Source: Polytrichum commune
Taxonomy: Eukaryota > Streptophyta > Polytrichopsida > Polytrichales > Polytrichaceae
NCBI GenBank assembly: GCA_950295325.1
Contig: OX485806.1
Location: 30,626,001 to 30,690,000, forward strand
Direction: 5' to 3'
DNA length: 64,000 nucleotides
The notes under the pieces were generated by a model. The model was not told where the DNA came from. It made no database searches and saw only the letters and a list, made by a program, of their open reading frames with translations. The position numbers were made by a program, and so were the translations under genes. Below, one piece after another: positions 1-64,000 of the stretch; positions within the stretch are counted from its first letter, which is position 1; each line of letters opens with the position of its first letter.

Positions 1-74
1 AATGTAAAATCTAATTCAAAATTGTGAATAACAACAAGAGCACATCATAATGTGTCATTGAGATCAGGTAAAGA

Positions 75-714
75 CCTCTCACTAGAGACAAAGAAGCTTC
101 TAATGTCACATTGTTTTGTTGATGTTAAATGTGCAACACCAATTCTAATGAGTTTGTCATGGATTTTTTCCATTCTTAACAACTCCAGAGTGTTGAAAAT
201 CTAAGAACCTTGGCTAGCCATAAAATTCAAAACATCTTTAGCATATTTTTGTGCATCGCTTAGCTTCATTACTTTAGACTCATCATCACTGCTATCAACA
301 AATCAATGGGTCTACTTCCATGGAATCAAGAATATGTTCGCCATCTTGCACTAATTGCACAAGCTCCTCAGTAGAATATTCCACCTCAAAATCATCTTCA
401 CCTTCCATGTTTATGTACTCCAAAGGACAAAGCTTTTCTACAGGCTTGCTTTCGACATCCAAACCCAAATTCAATGCGGCGATGAGATTGCCCAATTCCA
501 AAGTTGCTTCCTCCATTTTGGACTTCATATGTTCACCAAAATTGTTGATATCTGCATTCCACTTTGTAGGCAATATCGCGGACTTTCTCCAACAATTTCT
601 AATGGTTTGATCATCTAATTCATGCCATGCTGCCACACACCATAGCATGGCTTGAAATAGATCAACATTTAGTTTCCCCAAATCTTCATTTGAGTTGTTA
701 TCAATTTGTTGCAA
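75..714 (-). pseudogene. Tigger/pogo-like transposase, C-terminal fragment
   Basis: The minus-strand translation begins with a segment (AMLWCVAAWHEL...TIRNCWRKSAILP) of the kind found near the C-terminus of Tigger/pogo (DDE_1) transposases, where an alpha-helical region carries a TI-x-NCW-x-K-[AS] motif. An acidic stretch and a tail ending in CDIRSFF follow, and such tails are also common at the ends of these proteins. The reading frame is broken near 297, and a TAG at about 203-205 interrupts the tail. The catalytic core upstream is not present as an open frame, so this is a decayed remnant whose outer end probably lies left of the window. Family assignment rests on motif recognition only. 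Confidence 0.55.
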
Positions 715-1252
715 AGTCCAGGCAACAAGCTTGCGCTTATAGCAACACTATATTCGTTAAATTGAGACTTTCTCTAGTCTCAAATTAATATATGGATCAC
801 ACAACATTCCGTGTTCCGAAACTATATTGAGAACAATCTCAAATATATTATATGTTCTAATATCCCAAATCTATTTTGTGTGGACTCAACACCAACTTCA
901 TCAACAAAAACACTTTGGGTAGAGCACTCCAAACTAGTTTCACCCAATCAACATATAAAATGATTTCTATTATTAGCATGGTCAATAAAATATGCACCTT
1001 GTAACATACAAAGTGCATGCAATAAATACGTATTTCTTCAATGGAAAATTTAGTCCCAAACTTAATAAAAAAATAATCTTCACAATTGTATTGAAATATA
1101 GTAAATGGATATTCATCCAACCCCAAACAATATAGCATTCGCAAGTTCTACCCAAACTTTGTCCCAAGTTTGAGGAGCACACATATGAGTAATATATATT
1201 TGTCGAATTATTGTTTACACTATAATCATGCTAACACAATCCTACCAACTTC

Positions 1253-4200
1253 TCATTCAACGTGGGTTGCTTCTTCTGCGATCCGAGCAAGGTTGTCTTT
1301 TGCAAAAGTTATGTACTTTTGAGGGATGGACACCGATCCACTATGATTTTTCCGTGGTTTCCATGCTATGAATATGGAATCTGTATCTACCCAAGATGGA
1401 CCATGCTCAAAATCCACCTTCCACCGAAAGTGTTGGTTTGTATCCCAGCCTGTATAATGCCGAACAACATCTTCATTCCGTGCTGTCGGTCGGTAGTACT
1501 CTACTTGTATCTGTCGAAAATGAGGGCTAGAAGTCACAAAATTTGGTTTGGACAAAGCTCTTGCCACCCACACTGGCTTTGCATATATCTCATCTCCCGG
1601 GCGCAAAATGAGCATATAACCTTCATGATAATCCACTGCAATGCGGAAAGATGGTGGCGGACGACTACTAGCAGGCCCCACATAATGGTCGTCCACATCA
1701 AACTCCTCTCGCACCTCTCCATTTCCCAAAAGACTAGCCTCCGAAGGTTGTACATTCACAGGGAAGGTAGGGGTTTTTACCTGATTCAACAAGTGGGGAA
1801 TACTCTTATCTTTCCCACATAATAAATACTAGGAAACGGTGAAATGCGTTTACCATGTGGAATAGTGTTGCTTAGCTTAGAAAGGAACTTAGAAACATAT
1901 CTTCAAGAAACTACGAGTATCCCTCCAAGTGCAGAGTAACCCTAGTTTCGCAAAACAAAGGATGATTTTCAAAAACCAAAAGTTAGAAGAAAGAGAAAAG
2001 TGGTCATCCCACTCCTTCGACCACCTGGATTGATGACAAACTTGTTTCATGCCCACATTGAACCTACACTACACTACACTACACTACTCCCTGCCAATAA
2101 AACCCTAAAAACAGAGAAACACGAGAAAAAACCTTCCCAGCCGAACTTCCAAGCCGAAGAGAAATAATCCGAACTTCCTCCTGGTCACGAAACGATCCTA
2201 TAATGTATTCTGTCTCGAGGTTGAAGATCGTCCATTGCATAAGCAACACTGTATTGTTGTCCAATGTGTGCAGGACATGTCACTTTCATGAACTTGCACA
2301 AAAGCATTTCCACAGGACGAATGGAAGTGTAAATGTATGGAAACATACGATTGTTCAACACAACATTCATGCCAGTGATTTCATCAATGAGATCTACCAG
2401 ACGGCCATCAACCTCATCTTGCAAATGAAGGTAATAGTCTGCAGAGAAGAAAACTCGGATCTCTCCACCAAATTCGTGAGTAAAAAACCTTCTGATTCTA
2501 GCCTTATATGGTGTAGCAACATCAGGATCCTGCTTTACAATAACGTCACATCCAGGCATGTATAGCTTTCCTTGCAACAATATGTATTTCACCTCCTTCA
2601 TCAAAGGGCTCCATTCACTTTTATTCCAGTCACCAAGGATCCCCTTCTCCTGCAAATATACAGTAACATATTCTTCAAATTCCACATGCATCTTTTCCAG
2701 TTTAGTATCTTTTCTTCGCACTAGGATCCTTTTCAAGGCTGATGTCATAGTACATGCATTAGGGTCAATCCTCTGTATAATACTCCAAATCTCATTTGCC
2801 CTCTCAATAGTAGGAACTTGAATGACACACTTTGAGTGCCATGAAGGGCATGAAATGTCATTGTCTGCATTTGGGCAAATGCCCTCTGGAATGATCAAAT
2901 ACTTGTGGACACACAACATGTTCCTCTGTTGTGCTGAAAGACCATCTCCATCAACCTGAAGTTGTTTCCTAACAGTGGTAAAAATCTGCCTTGAATAAAA
3001 CTGAATGTATGTCACTTCCATCTCTTTGTTATTGGTAGATATTTTGTGGTACTTGGACACTAGGCGCTCGTATGAATAACACCAATATAGCTCACTTGGT
3101 CCAAAACGTAATATATCATCAATAATGTGAGCTGCTCCTGTAAATGCAAATGCACTTGATTAGCTAAAGACATGCTTCCATTACAAAACCATCCATTTCA
3201 GAAAAAATGGTTCCTAGGTAAACATGATTCAAATAATATGAAAGAAACATTAAAAATATTGTAGGGGTCCTTACCAGCAACATGTTCCAAAGGAGCCCCA
3301 TTTGGCCCATCTAGCTCCTCTGACAATACACGCCAAGAATGGAGCATCCTCTTAACAACCAGAGTGTCTCTCACTGTCCAACCATTTACTCTAGTATAGT
3401 TGAAGAAGTAGTGACTAATGTCCACTAAAAGAAGCCCTAGTTGCTGCCTTTCATAAGAAATTTGCCCTTGAACCAAATTTAGAACATGAGGAAGAATCCA
3501 TTGGATGAATAATTGGTTTTCTTCAGCCATATATGATGTGTGCAGGTCCACAGGGCTATTTGGCCATCTCCCCTGTCTCAACTCGTAAGGCCGTGCATTT
3601 GAAACCATAGAACACAGTTGCTTCACTTCTTCCATATTGACTCCAACCTCTATTAGTTCCAAAAATAGCTTTGAAATATAATTCTTGAAGAGGTTCAAGC
3701 TAGTAATTTGCATAACATCAAAAACCAAGTCCAAACTAATGTCGAAATCGTAAAGGTGAAACAACCTCCAAAGTACAGATTCCCCTGACACACCACCTTC
3801 CTACAATATAGCTTCTTTTACTTGTTCGCTTGGTGCTTGTTTCCATCTTGTTACAGTGGCACACAACTCATCACTAGAGCGCCTTGGTGGGGGCTCAATG
3901 AATTGTTGTCGATTATTTCCATACACATAATGTCCGTTCAAAAGGGAGGAATGGCATACACACCTTCGACATGGTGCTTTTCCAGATGCCTTCAACATTC
4001 CAATCTTCGTTTGTGCAGGATGATCGCCAGTCACCATCATCAGCATCACCCTCAAAACAACAGGACCCCTATCAGTACAAAGATGCCTGCTTATAACCTG
4101 AGGAGGGTATGCAAAGTTAGCACTGAACCCTGTTACAAACAAAGATTCCAACTCTTCCACTAAAGGCTGCAAAAACAAAGTCTTTGCTTCTTTGATCCGT

Positions 4201-5756
4201 ATAAAAAAAACCTCTTCTACTGAGTGTAGTGGAATGAATAGAATAGGAAGGATGTTGAGGCTGCCCATTTTGCCACTGTTCAAAACTTGCACTTCTACCA
4301 CCCAGCAACTCCTCATAGTATGGCGTGTGGGTTGAAAGCCATCCCAATGGGCCACTATACCAATGTTTCTAGGATCTCCCTGTAATAGATCAAGAATTTA
4401 ATGCAAATTAATGAAACACCAATATTAAAGCTCAAAGTAGATAGAACTAAAAAGGTAAAAAATAAAGGTAATTGAAGAAAACCAAAGTACGTACCTGACA
4501 CATGGATTTTGGTGCAACAATTGAATGTCGACATTTCCTGCACAAAAACTTATAAGCTTGGAGGTTTTCATCCCAGCTTCTTGGATCTAGTAGCTCATCA
4601 CACTTTCTTGGAAATGCTTTATGGCTTGTTTTGCAATTGGGTTGAGGACAAATTATTGGAAGCTCCCATTCTTTACTAGGATTCCAGAAATCTTGGTTTA
4701 TCCTTACTTTCATGCCATCCCATAAATTCTTGATAGGATTCACAACATCCTCTACACTCTTCCCCATCCATGTACCATTATTCCTCCACATTTCTAAAAT
4801 CTCATGGCAGAACATTTTTGACTGCATAATCAATGATAACTGAGGCCCAATTGGTAAGTAATCAAATGCCTTCATTTTTTTCCTTGGTAGTCTGCATTTT
4901 GGACACTTTTCATAACATAATGGGCAATCTCGTTTGTTGACCCCATGGAGCTCACACTGAAGAATTCGGCCAGATCTGTAGCAATCCTCATCACTTGGTC
5001 TCAAAACCACCCCTTCATGAGCATATTCCATTGTCCCAACACACAACCTCCATCTTTCTGGAGTCACCATTCCAAGTTGTGAATACATATCCATCAATTT
5101 CTTCCAAGACTTCGGAACTGAATAGCCTTCTAAGGTCCCATCCCATCCCACTGGTAACTGTGACATGAGAAATCCAAGAGGTTGGTGATCTAAATTTACT
5201 TGAGCTTCTGCAACTTGCCCAGTGGAGGTAAATCCTCCTAAAAACTGCTTCATCAGAAAATCTTGTAAGCCAATGCCTGCACCTTGAGCATCACAAACTG
5301 ATTGAACATATATAATTTGGTTTAATATGGCCTGTTCCAGTGTCCTTGCCTCCCTGCCCTCACCTTCATCAAGTGCTTGCCTGCCCTCACCATCACCAGG
5401 TGCTTGCCTGCCCTCACCTTCACCAGGTGCTTGCCTGCCCTCACCATCATAGTATGCCTCGCTGCCCTCACCATCACATTCTGCTAAGGCAATATCCGAG
5501 TCTTCATCAACGTCCATATCCAGTGCTGAGCGATCCTGTTCTTCATATTCAACCACCTCCAACTCTGTTCCTTCAAATTAAACTCCTTCAGAAGTAAAAG
5601 TTCAGCATCATCTTGCCTTTGCAAGTGATCTCTTGCAGTTGACATCATAACTAGCCTTCCTCCCATGTTCACACAAATTTTGCATGGACATTGAATCCTT
5701 CGATCCCTGCGTTCAGACATTGCTTTTCCTAATTTCGGTTGTGCACTTGCCCCCAC
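1253..5756 (-). pseudogene. CACTA-like (TNP2-related) transposase, decayed
   Basis: Several minus-strand exons join in frame. The N-terminal piece (Met at 5720) has CPCKICVN followed by a conserved HL, typical of the transposase-associated domain of CACTA proteins. The next segment holds several Cys pairs (CELHGVNKRDCPLCYEKCPKC). A clear GT-AG intron (exon end 4495, next exon start 4379) leads to a core with HWDGFQP, TGDHPAQTKIG and GKAPCRRC, which resembles the TNP2/Plavaka-type core. Another intron joins 3275 to 3137 (YWCYSYERL, an ERL motif usual in this superfamily). The last exon (1780-1253) looks like a BAH-type or chromatin-reader module but is not certain. Damage: a frameshift near 5575-5590 and an in-frame TAG at 3801-3803, which is a single C-to-T change from CAG. 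The junction between about 2,180 and 1,780 is unresolved. A low-complexity repeat (EGRQAPGEG type) spans about 5,335-5,480. Confidence 0.6.
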
Positions 5757-8700
5757 CCACCTGGTTCGCTAAGTAAGCACTAAGAAATTGTCACTAAGAA
5801 CACATGTGCGCATATGCTAACCACAGGTTCTTCAGGTGCATCCTAATAACAACAAACAACCCAAATGGTAAAGCACATCATGACCATCATCATCCAGATT
5901 ATGTCACAAATATCCTACTCACCTACAGTGTCCTAACAGCTCAAGAACTGCAGAAAGTATTGAGCCACTATCAAGTGCTATAATCTTGTGTTGTATTGGA
6001 CACAACGCAAGAATGCACCATCACATAAGCAAGAAACATATTTTGCATGTACTCTAGCACGAAGATCAAACCTTAGAGTCATAGTCCCATTTCTCGCCAT
6101 AGCCGTGCTCTCGCTCTTCAGCGTCAGAGCTCATTGCTGGAGGAGACGACGAATTCCATAATTCGTGTCATCCAGACGACGATATTCATCTTACAAGCCA
6201 GAAAATGGAGCACAGATAGAACACTTCAACATATCTGCATATTTTCTACGAGTCTGTTCAAGTATTCCCTACCTAACCCTGCACAACACGGAGATTATGC
6301 ACAGCCAATGTCACCTTAAGCATTTCAAGTGCACCTCTGAACAATAATGAAGAGCTTTGAGGAATAATCCAATCTGACACCTACGTCCTCACTTTAGAAC
6401 AAATCTGTCTCTCCAGTCTATATAATGTGGAGATAGGATAACATCTATCGCCAATTAGTTCCCCATGTTTCCTTATGAAATGAAAACATTAAAAAAAAAG
6501 CTTCAACAGATGCCACGGTCAAGTTCCTCTACCTTACTTCTCCCATTCCGCCCTCGTTGTGCCCACACATGAACAGACATCGAACAAAATTTTGCCTATG
6601 GGCCCCAGTTGAACCTCCTCACACCCTGATGAAGCAGCAATATGAAAAGAGCATCAGGATGATGAGAGAGAGGATGATGATGTTTCCGCTTTTCCCCATT
6701 TCGTTTACTTATTACCCATGGAATGGAATGTATGGATGTAAAGGATGGATGTATGGATGGATGTAAAGTATGGATGTATGAATGGATGGATGGAGGGATG
6801 GAGGGATTTCGAGAGGAGGAAGAGAGCAGCGGCGCCATTTTTGTTTTCTTTCTTTCTTGATCTTCTTTCTTGGTGCTTGCTGCGAACACATGCTCGAGGC
6901 CAACGGATGGCCCGTGCCGCAATTTTGTTCTTCCGATTTTTGTGACCTTCTGCTTCCTCCGAGTCAAAGTATGCATTGAAGTGAGATCAAGGGATTGGAA
7001 AGAGATCTTTGGCTGGATCTGCAATGGCAACAGGTAAGGAAGTCAAGCGCGTTTGAGTTGGTGTTTTTTGTTGCGTTGCTAACGAGTGTGTGATGCATTT
7101 GCTGAAGTATGAATGATATGTTATCATATCTGAATGATCGCTTACTTGTTGCATTCTGCTTAGCCATAACCTTTGCATGTCAATGCTTCTCCGATCATTC
7201 ATGACCATCTTTCTAAGTTTTGCATGGATTACCATCTTGATTCTAAGTTTTGCATTGGCTCCCTAGCAATTTGCTGAACTAGAGGTTTTGTTTTCAGTTG
7301 CGTGCCGATCGGTTAATCCATTACCATCTTGAATCTTAATCTTGAATGATCAGCGAATGCTCATTTCCGCAGGCATCCACTATCCTCGAGCCACCGCTGA
7401 GGTACGAAATATTGCACTAGTGTTCATCCACTCATCTAACTTAGAATGCTTAATAAGGTCATCTGAGAGCTCTCAGTTTGAGTTACCACGCACGCACTCT
7501 TTGAATTCCAACATAGATGTCGATCCGCCACATATTGTGCTAGAGGTTGGGGAATTTGTTGCAGTTTGGTGAGTGGTATTATCTTGGTCAGGTCGTGAGG
7601 AATTTCTTCCTAACGTAGTTTCAGCAGCACCTGCAATCTTTATGATTCTCTAAACTTTGAAGGACAGTAGCCGGGTGGGTGGTAACTTGTGAAGGTGTGT
7701 GCTTTTGAACTGCTTGGCTTCGAGGAGATTATACTGGCACCAGGGCGCTGAAGGTAAGCACATCGTAACTATGTTCTCTGCATCCACTTCTCGTAGGATG
7801 TGAAACACGAAATCAGTGCAAGAGGATTAGCAAATCCAAGTCCTGCTGGTGGTCACTTCCCTCATGTGTTTTCGGAGCTTGTATAAATTAGTCGTATTCA
7901 TTGCCAAGTGAAGATCCTTTTTCAGTATCATGTCTTTTTGATGTTCGTATTTAACTTCCATGTTTGCTCTGTTTGTTTGGACTGGGTTATTAGGGTTTGC
8001 TTGTGCTAGGTGTTAGATTGGAAGTTTGCGATTGGGAAGTGAAGGTTGATGCGATCAATTGGATTAGGAGATGATTGAGGCTGAATTGTCCAAAGCTTGA
8101 AATCCAAGTGGTTTCAGAATCATAATGCCCCAAATTACCCCTTCCCTTTCGCTTAAATTCGTTTTATTCCGGGTTGTGTTCGTTCTGTCTTTGGTGGTGA
8201 GCTATGATGATCCACACACCAGTAAAATGCCAGTTCTGCTTCTGAAAACCGTGAATGAGAACTGGTCAAGTCTGAGCTCTATCTGTCACTACTATCGAGA
8301 ATGAGGTGTGTTATGTTGGCGGTGATGACAAGAAAATTTCGTCAAGCTCAACAGACTTGATATGGGGATAACGTCTGTGATGATAAACTTTAAGGCTTGT
8401 TTCTCAAACATTCGCAATGGCCGCCTAAAGCTTTCGCCCTGCCGGGCTTGAGAGCTAATGCAGCTTCCAAACCTTCCTTGGATATCTGCGACATTGGCAG
8501 TGAGAAATGATAGGATGTGTATGCGAGGCTAGGATTACACAAGTATCCGCGCTTCTGAGGGAAGACCCTGTGAAGCATAGAAATACATAATGGTTGAATT
8601 TCTTGACATGAGCCTCGTAGACATTGTCATTCAGTTGTGTTTGTATTAAATGTTCGATATTGGAGTAAATGTGACTCTTGTTCATTTGAGGACGACACTT
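5757..8700. other. Intergenic stretch without a supported gene
   Basis: Open frames here are short and overlap on both strands, with no recognisable domain. The stretch contains an ATGG/TGGA microsatellite (listed separately) and ends at the left inverted repeat of element A. Confidence 0.5.
6718..6806. repeat. Imperfect (ATGG)n microsatellite
   Basis: Runs of ATGG and ATGT tetranucleotides. The minus-strand frame through it (Ser/His/Pro-rich) is a by-product of the repeat, not a gene. Confidence 0.8.
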
Positions 8701-8871
8701 GTATGTGAGCGTAGAGCGGAGAGCGGAGATTTGGAGAGCGGAGAGCGTAGAGGAAATAAAAATAGTAAACTTGTCAGACTAAAATTAGGATATTCCAAAA
8801 TAGCCAAGAATATACCAAGAATATTCCAGAATTTGACAATAATAGTAAAAAAATTGGACCTATTTCCGTGG
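8701..8871 (+). repeat. Left terminal inverted repeat of element A
   Basis: Begins at GTATGTGAGCG, followed by several AGCGGAG/AGCGTAG units and later CCTATTTCCGTGG at 8859-8871. It matches the right end in inverted orientation over the first about 30 bp and again at the inner block. The right copy has more of the short tandem units, so the repeats differ in length. Confidence 0.7.
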
Positions 8872-9205
8872 GATGTATAGGTCATAAAATAAAATAAAAA
8901 CCCTGAATTTGAAATGGTCTCATTAAGTTTGGAAACCGTGAGGTGGTTGAATTATTAAAACCAATGATGACTACAAGAAAAATCAATGAAAATGGATTTT
9001 TTGAGATTGGTATAATTGAAGAATGAGTCAATCAATATACAAAGGAATCAAAATAATAAACTTGCTTGGTTTTTATTCATTACTTTTCTCTTTGTCTTAT
9101 ATGTGAGTCTATTCTATAGCTTGGACTTTAGCAATTATCGTTTGTGGCCGAATAGATTATAAATTGGACTCATACCCAACATAATTGTATATACAGTTGC
9201 ACACA

Positions 9206-9673
9206 ATGGGAGATGAGAGAGACATGTTTGCTGGATTAGGATGGGAGAAGGAAATTAGAAGTCTAGGAGATCCTCATATTCCATTTAATCCATCGCCGGA
9301 ATTTGAGTTTGCTGCTGGAAATCAAAGTAGTGATGACTACGAGCTGACTCCATTTTCGTAGTCTACACAAGCATGGAGGTGGAGGGTGCAGGAGGAGCAA
9401 AAACAATATGAGAAAAAGGAAAAAAGGCAGGAAGATGTGCCGGAGAAGGATGTTGATTTAGATGAAGACAAATCGAACGAAACGGAGGAGGAGGTGAAGG
9501 TGGAAGGGGAATCTTCGAAGTCTCTTTCATTTCGCGAACGGATGAGAGGAATGACGCCGCATCATCTTCCGCTGAAGGATCGAAAGAGAGATAAGACAAT
9601 TTCTTATATGGATTTGCTTCGACCGGGTCCACCTCCCTCGCAATCATCTAAGAAGTATGCAAAACGGAAATAG
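9206..9673 (+). pseudogene. Small acidic/basic protein gene inside element A (one in-frame stop)
   Basis: From ATG 9206 the frame reads 51 codons (MGDERDMFAGLGWEKEIRSL...), meets TAG at 9359-9361, and continues in the same frame to 9673. The full frame would give about 155 residues: an acidic middle (EKDVDLDEDKSNETEEEVKVEGE) and a basic C-terminus (SSKKYAKRK). The stop is one C-to-T change from CAG. No family is recognised. It lies just inside the left terminal repeat, convergent with the MULE-like gene downstream. If the stop is bypassed it could be an accessory protein of the element; I cannot assign a function. Confidence 0.5.
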
Positions 9674-9834
9674 AGTTGATAGACATAGGAAGCATTGTAA
9701 TACAAAATTTTGAAGCAAATAAAAATAATCATTGAGATTATACCTTTATTATATCAATCAATTATTGCTTCACAAGAGGTCCAGAAATGGACACATATAT
9801 CATAGCCCAAAGTACTGCTAGGCTGAGATAAATC

Positions 9835-12800
9835 CTAAGAAGTAGACTTTGTCAAAAGACCCCCTTCGAGGATGAGTTTGACTTCGTTGAAGCTAAATGT
9901 CGGGGCGTGAATGAACAAATTCACTTCCGCATCCAAATTAGAAACCTTGATGAAAATGTAATACAAATGCTTACAATTCAAATAAGAATTTCGTTTGCGG
10001 CTGAACTTGGAAATCATATCCAAGAAAAATGCGCAGTTGCACTCTGGAAGAGAACTGACTGTCACTTGGTAGATCGGTGGTTGGGGTTCTAATTTGGACT
10101 GCAGTGTGATAATGCAACCAAATCCCGGTTGAGGGATCATAGTTAACTTCATAACGGTACCATGCATAGCTTCAGCAGAGGCCACCATCTGCCTCTGCTT
10201 TGCCGAAGGTGCGCTACTGGATCGCCGAACAAGCTTGGACAATCTTGTCGGAGGGATCATGTCGGGGTTTTCTGGAACACGGATTCCAGACATATCCAGC
10301 GGGGGAGCAGAGTTGGTGAAGAGTTGAGTCGGTGTGATGCGCTCCTTTGGTGGGAGTTGAAAACCTGCGTTCTCAAGGGCGAAGATATCCGAGCGGGTGA
10401 GGTTGGTACCAATCTTCACGGGCCAGATTGGGGGAATAGGAGGCTTCTGGTCATGAGCAGAGAACGGCATGACCCATTTCCGACGAGGGCCCTTCACGCA
10501 ACGCTCAATGTCGTCGGGGCAAAAGACAAAGTCCGTGCGCTTCATAGATTGGAGTTTGTAATGATGCCACATACCGGTGTAGGTCGGCGCAGGGACGCTC
10601 TTATTATTAGTGACGATTCTTGCGGTGCACTTCTTCTTCGTGCCCGCATGATTAGCCCAACAAGACTTCCCAGACGTATAGGGTATGCGGGCAATATGCC
10701 AAAGAGAGACATCTACTTTGGTTTCTTGCACGGCAGTGACACGCTGGAAACCAAGTCCTGCAGGTGAAGGCACTTGAACCTCTTGTACAGAGGGGGAAGA
10801 CTCCTCAATGATAGTGGGTAGTGTTTCTGGTTGAGATCGAGTGACACGCTTACCGGGGGGAGGGCGAGAGAAGTTCACGGTATCGGGGCGGTGGGTCTCG
10901 CCATCATCACCAATTGGAGTGTCTGATCTTCGCTTCTGCGATCCAAACACCTCGGCGCCCTCAAGGTGTGGATCGCGAGTGCAAAATTCTTCCCCACCGG
11001 ACATGTCAAGCAAGACCTTCTGCAACACTGTGGGGTCGCCAGTACGCTGAGCTCGACGTTGAGCACCCCTGAGCTTTAGTTCTTCTTTGCTTGGACCATC
11101 TCCGCCAATTCCACCTTTAAGGAACTGGTAGTATGCAACAACTTGTAAGAAGGCGCGAATGTAGTCGTCAACCGTAGCCACGTATAGATCTCCACCCTTG
11201 TTGCCGGAGGCTTGAAGCCATTTGTTGTGGACGGACTCCGCAAGATTGCACGACGGCATCTCGGCCAATTGGTCTTGGGTTAAAACCTTTTCCTGATTGG
11301 AGAAATCAAGTATTAATATAAATGTACAGAGAGAGGAAATCGAATCCAAGAAAAACCAATAATGAATTATGAAGGAGATGTACCAGTTCCATGAAACCAC
11401 CCCATTGAAGGTAGCGGAAGTGCCAAAAAGCAAGCCAGAGCTGAAGATGCTTGAGACCGTCCTCACTTGTACAATTCGATGACGCCCACCAAGCCTTGAT
11501 AGCTAGGTACCTAGTCTCAGCCTCTTCCATAGATGACGCATTTCGATATTGAAGGCAAAGATGTCTATGTTGGTCTTGTAACTCATGCTTTATATACGAT
11601 TTCGTATGTTTTTCGAGCGATTGTTTCCAATGGAAAAAACAAGTGCGCTCACGACCCTCCATTGGAACTTTGGGATCCCCCGAACCATATACAATGCGAA
11701 CAGCGTTCCAATTGGCTTGGGCACTGTCCGCCATGAAGCCTATAAAGTTTGGATGTGGGATACCGTGTCGGGCCATGACGTGGTTGAGGTTCTGCCAGAA
11801 GAGAACTTGGGCATCCTTATCCTCCGATTGGAAATCACAACATGAAATGGTCATGACCCGTTGATAAGTCCCATCGTACACATGAGCGGCCATGGTGGTC
11901 CACCCTTTGACCCGTTTCACGTGATCGGACATCATCCACGCGTTCTCCAGGTCCCCACCCGGTTGCATCCGACGAACCAAATCCACTCCACTTCCAGGAC
12001 CAACCTCCGACATCTTGAAGACGAACACCTTGTCTGTATCGTCACCTTGTCCTGGGAATTGGTTCCGTTGGACGTAGGCCCAATTGCTAACGCCTCGGAG
12101 CTTTGCGATGCCATCCATAACACCAAACCTCCGCAAATATTTGAAAGAGGTAACCTTAGAGCGAAGGTTTGGGGAATTCAACTCTCTACAGCTCTCAAAA
12201 ACAGGTTCAAGCTCTTTTAAAGAGAAGAGACGGTGTGTGTCATTATCGCCAGAAAGGAGAAACTCACCAACAATGTCCTTGCTAGCTTCAAGGACGATCT
12301 TGCTGTGGGTGGCTTGAGGCGTACGTTCAACGTGCTCCTCAAGAAGTGCATTGATACGCTTCCGACTGTCTCTGCAGTCTCCAACCTTCACTGGATGTTG
12401 ATGAGAACCGAGATGAATGCAGGCTCTTTGGGATGACTCCTTCCCATGGACGTAGAAGATTTTGGCCTCGCATAGTGCAATGCATTTGGGAGGCTCTTTA
12501 CAGATCCTGCAGACAAGAGTAGATCCGGATGGCACAATGCCAGAGAGACGGAAAGGATCTTTAGTGAAACCTTCAAATTCTGTGTCATTGACCTTAGAGG
12601 TACGATGGGCGCGTTGAAGGTAATCACAACTCGGGTTTTGGCATTGGAGATGGCCAACACAGGTAGAGGAACGAAATGCAAGGCCAACGTCGTTTGTAAT
12701 GTTGGTGGTTTGAGTCTTAGTCCAAACATGGCCATCATATTGCTTGTCCATGCCGTCCAACGACTTGGCCCTGGTTTGAGATGAAGAGACTTCTGCTGCA

Positions 12801-13546
12801 GGGAGGACAAATAACTGGGTGCCATCGAAACGAGGGGGAAGGTGATTAACTTCTTGGATTTTGATTTTATCGTAATCTATTTTCTTGAGGACGTTCTTAC
12901 TACCGGGCATAGAGCCAAGACGACGAAGACATTGAACAATAGTTTGAGGAGGTTTAGACGTAGGGACCGAAGGAGTTGAAGGGACAGAGCTAGATGGAGA
13001 AGGCGTTATGTAGGATGCAAAGGGAAACAAATGAGGGGAATCATGGACAGCAACCTTATACACTGGTACATCTTCACTCGAAGAATCAGACAAGTCTATA
13101 ACGTTGTCTACACCAGGCTCGGTCTTGACGCTTATTACGGGGGGTGTGCTAAAGGCAACAGTGGATGATCGAAGAGGAGGAAGGATTTCTGTTGACACTT
13201 CCATCTGAGAATCTGGCCAGCCACAAACCCTATACTTTCCCGCGCCAAGCTCCCACACTACATTGCCATTGTCAGTTATCTTGGAGGTCTCATGGAAGGT
13301 ATGAACGAGCAATCCAGTATCAGGATGGTAGATCTCACGCTCTACCCATATTGTACTAGCTTTCAAAGAGAACCTAATGCTAAGATGAAGCTCCGAGACA
13401 ACAACAATACCTTGTGCACCAATGGGGAATATAATAGGGACCCCGATGCCATGTGAACGAAGTTCGGCCATCTCAGAGACGGGAGGAAGAATTGAGGTGG
13501 AAGCCATGAAGGCAGAGAAAGCAAACGTGAAGGAACAAAGATGCAA
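9835..13546 (-). CDS. MULE-type transposase with N-terminal zinc-binding region and C-terminal SWIM finger
   Basis: Two exons: 13546-11384 and 11292-9835, with a GT-AG intron in phase 0, giving about 1,206 residues (Met at 13507 is an alternative start that removes a hydrophobic leader). Order of parts: Pro/Ser-rich N-terminus; a zinc-binding, FLYWCH/WRKY-GCM1-like segment (CVGHLQCQNPSCDY); a MULE core with a first Asp in HVYDGTYQ, a second Asp in GFMADSAQANW, and the C-x2-H pair in ERTCFFHW; a Ser/Pro-rich linker; and a SWIM finger of the C-x-C...C-x-H type (ECNCAF...NCKHLY). MULE transposases cut and insert DNA at terminal inverted repeats. Both exons are open, so the protein could be functional. 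It lies on the opposite strand from the other genes of element A and probably mobilises it. Confidence 0.75.
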
Positions 13547-13826
13547 AGATGCATAGAGAAGGAGAATGGTGATGACGATGAAGTTATAAACAAATACGCA
13601 TGAATATCAGGAAGGAGACAAAACTGTCAGGCATCCTAAAAAAAAATACCCCTAATTACAAAGATGGTTGTCAGATAGTAAAGCGCGCCTCCCATCGGGA
13701 GGTATTGCAATTATATACTGAGAAGAATGCGATTGCTCACTTTCTTTCCAATGTGTGAGTTTGATGTGGTGAGGTTGTGGAAAGGAAATAGAGCGAATAG
13801 GTCTGAATTGCGGGAGGGTTGAACAC

Positions 13827-14776
13827 ATGAAGGAAATAGGCAATTCACAACCTCCGACAACGGAACCATCTAAGAAAAAGAAGAGGAGGCGATCGTCTAC
13901 ACATTACACTGATAAGAAGAGAAAGACAGTGAGGACACAAAAGTCACAGGCAAGGAAAGCGCCAATTGAGGGCCGTGGGACGCCCGAGGATTTGAGCCAA
14001 AGCATAAAGGACCTGCGGAAACCTTCGTGGAGGTTAGACTGTGGGATTCGGCCTTTTCATTTATCACCGATTGTAGAAGAGGCGGACGGAAGTAAAGCGC
14101 AACCAATGGCAGAAGTGGAGGAGTTGGGAAACGACAGCATCCAAGAGGACTCACGCGAAGAGACAAACTCTACAAGTGTCGTACGTATTCTTCGGGTTCT
14201 CCATATATTCAGTTGTTTGAGCACATAATGAAAATGGTAGAACATATTCAACTGTGAAACAACTTTTCTTTTAGATATTATGGTTTGTCATCATTGTTAT
14301 AAACATTGTTTTATCTTAAATATAGGAAGAGGGGGGGAGTGGAGATAGTGGAAATATCTATGAAGAAGACAACAAGGAGGTAGCACAACAAATTGAGAAG
14401 GCGTTAGAAGAGCGAGAACCGATGTCGGGACAACCAACGATTCAAGCAAGAGAAAAAATGAAGGCGTCCAAGAGGAAAGCGGCAAAGGAAGATCTGAAAT
14501 CAAATTTGTTGGGAGGCTGCGAAAGAGCTGAAGGAGGAGACCCATGCGCAGAAACCCTAAGTGTGGATGTTGTGACCCCTGCTTCAAGATTTCTGCGAAG
14601 CAAGGCGGGCGGAACACAACAAACATCAAGGCGAGGGCGTGGCCGCGGGAGAGGAATGGCGCAAGTAAACCTCGGAGATTCGAGAAGCACTCCAATATCG
14701 CCGACAGAGGACGGGACCTCGGAAGATAGTGGCGCCAATATAGGGGCTTCAGTGGAGGGCATACTCCAAATTCTGG
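13827..14776 (+). CDS. Basic/acidic low-complexity protein upstream of the palindrome satellite
   Basis: Two exons join in phase 0: from ATG 13827 to the GT after ACAAGTGTC (about 14178), then from the AG before GAAGAGGGG (about 14326) to the donor GTAAGG at 14777. The product starts with a nuclear-localisation-like cluster (KKKKRRRSSTHYTDKKRK), then acidic stretches, and ends near an RGRGRGRG segment. No conserved domain is recognised. It is divergent from the MULE-like gene, with about 280 bp between the two start codons. It ends at a good splice donor only about 240 bp before the first palindrome, so either more exons follow or it is the leader of the ParB/methyltransferase gene, with the whole satellite in one intron of about 8 kb. 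The latter is conjecture. Confidence 0.5.
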
Positions 14777-15013
14777 TAAGGTGTCGGGATCTCGGCCAAG
14801 CTATGTTTGCCAACGTTTTTGCTTTCTATCACCTTGATTTCTCATAGTATTTGGAATATCAGCTTGACTTGCTTTCGGCCTTGTCTTGATTTGGGTTTAG
14901 GAACATGTTAGGAAAGGTATGTTTGTGCTTGAAAAATCAAAAGGTTATGTGCACATCATGTTGCTCTCGGCCTTGTCTCGTTTTGTGTAGTGCACAAGAA
15001 CGAGCTAGGGCAA

Positions 15014-18000
15014 GAGGCCTCGGATCCGAGGCCTCATATTTGTGTAAGTTTGAGTATGTGAGAGGTAGGGTTTTGAGGGAGGTGAGGTTCTTGATTTCTC
15101 AACCTAATAGAATGTCAACTTTCTTGCTTTCTTGATTCCTTGCTCTCGGCCATTTCTTCTATTGTGTAGTGCATAAGTGGGAGCCATAGGAAGAGGCCTC
15201 GGATCCGAGGCCTCTTATTTGTGGGTAGGTTTGTGCTTGAAAAATCAAAATGTTATGTGCACATCAATTGCTCTCGGCCTTGTCTTGTTTTGTGTAGTGC
15301 ACAAGAACGAGCTAGGGCAAGAGGCCTCGGATCCGAGGCCTCTTATTTGTGTAAGTTTGAGTATGTGAGAGGTAGGGTTTTGAGAGAGGTGAGGTTCTTG
15401 ATTTCTCAAACTAATGGAATGTCAACTTTCTTGCTTTCTTGATTCCTTGCTCTCGGCCATTTCTTCTATTGTGTAGTGCATAAGTGGGAGCCATAGGAAG
15501 AGGCCTCGGATCCGAGGCCTCTTATTTGTGGGTAGGTTTGTGCTTGAAAAATCAAAATGTTATGTGCACATCAATTGCTCTCGGCCTTGTCTTGTTTTGT
15601 GTAGTGCATAAGAAGGAGCTAGGGGAAGAGGCCTCGGATCCGAGGCCTCTTATTTGTGTAAGTTTGAGTATGTGAGAGGTAGGGTTTTGAGAGAGGTGAG
15701 GTTCTTGATTTCTCAAACTAATGGAATGTCAACTTTCTTGCTTTCTTGATTCCTTGCTCTCGGCCATTTCTTCTATTGTGTAGTGCATAAGTGGGAGCCA
15801 TAGGAAGAGGCCTCGGATCCGAGGCCTCTTATTTGTGGGTAGGTTTGTGCTTGAAAAATCAAAATGTTTTGTCCACATCGATTGCTCTCGGCCTTGTCTC
15901 GTTTTGTGTAGTGCATAAGAAGGAGCTAGGGCAAGAGGCCTCGGATCCGAGGCCTCATATTTGTGTAAGTTTGAGTATGTGAGAGGTAGGGTTTTGAGAG
16001 AGGTGAGGTTCTTGATTTCTCAACCTAATAGAATGTCAACTTTCTTGCTTTCTTGATTCCTTGCTCTCGGCCATTTCTTCTATTGTGTAGTGCATAAGTG
16101 GGAGCCATAGGAAGAGGCCTCGGATCCGAGGCCTCTTATTTGTGGGTAGGTTTGTGCTTGAAAAATCAAAATGTTATGTGCACATCAATTGCTCTCGGCC
16201 TTGTCTTGTTTTGTGTAGTGCACAAGAACGAGCTAGGGCAAGAGGCCTCGGATCCGAGGCCTCTTATTTGTGTAAGTTTGAGTATGTGAGAGGTAGGGTT
16301 TTGAGAGAGGTGAGGTTCTTGATTTCTCAACCTAATAGAATGTCAACTTTCTTGCTTTCTTGATTCCTTGCTCTCGGCCATTTCTTCTATTGTGTAGTGC
16401 ATAAGTGGGAGCCATAGGAAGAGGCCTCGGATACGAGGCCTCTTATTTGTGGGTAGGTTTGTGCTTGAAAAATCAAAATGTTATGTGCACATCAATTGCT
16501 CTCGGCCTTGTCTTGTTTTGTGTAGTGCACAAGAACGAGCTAGGGCAAGAGGCCTCGGATCCGAGGCCTCTTATTTGTGTAAGTTTGAGTATGTGAGAGG
16601 TAGGGTTTTGAGAGAGGTGAGGTTCTTGATTTCTCAAACTAATGGAATGTCAACTTTCTTGCTTTCTTGATTCCTTGCTCTCGGCCATTTCTTCTATTGT
16701 GTAGTGCATAAGTGGGAGCCATAGGAAGAGGCCTCGGATCCGAGGCCTCTTATTTGTGGGTAGGTTTGTGCTTGAAAAATCAAAATGTTATGTGCACATC
16801 CATTGCTCTCGGCCTTGTCTTGTTTTGTGTAGTGCATAAGAAGGAGCTAGGGCAAGAGGCCTCGGATCCGAAGCCTCATATTTGTGTAAGTTTGAGTATG
16901 TGAGAGGTAGGGTTTTGAGGGAGGTGAGGTTCTTGATTTCTCAACCTAATAGAATGTCAACTTTCTTGCTTTCTTGATTCCTTGCTCTCGGCCATTTCTT
17001 CTATTGTGTAGTGCATAAGTGGGAGCCATAGGAAGAGGCCTCGGATCCGAGGCCTCTTATTTGTGGGTAGGTTTGTGCTTGAAAAATCAAAATGTTATGT
17101 GCACATCAATTGCTCTCGCCCTTGTCTTGTTTTGTGTAGTGCATAAGAAGGAGCTACGGCAAGAGGCCTCGGATCCGAGGCCTCTTATTTGTGTAAGTTT
17201 GAGTATGTGAGAGGTAGGGTTTTGAGAGAGGTGAGGTTCTTGATTTCTCAAACTAATGGAATGTCAACTTTCTTGCTTTCTTGATTCCTTGCTCTCGGCC
17301 ATTTCTTCTATTGTGTAGTGCATAAGTGGGAGCCATAGGAAGAGGCCTCGGATCCGAGGCCTCTTATTTGTGGGTAGGTTTGTGCTTGAAAAATCAAAAT
17401 GTTATGTGCACATCAATTGCTCTCGGCCTTGTCTTGTTTTGTGTAGTGCATAAGAAGGAGCTAGGGCAAGAGGCCTCGGATCCGAGGCCTCATATTTGTG
17501 TAAGTTTGAGTATGTGAGAGGTAGGGTTTTGAGGGAGGTGAGGTTCTTGATTTCTCAACCTAATAGAATGTCAACTTTCTTGCTTTCTTGATTCCTTGCT
17601 CTCGGCCATTTCTTCTATTGTGTAGTGCATAAGTGGGAGCCATAGGAAGAGGCCTCGGATCCGAGGCCTCTTATTTGTGGGTAGGTTTGTGCTTGAAAAA
17701 TCAAAATGTTATGTGCACATCAATTGCTCTCGCCCTTGTCTTGTTTTGTGTAGTGCATAAGAAGGAGCTAGGGCAAGAGGCCTCGGATCCGAGGCCTCTT
17801 ATTTGTGTAAGTTTGAGTATGTGAGAGGTAGGGTTTTGAGAGAGGTGAGGTTCTTGATTTCTCAAACTAATGGAATGTCAACTTTCTTGCTTTCTTGATT
17901 CCTTGCTCTCGGCCATTTCTTCTATTGTGTAGTGCATAAGTGGGAGCCATAGGAAGAGGCCTCGGATCCGAGGCCTCTTATTTGTGGGTAGGTTTGTGCT

Positions 18001-18105
18001 TGAAAAATCAAAATGTTATGTGCACATCAATTGCTCTCGGCCTTGTCTTGTTTTGTGTAGTGCACAAGAACGAGCTAGGGCAAGAGGCCTCGGATCCGAG
18101 GCCTC
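15014..18105 (+). repeat. 307-bp satellite block, two palindromes per unit
   Basis: Palindromes begin at 15014, 15193, 15321, 15500, 15628, 15807 and so on to 18084, alternating 179 and 128 bp, giving an exact 307-bp period over about ten units. Units come in slightly different versions (CTCAACCTAATAG versus CTCAAACTAATGG) that alternate irregularly, which points to recent amplification and exchange between units. Confidence 0.95.
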
Positions 18106-18227
18106 TTATTTGTGTAAGTTTGAGTATGTGAGAGGTAGGGTTTTGAGAGAGGCGAGGTTCTTGATTTCTCAAACTAATGGAATGTCAACTTTCTTCCATT
18201 TTTGATTCCTTGCTCTCTGCCTTGTGC

Positions 18228-18249
18228 CCCACGGGCGAACGCCCGTGGG
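18228..18249. repeat. Second palindrome type, copy 1 (CG-stem version)
   Basis: Arm CCCACGGGCG, core AA, then the exact reverse complement of the arm: the same 10-2-10 geometry as the main palindrome but a different sequence. Compared with the copies at 21474 and 21544, one position is changed in both arms symmetrically (arm end GCG versus GTG). Confidence 0.9.
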
Positions 18250-18329
18250 CCATGTAACAAGTAACTTGGTTAGGCATGTCTTTATGAGGCACTTTGGTTG
18301 GTTCTGAGTATGTAAACTAGTTTGTGTGT

Positions 18330-19573
18330 GAGGCCTCGGATCCGAGGCCTCTCGGCCGGGGCCACTTGAGGTTTTTTGATTCAAAGTATAACTTGTATGA
18401 ATGAGGCACTTTGCTTGTTTTTGAGGATGTAAACTAGTTTGTGAATGAGGCCTCGGATCCGAGGCCTCTTTTATGTGTTCCAAAACAAGTGTAGAGAAGA
18501 GGCACTTTGGTTGGTTTTGAGTATGTAAACTAGTTTGTGAATGAGGCCTCGGATCCGAGGCCTCTTTTATGTGTTCCAAAACAAGTGTACGGAAGAGGCA
18601 CTTTGGTTGGTTTTGAGTATGTAAACTAGTTTGTGTGTAAGGCCTCGGATCCGAGGCCTCTCGGCCGAGGCCACTTGAGGTTTTTTGATTCAAAGTATAA
18701 CTTGTATGAATGAGGCACTTTGCTTGTTTTTGAGGATGTAAACTAGTTTGTGAATGAGGCCTCGGATCCGAGGCCTCTTTTATGTGTTCCAAAACATGTG
18801 TACGGATGAGGCACTTTGGTTTGTTTTGAGTATGTAAACTAGTTTGTGAATGAGGCCTCGGATCCGAGGCCTCTCTTATGTGTTCCAAAACAAGTGTACG
18901 GAAGAGGCACTTTGGTTGGTTTTGAGTATGTAAACTAGTTTGTGTGTAAGGCCTCGGATCCGAGGCCTCTCGGCCGAGGCCACTTGAGGTTTTTTGATTC
19001 AACGTATAGCTTGTATGAATGAGGCACTTTGCTTGTTTTTGAGTATGTAAACTAGTTTGAAAATGAGGCCTCGGATCCGAGGCCTCCTTTTAGTGCCCTC
19101 GATCAGCAGTCCCCAGGGAGTGGCTCCCGGGACTGCGAATGTTCAAACAGGCATAACTTCCTTGATTTTTGCCCAAATGGGGCAAGTGAGGTGTCCATCG
19201 GCATCTACATTTCACGTAGATGACGATAGAGTGGTTGATTGTTAGATTCGGAGACCACACGTGGAAGATATGGAGGTCTGAAGCTGCCGGGGGGGGGGAA
19301 ATGTGTTTTGTTAAGTGCATATGTAGAAGCTAGGAGAAGAGGCCTCGGATCCGAGGCCTCTTTTATGTGTTCCAAAACTAGTGTACGGATGAGGCACTAT
19401 GGTTGGTTTGGAGTACGTAAATTACTTTGTGTGTGAGCCCTCGGATCCGAGGCCTCTCAGCCGAGGCCACTTGAGGTTTTTTGATTCAACGTATAGCTTG
19501 TATGAATGAGGCACTTTGCTTGTTTTTGAGTATGTACACTAGTTTGAAAATGAGGCCTCGGATCCGAGGCCTC
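18330..19573 (+). repeat. Mixed satellite block with 487-bp duplication
   Basis: Palindromes at 18330, 18447, 18543, 18639, 18756, 18852, 18948, 19065, 19339, 19435 and 19552 are separated mostly by 96 or 117 bp of sequence with GTAAACTAGTTTGTG before the palindrome. A 487-bp unit (about 18966-19452, repeated to about 19820) is duplicated almost exactly; it carries the hairpin at 19106-19136 and 19593-19623. The long minus-strand frame through this block is repeat-derived. Confidence 0.85.
19106..19136. repeat. Hairpin with bulge, first copy
   Basis: GCAGTCCC pairs with GGGACTGC and the inner GGGAG pairs with CTCCC around a TGG loop, leaving a 2-base bulge. A near-copy is at 19593-19623, exactly 487 bp later. 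It differs in sequence from the other palindromes. Confidence 0.8.
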
Positions 19574-19825
19574 CTTTTAGTGCCCTCGATCAGCAGTCCC
19601 CTGAGAGTGGCTCCCGGGACTGCGAATGTTTAAACAGGCATAACTTCCTTGATTTTTGCCCAAATGGGGCAAGTGAGGTGTCCATCGGCATCTACATTTC
19701 ACGTAGATGACGATAGAGTGGTTGATTGTTAGATTTGGAGACCACACGTGGAAGATATGGAGGTCTGAAGCTGCGGGGGGGGGGGAAATGTGTTTTGTTA
19801 AGTGCATAAGTAGGAGCTTTGGGAA

Positions 19826-20737
19826 GAGGCCTCGGATCCGAGGCCTCTTTTTTGTGTCAAGGTTTGTGCTTGAAAAATCAAAACGTTAGGTTCATTTTTG
19901 AATTCTCTCGGCCATTTTCTGTAGTATGTATTTCATAAGGAGGGGCATTCGGAAGAGGCCTCGGATCCGAGGCCTCATTTTTGTGTCAAGGTATGTGCTT
20001 GAAAAATGAAAATCTTATGTTCATTTTTGAATGGTCTTGGCCTTCTTGTTTTGGGTAGTGCATAAGTAGGTACTTTGTGAAGAGGCCTCGGATCCGAGGC
20101 CTCATTTTTGTGTCAAGGTATGTGCTTGAAAAATGAAAATCTTATGTTCATTTTTGAATGCTCTTGGCCTTCTTGTTTTGGGTAGTGCATAAGTAGGTAC
20201 TTTGTGAAGAGGCCTCGGATCCGAGGCCTCATTTTTGTCTCAAGGTATGTGCTTGAAAAATGAAAATCTTATGTTCATTTTTGAATGCTCTTGGCCTTCT
20301 TGTTTTGGGTAGTGCATAAGTAGGTACTTTGTGAAGAGGCCTCGGATCCGAGGCCTCATTTTTGTGTCAAGGTATGTGCTTGAAAAATGAAAATCTTATG
20401 TTCATTTTTGAATGCTCTTGGCCTTCTTGTTTTGGGTAGTGCATAAGTAGGTACTTTGTGAAGAGGCCTCGGATCCGAGGCCTCATTTTTGTGTCAAGGT
20501 ATGTGCTTGAAAAATGAAAATCTCATGTTCATTTTTGAATGCTCTTGGCCTTCTTGTTTTGGGTAGTGAATAAGTATGTGTTTTGGGAAGAGGCCTCGGA
20601 TCCGAGGCCTCATGTTTGAGTCAATTTTATTTAAGAAAAATCAAAATGTTATGTTCGTGTAAGATTACTCTCGGCCTTCTTGTTTTGGGTACTACATGAG
20701 TAGGAGGTTTGTGAAGAGGCCTCGGATCCGAGGCCTC
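19826..20737 (+). repeat. 127-bp satellite block, one palindrome per unit
   Basis: Palindromes begin at 19955, 20082, 20209, 20336, 20463 and 20590, exactly 127 bp apart; the first (19826) and last (20716) are at 129 and 126 bp. The inter-palindrome sequence resembles half of the 307-bp unit (GTGCTTGAAAAAT..., ...GTAGTGCATAAG), so the 307-bp unit probably arose by pairing two diverged versions of a shorter unit. Confidence 0.9.
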
Positions 20738-21351
20738 TTGTTTGTGTAAGTTTGAGTATGTGAGAGGTAGGGTTTTGAGAGAGGCGAGGTTCTTGATTTC
20801 TCAAACTAATGGAATGTCAACTTTCTTGCTTTCTTGATTCCTTGCTATCGGCCATTTCTTCTATTGTGTAGTGCATAAGTGGGAGCCATAGGAAGAGGCC
20901 TCGGATCCGAGGCCTCTTATTTGTGGGTAGGTTTGTGCTTGAAAAATCAAAATGTTATGTGCACATCAATTGCTCTCGCCCTTGTCTTGTTTTGTGTAGT
21001 GCATAAGAAGCAGCTAGGGGAAGAGGCCTCGGATCCGAGGCCTCTTATTTGTGTAAGTTTGAGTATGTGAGAGGTAGGGTTTTGAGAGAGGCGAGGTTCT
21101 TGATTTCTCAAACTAATGGAATGTCAACTTTCTTGCTTTCTTGATTCCTTGCTATCGGCCATTTCTTCTATTGTGTAGTGCATAAGTGGGAGCCATAGGA
21201 AGAGGCCTCGGATCCGAGGCCTCTTATTTGTGGGTAGGTTTGTGCTTGCAAAATCAAAATGTTATGTGCACATCAATTGCTCTCGGTCTTGTCTTGTTTT
21301 CTGTAGTGCATAAGAACCAGCTAGGGGAAGAGGCCTCGGATCCGAAGCCTC
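20716..21351 (+). repeat. Second short block of the 307-bp satellite
   Basis: Palindromes at 20716, 20895, 21023, 21202 and 21330 repeat the 179/128-bp alternation seen at 15014-18105. The two 307-bp blocks are separated by other unit types, so array segments have been moved or duplicated. Confidence 0.85.
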
Positions 21352-21473
21352 CTATTTGTGTAAGTTTGAGTATGTGAAAGGTAGGGTTTTGAGAGAGGTG
21401 AGGTTCTTGATTTCTCAAACTAATAGAATGTCAACTTTCCTGGTTTTTTGGTTCCTTGCTCTCTGCCTTGTGC

Positions 21474-21565
21474 CCCACGGGTGAACACCCGTGGGCCATG
21501 TAACAAGTAATTTGGTTAGGTTTTAACATCATCAAATGTGTGCCCCACGGGTGAACACCCGTGGG
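21474..21565. repeat. Second palindrome type, two copies (21474-21495 and 21544-21565)
   Basis: Arm CCCACGGGTG, core AA, and the reverse complement of the arm. Both copies are followed by GCCATGTAACA and sit 70 bp apart at the end of a 307-bp block, in the same context as the copy at 18228. Confidence 0.9.
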
Positions 21566-21599
21566 CCATGTAACAGGTAACTTGGGTAGGATTTAGCAT

Positions 21600-21937
21600 C
21601 ATCACGGGGAGATGTCTCCATGTCAAATATTTTTAAAAATTATGATTTTTTTTCTCTATATTCATAACTATTGATTATATCTTTTGTATATTTTTTTGAA
21701 ATTTTTTGTCATCTTCATTTTTTCTAGTAATTGTTTTAGTTGAATTCTGCGTCATTCTAGGTAGAAATGGTATGTTTTCTAGAAAAATATGGTCATCAAA
21801 TTTGGTCATGATATTTTACTCCGTAATAGATATCATGTATATCTACGTCCCAAAAAAATTTGAGAAAAGTTTGACCCATTTTGGTGATGCAACTTGGCAA
21901 TGGAGTGACCTCCCCTGGAACATCATCAAATGTGAAC
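21600..21937. other. AT-rich segment between copies of the second palindrome
   Basis: A stretch of very AT-rich DNA, unlike the surrounding satellite, lies between the palindrome copies at 21544 and 21938. No coding sequence is supported. Confidence 0.5.
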
Positions 21938-21959
21938 CTCACGGGTGAACACCCGTGAG
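21938..21959. repeat. Second palindrome type, diverged symmetric copy
   Basis: Arm CTCACGGGTG, core AA, exact reverse complement. Relative to 21474 the second arm position is T instead of C, and the matching position of the other arm is changed too, so the copy remains a perfect palindrome. Confidence 0.9.
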
Positions 21960-22015
21960 CCATGTAACAAGTAAATTGGTTAGGTTTTAAAATCATCAAG
22001 GAGGGGCATTTGGAA

Positions 22016-22673
22016 GAGGCCTCGGATCCGAGGCCTCATTTTTGAGTCAGGTTGTGTGCTTGAAGAATGAAAATGTTAGGTTCATTTTTTAATTCTCTCG
22101 GCCATTTTCTGTAGTATGTATTTCATAAGGAGGGGCATTCGGAAGAGGCCTCGGATCCGAGGCCTCATTTTTGTGTCAAGGTATGTGCATGAAAAGTTAA
22201 AATGTTATGTTCATTTTTGAATGCGCTTGGCCCTCTTGTTTTGGGTAGTGCATAAGTAGGTACTTTGTGAAGAGGCCTCGGATCCGAGGCCTCATTTTTG
22301 TGTCAAGGTATGTGCTTGAAAAATGAAAATCTTATGTTCATTTTCGAATCCTCTCGGCCTTCTTGTTTTGGGAAGTGAATAAGTATGTGTTTTGGGAAGA
22401 GGCCTCGGATCCGAGGCCTCATGTTTGTGTCAATTTTATGCTAGAAAAATCAAAATGTTATGTTCGTGTAAGATTGCTCTCGGCCTTCTTGTTTTGGGTA
22501 CTACATGAGTAGGAGGTTTGTGAAGAGGCCTCGGATCCGAGGCCTCATTTTGGAGACAATGTATGTGCTTGAAAAGTCAAACTGCTATGTTCACATAAGA
22601 TTTCTCTCGGCCTTTTTCTTTTGGGTAGTGCATAAGGAGGAGGTAGGAAAAGAGGCCTCGGATCCGAGGCCTC
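22016..22673 (+). repeat. Final satellite block before the ParB/methyltransferase-like gene
   Basis: Palindromes at 22016, 22145, 22272, 22399, 22525 and 22652 are 126-129 bp apart, resembling the 127-bp block. This block lies immediately upstream of the gene and probably in its leader intron, because a polypyrimidine tract and CTTAG precede the first coding exon at 22843. Confidence 0.9.
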
Positions 22674-22845
22674 TCATTCGTAGGTAGGTTAGTGCTAGAG
22701 TTGAGCACTTGACTTAGCATTCGGCCATTTCCATTTGTAGTTTGCTCTCGGCGTTGTATTGTTTTTGTGAGGATTTGTTTCTTTATAGTTACGAAGTTAT
22801 TGACTTTTCTTTGTGAAATTCTCATTTTCTCCATGTTCTTAGGAT

Positions 22846-25800
22846 ATGGACTCTTCACAGGTTGCGCAATCGCAACCCCAATCTGGAGAGGATGTTGTTC
22901 TTGCGGCCCCCGCGGTTGAAGTTGAAGCTGTGCAGGTTGAGAGTCTCAATTCGCAGGGCCCATTACAAGTAGAGGTGAGTTGGATAGTTGTTGAATAATT
23001 TGTTAAGCAAGTTTTTTGAGTTCTAGCTTTCTAAGCATGGTTTTATTGTTTGTGTTTTTGTTAGGCTCTCGCAATGAGCGAAGATGCCGTTCAAGCAGTT
23101 GCCGACACGGATCCCGTGGTGTGTGAGCTTGAGCTTCGGAAATCACAAAAGGAGGACTCCATTGGTGTTATCCAACGCCTTCGGATTAAGCCAACATGTA
23201 AGTCCCGCTTATCCATTCCTTTATGCCGCTTGAGAGCCCTCCCTCTCGTCCGTCCTATCAGTGAGGTTGAGGTGCAGCGCTTGGAATGTGAATTTGTAAT
23301 GGGATACCGAGAGGGTGATCGGGTTCTTTACGTGTCTTCTTTCAACGACGTTCCCGTGGACCTCCCCATTCCCCCTGGCATTATGGCCTCTTGGAGCCCT
23401 CTCTGGCAAGAGGCCTCCGCAGAATTTGACGCCAAGCTCAAGGAGGATCCGGATCTTGCACATTTCGCCGGGAAGATGTTCTTCGTCTGGGAAGGCAATC
23501 ATCGTCTCACCGCTTGGTGGAGACACATCAATAACCACCACGCCGATGACAAGAGTTGGCATATCTCGGTGGATTGCATTGTTGTTGACCCTAGAGGATA
23601 CACCGGTATATTCCTCAATGCCATGAGCGACATTAATTGGTAAGCTCATTCATTTTTTTCATTCATTTTTCATTTTTGTTTCAATTCTTTTCCATTCTTT
23701 TCAGCTTACGTTCCTCACATATTTTTTCTCAGGTCAACCGAGCATGATTATGTCAAGGCAAACATTCCGGCCAAGCTCCTTCGAATCCGCACTTTTGGGA
23801 GGTTAGAGTTGTCCACCTTCAAGGATCTTATATCGCCATCTGACTACAAAGCATGCGAGAAGATAAAGGAGAGTCGCCCAACTTGGTACACCTTGACCGC
23901 GGATATGTTCGTTAAGTTTCTTTACAAGGTATGGTTTTATGCATTCAATCATTTAGAGCTTCCAACATAGATAATTTCCATACCGATTATATGAACTCAC
24001 AAGGTCATTTCTTGCAGAGAGACATTTCGGCTCAAGCAGACCTTGCAGTGAGGCATTACCGTGAGACCACACCCGTTGCGGAGAGGTCGGCCACTGAGAT
24101 TTGGAATGTTATGACCAAGGCCCAGGAGAGGACAATCAAAAGTATTCGGGCCCGTTCTTTTGAGAAGTACATATCCGTTGCACACCCTGACAATGGAAAG
24201 GATTTATTTCATGAGGTACTCTTTTGAACTCAAATCACTCTTGAACGGAATTCATCCAAATCACTCTTCAACTCTATTATTCTTTTGAACTCAAATCATT
24301 TTTATTTTGTGCACAGATTGACCGTCATTTTAATGAGTTCTCTTCGACGGACATGACAATTGAAAAATTGCAAAAAATTGTCACATGCCCGGTCGAAGCT
24401 TCGTTCAAAGCTAAGTGGCTTCACTGGTGGAACGCCCCCCTTCGTGAAAGGTTAGATAACAAGTTCCCCGTCGACAAGCCTATGAGGGAGAGGGCTTTGG
24501 ACGACTGGCTACACAAGGCGTCCTTCTGGGCTCAAGTAAATCCATTCCTCGGCCTTCTTCATTTTCATTTTCCTCTATTCCATTTATCTCATATCTAATC
24601 ATCTCCTTCTCTGCAGTTGGAGAAAGAAGTCGCGGTTGAAATTGAGACCTTAGAGGAGAGCCTCTCCGTCGACATTGATTGGGACGCATCAGAAACTATC
24701 TTGCGCCCTCGTGAGTACGTTGATCATTGGCGGATTGTCCTTTGGGACAAGGCCTTCAAGCCTTATCTCGGCGATAAGCCTGACATCGCATTTGCCAAAG
24801 GTGATAATCTCTTGGAGTTCGAGGAGGGGGCTCTCGCTATCAAGCGTGTAGCCTATCGGTAATACATCTATCCTCCACTTTGCACCTCTCCTTAATGTCA
24901 TTTCTTGCTCGTTTTGTTGGTTTTCTTACATTCTTGTTTTGTCATGTAGGTATATCATGAGAGAATTGGTTGTGAAGAATGCATTGGCCTCATCTTCCTT
25001 GCCGGACTACCTCTCGGACTGGGTGAATATTTTTTCTAGCCTCTGCGTGTATACGACCGCGCAAACAAACAAGTTTTCCGAATTGCACTTGCAGGGTGGT
25101 GGATGGTACTTGGATTGTGCTGCAGGATTTGTCCCCGGGGAAGAGAAGGCTTTGTTTGCTAGCCTTGTGGGTAGTACTCTGGATAATAATATTGTTACCT
25201 TGGAGGACCCTGACATCGTTGAGCTTCCCCCTCCTCCTCCTAAGGCACCAAGGAGAAAGGGCAGAGCAAAGAAGACCGCCACTCAAGCATCTTCCCAAAT
25301 TCTCACTCGGTCTGCTTCTAAGACCCCGGTTGAGCCACCCACCCTTCCACACAGTCCATCTATCGCTCCCTCCGTTGCTCCCTCTCTTGCCCCTTCTGTT
25401 ACTCCATCTGCATTTCATCCACAATCTCTTGCCACTCCATCTCATAGTGGCACTTCTCTCCTCTCTTTGCCTCGCAAGAGGAAGGCCGCTCTCTTGGATA
25501 CCAGTGCCACCTCTTCGGATGCCACTAACACGCTTACCCTCATCGAAAATGTGGACATGGTTCAACTAATGCTGGATTCCGAGGTTGCCGGAGGTCCCCT
25601 CCCCGCATATACCCGCATCCAAGAGTTCATTGCCAAGGTTTGTATACTTGCCTTCGTCAATTCTCAATTTTTTTTCCTTTGCTTTGTTTATTTCTTTCCT
25701 TCTTGTTTTCTCATGAAGTTTCAATTGCAGGTTGGGGCAGGTCGTTCCCGTGTGAACACCTCGACTACAACTCACAAGGGCCTCGATTTGCTCTTCGCCG

Positions 25801-27046
25801 ACATTCCCGAAAATTTGCCGGTGCCGAACATCTCCACCGATGTTCCTGCTTGGAACAAGCTCCATGAATCATACTATGAGTGTCTTTTTGCATTTGCGAA
25901 ATCTAACATCTATGATCATGGTGTCCTTGTTCTTGCCCATTGTGCGAGTGCCAGTGTTTCTAGGAGTATTTTCGATTGGGCACACACTTATGACTTCTAC
26001 GTCGCGGAAGATTGGTTTGGAATGAATGATTTAGACCTCCAATCTCCCGTTGTTCCCTCTGGAGTGGTAAGCAAGTCTCCCTCTCTTCCCCTTCCGTATT
26101 GCTTATCATTTCAATTTCAATTCAATTTCAATTCCATTTCATTTCAATTCAATTTCATTTTCATTGTTGCAGACTCGGAAGTTCAACATCAAAGTTCTTG
26201 TTCGTGTTAACTCCGTTCTTAGAGTGCGGGAGGAGGCCATACAAGAGTATGGTTACAACCTCCAACGAGATGGATGGTTGAATACCTTCACCGATGAGAA
26301 GAGCCAGACGATGCGCAGTGATGGGGTACCTTGGCGAGGTGCCCGTGAGAAGCATCCTGTTTTTTTTTCCATCCTTCTCGCTACTCTCACCGACAAGAAT
26401 GATGTTATTATGGACTGGCAGTGTGGTGTAGGTACGCCTTCTTTTTCAACTTCATCCTTACTTTGAATTTTCCATTATTTTTCCTTGACTAGTTTTCATA
26501 CTAACATTTTACCTCTCTTTGCTTTAGGTGGTTCGATTACAGCATGTCGCTCCCTTGAGCGGCATATTGTGGCCCTTGAGAGTGACCCCGTCATTTTCAA
26601 TTCACTCCTACTCCCCATGCGCGATCCCCAGCCTGCGCGTATATCTCGCTCAGTTGCCGCACCGTCTACATCTATCTTTGATCCTCCTCAAAAGATGACC
26701 AAGAGGGCATTCGGATTTCTTTGTGCGTAAGTTTGCTTTCTATATTTTGCCATGTTTGCTTTTATTTCAAATTCTCATTTTCTAGTGTCATCATGTTTCT
26801 AATCCTTTTGCTTGGGTGTTTAGAGAGCCAGCGGAGGTCGCAGTCATTCGTCGAGACATGTTTTCAAGTCCTCCGAAGCCGTTTGAGCTTCCCCCGTATG
26901 CTAGTGCAATGGCGGATTGTTTTGCGAAGGCGGAGTCCCCATCTCCTCCTCGCGTTCGTCATTTCTCGCGTGGAACACGAAATCTTTTCTTGTTAGAAGC
27001 AAATGAGGGTGAGGAGAGTGATAGGGAATGTTCTCCAAGCCCTTAG
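22846..27046 (+). CDS. ParB-like plus permuted N6/N4 DNA-methyltransferase-like fusion protein (element A)
   Basis: Eleven exons join in frame with GT-AG introns: 22846-22974, 23065-23639, 23733-23928, 24018-24215, 24317-24535, 24617-24858, 24950-25637, 25731-26066, 26173-26431, 26528-26726 and 26824-27046, giving 1,087 residues. Residues about 60-235 end in FFVWEGNHRLTAWW, like the G-x-H-R signature of ParB/Srx-fold domains. After a helical middle comes a basic, Pro/Ser-rich linker (PRRKGRAKK). The C-terminal third has the order of a beta-class amino-methyltransferase (motif IV first, motif I last): GLDLLFADIPE where DPPY would be expected, then DWQCGVGGSITACRSLERHIVALESD, a good motif I with the acidic residue of the next strand. 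Bacterial and phage proteins join ParB-like and methylase domains in this order. The altered motif IV suggests lost or changed catalysis, leaving DNA binding. All exons are open and no stop is needed. The palindrome satellite lies directly upstream. Confidence 0.7.
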
Positions 27047-27936
27047 TTTATCATTTTGGTTTTGGAGATTATAACTCCGTTTGTTGTTGTTATCCGGCTT
27101 TAATAAAAGTTGTGTGTTGGTTTTATTTTTGATATCCGGCGCAAGTTTCATTCTTTCTTTCCATTATTTCATATTCATATGTCAACCCGCATTGCATTCT
27201 TTATTTTTTCTTCATCGTTCGGATCTCTTAACTTCTAGTCACAAAACAATCTAGCTCTCGGCTCTTAGTGTGAGATCTTAGTTATAGGGGGACCATACTT
27301 TCTATTAGTGTGGATGGTTTATTTTATGGTTGTGCACACTAATCACATTGGCCGTCTTCCAATCCCAATTGCTATATAGCAATTGGAAGTTTTGTTTGGC
27401 ACGCGAACATAACCTCGTCAAACTTTTTAAATTGAAATTCATGTTGTTCTCAAAGAGCCGGCACGTCACCTCAAAAATTTCCAAGAGGATTCTAAGGTTG
27501 GACTTGGGGGATTTGTCTTTGAGGTCTTTGGCTAAGCTAAGGACTTAATTGGAAGGCTGTTATGGTGCGACGGAGTTTTATGGCATGTTCTTTGGATCAT
27601 TTTACCCATATTGGACATGCCCGGCAGATAGGGTGTAGATGGCCCTAAACTAGAGTATATAGTTATTTTAACTAACTACCCATTTTTGTAAGTCTTGAGG
27701 TTGGCTACATTTTGTTGACCAATAAAATATTTTGTGTATGGTATTTTGATTTCAATTTGGTGACGTCAGCCCTAATTTAATATGATACATTTGAAAACAT
27801 ATACTATAAGATGTTTGATAACAAATGCAATCTTCCACGCCTATAGGATCCGTTGGTTTCTCAAACAATTCTGGGTTATTATGTCCACGGGAATGGGGGT
27901 ACCTTTCCAAATATAGAATTCAAACTATCTCTAATT

Positions 27937-28000
27937 CCACGGAAATAGGCACTGCTTCTCCTAAAATTACCCAACAAAATCTAAATTTTCCGCTCTCCAA

Positions 28001-28045
<45 letters not shown>

Positions 28046-28057
28046 ACGCTCACATAC
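27937..28057 (-). repeat. Right terminal inverted repeat of element A
   Basis: Read on the minus strand it starts GTATGTGAGCGTAGAGCGG, runs through at least six GAGAGCG-type units, and has CCTATTTCCGTGG at 27949-27937, as the left end does. It lies about 890 bp after the stop codon of the ParB/methyltransferase-like gene. Confidence 0.7.
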
Positions 28058-28671
28058 TTGAGTTTCCCGTTCATTTGAGACTTGGAGTGGGAGCGGGATA
28101 ACAACGGAGCATGTTCTGTTTCGCCCTACGCTTCGTTCTGGTGAATGTTTTGGAGCGGAAGCGGGAGCTGCACTGGAGGTTGTTATTCGGGAGCGGTGAC
28201 TTTGTTCATTGGATAAGGTAAGTTTGATATCATTTGATATGGTGGTGGAATACTGGAGTTCTAGATTGGAGAAGTACTTGGTTGAATTGGATGTGCGGTT
28301 GTGTTGTTTTTTCGGAAGATTAGGAAGAATTCGGAAGAATTTCAGGAGTGGACGGAAGAGTACCTGCGTAGGAGAATTTCGGGACTGGACGGAGTGTTGC
28401 TATGGAGTTTGTTGTTTTCTTGCCGCGGCCGGGAAGGTGAGTGTTATGAGCTGTCGTAGTCGTTGCGGTCTTTGATTGCATTTAGTGTGATGTTTCGTTT
28501 TGTTTGTGACGAGTTCTTTGACAATGTTGTTTGCTTTTTTTAGCGCTGTTTGGTATTGCTCACTTATTAGTTGACTCTAGTGCAAGCATTTCCTTCTATG
28601 AATTGTCGTTTTTTAAGGTGTAATTGACTCCTCAGTGGATTGATGTTTACAGGTGAGACAAAAACAGGAAA

Positions 28672-30437
28672 ATGAAGCCAATAGAGTGTGATGCCTCTAC
28701 TGGAAAAAACGAATATGAGAAGCTCCGAGATTCCATAATGAGGAGAAACGCTATAGTCTTGAAGAGTTTAGGATTGCCGTCATTTGAGAGCAAAACCCCC
28801 GCAGGTTCTGTAGTTGCCAAACTCCCATGCAAGTTAGGTTCAGCATCTACGCTCCCCCAAGCTGCAGCAGTTGCCAAACTGCCGGCAAGTACAGCACCTA
28901 AGCTGGCTTCAAGTTTCGTCGTGAAACTGCCCTCCAGTGCATCAAGTAAGCCTGATTTGGTTGAAATTCCTACTTACAACCAAATATTTTGTCCTCCACC
29001 ACAACGCTACAAAGAGCCTGGCAAGTTGTATGGAAAGGAAGTCCTCAGAAAGTATTTCTACAGCCAGTACCTGACCTTGATGACCAATCGACGCATTATG
29101 AAAGGATGGTTGGTGGATAGAGGATTGTTTGACAATCCTCCCAACCTCAAAGATGCAGGAGCCAACATTGAATTAAAAAAATTCATTGAAGAAAGGCAAT
29201 CAGAGCTAGCTGCTTTGAATTTTGGATCCACTACTTATAAGTGGCAACCAAAAGAGATGTATGAGACAATTTAAGAAATGTTGCACTATGCTAGAAGAAA
29301 GATGAACTCAAGTGCAAATGATGTTGTTCAAGATGCAAACAATGCAGATGGTGGTGTTCAAGAGGTATGAGCTTTTTTTAAAATATTTATATTCAAATTA
29401 TCAAAGACTCATGTATCTTATACTACTCATTCATTATCATTTTATTGTTGCAACACTACTATCTAATTTAATTCAATTGGAGACTTGTGAATGCAGGTTG
29501 AAATTGCAGTTGACTTGGTTGACCAAGATGATGGTGAAACCCAGGAAACTGTACTGGAGCCAGTACCTGACCTTGATGACAGTGGCCTCACAAACAATAT
29601 GGCTCCACCTGCTGCTTGCAAAGGTTTGTCTACAGGCGTCTATGTCAAAGAGACTCACATCCATGATTCTAGAGTTGTTTTTATTTTTGTGGTTTGAGTT
29701 TTTGGACTCATTAGTGCTACTGCATCTGTATTGCAGTCCTGCTTGACTGACGCTTTTTCATTATTGTGCCAGGGTTTCGCATTGACAAAGTAGGCCTCAG
29801 TCCGAATGGAGCGTGTGATTTTGTTTCTGGCCCAGCCATTGAGGTATGCAATTCTCCACCAGTTACATGAGATGAGTTACAAGCCAACTGTGAAAACTTT
29901 TCTTCTAAGTAGGTGGTTGAAAACATCTGCAGACTTTCACATTGCCAGATTGTTGAAGTAGTGAATGAATCTTGAGCCTTTGAACGCATGTGTGCAAATC
30001 GTACAGGTTATGGACAGTGGCCTCACAAACAATACGGCTGCACCTGCAGCCATGCTACAAGAAAAAGCTGAAACTCGACGTGAGTTATTCACTGTTGAGA
30101 TATTCACCGTTGAATATTTTATTGTTGAGATATGTTTTCTTTTAATAACGTGGGTCTCTTTCTTGCAGTGAGACGTCGGAATGCAAAGAGAGACAGGGCT
30201 TGCGATAACAGACCACCACTACCTACTCGATGTGTATTGCCATTGGCCTGTGTAGAGAAAATTGTAATGGAGACAGTAGGATTCACTGATGTTGATGATA
30301 TGTACTCCAAGATCAGGGCATTTATGTTGGAGGAGAACAAACAGGTCAAGAAGAAGATTTTTGAAAACATCAAAAGCATGACTGAGGAAGAGGCCATCAA
30401 GAGTGTTGGAAAGTTTTTAATGCAGGGACGAACTTGA
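28672..30437 (+). pseudogene. Unrecognised five-exon gene with one in-frame stop
   Basis: Exons 28672-29364, 29497-29623, 29773-29843, 30007-30079 and 30169-30437 splice in frame with GT-AG introns and would give 410 residues. A TAA at 29272-29274 (one change from CAA) interrupts the first exon. The N-terminus contains NEYEKLRDSIMRRNAIVLKSLGLPSF, a pattern common in plant transposon-associated proteins. Repeats of VAKLP(C/A) follow, a segment DSGLTNN(M/T)A(P/A)PAA occurs in two exons, and the C-terminus is rich in Lys and Glu (EENKQVKKKIFENIKSMTEEEA). It lies outside the right end of element A. No function can be assigned. Translation could also start or stop at the TAA, giving a 200-residue protein. 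Confidence 0.5.
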
Positions 30438-31459
30438 AGGTGATCTCTAACATCACTTGAAATAATTGTATAGATGTTGAACTACCATTTTTTGTCCTGT
30501 GAATGCTGGAATTTGTGTTCTTAGTGATACCATGTGTTCGCTTGTGATATGTGGCACACATGTATACTCTGGATAAATCTAGTTGCTAAATACGATTGCA
30601 ATTGCTGAGTTTTCAAACAACAGTTTTCTTGTCTCAACCGTGCTAATCGCAGATCGTCAATCGCGAACTTTCTTGTCCCGTATTGTACTCTGAAGTGCTC
30701 ATGTATTACTAAGTCTCTGTTCTTCAGAGTCCGCATATATAATACATGATGATGTATTTGGCAGTGTTGAATTTCCCTGTGTTCGACTTCCCTGTAATGA
30801 TGAATTTCTCTCTGCGTTTGACGCAGGGCATCGACTTCATCTATCATTTGAATCAATCGTAAAGCACATTCCATGTGCACTGCAATTGGTGTTTGAAGAT
30901 GCAAGGCTTGTTCCGTATCAAGAAGCCGGGCTACTTCCAAGTGATGAATCTTGAGTGAAACATTCAGGCTTTAGGGAGGTCTTAGTTTGGTTAGGACACT
31001 GTAGGTGCCTTCTTTGTGATCAGAATGGTTTTTGTAGTGCAGATCTTAGTTTGCTGTTTCTAATCTGTAGGGTGGTTCTAGCAAAGACTGAGAGTAGGAT
31101 GACGACTTCATACGTGTGCTTTACCATTTGCTTTCAGCTTCACATTCACATTTTTGCTAAATTGATTTTTTTCCACATTGTGTTCAATTCATGTTTTTCC
31201 ACATGCAATTCAACTGATGTTTCTCCACATGCAATTCAATTGATGTTTCTCCACATGCAATTCAATTGAGGCTTCTCCAGTAGGTTTTCAATTGTTGTTT
31301 TCCCTCATGGTAATCAATTGCAATTTCTCCACATGGTTTTTAGTTGAGGTTTTTTCACATGGTTTTTAGTTGAGGTTTCTCACATGGTGTTCTACCTTTA
31401 CTTTCCTATTCAGCAAGGTGGTAATGGTCCAATTTTTACCACATGCTCATATTCCCACA
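30438..31459. other. Spacer without a supported gene
   Basis: No convincing coding sequence. A minus-strand frame of 139 codons at 30521-30940 has no recognisable domain and overlaps the likely 3' region of the upstream gene. The right part holds a minisatellite (listed separately). Confidence 0.5.
31185..31395. repeat. Minisatellite of CTCCACATG(CAATTCAATTG) type
   Basis: Units of about 25-27 bp containing TTTCTCCACATGCAATTCAA are repeated with increasing divergence towards the right. It lies directly downstream of the DUF7869-type gene, which runs on the other strand. Confidence 0.7.
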
Positions 31460-34126
31460 TCAATACAAAGAAGGTGGGAAAGAAAAGGGAAATGTTATTT
31501 CTATTCCTTTCTGGGAAAGTCTACTACCTCCCTTGTGATTGACACGTGTTTGTGGCCAAAACCCATGCCTTAAAGTAAGGGGTGTATCTTGATGAAGGTT
31601 TGCCAAAGCGCCACGTACACGTGTCCAATATTGTATCCAACTTCCGTAACGAAGCCAACACGATCCACCAACATCCGCTACCCTCAAACTCTCCCAATAT
31701 TGTATGAAGCCTGATATGCCTTTACCAATGTCCTCCAAATTCTTCATGGGTATTGGTTTGCAAGGCTTAGGCTCTCCGTCCGGCAACATCGTCCTTCCCT
31801 CCCCATCAACACGCCATACAAGGAGACCCTCCGGTGGGCTCCAGTCTTGTGACGTGCACAACAACTCGTATTGCATGGCGGGGACACCATCGTCATGCAC
31901 GTAGAACCGAAATTGTTGTGCCTTCGTATGCCCGATCAATCGGTGAGCTCCGCTTCGAATATACGGTTCTATAAATGCCTTGAAGTCTGGAACCTCCTCG
32001 ATCATATGGGGGATGAGGGGAATCTTCTCCAAATCCATGTACGACTTCATCAACAATGGGATTGTTGGAAAATCCTCCTCGCGCAACTTCATGCTCCACC
32101 GCCTAAAAGATGCATCAATATTATCGTGCGTGTGGCCTACCAATAGAAAGGACACAAAAACCTCCTTGAAAATGTCTTTCGCAACCAACAACGACCAATA
32201 TGCAAAAACATATCTACTTTTATTGTCCTTCGCACAATTGTCCAATTGGACACGCAGAGTTGGGGGCAAATTCTTGGCAATCACATCTTCACTTGGTGGC
32301 TCCGGCAACGAATGCACGCACACATCTCTTCCATCCAAGACCGCTTCATATAGAGGTGTTGATCCCGAGTTTTCAAATAACAATCTTGATGAATAGGATG
32401 GCGGTTTCTCCAAATCACGTAAAAGCTTCGCAAATGACCCTATCGTGTGGTTTGAATCCGCCGGATATAAATCAAGAGCATAATGAGCATACTTGACATC
32501 ACCATGTCCATGTGCAATCATTCCTGCAATGCGAACCCAATGGCTTAGTATTCAACTATAACACAAAAAAATTCACATGGTGTACATCTATCGCCCCAAG
32601 CACAAACCTAAGAGCACAAAATTGTGTTTAGGTAATGCATTGTAATAGTTTTCAAAATCACATGTAACCGATACAGGAAGCTTAAAAAGGCCGTCCGTGG
32701 CTTTGATTCGATTTGCAAAACATGGTGAGGCTGTTTTGGCATGGTCCATTTTGTCATGGATGATTGTAAGGACCTCCAAAGGCCTAGAGATGGACAAAGC
32801 TCTATTTGTGTAGTAATCATTACGGTGTGCCTCTTGCATGTTCACATGCTTGAAATAGTTCATTTGATGTGCGGCATAGGACTCTGTCCCCATCGTGTGT
32901 GCATCTCGAAGGCGTTTCAACTTCTCGCATTTGGAACAACGGGCAAATTTGTCACCACATCTTTTTGTAATGTATTCGCTAAAGTTCGATTTCTTTATTG
33001 CACTCAATTTCGACAATGAAATTGGGTCCAACCCGGCCTTTTCGCCAACTGCGTTTACGTCCAACAATATGTCTTTTCATTTCGTGCCTGTAAGAAGAAC
33101 CTTCTCCACAACCTTTTCGCCGGTTGCGAGTGTGCGTGTTTTGTGCGGCATTGCATCGGCAAGGGGAACAATGATGGTTGCCAGAGTGGCTGTTGCTTGT
33201 CTCGTTGCTTCCCTTGGTTTCTTTAAGCCCGTATTCCCATGGTGACGAGACCGGCGTCCTTCCTTGGCATACGCGGCTTGTTTATAAAATTCCGCTTTCG
33301 ACACACCGTGAATGGTGTACCATGCCGTACAACACACGTCTATGCTCTCAAGGGTGATGACCTTGCAACCCGCTCCATTCACATGTATCGCCCTATGGAC
33401 ATCAAGTTTTTTAGTGGATCTTAGACGGAAATCTCCAAGCCACATTTCCTCACGGATGGCCTTCAATTTATCCCTTGGGAACAATTGGCAACAACGATGT
33501 ACACAACAATCCTTTGTGGCAACTTCTCTAATAGACTCCTCACAGAGCAACCTTTGACGTTTACACTCATTTGCAGACGGAGTAGGACGTGTCAATGTAT
33601 CGTACTTCCGTAGGCCTTTGCGTGGCCGAATGTTTGCTTGGAGCTCCTGTTGGATTTGGATGTGTCGTCGCTCATGGTCATGCAAGCTAACCCCCTCAAT
33701 TATCACATTCCTCAACGGCCACCTTCTCAACGAGAACCTATGAGTTGGATTGACTTCGGAATGTACGAGTGATTCCAATATAACAACTCCAACGTCCTCG
33801 GTGCCAAGGGGGTTTTCATCAATGAAATCTTGTGGATGTGTGTTACGACAAATACCCTCCGCCACAGCAACTCCACTGTCATTAACAAGTACCACATCCA
33901 AATTCACCCATGAAGCTCGTGAAAGCCCTGCACATTCCACTGTGGGGCAAAAAGGTGCGGATGGCGAAGAACCCCCCAAAGGACCTTTATCTACACTGTC
34001 ATCAAAACTATCCTCCCCGACAATGTCTAGCTCATCCCCAGACGGAGATGAAGTGGTGCCCATGTAATCAGAGAAGGAATCACATCTTCCCCCAACTCCC
34101 TCCATTGCGCCTACACATGTGCACAT
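31460..34126 (-). pseudogene. DUF7869-type transposase-like protein, one in-frame stop
   Basis: The first exon (34126 towards about 32,670) is basic and Cys/His-containing (KDCCVHRCCQLFPRDKLKAIREEMW, FARCSKCEKLKRL). TGA at 33077-33079, one change from CGA, interrupts an otherwise open frame that continues LLDVNAVGEKAGLDPISLSKL. After an intron the second exon (32523-31460) carries GMIAHGHGD, LDNCAKDNKSRYVFAYWSLLVAK and VSFLLVGHTHDNIDASFRRWS, the signature of the plant DUF7869 family. The spaced Asp residues and RNase-H-like look suggest a transposase-derived fold; this is inference from family knowledge. The intron donor is unclear: the likely site would create a TGA at the junction, another sign of decay. 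The second palindrome array begins about 180 bp upstream of the start codon. Confidence 0.6.
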
Positions 34127-34304
34127 GAAATCTCAAATAAAATGGACAAAATGTAAGGATACAAAAGAATCAATTGATGGAGAAGGCAAGACACAATGAT
34201 CATTTGGGACAACGCGGCACGACACATGTGGAACACATCTACTATGAGATCTCCCAATATTGTGCATCAGTCCAAAAATGCTCCACAACATAGTTTGGGA
34301 GCGG

Positions 34305-35141
34305 GTTTGGGTCGACCGACTCAAACCTTGTACCATGATGCGTCCAAGTCCATTTACAATTCGTTCACGGAATGGGGTTTGGGTTTGGGTCGACCGACCC
34401 AAACTTTATAGGGTTAACCCACCCACACTGGAGTATAGGTTTGAGTCGGTCGACCCAAACCTTGTCAATGTCATATTAAAACCTCTCACAGTTGGGCAGG
34501 GGTTTGAGTCGACCGACCCAAACTTGATCACCGTAAATCCACCCACAGGGGGTAGTGGTTTGGGTCGGTCGACCTAAACCTTAAAACATGATGCGTTTAG
34601 GCTAGTACTGAGTCCGTCTAACCCTTCTGAGCATATGAATTAAGGGCCATTAACAATTCGTTCGCGATGTGGAAAAAAGTTTGGGTCGACCGACCCAAAC
34701 CTTCTCAATGTCATATAAAAACCTTCCAATGTGGGGTAGGGGTTTGGGTCGACCGACCCAAACCTCCTGAGGGTCATACCCTACCCTCGAACAATGGGGT
34801 GTGGGTTTGGGTCGACCGACCCAAACCTCCTGAGGGTCATACCCTACCCTCGAACAATGGGGTGTGGGTTTGGGTCGACCGACCCAAACCTCCTGAGGGT
34901 CATACCCTACCCTCGAAGAATGGGGTGTGGGTTTGGGTCGACCGACCCAAACCTCCTGAGGGTCATACCCTACCCTCGAACAATGGGGTGTGGGTTTGGG
35001 TCGACCGACCCAAACCTCCTCAGGGTCAGGGCCTACCCTCGAACAATGGGGTGTGGGTTTGGGTCGACCGACCCAAACCTCCTCAGGGTCAGGGCCTACC
35101 CTCGAACAATGGGGTGTGGGTTTGGGTTGACCGACCCAAAC
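34305..35141. repeat. Palindrome array B1 (arm GTTTGGGTCG)
   Basis: Thirteen copies of a 22-bp near-palindrome: arm GTTTGGGTCG, 2-bp core, reverse complement of the arm. Starts: 34305, 34383, 34439, 34502, 34558, 34679, 34742, 34805, 34868, 34931, 34994, 35057 and 35120. The last seven are in a perfect 63-bp tandem array; earlier copies are more irregular and diverged. Core is AC, or GT (the same site reversed). A degenerate copy follows at about 35183. The repeat reads through as long Gly/Pro-rich frames, which are not genes. It lies just upstream of the DUF7869-type gene. Confidence 0.95.
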
Positions 35142-36079
35142 CTCCTCATCGTCGTACTCAATTCGCCCACAATTGGGTGTGGGCGAGGGTCGACGGACCC
35201 TAAATCACCGCAAAATCCGGCGTTTAATGCGGCGGAAATCGCGAGGTGGGTTGGTTTTTTGCTCATTGCAAAGTTCACAGTGGGGTTGCATGCTGTGGAT
35301 AGCTGCTCATGAACGACAGCATGCACAAACCTTGAAGTACAGCTCCGACTGAGAGTTCTCCCTACGAATTCAGGAGTGTGAGAACAGAAAAAAAGATTGA
35401 CTTTTGAGGGGTGCGCCCCTTTATACTATCCACCTCCGCTTCCCCGACTTCCTCATTGGATGCCTTCACCGCCTAGTTTCCCGCCTACTTCTCTAGGTTA
35501 TTTCAAACCTCCTGACAGAATCCCCCAATTTTTGTTAATTAAAGAAAATGCGCATCTAACCTCAGCCGTCATCTGGATACCCCAGCCGTCATCTAAGTTA
35601 GCGTCTGACTGTATTGACGGTGCGTATTGAAAGTAATGTGGATATTTAATCCGTTTTTCATTGTTTTGTGTGGTTATGACATGCACCATGCACATATGTG
35701 AGGAAGGGTGGCAGCCACATTAATTTTTTTAAATGTCATGAGGAGAGAATGTTTGTGATAAGTGATTTAGAACAAAAACTTCTACAATGTCACCCTAATG
35801 CATCATATACATATTAAATGATGATATTGATCTACTTTAACTCAAACACTACGGTATGGCATTAACCAATATGTAGACAAAAGAAGTCTATTAAACATTG
35901 TGTAACGCCTTATGGTAAGAGTCACTAAATATAATAGTTAAAGTGGTTATGAAGATCCTCGCAAGGGGAATTATTAATTTTGAAATCAAATTATGTCATG
36001 ACAAAGTTCATTTATTGTTCCAAATCTGAATTTGCAACAATGCAAGTGACAAGAGCTTTTATATATAATATGTTGTCAT

Positions 36080-36098
36080 CCCTAAACCCTAAACCCTA
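36080..36098. repeat. Short interstitial telomere-type repeat
   Basis: About two and a half units of CCCTAAA, the plant telomere repeat. Confidence 0.75.
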
Positions 36099-36715
36099 CA
36101 ATATTGTCCTATTCTCTCGCATGCAACTGTGGCAATGACGAATGTATGTGGACGTCGATAAGGGGATACTAACTACCAATGTCGCTTTTGAGTTCAATAT
36201 TTCCATGCTAATTGAATCCATCCTCAAGTTCACTTCAAGTTTACTAATGTGTGTGCACAAAACATCCAAAGTTGAACCCTAAACCCTTATAATGTCCACA
36301 ACATGAAATACATATTGACTAAACCCTACACCAATTAGTATATCATGTTTAGACGTTCCAAATAACATATTCACATGATCAAGATTGTGTTCACTATAAC
36401 CTTCCTATTAGACTCTTCTTCATATACAAACAACATTTGACAATGTTATATCTTTCTCCATTATCTAATATACATGGAGGGAACAATGAACAACAACACG
36501 ATAAAGTTAGACCCCTAAATCCTAATAACATCCACAACATGAAATGCTATTTGAATAAACACAAGACCAATTAGTATATCACGTTTACACGTCCCAAATA
36601 ACAACTTAACATACTCAACATCGTCTTTACTATAACCTTCCTATAAGACTCTTCTCACCAGTAAGTCAATGTTGTACGTTAATATTGGATAGATTAATAT
36701 GTTATAACCCTGACT

Positions 36716-36746
36716 CCTAAACCCTAAACCCTAAACCCTAAACCCT
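36716..36746. repeat. Interstitial telomere-type repeat
   Basis: Just over four perfect units of CCCTAAA within unrelated AT-rich DNA on both sides, so this is not a chromosome end. Confidence 0.85.
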
Positions 36747-37949
36747 CAAGCCCAAATCTTGTAGTTGTTCAGTGCTACCTCCATATACAAACAACATCAA
36801 GTTTATCTTGCGCCATTATCTAATATACTTGGAGCGAACCTTCAATAACAACATGATTGCTTGAAGGGCTTCATATGATGTTATGGTTCTCCGAATTTGC
36901 TTTTATATCACATTCCAAGTACATATATCACGATCCATGGTTTATTGGCGACTATGTGATTCATCAAAGTGAATATCTAGGGGATACCCTATAAAACTTG
37001 AGCATGTTAGCATTTTGAAATAAAGATCATGCAATTCCAAACCCTCACAATATGCACTTGGGGAAGGTATTCATTTAGGCTCCACCCTCAAATATCCTCA
37101 ATTTCCGAATTTCATGTTGGGGGGTGGGGATTGTCTTTTTTATTCATTGCATATTGTGTGAGTTGTTGGCATCAATGGTAAAGTCTAAATGTCAATGATT
37201 ACATCGTTAAATGTCACGTAATTGTATTTTTTTTCTAACGTGCTCAAACAAACGAGAAACCAATGACTTCAACTTGTTTGGAAAATTTAGTTAATGGTGT
37301 CATGTAAGTAGGGGTTAAGTATTAGTGTTAGCATAAAGTTGCGTTGTAAAGATGCATTAGTTGTATAAATGGTTTAATTTTTTAGAATACCTCATTTGAT
37401 GTATACCTTAGGCTACTCCAAAGTCTATTGAAAATTGTACTACCCGCTAAGGGTTTACTCCTTAGAGGGATGGGAGTTAGGGTTCCCCGTAACCCTATTC
37501 CCGTTGCTGCCCTAATCACGTTGGCACCCTATTCGTGCGGTTGGGGGCCAATTCCCGAGGCCAACAAAACCCCAGCCGCCAAGCATTGTCCTCCTTTCTC
37601 TCTCTCTCCTCGCCAACCTTTTGCTCCGCGCCTCTTGTGGAAGCGCCGCTTTCGCGAAGCGCCGTGGCAATTCAGGGTGGCACGTTTCTTTACATTCCTT
37701 CGCCACCCTACTTTTCTTCTCCTTCCCTCCCTTCTCTTGCTGTAGCGGCAGATTGCACTTCTGCAATCTTAGAAGTTAGGTAGTGTTGCTCATTGTATCA
37801 TTGTTGAAGTGTTTTCCAGATTGTTGAAGGGTTTTCCAACATTCTGTGTGAGCTTTAGGCAATGCTTGCGAGAGTTAGAAGTGCGGATGAGTGCTTGTGA
37901 GTGTTTGTGAGTGCTTATCAGATTAGGAAGTTCGATAAGAGATACAAAA

Positions 37950-38165
37950 GTCATACAAAAGTGATTTCAGAGATTTAGTTATTGTTTTGAAAGATTCAGT
38001 TGTTGTTTTAAGAGACTCAATTGCTATTATGAGAGATTCAGTTGTTGTTTGAGAGTTACAATTGTTGTTTGAGTGATTCTGAAGAGACTCAGGAGTTGTG
38101 TGAGAGATTGTGGATTTATTGAGAGATTCAACAAAGGTTTGAAATCTCTGGTAGTTGTTTGTGAG
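37950..38165. repeat. Diverged GAGAGATTCAGTTGTTGTTT-type minisatellite
   Basis: Units of about 30-35 bp (AGATTCAGTTGTTGTTT, AGACTCAATTGCTATTAT, AGTTACAATTGTTGTTT) repeat imperfectly. It lies in the likely 5' leader of the gene at 38847; a plausible splice donor (CAAAG then GTATTG) follows near 38275. Confidence 0.6.
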
Positions 38166-38392
38166 TTTTAGCGTGTCTGCGAATAGGAATTCACTGATTC
38201 TATCTTAGTCGAAGAAGAGCACTTGTTCAAAAGCAACCATCTGCAACGACTACAACAACAACTGTCAGCAAAGGTATTGTTTTTTAAGGGGTTCCAATAT
38301 GTGTTTCTTAATTGACAGTGTTGTAGCATACACAATGCATAAGCATTGTATATGCTACATGCCAAGTTTAAAAAACAATATTAAAATAAACA

Positions 38393-38820
38393 GTTTTGGG
38401 AGACGACCCAAACACAACCTCAGGTTTGGGTCGAGTGACCCAAACTCAGCCTCAGGTTTGGGTCGAGCGACCCAAACCTAGCATCCTGTTTGGGTCGGTC
38501 GACCCAAACACAACCTCATGTTTGGGTCGAGCGACCCAAACTCAGCCTCAGGTTTGGGTCGAGCGACCCAAACCTAGCATCTTGTTTGGGTCGGTCGACC
38601 CAAACACAACCTCATGTTTGGGTCGAGCGACCCAAACTTAACCTCATTTTTATAAACGTATCAGGACATCAATGATGATAAAGACGATATAAAATGCAGA
38701 TCCACCTACAAATAACAAAGTATCATATTACCTTACAAATGACTATTATATCACAATATACAATCCACGAAAAATGTGCATTTGTTCAATCTGGAGAAGT
38801 TTGGGTCGAACGACCGAAAC
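38393..38820. repeat. Palindrome array B2, in the likely leader intron
   Basis: Copies start at 38424, 38456, 38488, 38520, 38552, 38584 and 38616, exactly 32 bp apart, preceded by a degenerate copy at 38393; one more lies alone at 38799-38820, ending 26 bp before the start codon. Arms are GTTTGGGTCG as in B1, but the cores are AG or GT, and AA in the last copy. A possible donor near 38275 and the acceptor GTGCAG directly before the ATG would place all of them in one leader intron. Confidence 0.9.
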
Positions 38821-40201
38821 TAACATTCTTTCTTCTTGTCGTGCAGATGGCCCCAAAGAAAAGACCTGGAGAAAGGTGGTTCATGCTTGCGCCAGACATA
38901 TTATGGCAAGAACACGAAACACCACAAGATGACTCCTATGTCCCTAAGGACGGGCTTGTCATAGCCTGGTCTATTCAAGTGGTGAAAGCATCACTCTATA
39001 AAATGATATTTGTTGTGAAAGTTGGGACCGTAGAGAAGCATACATGGGCCACTCTTACGGGGTGGGAGGTGGCATCGGTTCAAGCTCTTGGAGACTACGT
39101 GGATGTCGTCCTCGAGAACACCGCTGTGCAGAACACCCATATGTTCATGCACCAGTTCTCCGAACCCTTTGACACTATATATGCAAAGGAAACGTGTGTG
39201 GATCCAGACGTCATCAAACCGGAGTCAATATTCATCGACGGAAGTATATCGAACACAAAGGTGTCAATCCGGTTTACAAAACTGAAACATGCGATCAGCG
39301 TGCTGAACAAGACCCTGCAGACCAAGTCCAAATCTCAGCAACCAGTGAGGCGGAAAGCACCAACTGAGGAAGGTGCAGGGTCGTCAAGGTCCCAATCGGT
39401 GAGGAAGCCGCGACCAGTACCGGTTGACTCAAGACGAACCACTCCATCTGAGACACCGGCGGATAGCGCTCCTCCTACGCCCTCAAGGAGCCGGCAAACA
39501 ACTCCGTCCAAGAGGGCCAGAGAGTCATCTGTGATGACTGACGAGCCAGTCTCTCCTGAGTTGCGTATGCCGAAGCCCGGCCAGGAAGTGGATGCAGGGG
39601 AGATCCAAAAAATCGTGAACGATTTCACGACAAAATGCTCCCATTGTTTTTTCATGGGCAGGGATTTCAAGTTCGACGTCAACATCAGCCAGTGCCATCT
39701 AGCGCCACCAGAAAAGTGTGTCCGGGCAAAAGAAGACGCCTACGTCGACTGGATAATTGCACAGATCGTTAGCGAGCAATTCAAAGACGACAGGCAAACG
39801 ATTGTAGTGATGCCACAAGGACAGAAGAAAATGCCCACACCTGAGATGTGGCCGACAATTCAGAAAGGGGATTTCTGGGTGATAGACGGCCAACACAGCG
39901 TGGAGGCGTCGAAGAAAATCCAACTGATGACTGAGTGGGACGATCCCAACCATCAGAAGGAGAAGTTGAAGGTGTGGAAAACACTGGTGGTGTGGTCTGA
40001 CGATGAAACCCGACTGAGCGACATCTCCCGTTACTTCAACATGGGGAATAAGAAAAGAGCCTACCAAGCTTCCTGGATAAGGAATATCATGGCCTCGCGG
40101 GAGGTGTGGGAGTTCTATGGTAGGTCTCCCAAGGAGAGGGAGAATGCGAAGGACAAAAATCCAAAGTGGGAAGTGAATATTGTGAGGGCCTTCCATTTGT
40201 G

Positions 40202-40316
40202 GTTTGGGTCGATCGACTTAAACTCTTGTTGCAGTCCTGTTAGTTTGGTTTGGGTCGATCGATCCAAACTAGTGTTGTAGCCTTGTTTTTTTGGGTTTGG
40301 GTCGATCGACCCAAAC
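40202..40316. repeat. Three palindromes in an intron of the locus B gene
   Basis: Copies at 40202-40223, 40248-40269 and 40295-40316, all with core AT; the first two have changes in the right arm. The intron runs from about 40,175 to 40,405. Confidence 0.9.
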
Positions 40317-41448
40317 TCTTGTTGCAGTTCCTGTTCATGATATTGCTTGAGGACCAAATGTACATATCTAACAGGAATTCCAATGTTTGTTTTGTTCACC
40401 TGCAGGACTTTAAATACCAAATGATAAATAAATTCTCCTCTATTGATAATGCTAGTCACAAACAGAAGAAATACAACGAGCTGAGAGGGGAGATTTATTT
40501 AATTACAGCATCCGACTCCGTTTGGGCGAAGTGGAAGAGTGTGTTTGAAAAGCATGAGACGGGGGAGCTCATCGACCCAGACACAAGAATGTACTTCAAC
40601 CAAACCACGCGCTTCAAACAAATGAAGCCGCTCGTGAGAGAGTTCTTTAGAACTCTTCAAGGGCTTTCAGAGGCGGAGGTGGAGAAGGCGGCGTCCCACA
40701 TCCTGCACGTGGAGCCCATGGCGAAAAGGTGCTGGGTGCATCTGAAGATTGTCTTCCTAAAGCCCAAATCCTTCGTTCCTTCATGCTACACCATGAAGGA
40801 ATGGACGGACAACAGGAAGAAGAAGACGATTATCGTGCAGGAGCTGCATAAATTGGTTCCGGAGAAGAACATTTTCGTGGATGGCGAGGTCCATGTGGAA
40901 AACTGGAGAGCGTTCAAATCTGAATACAAGTTTACCAGTGCCTCCATGGCTGCTCTCATAAGGGAGGCGGGAGAAGACTTCTTGCAGTCCAAGTTCGTGA
41001 AGGGTGGGAAGAACCGGGCGCTTCCGGATCACACAGCGCGTGCGTTCTCCAACTTCATCAAGGAGAAAAAGATTGTCCACTTTGAGGGGGACGCTTACTT
41101 CAACCTTGTCACCTTCGAGCCTCTGAAAATTCAGGGCTAGCCAGGTCAAGACGCCAGAATGGCAATAAGGACGAAAGCAAGGGACCGCTTTCCTTTTGGA
41201 ATGATTGATTTCAGGAACATTCCTGGAAGCTCATTTGAGGGCACGATGAACACCCTCTTCTACGACCCCTTCCTATCCAAGTTCGTCGATTATGCGAGCC
41301 CTAAGTTCAGGGAGGTAGATATCTGGCTTTGGATAGTCGAGGATAGGAGGGCGGAGCAGGTGTATGACCTTGTGCGGAAGTTGCAGCCGGAGTATGCTGT
41401 CTCCAAGTCTCACTACATCGCCGCACCGGCAGAGGGGGCTTACACAAC

Positions 41449-41451
41449 GTT
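41449..41451. other. Target-site duplication GTT (left), CACTA element
   Basis: GTT precedes the left CACTA terminus and is repeated at 51339-51341 right of the other terminus. Three-base duplications are typical of CACTA insertion. Confidence 0.9.
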
Positions 41452-41468
41452 CACTACAAAAAATCGGG
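41452..41468 (+). repeat. Left terminal inverted repeat of the CACTA element
   Basis: CACTACAAAAAATCGGG; its reverse complement is at 51322-51338. Confidence 0.95.
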
Positions 41469-42447
41469 CGCACCAATGACTGCAATAAATGACTCACACA
41501 AAGTCATTCAAGAAAAAAATGACTGCATGGTGACTAGGGTCCCTGGAGTCATTGTGGACAAGTTTTAGATCATGACTTCAATTGTACTATCACCATCCAT
41601 TTCAACGGTGGATGAATTGAAAAATGTCAGGGGTCTGTAGGGCAGCAAAGTCTGTACGGCAGGAAATTTTTGGGAAGATTTCGGGCAGGGTCCCATATTC
41701 CACTCTACCCGGACGACGTGGCATGCCAGCTCGGGCTAGTGCGATGTCACTCTTCAGTGAAAATTCAGTGCGGTTTAGGGTGACGTGGACTGCCCAGTCA
41801 CCTTCAGAGTCAGTCACAGAGAAGTCATTTGCTAGTTTCGCATTTAATAGGTTTTGGGATACGTGGCATTTGCGGAAAATGATTTTGAAGTCGGCAGATA
41901 GTCATTTATATGGCACTAATTATCACTTCGTCAAGTGGAAAATGTGACGATTTAGTCACAAGTGCGTCACGTTTGTGTGGTGTATGAGAAGGGTCCCTTT
42001 AGCTGAAGAGTCACAACGACGTCATAAACAATTGCGTCTTACAGTGGGTACGGTGACAAACAACAACATGGCCTTCTCTGGCAATAACATAATTAGGACC
42101 GCAAGGATTCAATACACTTCTGGACATGGGCAAATGCATTCACGGGAACAGCGTTAGCTGCATGGGTAATTTACGAATATTTGTACATCAACGTACTCCT
42201 GCACCAATCCCGAAACACGGCAAGGAAATACAACATTCTGATAATCCATTCATGCCTGACATTGCAACTTCAATAGAGGTAAAAAAGGTTGAGTCAGGAG
42301 TTTAGGGTAGTTGTCCATGAAATGCCACCGTGAATGTTGAACTCAATTTCAGCGCTTCAAGTTACAAATTACTGTTTCTCATAGAAGAGTCATCTTAAGA
42401 GATGCAGCGCACTAACCCTATGAAACAAATCACTCCGATGTTACCAC

Positions 42448-45400
42448 TCAACCAACTGCCTTAAGGTACTTCTGGTCCCATAGAGTAGCTGTCCCTTTCA
42501 CATCCTCAATCTTGTCCTGCTCATCGTCACGACTGGGAAACATGAGCTTGACCCCTGGAATCAAAATTTCATGTACATCTATCTTGAACCAATTTACAGG
42601 GATGTCCTGGAAGTGAAACTTGTGTTTCCCTGGAATCCCACTAATCTTCCCAATTGCAGCTTTGTGGCGGATGGCGCGCGGGTTCATGAGGAAGACTTCA
42701 TCGCCAATCCCATACTGTACAAAACGACACCAATTAGGTGATGATGGTTTAGGGGGTTCAAGCACGGAAATAACATTGATCACGGGTTGAACAAGATGGT
42801 ACCTGCTTCGAGGAGGGGACAGAAGTTTTCTTCTCTGCGGCGGAAGCCGCCTTTGGTTTCGGTTCTTTCTTCAGTGCCTTCACCTGCACACGCATAAGAT
42901 TCCATTACATACGATAATCAAAGGAAGGTGAGGGCGCAAGTCTGTAACGACGTGAGTGGGACGGGGAGATTACCTGTTGCTCCGATTTCGGTGGTCTCCT
43001 ACACCTCCTTTGCGATGGAGACCCCGCAGCTGGTGGTGCTTCTGCAGGCTTCTGCTGAGCTGCTTCTGCAGGCTTCGTCTGAGCGGTCGGTGGCGACGCA
43101 TGGGAGACGAGTTCCTGGACAGGGGACACCTCGCTATTCATTTCGTCGAGCGCTGCGGGGCCACCGTCCTCAGAATTGCTGTCCTCGGATGGTCCTCCAC
43201 TATCAGGCGTTTTGGGCGTCTTAACAAGACCTTCGACGGCTACAACCTCCACGTTCTCCTCAGTTTGCGAAGGGGGCAAGTCTGTAACGTCCGTTGTAGA
43301 CAAAGTAATGTCGAGCTCAGTCGTGGATGTTGGTGGAGCATGGGAGGGCTGTTGTGTTTCGGGCACCTCCATGGTTGGGTCCGCCACATCCACTTCACTG
43401 GGCCCCTGCCCAATCCGTTCTTCGACCTGCATTGCTACATTTGGGACCTCTCTTGACGGTACCAGGTCAGACACAACCCACGCTCCGGCTTCTGCCAATG
43501 AATCCACGTCAGGGTCAGTCACAAAGGGGAGGTCGTCATTGGAATTTGATATATCCACTCTCGCAATCTTCCGTGTAGTTCGACCACCTTCCTTCTTCCC
43601 AGTTGTGCTCACGGGAGATTGCTGCTTCTCCTTTCCTACTCCCGTCCTTGGTTTACAGGCTTTTTGTTGTTGGCTCTCCAATGCAGATTCTGTCATAGAG
43701 GGGCTGCCTTCGTCCAAGATCTTCTCCTTCCCTACAATGGTCGCGAACATGGATCGCAATTCCTCCATTGCCACGGCATGGGCTTTGGAATGTGATAGGA
43801 ATGTGTCAAACTTGACTTCCACCTCCTTCTTCCAAGACTCCAGGGACTCCAATCGAGCTGACTCACCTTCCCCCCTAATCTGATCACACGAAAGAGCAGA
43901 AGATAAATGCCGAAGTCATGTGAGAGGTAGGACGAAGTCACCACATATGACTCTGTTATAACTGGCACGTACGCCCAACTTGTTAGTCACCCCTGCGCAA
44001 CTAAACAGCAACTACCTAGTCACTGAATTTCAACTTCACCAAAATGGGTCAAATTCATATGACCAATGTCACTCTTACATTTTTTTGGCCGCCGCGCGAG
44101 GAACTTGCCACCCTCGTTTCGGCCACATCTGTGATTCCCGGGCTAGTTTCACGCCCCTCCCTCTGCCAACATGCAAGCACGAAACACTTAGCACAAATTA
44201 TCTGCATGCAATACTAAATTACAGCGATCCCCTAGCGGATGGAGTGGACTCTCACCAGTCGTGCTTCCCGAGCAGCCCTGCCTCTCCTCCCTACAAGTCC
44301 ATCACTGCGAACGCTTCGTCGAGCGATGGTCATCTTCTGCGCTTTAATTTTCTGCGCATCTGTGCTCCAGTACGCCTTCAGGTTGGCCCACTCTGCATCG
44401 CTGACGTGAAGAGGAGGCGCGGTGTCTTTGTCTTTGAGCCACCAAATTTTCAGTCGAGCCCTCTCTGCCTTCAAGTACTTCATCACAGACTGTCGGAAGC
44501 CGTGAATGCTCAAGGGATTTCCTAAGTACTCAAACTCATTGTCTAGAGCAGCTCTAAGTCTTTTCAGCGTGTGATCCTCGTGCTTGGACCACGAAACAAC
44601 TGACATGTCCAAGCATTTCGGCACCAATTCCCGCAGGGCTTCATCCCATGCGTTCTTCCCCTCGCATGTCACATCCACTTCTCCGCCTGGTAGAACGAAG
44701 ACTCGATTTGGTTTCCTCCCGGCTGTAGCCCGTTGTCGACTCTCCAAATCATACTCTGCTTTCCTCTTTCGCCTGCATGAGCGGTCCACACTGTCTGGGG
44801 CTAGGTCAACAGCAACTTGGCCAGACCAAGGAGCTCCATACGATGGTGGCGGCCCTGCAGGCCAAGGGTTTGTGCCGGTCGCCTGGCTAGGAACGTAGTG
44901 GCCTGGGACCCAAGACCAGTTGGGTTGGCCGTAAGATTCCGATGCAGTTTGCAGAGCAGGAGGCCGCGGTGGTATCTTCTGTGGGGGTAGAACGGGCGTT
45001 GGGATCTTCTTCCTTGGTGCCCGACGAATCAACAGGGGTTCTTCATCGGAGAGGTCGATTTCCTCTTCGGATGAATCCACGAGCCTAAGCTCCGATGCTG
45101 CAGCAACAATGTTGGACACATGATGTGTCAGCACTGTATTGCGGTGCACTGACTATGGTTTAGGGATCAGCCAAGCAAAGCGCAGAACTTTCTTCGCAAA
45201 AAACAAATGAATCGCCCAACCCAAGCACTAAACCCTAAACCCAAGAGTTGAGGAGCGGAATGTTTTTTTACCTGCTGCTCTATCGAATCTCTTGGATTGC
45301 CGGTCAACATGGGTACAAGCAATGGCGAGGTGCATCATACCTGTGGCAATGTCCTCGTCATTGGTATTCGTCGCCTCCGACGAAGTTGTGCGCAAGCTCG

Positions 45401-46114
45401 ACATTTTCACCGTCTCCTCACCCCGCTTTCCAATCTGATCTCTCCCGGGAGCCTTTATTGCCTCTTGCCCTCCAAGATAGAGCCGCCTTCCACTTCGACG
45501 GACAGGTATAGCTTCGTTACTGGTGGGCTTCTCCACAAATCGGACCTGCTTGGGCTTCGCTTTCGAAGCCTCCCTGCGCCACCCCCAACTACCTAAAACA
45601 TCTGGCCTCCCACACGCAAGACTCATACACGCCAAGCACAAGGAGAGCCGTGAGTGCTAAACTAACTCAAACTATACAGAAGACTATGGCACGCACAGCC
45701 AACTGACCAAAGGGAGAAGAAGAGAAACACTGGCTAGGGTTTGTCGAGACTCTCACGTGGCTACAATGCTCAAGGCTGGGATCCTGATTGGTCCTCCACT
45801 TCCCTCTGACTAGGACCCAACTTCTGAGACACTAGGACGTCACTCATTTGTAGTCACGTTCTAGTTAGGAGTCATTGAATGTGACTTCCCTGTATCCTAA
45901 TGCCAACTCAAACTATCCCAAGGGAGAAAAAGACTCACAGACGCCCATAACCTCCACTCAACCCTAGAAATGCGCCGCCATGAAATGGCTGGAGTACTCA
46001 CCACTCCTGTAGAGCTGCCACAACCGGTGCCATTCTCTTCTGCACCTCGGCCACTCTACGGTCGCGAGCAAGCTCGTAAGCACCTTTTTCTGGGGGCGTG
46101 CTGTCCATCTCCAT
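42448..46114 (-). CDS. TNPA-like CACTA protein with Transposase_24-type domain
   Basis: Six exons splice in frame: 46114-46002, 45588-45272, 45148-44256, 43879-42974, 42883-42803 and 42714-42448, about 858 residues with the start at MEMDSTPP. The second exon begins with a basic segment (WGWRREASKAKPKQVRF). The third has an acidic stretch, a Pro-rich part, then SWSKHEDHTLKRLRAALDNEFEYLGNPL and AEWANLKAYWST...QKMTIARRSV...GRRGRAAREARL, similar to the Ptta/En-Spm Transposase_24 family. The fourth is a predicted coiled coil (SWKKEVEVKFDTFLSHSKAHAVAMEELRSMF) with a Ser/Pro tail. The last exon (YGIGDEVFLMNP...ILIPGVKLMFPS) resembles the plant CACTA C-terminal module. Such proteins bind subterminal repeats and regulate or assist transposition. 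It is divergent from the TNP2 gene, with about 740 bp between the start codons. Confidence 0.7.
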
Positions 46115-46851
46115 GAGCTGCGGTAAGTGCCACCTCGTTGGTCTCCTTGGGAATTCAGGGCTTTGTAGAACTCTATTGCTTACATGAAACTTGGGGATCG
46201 TGAAAGTCGCCGTGTACAAGCAAAACACACAAAAAAACAAAGGCAAAACGAGAATTGCACCAAGTCCGCAGCCTCTCTCTCTCTTTCACGGAGAGACAGA
46301 AGCGAAAAGAATTTTCCTCCGTAATGTGACTGAACAGAAATCATGAGCTAATGTTAAGTGCTTGATGTTTGAATAGGTAGTGCTTCTGCTGGCGGCTCCC
46401 AATTATTCACCATGTAGCGAGGAGGTCGGCCGTTTCTGAAGTGATCTTGCATTTAGTGCGTCCCCTAATCCCTAGTTGGTACCCCTTTAGCTTAGGGGTA
46501 CCCTGAACGGTAATCCTTGAACGCTCATTGAATTTTTGTAGTCACTTTGGAGTCCTAGTTGTCTAAAACGACTTCCGGTAGTCATACTGAAGTCACTGTC
46601 ACCCAAATTTTAGTCAGTCATAAGTCAGTCATAAGTCAGTTAGAAGTCATTGAAGAGGCATTTGTTAGTCATTCTCTAGTGTCACTAACCTAACTAACCC
46701 CAAAAGTAGAGGTTAGTGACGTTGGTGGCAATTGATAAAGTACCTTGTGTCATATTCGAACACTGTGCATAATGTGTTGGAGCAGAGCAGTCTTTTCTCC
46801 GTGGCTAAGAAATCTTTCTGCAGGTTTGTAATTGTCGCCCTGAGTAAAGAG

Positions 46852-49800
46852 ATGATACCCAGCAGACTACCGTTGTCTGACAGTAGAAGGCAGCGATTAC
46901 GAGATGACAGATTGTGGGTTAGGGAGTTGAAGCGAGCCAGGGAGTGCAATGTTCAGAAATTGCATTGCCCTTGCATAAATTGTAGGGGGCGTAAGAGACT
47001 CTTCATACGGAACGTGCGGGAGCATCTCATCCAAAACGGTCGACATCCTGAATCACGGATTTGGAGAGGACCCGGCGCAAGAGATTCTTCGGACGAAGAG
47101 TGGGAACATCAATTCTGGGGACCCATTGAAGCAGAGCGTGATGGAGGACACGATGTTGGTGATACAAGTGTTCCGATTGCGCAAGAAACAAATGTGTTGG
47201 ATGCCACCGTGGACACCCGTGGCATGGTCGACCATGCACAACCAACAGTGGACGTTCAGACATATTCAGCGGAGAGGCTTGGCGAGGAAGTCAGGGAAGC
47301 CTTTGGAATTGCTGATTCTGTTCATGAAGAATTCATGGAAGCGGAGTTCGGTGACCAAGTAGAGGAAGAGGAGTGTCGTGACGAGGAACCCCTCGCTGAT
47401 GCTGATGTTGACCAGGGAGACGGTGACCCCCACCTTGACGATAGGGCCCTACAGGATTCACTGGAGCATTTATATGATGGGTCTCGTTGCAGCAAGCTTG
47501 CGGCTACAGTGTTGTTGATGAATTTGTGCACTGTGCACGGCGTGAGCAATCAGTGCGCGAACGAGCTCTTTAGCATTTTGCATTTGCATGTGTTGCCAGA
47601 GAAGAATACATTGCCGCGAACACATCATGCAGCAAAGACCCTTACCGCAAAGTTGGGTTTGACATACAACACCATCCATGCATGTGAGCACGGGTGTGTG
47701 CTATTCCGGGGACCCCATGAGGATGCACTTCGTTGTCCTAAATGTGGAGGCCGTAGATACCGAGATGAGGATCGGCGTTGTTACCCTTTGAAGGTGCTTC
47801 GTCACTTTCCAATCATTCCACGGTTGCAGCGCATGTACATGAGTCCGAGCATATCAAAGCTGATGGTATGGCATGCAGAGAACCGGAGCAACAAAGACGG
47901 AGGAGATGGCTTGGTTAGACACCCCTGCGACGCCAAGGCATGGCGGCACTTTGAGGAAAATGTCGACCCGAGTTTTGCACTTGATCCACGAAACGTCCAT
48001 TTCGCTTTGGCAGCCGACGGAGTGAACCCTTACAAGCAGAATCGATCCACATGGTCAACGTGGCCCGTTCTACTGCTGAATTACAACTTGCCTCCATGGC
48101 TGAGCACCAAAAATTTCTTTATGGTGTTGGCACTTTTGATTCCAGGAAAGGAATCTGTGACGTCCGATGTATTTGACGTGTACTTAGAGCCTCTTGTGGA
48201 TGAATTGAAGGAGTTATGGGCTGGAGTGCCTGCTTACGACGTATCAAAAGATGCGGGCTCCAAGACTTTCCAATTGCGTGCCATGTTGCTATGGACAATC
48301 CATGACTTCCCAGGCTACGGCACTGTTGGCGGTTTTGCTCATCAGGGCTACGCAGCATGTCCTTGCTGTGGAGAGGACTTAGGCGCAGAGCATTCAACCG
48401 AACTTGGGAAGCAAACTTACGGTGGTACCCGACGTTGGTTGCCTGAAGATCACCCGTACAGGTCACCTGAATTGAAGGACCACTTCAACGGACAGATTGA
48501 ACATCGACCAAAACCAAGGGCCGTGACAGTGGAAGACCAAATTCGTCATGCCCTGGAGTGCGAGGCTTGGAAGGCCGACGGAAATAGGTGGGGTGCTGCT
48601 GGCGATCCTTCCAAAATACATGGTGTGAAACGTCTCAGCATTCTCTTCCGCTTGCCGTATTGGAAGGTCAGTGACTTCATCCCCATTGATATCTACTATA
48701 ATGACTTACAAATGACTTTCCATGAACTACATGGGTACTATAGAAAATGCTTCGTGAGTCACTGCGTAGTCATAGAGTCGTTGTAGTGAAGTTGAGTTAC
48801 TCTCAGGCGCCGAGTATATGACTTACCAGACGAGTCACACATGAGTTATGACGTACATGACGTGCCTTTTCACTGTCTGTAATGTTTAGAGTCTTCTCAT
48901 TCGGAACACACTGGACGTCATGCACTGCGAGCTGAACCTAGCCAAGAACTTCTTGAAGACCATCGCAGGGAAGAAGGACACCGTGAAAGTCAGAAGAGAC
49001 TTACAAAGGAGGAACATTAGACCACACCTATGGCTAACTCCAAACCCACGAAAGGCAGGGAAGATGGTGAAACCACGCGCATCTTACGTCTTGTCCGATG
49101 CAGAATTTGAGAAGTTTGTGAAGTGCATTGAGACCTTAAAGACGCCTAGTGGTTACTCTTCTGACCTTGGCAAATGTCTCCGCAAGAAGAACTTTGGGGG
49201 GTTAAAGTCCCACGATTACCACATTCTGATGCAGCAAGTGATGCCACTATCTCTGCGTGGACTGATGGAACCCGGACCTCGCACAGCTATCATGAGAATG
49301 TGTCGGGTATTTCGCCGGTTGTGCACGAAAGTGTACAATCCCGCAGATTTTCCCTCACTTGAAGCGGATGTGGCAGAGAGCATGGCGTTATTGGAGATAC
49401 AATTTCCACCCTCGTTTTTTGACATCATGACGCACCTCCCATATCACTTGGCAAAGGAGTTGGACTTGTGTGGTCCAGTTAGCGCCCGCTGGATGTATCC
49501 GGTGGAACGATTTATGAAAGTGTTGAAGAACCATGTCAGGAACATGGCGCGTCCAGAGGCTTGCATGGCGGAGGGCTACTTGAAAGATGAATGCATAGGC
49601 TTCATTACCGAGTACCTCCACCGATTTGAAGGAACTCAAAGACGTGTATGGGATGAAGATGAAGAATATGGAGATGCTGAAGAGGTCCTGCAAGGGGCAG
49701 GGAAACCGTACATTATGAGTCCAGAGATGGGAGCTGTAGCCCACCAGTATGTGCTATCAAATGCCTCGGCTATGCAGGATTTGTACAGGTAACCTGGAAC

Positions 49801-50674
49801 TGACCATTTTATGTGTTGCGCGTGCTTGAAGTGAAGTTGGAAGCAGTGTTGTGCAAGTACTCTTTGGGGATGCCATGCTTATTGAACCATTCTGTGACCC
49901 AATTTCGATCATATCCCGGGACACTCATTCCCTTGTTTTTGCAGAGCGTGGAGTCGAGAAGCAGATGAGAATCAGGGAACACCTGATCTAGCAGACTGGA
50001 TTGAACGCACAGTGCAGGCATGCAATTTAGATTTGCGGAAGCCGGAGGACATGGACCGGTTTCTACTAAGTAAGAGGCCATCACACCGAGCGACTAGGTA
50101 TGCCAGAGTACTGGCGTTTGGTAACCGCTTTCGAGTGGACGATGACAGCACCGGACACTTGCTCAGCTACAACTCCGGGGTGGCGTCAGTGTTTCAGGAG
50201 GTGTCCGAGAATTCCCAAGAATCTTCTGTGAACTACGTGGGAGTATTGAAGGACATACTAGAGTTGGATTATGGTGCACTGACTATGAAGATTATTCTTA
50301 TGCGATGTGAGTGGATTAAAACCCAAGACAATCGAGGCAACCCCACGTACATCCGCGACGATGCAGGATTCCTTACAGTGAACTTCCGCCACAAACTCCC
50401 TCGCCTGGCAGACCCTTTCATCTTTCCGAGCCAAGCGACACAAGTCTTCTTCTCAGATGTTTGTGAAAGACCTGGGTGGAAAGTTGTTTTACGGAAAGAG
50501 GCACGAGCCAGACGGGAAGTGGTGGAGGTTGCAGACGCATTTATTTGCACATCAACGGAGAGTACCGGTTTAAGAGCTCCAGACAGATTGCCCGTTCCTG
50601 CAAGTACGGTAAATCTAGTTGGTGCCATCGAATTGTCTGAGGAAGACAATTTGCTAGCAAATGCAGGGTATTAG
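46852..50674 (+). CDS. TNP2-type CACTA transposase (Transposase_21, DUF4218, DUF4216)
   Basis: Three exons (46852-48666, 48890-49788, 49945-50674) splice in frame and give 1,147 residues. N-terminus: transposase-associated domain (HCPCINCRGRKRLFIRNVREHLIQNG). Middle: TNP2/Transposase_21 core with ACEHGCVLFRG, CPKCGGRRY, ALAADGVNPY and WTIHDFPGYGTVGGFAHQGYAACPCC, holding acidic residues expected of a DDE enzyme. The exon junction reads LPYWK then SLLIRNTLDVMHCELN, as in other family members. A DUF4218-like domain follows (MPLSLRGLMEPGP, PVSARWMYPVERFMKVLKNHVRN, EGYLKDECIGF), then a DUF4216-like C-terminus (NYVGVLKDILELDYG, MRCEW). No stop interrupts any exon, so the enzyme could be active. A first ATG at 46732 is possible but less like the family. 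Confidence 0.85.
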
Positions 50675-51321
50675 GTATGAATGCAATTTACTAGCTACGA
50701 CACGTGAATTCAAGTTGATGCCAAATTATGTTAAGGATTTAGGGTTTTCATGTAGATTCAATTTAGATGTAGGGTCAAGTATTTGTGGCGTGTACATTCT
50801 TTTGTGCACTGTGATCCAATTTTTGTGCAATTATTGAACATATTCAGCGACGAATATATCCTCACTTAGCCCTATGAGCTATATGCGAGTACTAATTGAC
50901 TCGACTACTGTTGATTCTAGACTGATAATGAGTCACCCAAAAATGACTGCAGCCACGTCAGCATAGCGAACTGCCCGTGAAACTTTTCTGAGATGACCTA
51001 ATTGTCCATGTGAAACCATAAAGTCATTCTGTAGTCAGGTGACAGTGGAATACACGCGCCTTGTAACTCACTGTAGTGGACTTATATGACTGCGCGACGT
51101 ACGTGAGACATCCATCCTCTCCATCCAGCCTCATCCCAGTTCTATCAATGAAAAATTGCGGATGAACGTGGCACGTCGCATCAGGTTCATCAATAGTCAT
51201 ACTCCATGACTATGTTGTGACTGGAAGACCATGGATAGATCTTGAGTCGTGCCAAACGGGAATGTGGAGTCATTCAGAAGTAACTTCGGACATGAAGTCA
51301 TTTCTTGCAGTCACATTTACC

Positions 51322-51338
51322 CCCGATTTTTTGTAGTG
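51322..51338 (-). repeat. Right terminal inverted repeat of the CACTA element
   Basis: Reverse complement of the left repeat, followed by GTT at 51339-51341. Confidence 0.95.
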
Positions 51339-51656
51339 GTTGAGGGACAAGAAGACCAAGTTCGTCAACGTCTTGTGTTTGTACTTTGTGTACAAAGCGG
51401 AGTTGCTGAAGGTGCCGAACCACCCTATATCCCGGATGGATAAACTCTTCCAAGTTCCAGAAGGGTTGGGTGCCAGCAAGTGCCTCTACGACGAGGCGAA
51501 GTACGCGAACTATCCTGCAGATGAGCTGCGGATGGAATTTTACGTGAGAATGATGAGGACGCTGACAAGGAGAGGAGACTGCATCTTCAACGTCTTCGGG
51601 GGCTCGAAACCCATCTACGCAGCCATGGTAAGTGTCCATCACATAGCTCGTGCGCA

Positions 51657-51714
51657 GTTTGGGTCGATCGACCCAAACTAGGCTCTTTGCAGGTTTGGGT
51701 CAATCGACCCAAAC
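51657..51714. repeat. Two palindromes in a second intron of the locus B gene
   Basis: Copies at 51657-51678 and 51693-51714, both with core AT; the second has one changed arm base. The intron starts at GTAAGT after GCAGCCATG (about 51,628) and ends in GTGTAG before 51785. Confidence 0.9.
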
Positions 51715-52895
51715 TATATATTATTTTTGGTCTTATTTATGTCCCTCGCCTAATTCTAATTTCCATATAAATTGGATTGTGTAGATGTTGGGGTTGAACA
51801 TCTACTCCTACATAGAGGATGGCGATCTGCAATTTTACAGGACGCAGAAATCGCTGGCGAGGAAGATGGACATCCTCGATTGGATCCCGGGTAGCTACGT
51901 AGACGAGGTTGTTCAGGGGGGTGAAAACCCTCTTGATAGGGCGAGGCGGATCAACCTGGAGGAAATGGCCACGAGGGCCACAACCCAAGTACCCGAACCT
52001 CTTGTAGGGTTGCATCCGGGCAATCCGTCCCGCACAGCAGGTGGGGAGATGGAGGAGGTGGATGAAGAAGAAGAACACGGAGAAGAGGAAAAGGAAGGCG
52101 ATGTGGAGGAAGGGGCAACGGGCTTCACGCAAGAATCCGAAGCCCCTCAACGGAAGAAGGCAATGTGGGTGGCAACCCCTCAGAGCAAGCTGGTGCCCGT
52201 CCTGACGGTGGACGATGCGAGGGACATGTTCTCCAGAGACGCGACTGCCACGTTCAGGGAGAGGAGGAGGTTGAAGGGGAAGAAGCTCTATGGCGACTAC
52301 GCAGTGGAGGAGACCATCGCCATAAGCAGCGAGGACGACGACGACATTGAGCTCGCCAAACGGCTCAGATCAGATCCCCCTCCCCGACAGCGTTCGCTGG
52401 CATGGTTAGGGTGAAGCCCGAGGTCCTGACTGTGGAGGAGGCGAACGAGAAGATGAGGAGGGACGAGGAGCAGCGAGTCCGCCTACAGAAGGCTGCCGCG
52501 GAAGAACCCTCAATGCGGAACGAGGTCGCAGAGCTGAGGGCTCTCCTGTTGGAGCAGGAGCGTTAGAGGGCGATGGCCCAACCTCCGTCCCACGCAGACT
52601 TGATATCACAAGTGATACAAGGAATGTGGGCGCAAGGGTTGGTGGTGGCTCCGTCTAGCTCGTTTCCGCACTTGCCCCCCGGCTTCCCAGCGCAGAACAT
52701 CCCTCAGCACCCAGTGTCGCAGGGGTCATTCAGCTTCCAGCACATGCGGCCGCACCATGTTCCGTACGCCCCAGTCCAGCAAGTAGACGATCCCACCATC
52801 TGGCGCGTCCCAGGAGCCTCCTCCCCTTTGGGCCCTCCACCACTTCGGCCCCCCATAGCCATGCCGCCCCCTCACCAACAGGACGACCCTATGAT

Positions 52896-52986
52896 GTTTG
52901 GGTCGACCGACCCAAACCCAACATCCACTATAGGTCCCCAAGGCACCTCTCCCGATGCGGGGCAGTTTGGGTCGGGCGACCCAAAC
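52896..52986. repeat. Two palindromes inside an exon of the locus B gene
   Basis: Copies at 52896-52917 (core AC) and 52965-52986 (core GG). In the reading frame of the exon they encode FGSTDPN and FGSGDPN. Their presence in coding sequence shows that the palindrome is tolerated, or even used, as a peptide repeat. Confidence 0.85.
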
Positions 52987-53286
52987 CTCAGTGCAGATCA
53001 GTCTTCCCTTGCCCAACATGGGTGTCAAACAGACACGGCCATGTTAGATGTTGAAGGCCTGCAAAGGCCTGGTGATACCTCTACTCCCAACCAAATCGAT
53101 GAACCTATGCATGATGCACATGCGGAGATTGGTTTAGGACAAGGGCCTGATGCTGAACCTTTGCAGGAGAAGGTTACTGACGTCGTCGGAGAAGGCGGTG
53201 GCGAGAGAGGCGGGGCAGCGGGGACGGTGGAGGCTTCCACATCGTCGAGACATGACCAGGGCGAGGTAATACACTGAGCCCTCCTA

Positions 53287-53308
53287 GTTTGGGTCGACCG
53301 ACCCAAAC
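53287..53308. repeat. Palindrome just after the locus B stop codon
   Basis: Arm GTTTGGGTCG with core AC, starting 10 bp after the TGA. Confidence 0.9.
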
Positions 53309-53810
53309 TTCTTGGATCATTGTCTTGTTGGCCTGGTCGTGTCCCCCTTGCTAGGAGGAAATGCACACCCCCTCCCCTTCTCATGCTCAACACTTGCCCC
53401 CCTTACCCCAACATGCCCCCCGCGATCCCCTTCGTCTCACCTGCACTCGACTACGCTTAACCTTGGCGGCGCGCAACCAATTTTGTAGATGTAGAATTAG
53501 GATAGTGTGAATGCCCTCGTTCACCGCGGCCCCCTCCCATCAAATTGTACATAGAGATTTGTAAAAATAAAATTATTATTTTTGGCGCCCATATGTTAGC
53601 ATCCGTGTCCCAATGTATGTTGTTCCCCTTGTATGTTTTTGTTGCCACCAATGGTCCAATTGTTCTTGTGTTTGCACAAATATTTCGTTCTGCTTGAATT
53701 AAACATAGCATAACATAGTCCTCGCCGCCTTCTCTCGCTCGTCGCCGTAGGGTTCGGAGCATAGCGTCGCAGCTCCCCACCGATCCTCCCCGAGGAGTGT
53801 GGAGGACAGC

Positions 53811-54563
53811 ATGCTGGTCCCCCCGATTTTGCCCTCGCCACCTTCGCCTCCCAAGACCCGGTTCCTGGTGCTAGACCTCAACGGGGTCCTTGTCCAGTGC
53901 GTGCATTGTCCGAGGGTCCCCACGGTGCCTTTCTGCAAGCCCGAGGACACCAACTACGATGGACCCCCCGCGTACATCAAAAGCAAGCTAGTGTACCTCC
54001 GCCCGTCCCTTCGGCGCTTCCTGCAGGTCGCCCTATCCAAATGGTGGGTGATCATTTGGAGCTCCATGAAGTCCGAGAATACCCAGGCCGTCGTGGAGTT
54101 CATCTTCAAGGGACTCCAACCCCCGTGCTTGGTCCTAGGACAGGATTCTTGTAAAACATTGTATACACCCGAGGGCAGGGTTGTGAAGAAGCCCAACAAC
54201 CCCGCCGTAAACCAATTTCTTAAGGTCTTGAAGCCAGTCGTATGGGACCAGCGTCCGACCATGGTCGGCTGTCCCTACGACGTTCGCCCCACCCGTGACA
54301 ACACGTTGATGGTGGACGACAGCGCTTCCAAAAACATTTTGAACCCGACCTCCAACTTCATCGTTTGCCCCACGTGGACGGTCGAGAAGGTCCGAGACCG
54401 ATTTTTGTTAGACCTACTTAAGTACATTCAAACGCTCGTGGGGAGCGGACTACCCGTGCCCCGGTTCCTTAGTTGTAATCCGATAGGCGAAAGATACATG
54501 GATCCGAAGGACTATATGTACAGAGAGTTGTACGCTCACGCGAAATATAATAAACTCATTTGA
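53811..54563 (+). CDS. FCP1/HAD-like phosphatase-fold protein
   Basis: About 250 residues from ATG 53811. Motif I reads FLVLDLNGVLVQ: the nucleophile Asp is present, but the second Asp of the usual D-x-D-x-[TV] is Asn. VYLRPSLRRFLQVALSKWWVIIWSSM matches the FCP1/NIF region with motif II (IWSS), and NTLMVDDSASKNILNP gives the DD pair of motif IV. Plant proteins with a DLNG version of motif I are known in this family; whether they keep phosphatase activity is uncertain, since the second Asp is the general acid/base. The frame is intact. It follows locus B on the same strand, about 530 bp after its stop, and may belong to the same mobile locus or be an acquired host gene. Confidence 0.7.
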   Translation: MLVPPILPSPPSPPKTRFLVLDLNGVLVQCVHCPRVPTVPFCKPEDTNYDGPPAYIKSKLVYLRPSLRRFLQVALSKWWVIIWSSMKSENTQAVVEFIFKGLQPPCLVLGQDSCKTLYTPEGRVVKKPNNPAVNQFLKVLKPVVWDQRPTMVGCPYDVRPTRDNTLMVDDSASKNILNPTSNFIVCPTWTVEKVRDRFLLDLLKYIQTLVGSGLPVPRFLSCNPIGERYMDPKDYMYRELYAHAKYNKLI

Positions 54564-54682
54564 GATACTACATGGTGTGCCATTGTGTGTGATATAGTAT
54601 GCCTCAATTGTATATCGATTTTCTCATGCTCCCCCCCTGCCCCCCTCCCCTTGGGTTTTGTTTGTTTTAATTTTGCCATCAG

Positions 54683-55504
54683 CGTTTGGAGCCCTCGATT
54701 GAGATCGTCAGCGAATCAAACTTGGGGAGCTTCTTCTACGAGACCGTCTACGATGCCGCGTCCACCATTGACTACTCCAAGGAGCCTATTGACGCCGGTG
54801 TCGTCGATAGCCCCCCAACCAAGCAAATCTTCCGGCGATCTCCGTCCCCGTTGCCGCTCAAGGGCATAAATCGTAAATGCGTCCGGACATCCCCCTCTCG
54901 GCCCGGCGGCAGTAGTACACCTCAACGGCGGCTGCGGATGGACGCTCGGCCAACGAAGAGTGGAACCCTTCCTATTCCTTTGCGGGACGCATTGCCCCTC
55001 CTCGCCGACTCCGACGGGAACGCCCCCGGTGACAAGGTGACCCCCCCCCCCCCAAAAAAAACCTGGTTAACCGCGCATTACAATCATCGCGCACTTAAAA
55101 AATGAACGTGTGACACGTTTGGGTCTTCCTCCCTAAACTAACACATGTGGTCTTGCATTGACACGTTGCAGGTTGCTCCCACCCGTAGACCTATGCGGGC
55201 TAGTGCGTCCGTCGAACTGGAGCGTTTCTACTCCATGACCAGAAATGCAAGACAGTCCACTTCATCGTATTCGAATTCTTCGTCGTATAATTCGGGCGGC
55301 CGACGGAATCCAAAATGTGTTATTGATGGCGGTCACCCCAAGAATGGCTATAGTCGCGGGGCGGAGATTTTCAGGAATGTTGAAGCAATGCGAGCAAAAG
55401 AAGCCGCAGCAAAAGAAAAAGAGGCAAAAGAAAAGGAGGCAAAAGAAAAAAAGGCAAAAGAAAAAATTGCAAAAGAGAAAGAGGCAGTCTCCGAGGCTAG
55501 ATAG
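54683..55504 (+). CDS. Lys/Glu/Ala-rich protein, two exons recognised
   Basis: Exon 54683-55035 (acceptor CATCAG, donor after GGTGACAAG) joins in phase 0 to 55171-55504 (acceptor GTTGCAG). The first part is Ser/Pro-rich with an NLGSFFYETVYDAASTIDYS segment; the second ends in a charged helix of repeated AKEKEAKEKEA units, probably a coiled coil. No family is recognised. An upstream exon is required because there is no good start codon at 54683; whether it is the HAD-like gene could not be shown, since that gene has a stop at 54563 and no evident donor before it. A degenerate B palindrome lies in the intron (55117-55138). Confidence 0.45.
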
Positions 55505-55897
55505 GCCATAGGCTAGATAGGCCATAGTAGGCGTAGGGTTTTGGGGGCATAGGCAACACCATTTTGGGTCGCACTATCCAATGGATATGTGGTGTTAGCA
55601 TGCTATGCATTTTACATGCCATAATTTGTATGTTTTTTTTGCAAGAATATAAGTGTCACATGATTTCCCTTTCCATATGGTCTAAGGTTTGGATTGCCCT
55701 ACCTAAACCATCACAAATATGAGTTTGGAATATTTTGTATGTTATATTACATTGGTTCACATATTTTCCCTTCAATATGATCTATGGTTTGGATTGCCCT
55801 ACCTAAACCATATTCATACAAGTTTTTGTGCGATAATATGAATGTTTTAAGATTTCCCCTTCAACTTGGCCTAAGGTTTGGATTGCCCACCCTAAAC
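55117..55897. repeat. Degenerate B-type palindromes at the right side of locus B
   Basis: Copies at 55117-55138, 55687-55708, 55797-55818 and 55876-55897 keep the 10-2-10 layout with arms such as GTTTGGATTG and CTACCTAAAC, two or more changes from GTTTGGGTCG. The last three lie in about 100-bp units that repeat GTTTGGATTGCCC. They look like old, unselected relatives of the array copies. Confidence 0.6.
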
Positions 55898-56058
55898 AAT
55901 CCCAAATATGAGTTATTAATGGGGTTCTTGTTCTAAACACCCGCTTCAAAGTGTTCGCATCTTACAACTTTCTCTAATATGTGTTCCATTTATCCTTGTT
56001 CTTATTTCTGTGAATGTCTCAAAATGCCCAAAAAGTCTCAATTTAACGAATATAGTGT

Positions 56059-56563
56059 TTAGCACATTTTGAATGCTGCAATCACTCCTTGATCCAAAGG
56101 CTGAACAACTGAAGTCACATTTGGTGGAAGGAACAAGATAGTGATATGGGAGAGTACAAAAGCATTAAACAGTTGAACACATGTGACGGAAGGTGGGGTG
56201 CATAGAGGCCGAGAAGTCTTGATAGCGCCGTGAAAAGACAACACCTTTGAGTGCCGTGTATAGACAACACCGTTCAGGGTTGGTGCACGATCAAGTTCCA
56301 AGAATAGCATTGCATTTATCACAGGGGCGGCGCATGACCCTTTCGGCTACTACAATTTGTCCATCAAACCATCACATACAATCCATCCATACTTGGTATT
56401 ATCACATTTACATTACAAATTTTGGAAAAAAATAGTGACATTACCAAGGGTGATAGGGATAATAACGAGGAAATTTTACACTATGAAAATCGGTTTCAAA
56501 CTTTTAGGTGACAATATCAAGGTGTTCTATTAACAAGGGCGACATTATCAAGGTTAGACTGTA
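56059..56563 (-). mobile_element. Truncated Tigger/pogo element with one terminal repeat
   Basis: The minus-strand frame 56322-56059 contains ILFLPPNVTSVVQPLDQGVIAAFK, a signature segment of Tigger DDE_1 transposases that includes an acidic residue of the catalytic core. The 5' end of the element (minus strand) is CAGTCTAACCTTGATAATG, ending at 56561 next to TA, as expected for pogo-type TA insertion; related CCTTGATATTGTC and CCTTGGTAATGTC sequences follow. The rest of the gene and the other end are missing. Confidence 0.65.
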
Positions 56564-58111
56564 CATCAACTACGTGGTCAACGACGTCGCTAACTCTTGT
56601 CGCTAACTCTTGTTGAATCTGGTGAGTAGTTACACTGTTACCGATAGTAAAGCGACACCAATGCTGCTCATAAAGTTCAAAAATTATTCCAGAATCAATT
56701 TTAGCCGGCACCTCCAAATGAATCACCGTGACATATGCAGAATAGAATCAAGCAGTCGAATCATTCTAGAAAAAGATGCTCATTCCTCAGATTTGTAGAG
56801 CCTCAATCTGTAGACACATCATCATGGTCCTCCTGGGGAATCACTTGTCCCTGAAAGTGGTGTACTTGCCACCGACAGGGTCAACAGTTATGGAGTCTGG
56901 ACTTCATTTCTGAATACACTGAGAAATGAGTCAAACTCGCTGTCGTTGTAAGAAAACTACTATTCTATGATCATATTGAAGCTACTCTAAATAGTCCTAT
57001 AAGTGGGTGGGAAATTAGCATGGAAATAATAAGCATGGCCACACTAATTCTCTAGTCAAGGTGGAAGTATTGTGGGTCCAACATCTTGGGCCTTCTCTTA
57101 AGTCTTCGCCAAGATTTTCGACCAACACATTGAATATTACTTGTAAACCAAAAGTACCGCAACATAAAAATAATCACTCACATTAATTTTCTAGGAAAAT
57201 TATTACTGTGGCCCACACTAATTCTCACGATAAGAATTAGCATAAGCTGTAGACAATTAATATTGTGGCCCCCCCCCAGTAATAGGTCTATTTAGTGTAG
57301 CTAGTCTTCTGAAGGCACCACCACGCGCCGTGGTGAAAGGAAAGCTGGGGCTGATCAATTTGGGAGTTTTGGACGATGCCCATAAACTTGCTCTCGACGC
57401 CGACAAAAGACTTAAATAGGTAACTTATGTATGCACAGTCAAGCCACCAAAACAGTTTATGAGGATGGATATTGATCCGTACAAAGAGTCTTCCAACGAG
57501 TGATGCCACGGAGACAATGCAAGGTGAATTACTAATGCACTGTTGTGGCGACATTCCATGTGGCAACTTATATAATTGTATAGGTTCCAGCATTAGCAGA
57601 AGGGTGCGCAAACTAAGATTTCTCAGTCAGCCTGCAGTGTGACGTCAGGCTGACATTGTGCAGGGGCACTTGGAGCCTGTGATGTGGACCTAAAATATTG
57701 GATTTACACTGATATGTGCAGCTGGGAGCCTGGGAGCATTTGCAAACAGGTTGGCAAATTGGCTCGGGCCAAAACCAAATCACAGAAACTCATAACTTTT
57801 GTTTTTTATAGATCCGAAGAGCAACCACACTGATTGTCAATATTTATGTATTTTGTTACTGTGGTAATAACTATTCAAAGTGGTTGTGGAATATCAACAA
57901 CTTTCTGTAGGGCAACCTAATTGCACGTATCAGTGTAGACGAGGTATATCACAGATGGTGTTTCCAGTACTTCATGAGTTGTGCAAATTGATCTTAAATG
58001 TGTGTGTGTGTGTGTTTGTGGTTTTTTTTGTTTTTGGTTTGGGAGACAAATGGTTAAAAAAGAAAAAGCCAAGAATGAATTAAGGACCACAAAGACACAA
58101 CATGGTCCCTC
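56564..58111. other. Non-coding stretch
   Basis: Short frames only; none has a recognisable domain. A C homopolymer lies at about 57268-57277. Confidence 0.5.
57999..58020. repeat. (TG)n microsatellite
   Basis: About nine TG units with one interruption. Confidence 0.85.
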
Positions 58112-58700
58112 ACGCGTGGCACACACGGGTAGGTCACTTAGTGCATTTTAAAAACGACGTGCGGCATAATATAGAGAGGATTAAAATCATTTGAAATAAA
58201 AATTATAAAGGAATTCCAAATAATGAAGGGGCCATTAAATGTAGACAATCCCATTATAAGTAAGTTAGATGGACATAAAATGTGGGCCATTATTTTTTTG
58301 TAAAATTAATATAGGGGCTGAAGATAAGGATCCTAGAAGGTATGTTTAGTATGTTTGCTATGGTCTCCTATGTGTTTTCTTCATAACTTTGTTTGCAATG
58401 ATATTACGGTTTGCACCCTTCTTTGTTTCCATGGTTTCCCTTAACACTCGTCAATGCGTTAGGAAGTAGATTAGCTTTTATTACTTAAAAGGAATATAGA
58501 GTACAAAAAATTGCAGTGACTTGGACAATATAAGTAATGGAAGGGTGCAATCAAATGGGCCATTTTTGAAATTTAAGTAATTATAGGGAGGCTTTAATTC
58601 AACCCTTAAAGGTAAATAGCCCCAAAACAAAAAACCCCCAGCCGCACGTGGTGCACAAAAATGCCTTAGAGTGACCTACCCGTGGTAGCACACCACCGCG
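58112..58700. mobile_element. Small non-autonomous inverted-repeat element (MITE-like)
   Basis: 58112-58164 and 58642-58700 are imperfect inverted copies sharing ACGGGTAGGTCACT, GCATTTT and (G)CACGT/GACGTGCGG blocks. The interior (about 480 bp) is AT-rich and non-coding. The exact ends and a target duplication could not be defined, so the family is unknown. Confidence 0.55.
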
Positions 58701-61700
58701 TAAAGTGAAGATTGAGATTGAAAGGAAAGAACACATATTGCATGTATGTTGTTCAAATCGACATTCACTATAGAAGCCCATGTTGAATGTGTATTACAGT
58801 CTATAAGGAGTTCTTGCGTATTTCTAAAGCATCGCCCTGCATGCTTACAAATTCTCATACAATAGCTACCAATAGACGTGATTTTTAACCTTGTATATAG
58901 AAATTGTTAGTGCATATCACTTTTTACACGCCTTGTGAGTAGAAGGAGTATTTACATGTTAAGCAAAAGTACTATCACTTCATGGCCACTTGTAGTGTAC
59001 ATTAACTTTAGGCTAGTAAACATGAAAGCCACGCAACTTTCTTGCTAGAATTACTCTGCTCTTATTATGTGTAAGGATTTATCCTCCAATAAGGACCTTA
59101 ATACCATTAGGATCAAGAGTGTATAAATACGTTGTCAATGTACTAACCTATTGTAATGCATTTGCACAAGGGGCGTATAATACATTTTCATATGGGAATA
59201 GAGGACAATTTACTTGTTTGTATGCAACCATCTTTACACTCACATGAGAGTATTCTCCATTTGTGAATAATGAAACTCTTCTTGATGCAATTTCCTTGCG
59301 ACCTTCAAACCAACCACATGGTAATGACCAACACTTTTGAATGTGAGAAACTTCAAGGTTTCAATTCATGGTAAATACAACTATTATTGAATGTATGGAA
59401 CATGACATGTTTCAATTTTTTATTTTCACTTTCAATGATGGAATACATGGACAAATGCTACACTGGAAAAATTGGCATTCTCAAAGTAAATGTAAAGCTA
59501 TTGCCTTGTGATTCTAATCAAGGATTATGATTCAATATAGATTAATGTACTGTAATTAAAGTTTTTTTTATACTATCCAAATGATTGGACCACATGTAAA
59601 TCATAAACAATGCTCCAAGGCTAATACAAGAAATTGAAACCACAAAGTGGATGTAATGGTATTCCCAAGAGCTACTGAGTCACAACTTCTTGATGTTATT
59701 AAACAATAATTGTTGAACACCATCACTGAGAGGAGAGGGGTTGATGATGCCAATCTTGAATTCCCTAAGAGACCAAAGTACCACCAAGTCCAAGTGTTTA
59801 TGCCCCCTCTTTGCTTCAGCCTCCTTTCTTCAACTAGATGTGAAACTTTGAAAATTGATTGGTTGCATACATAGACACATTGGCAAGTACATCATGTAGA
59901 TTATTCATCCTCATGATTATAATGTTAATGGTCTATCAGTTTTTCCACTTGGATTTTCTGCATATTGACAAATTTAGAGACAGATAATATTTCAAATTTT
60001 CGACTTTTCATTGCATTTATCATACTAGAATATGATGCTTTATATTTATAGATTAAAATTTAATGTAAAACCTACAATTGGATTCATCATTCAAGACACT
60101 AAGTACCAATATTGATTGATACTTGAAATGTTACACCGATGCTACCCTTAAGTACATGATTAAGAAGGTGACTTGAAGTTTTTTTTTGCAACTTTCATAA
60201 GTTCGGCCTTGTTGATAAAAACTGATGGACATAATTTTTTTTGTTTATACTATGAAGCAACTTCAAGCCTCTCTGCATCCGTTAATAGGCTTTCCCAAAA
60301 CTAGACCATTAAAATACCTCCCATACTAAAGTAAGATAAGTATCCTATATATTCTACGTACTTTAAAATTTATGAAATCTATGCAACCAAGTCTTGAAGA
60401 TATGTATGAAGGTCCAAATATTATAAAATGTAAATGTAGAGCAAGTGTAGAGTAAAAATTGAAATAAAATTGCTTAACTTATTAAGAAAAATGTCCTCGA
60501 TGATAAAAATGAGGAAGAAAGTATTAATTTTTTAATAAATGCCGGTTGGCCTCTTGTTAGTGAACATATTATATAGAAGTTTTTAACTATATGGAAAAAC
60601 AAAGATAGGGGGTTGGAACAAAACCTTTGTTTGTTGCCTAAAAAGATAGAGAAACATTATAATAGGAGAAAATTTTGTGAATTTTAAGCATTTTAGAATC
60701 TAGAGGAAGAATGAAAAACTCTTGTTATCTACCTCAATTCAAGATGTTCACATATTTTTAGAGCATTTTTTACTAAGTATGATGAGTTTCTTCATTCTCG
60801 GGATGCAGGATCATACCATTATTCATTTGCTTGTACAAAATGTTTCATTCAAATCCATGCTCCAATGCAAATACAACAAGTAAAAATATTTTATAGTTTT
60901 TTTAATTCGCAAGTAAAGTTCTAATATATTGTAAATATTTTAGAAACTTGAATGCAATGAGAAGCAAATGACTATTAGATGTGTAATATATAGATGAATT
61001 ATGCTTATTAGATGAGATATTTTTGTCTAAGTAATTCACATATGTATATAGAAATCAATAAGTTGTTTATATCATGTCTAGGGAGTTTCGAGAAATTTTT
61101 CTCTTATGTTGATTGGGACGGGTTTATGTTGCATTTAGCCTAAAAGTTGTCGGATAGTGAATTTGGTTATTCTGAATGCAAAAAAATGGAGTTTGATAAG
61201 TTAATTAAACATGCAGATTGTAGCATATTGGCATATTCTCTGAAACCACTTGTGACAGCTTTAGAAGCAATCCTTGTAAAAATGTTTTCAGTATTTTATA
61301 TATATATATCATGTAGAAGATATTAGAAAAAAACTTTTCTTGATCCCCAATATTGTATTTATTATATTATGTGCAATTGTTATAATTTGGACTAGATATG
61401 ACCCATCCCAATGTAACATTGGAATTAAAAATTAATGAATATTCTTGTTGTAGATGCTACAAAATTGTATCAAAATGACAAGAAATTCTAAATACAAAAA
61501 ATAGATTAGTAATGTATCATAATAATAAAAAATAACATGAAAATGTCCATGTTAATTGAACTGTGAATGACATTGCAATGACAATTATTAATTGATGTCA
61601 ATTATTAGATGGAAAATATAAAAATTCAATAGGCCGTGAGGTTGGTATCTTTGGTGTTTCCATTTTATGATTATTACATGACCTTTAGATTTTGATATCC

Positions 61701-64000
61701 TTAGGGATCTTGTTTATGATGTCATGCAAATCCTTGTTCTGTATATATTCAAGAAGTATGTGTATATGATTGTAAAATATGTTGAACAATATGGGAGTGT
61801 TAGGGACATTGATCTTGCAATTGCCAAAAAGCTTGGACCTTAAGGGTTTGGGACATATTGGCCCAAATTTTATTTTATTTAAGAAAATTATAAGGCAAAA
61901 GAATTTCAAATATGAATTTTGTGGTACTTGCCGGATATTCTTAATTATCTAAATACTGAAGCAGATTGTATTTTGAAAGCAACAAGGATGTTCTTAACAA
62001 AAATTAGACGTCTATCCTAGAATCACATTAGAAATTATGGATGGACATTCAAAGGAATACAAAATGCAAAACAATTCCTAGCTGCATGACATTTTAGATT
62101 TGAAGAGAAATTTAATCCCAAATTTTCACCACTCAAACATGTAACATGTATTGTATAATTATGTATTGTATAATTCTAAGTCATTGATTACTTCATAGCA
62201 TGGGGAGGTCACTCCTTCTTTAATTGATGCATACACGTGTGTTCGGGACCTATTTATTAAGGGGTTGTTTACCTTGCACAAAGGATTATAAGGTATGGTA
62301 TTTTTCAAAATAAAGGTAAATGCTTGTATTTTAATACACCCTATCAGTCATTATATTTTTTTGGTGGAATCATTTAAAAATATCCTATTTTTTAAATTTT
62401 TTTTTATAAATATTCCAAATAACCATTTCTTTTGAATTTACCCCAATATCTTTTTTTTCGGAGCCCAACTGTTGTCCATTTTTTTCTTAAACCACATTTT
62501 ATTTTGTACACCCCATTTTTTTCATGAAAGACATTTCGCTTTTTACAACCATGAATTGTGAAGTTCAACCACAATGCTAAACTCACATGAACTAAATAAA
62601 AATAATAATCCTAAGGCAAAGGCATGTAACTGAAGTATTGTCTTAGACTATGAAATAAAGTGAAACAAAACACCAAAATGTTTTTCTCCTAGCACGTGGG
62701 TAGAGACCATTAACTTCATATTGGTACCGTTGGTTCAACAACGTTCAAGCAAGCCAGCGTGCAAAGTGATCCATCTAAGCATTTTCAAAAGAAATTTGTC
62801 TTTTTTCGTCTACTAGCACAGACCCTACCCTAAACCCACTACCCCTAGTAATTGTTTTCACGCTATTTTACATATACTGACTAGATAAGAGAGGCCATTA
62901 TATGTGATAGTATTTTACATGTAAACATGTATTATTATTCTAAAATTACCTATATTATATTTATGTTTTTTGCAAAATTTACCTACAATGAATATATTAG
63001 ATCTTATTTTTTTATTGCACGTTGTTTCTATGATTTTCGCCTATGACCTCCCTGTACTTCATAGTTTTTACATAGTTGTAATTTTTTTTAAGTGCTAATA
63101 GTAATGGAAATATATATTGAACAGTATGATAAATAATTTGGTTTTCATTTAAGTTATATTATTCTAAAAAAATAATTGTTGACAAATAAGAAAACAAAAC
63201 TTAACATTGTAAATGTTATTTGTATAGGGAGTGAAGATATCTTGGATGATGTGGTAAGGCATGGTTGTCATGATATATTTTGGTGCTATTCATTTCAAAA
63301 GGAAGATGTCAAATTTTGTAAACATTCAATTCGATCATATCAATAGTGAGGTGATGTATAGTGAATACTTTTCATGATATTGGTTCATAAAAATGTACAA
63401 GACTATGTAATTAAATCGTGATGGCTTATTTTCTAAGAGCATGACACTTATAAGAATTCATAAATATCTTCAGACCCCTAATAATGCACAACTTACTTAA
63501 CTGATGAATTTTTCCACACTTTGTAACAAGTGGCAAAAGTCTTGTGTCATAATTATATGTTTTGAAAATGTTGTTTGAGTCATTTGGAAGCTAACACATA
63601 CAATGCCACCATGTGCTTGCAAGGATCTTATTCACAAGAAGGGCATTGTTGTGGTTGAAAAAAATGTAGATACTACAATGCCAAATAGTACACGCTTGTC
63701 TTTGCAAAGGTATTTTAGAAATGTCATGGCTTTTACAATGATTTATATCATTTTGAAGTACCTCAATCCAAGTTTTCTTTTGCTTATTGTTGCGTGGGCA
63801 TATATATTAAATAAGGGATCGTATAGTCATCAAATTAGATGTGGCATTGGGAATCATGCATGAACATGAAAAACAAAAATCATCTAATTCTTCATCTATG
63901 AGTTTCAAGATATGAAGCAAATGTTTTTCAAGAAGATTATTATGCCACTGACACCAGCCTATCTTTTGTGCACTTATACTTAGAGCATGATCTAATAGGC
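58701..64000. other. AT-rich stretch without a supported gene
   Basis: Frames are short and interrupted. The longest (63603-63863, plus; 61685-61909, minus) have no recognisable domain; parts may be very old transposon remnants. No tRNA, rRNA or ordered repeat was found by eye. Confidence 0.5.

Follow-up and report, generated by a model that had tools for sequence, protein, structure and literature searches.

The window, a stretch of 64,000 nucleotides from the moss Polytrichum commune (GCA_950295325.1, contig OX485806.1, positions 30,626,001 to 30,690,000 of the forward strand), contains a large transposon with terminal inverted repeats (TIRs), F1, which occupies 8690–28068 (19.4 kb) and carries a ParB-like/methyltransferase (MTase)-like gene as well as another long gene (A) on the opposite strand. 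The element runs from the left terminus GGACGACACTT to the right terminus TTGAGTTTCCC, has perfect 29-bp TIRs at 8701–8729 (plus strand) and 28029–28057 (minus strand), and is flanked at 8683–8686 and 28072–28075 by identical copies of CATT, a 4-bp target-site duplication (TSD) of the length known from Sola elements. The outer termini are kept in the window and in all ten other TIR pairs, with substitutions in one pair, and a matching 4-bp repeat flanks eight of ten other F1 insertions, being absent at two. Across the genome, the F1 TIR occurs at 211 ends (≤2 mismatches). Gene A comprises two open reading frames (ORFs) at 9835–13546 on the minus strand; a Pfam scan gave nothing above the cut-off, and we take it to be a probable transposase from its DGTY...ADSAQANW...CFFHW pattern.

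The F1 and F2 elements

The F1 ParB-like/MTase-like gene (22846–27046, plus strand) is predicted from splice signals and reading frame to consist of 11 GT-AG exons (22846–22974, 23065–23639, 23733–23928, 24018–24215, 24317–24535, 24617–24858, 24950–25637, 25731–26066, 26173–26431, 26528–26726 and 26824–27046), which reproduce the 1,087-residue protein described in an earlier, sequence-only reading of this DNA. Exon 2, which holds the ParB-like GNHR motif FVWEGNHRLTAW, has at least 150 matches in the genome and is under purifying selection, with dN/dS of 0.09 and 0.08 at dS of 0.90 and 1.11 in the two window comparisons with a defined dS. Exons 8–10 (25731–26726) encode a permuted amino-MTase-like region, in which LDLLFADIPE, at the place of motif IV, is followed by IMDWQCGVGGS (motif I).

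Directly upstream of this gene, 15014–22673 holds a cluster of 50 palindromic sites of the form GAGGCCTCGG-AT-CCGAGGCCTC, 44 of which are exact copies of the 22-bp sequence and all of which match it with at most one mismatch. The sequence-only reading had described about 50 near-invariant palindromes immediately preceding the gene, and the count bears this out, position 15014 being the start of the first palindrome. The 407.8-Mb genome contains 1,903 exact copies of this 22-mer and none of its letters in reversed order; for 49 of the first 50 F1 sites listed, an F1 exon 2 match is no more than 8 kb away. Sites are spread over several repeat units of about 307, 127 and 96 bp, such that the palindrome is common to differing units and the spacers between sites are not shared. 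The cluster is internal to the element, with about 6.3 kb between it and one end and 5.4 kb between it and the other. CpG decay was considered as a mark of protection: the CpGs of 49 palindrome cores are intact, with no transition variants, compared with 5 of 36 changed in a spacer motif, a sample too small to weigh.

A few F3-type palindromes are also found inside F1 elements, which is unexpected under a rule of one protein and one site. In the window, these are CCCACGGGCG-AA-CGCCCGTGGG at 18228–18249 and CTCACGGGTG-AA-CACCCGTGAG at 21938–21959, in each of which the two arms carry matching changes, and CCCACGGGTG-AA-CACCCGTGGG at 21474–21495, with a second exact copy at 21544–21565.

The same window contains a second, very distant gene of the ParB/MTase type (F2), equipped with its own palindrome, GTTTGGGTCG-NN-CGACCCAAAC. 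A DUF7869-containing gene (31460–34126, minus strand; Pfam E 1.5e-39), 38–50% identical to its F3 counterpart, is followed by a cluster of 13 palindromes (34305–35141, ≤2 mismatches), and eight more (38424–38820) stand immediately upstream of the second ParB-like gene. Its exon 1 (38847–40172, plus strand) encodes the predicted ParB/Srx fold, intron 1 contains three sites (40202–40316), and exon 2 (40409–41451, plus strand) encodes a helical part and the first half of the MTase-like domain. An in-frame stop ends the first ORF at 41140, and the exon is interrupted by a nested CACTA (En/Spm) element (41452–51338; Transposase_21 E 1.4e-66; 3-bp TSD GTT), beyond which the remainder of exon 2 (51340–51630, plus strand) contains the motif I-like CIFNVFGGSKPIYAAM. 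The stretch 51657–53308, beyond motif I and including the 3′ part, holds further palindromes at 51657, 51693, 52896, 52965 and 53287, two of them within an ORF at 52573–53277. The element also has an ORF for an NLI-interacting-factor-like (FCP1-type) phosphatase (53799–54563, plus strand; Pfam NIF E 1.4e-13), and such an ORF is common to F2 and F3 elements.

ParB-like loci carry palindrome arrays with conserved, lineage-specific half-sites

In a check for homologues without an array, palindrome clusters of the same geometry, two half-sites of about 10 bp and a 2-bp spacer, were found at all 23 ParB-like loci examined in the genome, weakly at L021, which has two exact copies only, and imperfectly at L018, which has no perfect copy of its own 10-bp-arm consensus. 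The spacer is variable in roughly half of these site sets and nearly fixed in F1, L015 and L017. Three of the 18 fetched ParB-side stretches failed a strict palindrome test, L021 because of its two exact copies, and L007 and L010 because most copies have a right half-site that deviates by one base (16 of 18 in L007, and 24 of 29 sites at ≤4 mismatches in L010). Six of the 23 loci were fetched after the palindrome rule had been stated: four represent two new F1 lineages (two loci each; 70% and 61% identity) and yielded two new palindromes, and the other two, L051 and L052, are close copies of L020 (95% identical) and L017 (92–99%, frame broken), have the palindromes expected of those loci and are counted as re-samples. 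No recurrent palindrome was detected in five random 8-kb loci, three other stretches of the window or 360 resampled loci.

The palindrome arms are more uniform than their flanks in 16 of 16 site sets (0.92–1.00 vs 0.41–0.89). The arm consensus is the same in the window and in the F1 copy L004/L005, at a synonymous distance of 0.90, with 20 of 20 bases equal (chance 3.4e-7). The half-site differs between protein lineages and is largely fixed within each, an association with permutation counts of 9/5,000 in F1 and 11/5,000 in F4, and of 815/5,000, not significant, in the four loci of F2. Eleven half-site sequences were seen, of which some are one or two bases apart, and the bases beside the spacer read CGG-NN-CCG in F1 and CG-NN-CG in F2/F4. 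Between F1 and F2/F3 elements there is no other clearly similar protein, with one marginal pair at E 0.004; the palindrome geometry is nonetheless common to them. Co-divergence alone could reflect common descent, the cis and trans parts riding on one element.

Folds of the ParB-like and MTase-like domains

GxxR is the nucleotide-contact motif of ParB. The putative ParB identity of the F1 gene is a motif-only assignment, drawn from GNHR, which fits GxxR in nine of nine aligned exon 2 sequences. Searches of PDB, Pfam and PHROG with F1 exon 2 returned no ParB match, and no relative turned up when viral contigs were scanned with the F1 ParB profile; hhalign of F1 exon 2 against the F2–F4 profile gave a probability of 0.2–0.3%, yet aligned GNHR with GQHS. 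For the second domain, the single F1 protein matched amino-MTases weakly (phrog_18293, E 0.015; DpnA in PDB, E 0.057), and the best support came from a three-copy profile against DpnA (E 0.01). The sequence-only reading had tied a joint ParB-like and permuted MTase-like protein to the palindromes; that architecture is retained, and in F1 itself it is suggested by the GNHR motif and the MTase match at E 0.01.

Structure predictions were made on F2-type exons, namely the F2 ParB exon and the MTase exon of the F2 homologue L013, and modest structural matches of these models support ParB and amino-MTase folds. The AlphaFold2 model of the ParB exon (pLDDT 72, pTM 0.70) retrieved ParB, SbnI, KorB, PadC or sulfiredoxin at Foldseek ranks 1–24, the best being 7bm8 (E 5.3e-3, probability 1.00, TM 0.36/0.40), with none at E ≤0.001. 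In a second structural comparison (best 7bnk, Z 8.5, rmsd 2.7, 95 aligned), most of 34 rows were ParB, Noc, KorB, PadC, SbnI or sulfiredoxin, and the remaining rows (free serine kinase, 1vk1, 2hwj, SspE) we take to be ParB-like as well. By sequence, three of ten members also matched the ParB-like phrog_1033 (best E 0.0065). At the place of GxxR, F2–F4 proteins read GQHS or GQHT, without the arginine, in 10 of 10 aligned exons.

The L013 MTase model is of low confidence (pLDDT 58.6, pTM 0.41). Every Foldseek match from rank 1 to rank 34 is an amino-MTase, the best at E 2.2e-3 and none reaching E ≤0.001, and in the second comparison 50 of 50 rows are methyltransferase or restriction-modification proteins, led by MboIIA (Z 9.0, rmsd 3.4, 157 aligned). 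The matches include the permuted amino-MTase folds of M.BceJIV, M1.HpyAVI, CcrM, MTA1 and METTL3–METTL14. The predicted fold is the permuted one shared by beta-class N6A/N4C methyltransferases and MT-A70 proteins, whose catalytic DPPY is replaced here. The catalytic motif IV of beta-class amino-MTases is (D/N/S)PP(Y/F); with positions assigned by reading of the alignment, its place is taken by DIPE or DIPK in three of three F1 copies read and by DFRx(I/F)PG in six of six aligned F2/F4-type copies. METTL14 is a precedent for an inactive MTase member. The MTase-like domain, its DPPY lost in the copies read, is probably a binding or effector module.

Sequence profiles added little. The Pfam scan found no family in the F1 or F2 ParB-like protein and stray weak matches only in A1 members; PDB profile searches with A1, A2, A3 and A6 gave chance-like matches or none; and PHROG yielded nothing useful for the F1 ParB exon or for the MTase exon, where five A2 members had no MTase match. 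Because hhalign between F1 and F2–F4 profiles was not significant for either domain, homology between them is not claimed.

Known systems and the proposed role

The sequence-only reading had held the architecture to be unfamiliar from plant transposons. The protein type is in fact already on record: Dinatale et al. (2025, PMC12477816) describe ParB-MTase accessory genes in algal transposons and, for green and red algae, refer to Iyer 2011 and Petroll 2025. Its Ectocarpus element Sola1-1_Ec32 is a 21.5-kb transposon that encodes a 1104-aa ParB-like and MTase protein opposite to the transposase; as far as its description goes, it resembles F1, with a 1,087-aa protein opposite to gene A, a 19.4-kb element and a 4-bp TSD. 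The moss elements differ from the Sola1-1_Ec32 described there in their land-plant genome, many diverged families, loss of DPPY and family-specific palindrome clusters. The string “palindrom” does not occur in the main text of PMC12477816, and our literature searches listed no earlier report of palindromes associated with transposon ParB genes, although Iyer 2011 or Petroll 2025 might contain one.

A functional parallel is offered by VANC proteins of the VANDAL (MULE) transposons in Arabidopsis, described as anti-silencing proteins (Hosaka et al. 2017, PMC5735166; Sasaki et al. 2023, PMC10398659), whose targets are family-specific tandem repeats in upstream regions and introns (PMC5735166). 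On these accounts, both systems pair an element-encoded protein, DNA-binding in VANC and putatively so here, with a short motif in tandem repeats, upstream and in introns, and targets differ between related families. VANC, as described, has DUF1985/DUF287 and a 9-bp motif, whereas the proteins here have ParB/MTase-like folds and a 22-bp palindrome of two half-sites; a Pfam scan found neither DUF in the F1 and F2 ParB-like proteins. The ParB/Srx fold (F2) and the clustered palindromes near the gene likewise recall bacterial ParB, Noc or KorB with parS. Bacterial parS has 16 bp; here the site has 22 bp with a 2-bp centre, the setting is a eukaryotic transposon, and the GxxR arginine is lost in F2–F4.

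We propose that the palindromes are operators of the element's own ParB-like protein, with an anti-silencing role, an explanation which, taken whole, we regard as evenly balanced. Each family's protein would bind, as a dimer, a palindrome of two ~10-bp half-sites, present in dozens between the element's genes and, in F2, also within the ParB-like gene's introns; once bound, the protein, which may spread outward from the cluster, would hold the element's promoters open against host silencing, as VANC does for VANDAL elements. That the ParB-like protein binds the palindromes is likely, and, given binding, we lean slightly toward anti-silencing rather than repression. That similar elements carry similar proteins, each with its own tags, suggests recognition of every element by the protein it encodes.

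The sites could instead be auto-regulatory, the ParB-like protein acting like plasmid KorB to repress the promoters of its own gene and of the transposase, and so limiting transposition. Structural matches of the F2 ParB domain include KorB, and the clusters are placed between genes of the element and, in F2, within the gene's own introns; yet 50 sites per element far exceed the needs of a simple operator and F2 sites extend into introns and 3′ parts, which leaves this rather unlikely. TnpA binds subterminal repeats of En/Spm, repeated transposase sites are common in transposons, and gene A and the DUF7869 gene adjoin the clusters, so the palindromes might be bound by the transposase. However, unlike the TnpA repeats, the F1 cluster is internal (15014–22673 of 8690–28068) rather than at the ends, and the putative transposases of F1 and F2/F3 are unlike (best E 0.071) despite the same palindrome geometry; we consider this improbable.

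Less probable still is self-marking, proposed for the algal relatives (Dinatale et al. 2025, in the text of PMC12477816), whereby ParB-like targeting would bring an active amino-MTase to mark the element with 6mA or 4mC. Amino-MTase fold matches, the DpnA-like motif I region and GATC in the F1 palindrome and the AT-centred sites of other families agree with it, but an AT centre making GATC is found in only 5 of 29 F2 sites in the window and 1 of 19 F3 sites, and the loss of DPPY weakens the target marking envisaged in the sequence-only reading. The same reading had entertained partition, in which the cluster would be a parS-like centromere of an episomal or chromosomal element form. For all the resemblance of a ParB fold and clustered palindromes to ParB-parS, this is scarcely credible for an array that lies inside a multicopy transposon; many copies are integrated, and none of ten proteins or pieces in the Pfam scan matched ParA. 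A functionless satellite, amplified through unequal crossing over, would explain the tandem 307-, 127- and 96-bp units as array expansion; already disfavoured, it is highly improbable given arms kept while units differ, across high synonymous divergence and in every lineage examined, and the paired arm changes at 18228 and 21938.

If operators for self-recognition are the right reading, eukaryotic transposons would reuse a bacterial partition-type DNA reader to recognise themselves, and the dozens of operator copies would make this directly testable. An extended version, which we hold only tentatively, is that the genome may contain about ten transposon-borne ParB-operator pairs following a modular code, with inner bases set per superfamily and the outer approximately seven per protein, in which recognition of own copies by ParB-type loading and spreading evades silencing and the MTase fold is non-catalytic. 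The diverged protein-site pairs would amount to a recognition code for proteins of the ParB type, and plant epigenome editing would gain orthogonal DNA-binding modules from them. The system would also mean that VANC-like, sequence-specific anti-silencing arose a second time, independently, and would inform the question of how transposons and host DNA methylation coexist.

A palindrome array inside a 19.4-kb transposon

The sequence-only reading had described a palindrome array immediately upstream of a gene joining ParB-like and methyltransferase (MTase)-like parts, and both features were recovered, with 50 copies (44 exact) of GAGGCCTCGG-AT-CCGAGGCCTC at 15014-22673, directly followed by a gene of 11 exons encoding 1,087 aa at 22846-27046. 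Each palindrome consists of two half-sites, or arms, of about 10 bp around a 2-bp spacer. In the 407.8-Mb assembly the 22-mer has 1,903 exact occurrences, against 0 for a reversed-letter control. The window corresponds to C4:30626001-30690000 of this assembly, in which exon matches to the plant NAC family (28) and to the zf-FLZ family (2) all exceed the cut-off; FLZ is not known outside land plants, and the genome is read as that of a land plant.

The array is located between the minus-strand gene A, a probable transposase, and the plus-strand ParB-like gene, within an element, F1 (8690-28068), that presents a perfect 29-bp terminal inverted repeat (TIR) at 8701-8729 and 28029-28057. The TIR has 211 genome copies at ≤2 mismatches, and among 100 places listed, many are paired at a distance of 16-23 kb. 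F1 extends beyond the TIR, since the outer termini GGACGACACTT and TTGAGTTTCCC are conserved in the window and in the flanks of all 10 other TIR pairs, one of which shows substitutions. Beyond these termini lies a 4-bp direct repeat, found in the window (CATT) and at 8 of the 10 other insertions. Because the conserved termini and the duplication mark the element ends farther out, the palindromes are internal, deep inside the 19.4-kb transposon. Three variable bases on each side separate the termini from the 4-bp duplication (8683-8689 and 28069-28075; 8 of 10 others, L022-L041), resembling the coupling sequences found in conjugative transposons. Farther upstream, within 1-8000, long minus-strand ORFs (2185-3060, 3198-3791 and 4447-5562) may be part of another large element.

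Family-specific palindromes at ParB-like loci

A second element in the window, F2, spans 31460 to at least 54563, and its ParB-like gene, which begins at 38847, is split by a complete-looking CACTA (En/Spm) insertion at 41452-51338 with a 3-bp duplication (GTT) and a transposase match. F2 has a palindrome of its own, unlike that of F1, GTTTGGGTCG-NN-CGACCCAAAC, with 29 sites at ≤2 mismatches. These lie ahead of the ParB-like gene, within its first intron, past MTase motif I and in the 3′ portion, and their spacer bases vary (AC, AG, GT, AT, AA, GG). The third of the palindromes, CCCACGGGTG-NN-CACCCGTGGG, has the F3 family (L001-L003) as its home and counts 644 genome copies, versus 0 for its control. 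F2 and F3 have a common gene order, comprising a DUF7869 gene on the minus strand, the ParB/MTase-like gene and an FCP1-type phosphatase gene. The DUF7869 protein, of equal place and orientation in F2 (31460-34126) and F3 (L001 622-2697), is a candidate transposase. The FCP1-type (NIF) phosphatase-like gene adjoins the ParB-like gene in F2 (53799-54563) and F3 (L003), with 34% identity over 189 aa, and its product is probably a second accessory protein.

A genome search with the F3 ParB exon returned further ParB-like groups at 23-29% identity, from which eight representatives (L014-L021) were sampled together with divergent F1 and F2 copies (L004-L013). Every sampled locus has a recurrent palindrome of its own with this architecture, such as CTTCCTCTCG-NN-CGAGAGGAAG at L016, CTTTCACTCG-AT-CGAGTGAAAG at L017, TTACGAACG-NN-CGTTCGTAA at L019 and TTTACGGACG-NN-CGTCCGTAAA at L020. 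The palindrome rule was then subjected to a held-out test at six loci, four of them in the upstream regions of F1 copies with 70% and 61% identity. All four contain clusters, of ACCCTCTCGG-AA/TT-CCGAGAGGGT at L047 and L048, and of AATCCCACGG-AT-CCGTGGGATT at L049 and L050, the latter two being 99% alike. The other two, selected from the F3-exon search as additional groups, had clusters as well; one is 95% identical to L020 and the other, in a broken frame, 92-99% identical to L017, and they are therefore repeats of known pairs.

To the question raised by the earlier reading, whether similar genes elsewhere also lie beside arrays, the answer is that clusters of the same geometry occur at 23 of 23 ParB-like loci (10 F1, 2 F2, 1 F3, 3 of the L019/L020 kind and 7 F4). 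The weakest is L021, with 6 sites at ≤4 mismatches, and L018 has 9 sites, none a perfect copy of its 10-bp-arm consensus. Counted more strictly, an 8-bp arm recurs exactly at least three times in 15 of 18 fetched stretches (L001-L003 being pieces of one element, and L012-L013 likewise), in all four held-out F1 stretches (L047-L050) and in both remaining held-out loci. The same test returned no recurrent palindrome in five random 8-kb loci, three other window stretches or 360 resampled loci. At the F1 copies L007 and L010, the right half-site now reads CCGAGGGCTC in 16 of 18 and 24 of 29 sites, respectively, with the left unchanged, which in sequence resembles an asymmetric operator.

Constraint on sites and gene

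Arm uniformity is 0.92-1.00, versus 0.41-0.89 in the flanks, and is higher in the arms in all 16 site sets; spacer positions are variable (mean top-base frequency <0.75) in 8 of these sets and nearer fixed (0.81-1.00) in the remainder. Between the window and the F1 copy L004, the ParB-like exon has a dS of 0.90 and a dN/dS of 0.09, and the stretch upstream of that copy (L005; 12 sites, 4 exact) has an arm consensus identical to that of the window. The chance of 20 equal arm bases under the neutral expectation is 3.4e-7, assuming arrays that evolve at the synonymous rate with no exchange between copies. In L010 (dS 1.11), one arm base is altered. Among seven F1 and ten F4 comparisons, dN/dS is 0.05-0.14 in the seven with a defined dS >0.1 and 0.55 in one near-identical pair with very few changes, and saturation affects the remaining nine as well as the single F2 comparison. 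Half-site differences track protein distance within F1 and F4, and the relation is not significant in F2.

The first 50 F1 sites listed are all on C1, and 49 of them have an F1 exon-2 match no more than 8 kb away. The first 50 F3 sites listed (C1) divide into 37 with an F3 ParB exon match inside 18 kb, 11 with an F1 exon-2 match inside 2.8 kb and 2 with neither nearby. These tallies cover listed places only and count clustered, hence non-independent, sites. F3-type palindromes are also present as strays within F1 in the window, at 18228, 21474, 21544 and 21938, those at 18228 and 21938 with matching changes in both arms. One transposon family may carry sites for the protein of another.

Protein architecture and a possible role

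The F2 ParB exon was modeled by AlphaFold with a pLDDT of 72, and the 24 best matches among solved structures are ParB, SbnI, KorB, PadC and sulfiredoxin, at modest scores (best E 5.3e-3; best Z 8.5 in a second comparison). The next exon, taken from the F2 homologue L013, gave a poor model (pLDDT 58.6, pTM 0.41) whose top 34 structure matches are permuted amino-methyltransferases. At the position of DPPY, the catalytic motif IV of these enzymes, 6 of 6 copies of the F2/F4 type read DFRx(I/F)PG, and 3 of 3 F1 copies read DIPE or DIPK. The architecture first proposed for the F1 protein is tentative in both parts, with a GNHR motif conserved across 9 of 9 exons for the ParB-like part and a match to DpnA at E 0.01 for the MTase-like part. 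Profile comparison of F1 with F2-F4 (hhalign) gave no significant match for either domain, leaving homology unsupported. A BLAST comparison of F1 ORFs with those of F2 and F3 gave a single marginal pair (E 0.004), which joins the region of F1 exon 10 to an F2 ORF lying apart from that element's ParB exons.

The earlier reading knew of no plant transposon with this arrangement; the ParB-like plus MTase class itself is known, having been reported in algal transposons (Dinatale et al. 2025, PMC12477816), in an article whose main text does not contain the string "palindrom". Set against the literature searched, the new points are the setting in a land-plant genome, the many diverged families, the missing DPPY and the family-specific palindromes that go with these families.

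In domain composition, the ParB/MTase-like protein appears to be the only component shared by the unrelated F1 and F2/F3 element types, which also have the palindrome geometry in common, and for these reasons we infer that it is the binder of the palindromes. The main rival to an anti-silencing role is auto-repression, in which the protein would act through the palindromes on its own expression. VANC proteins, the anti-silencing proteins of Arabidopsis VANDAL transposons, target tandem repeats with family-specific motifs in upstream regions and introns (PMC5735166; PMC10398659). Because the sites at ParB-like loci share this layout, being tandem, upstream, intronic and family-specific, we favor sequence-specific anti-silencing as the role that these palindrome-protein pairs would play.
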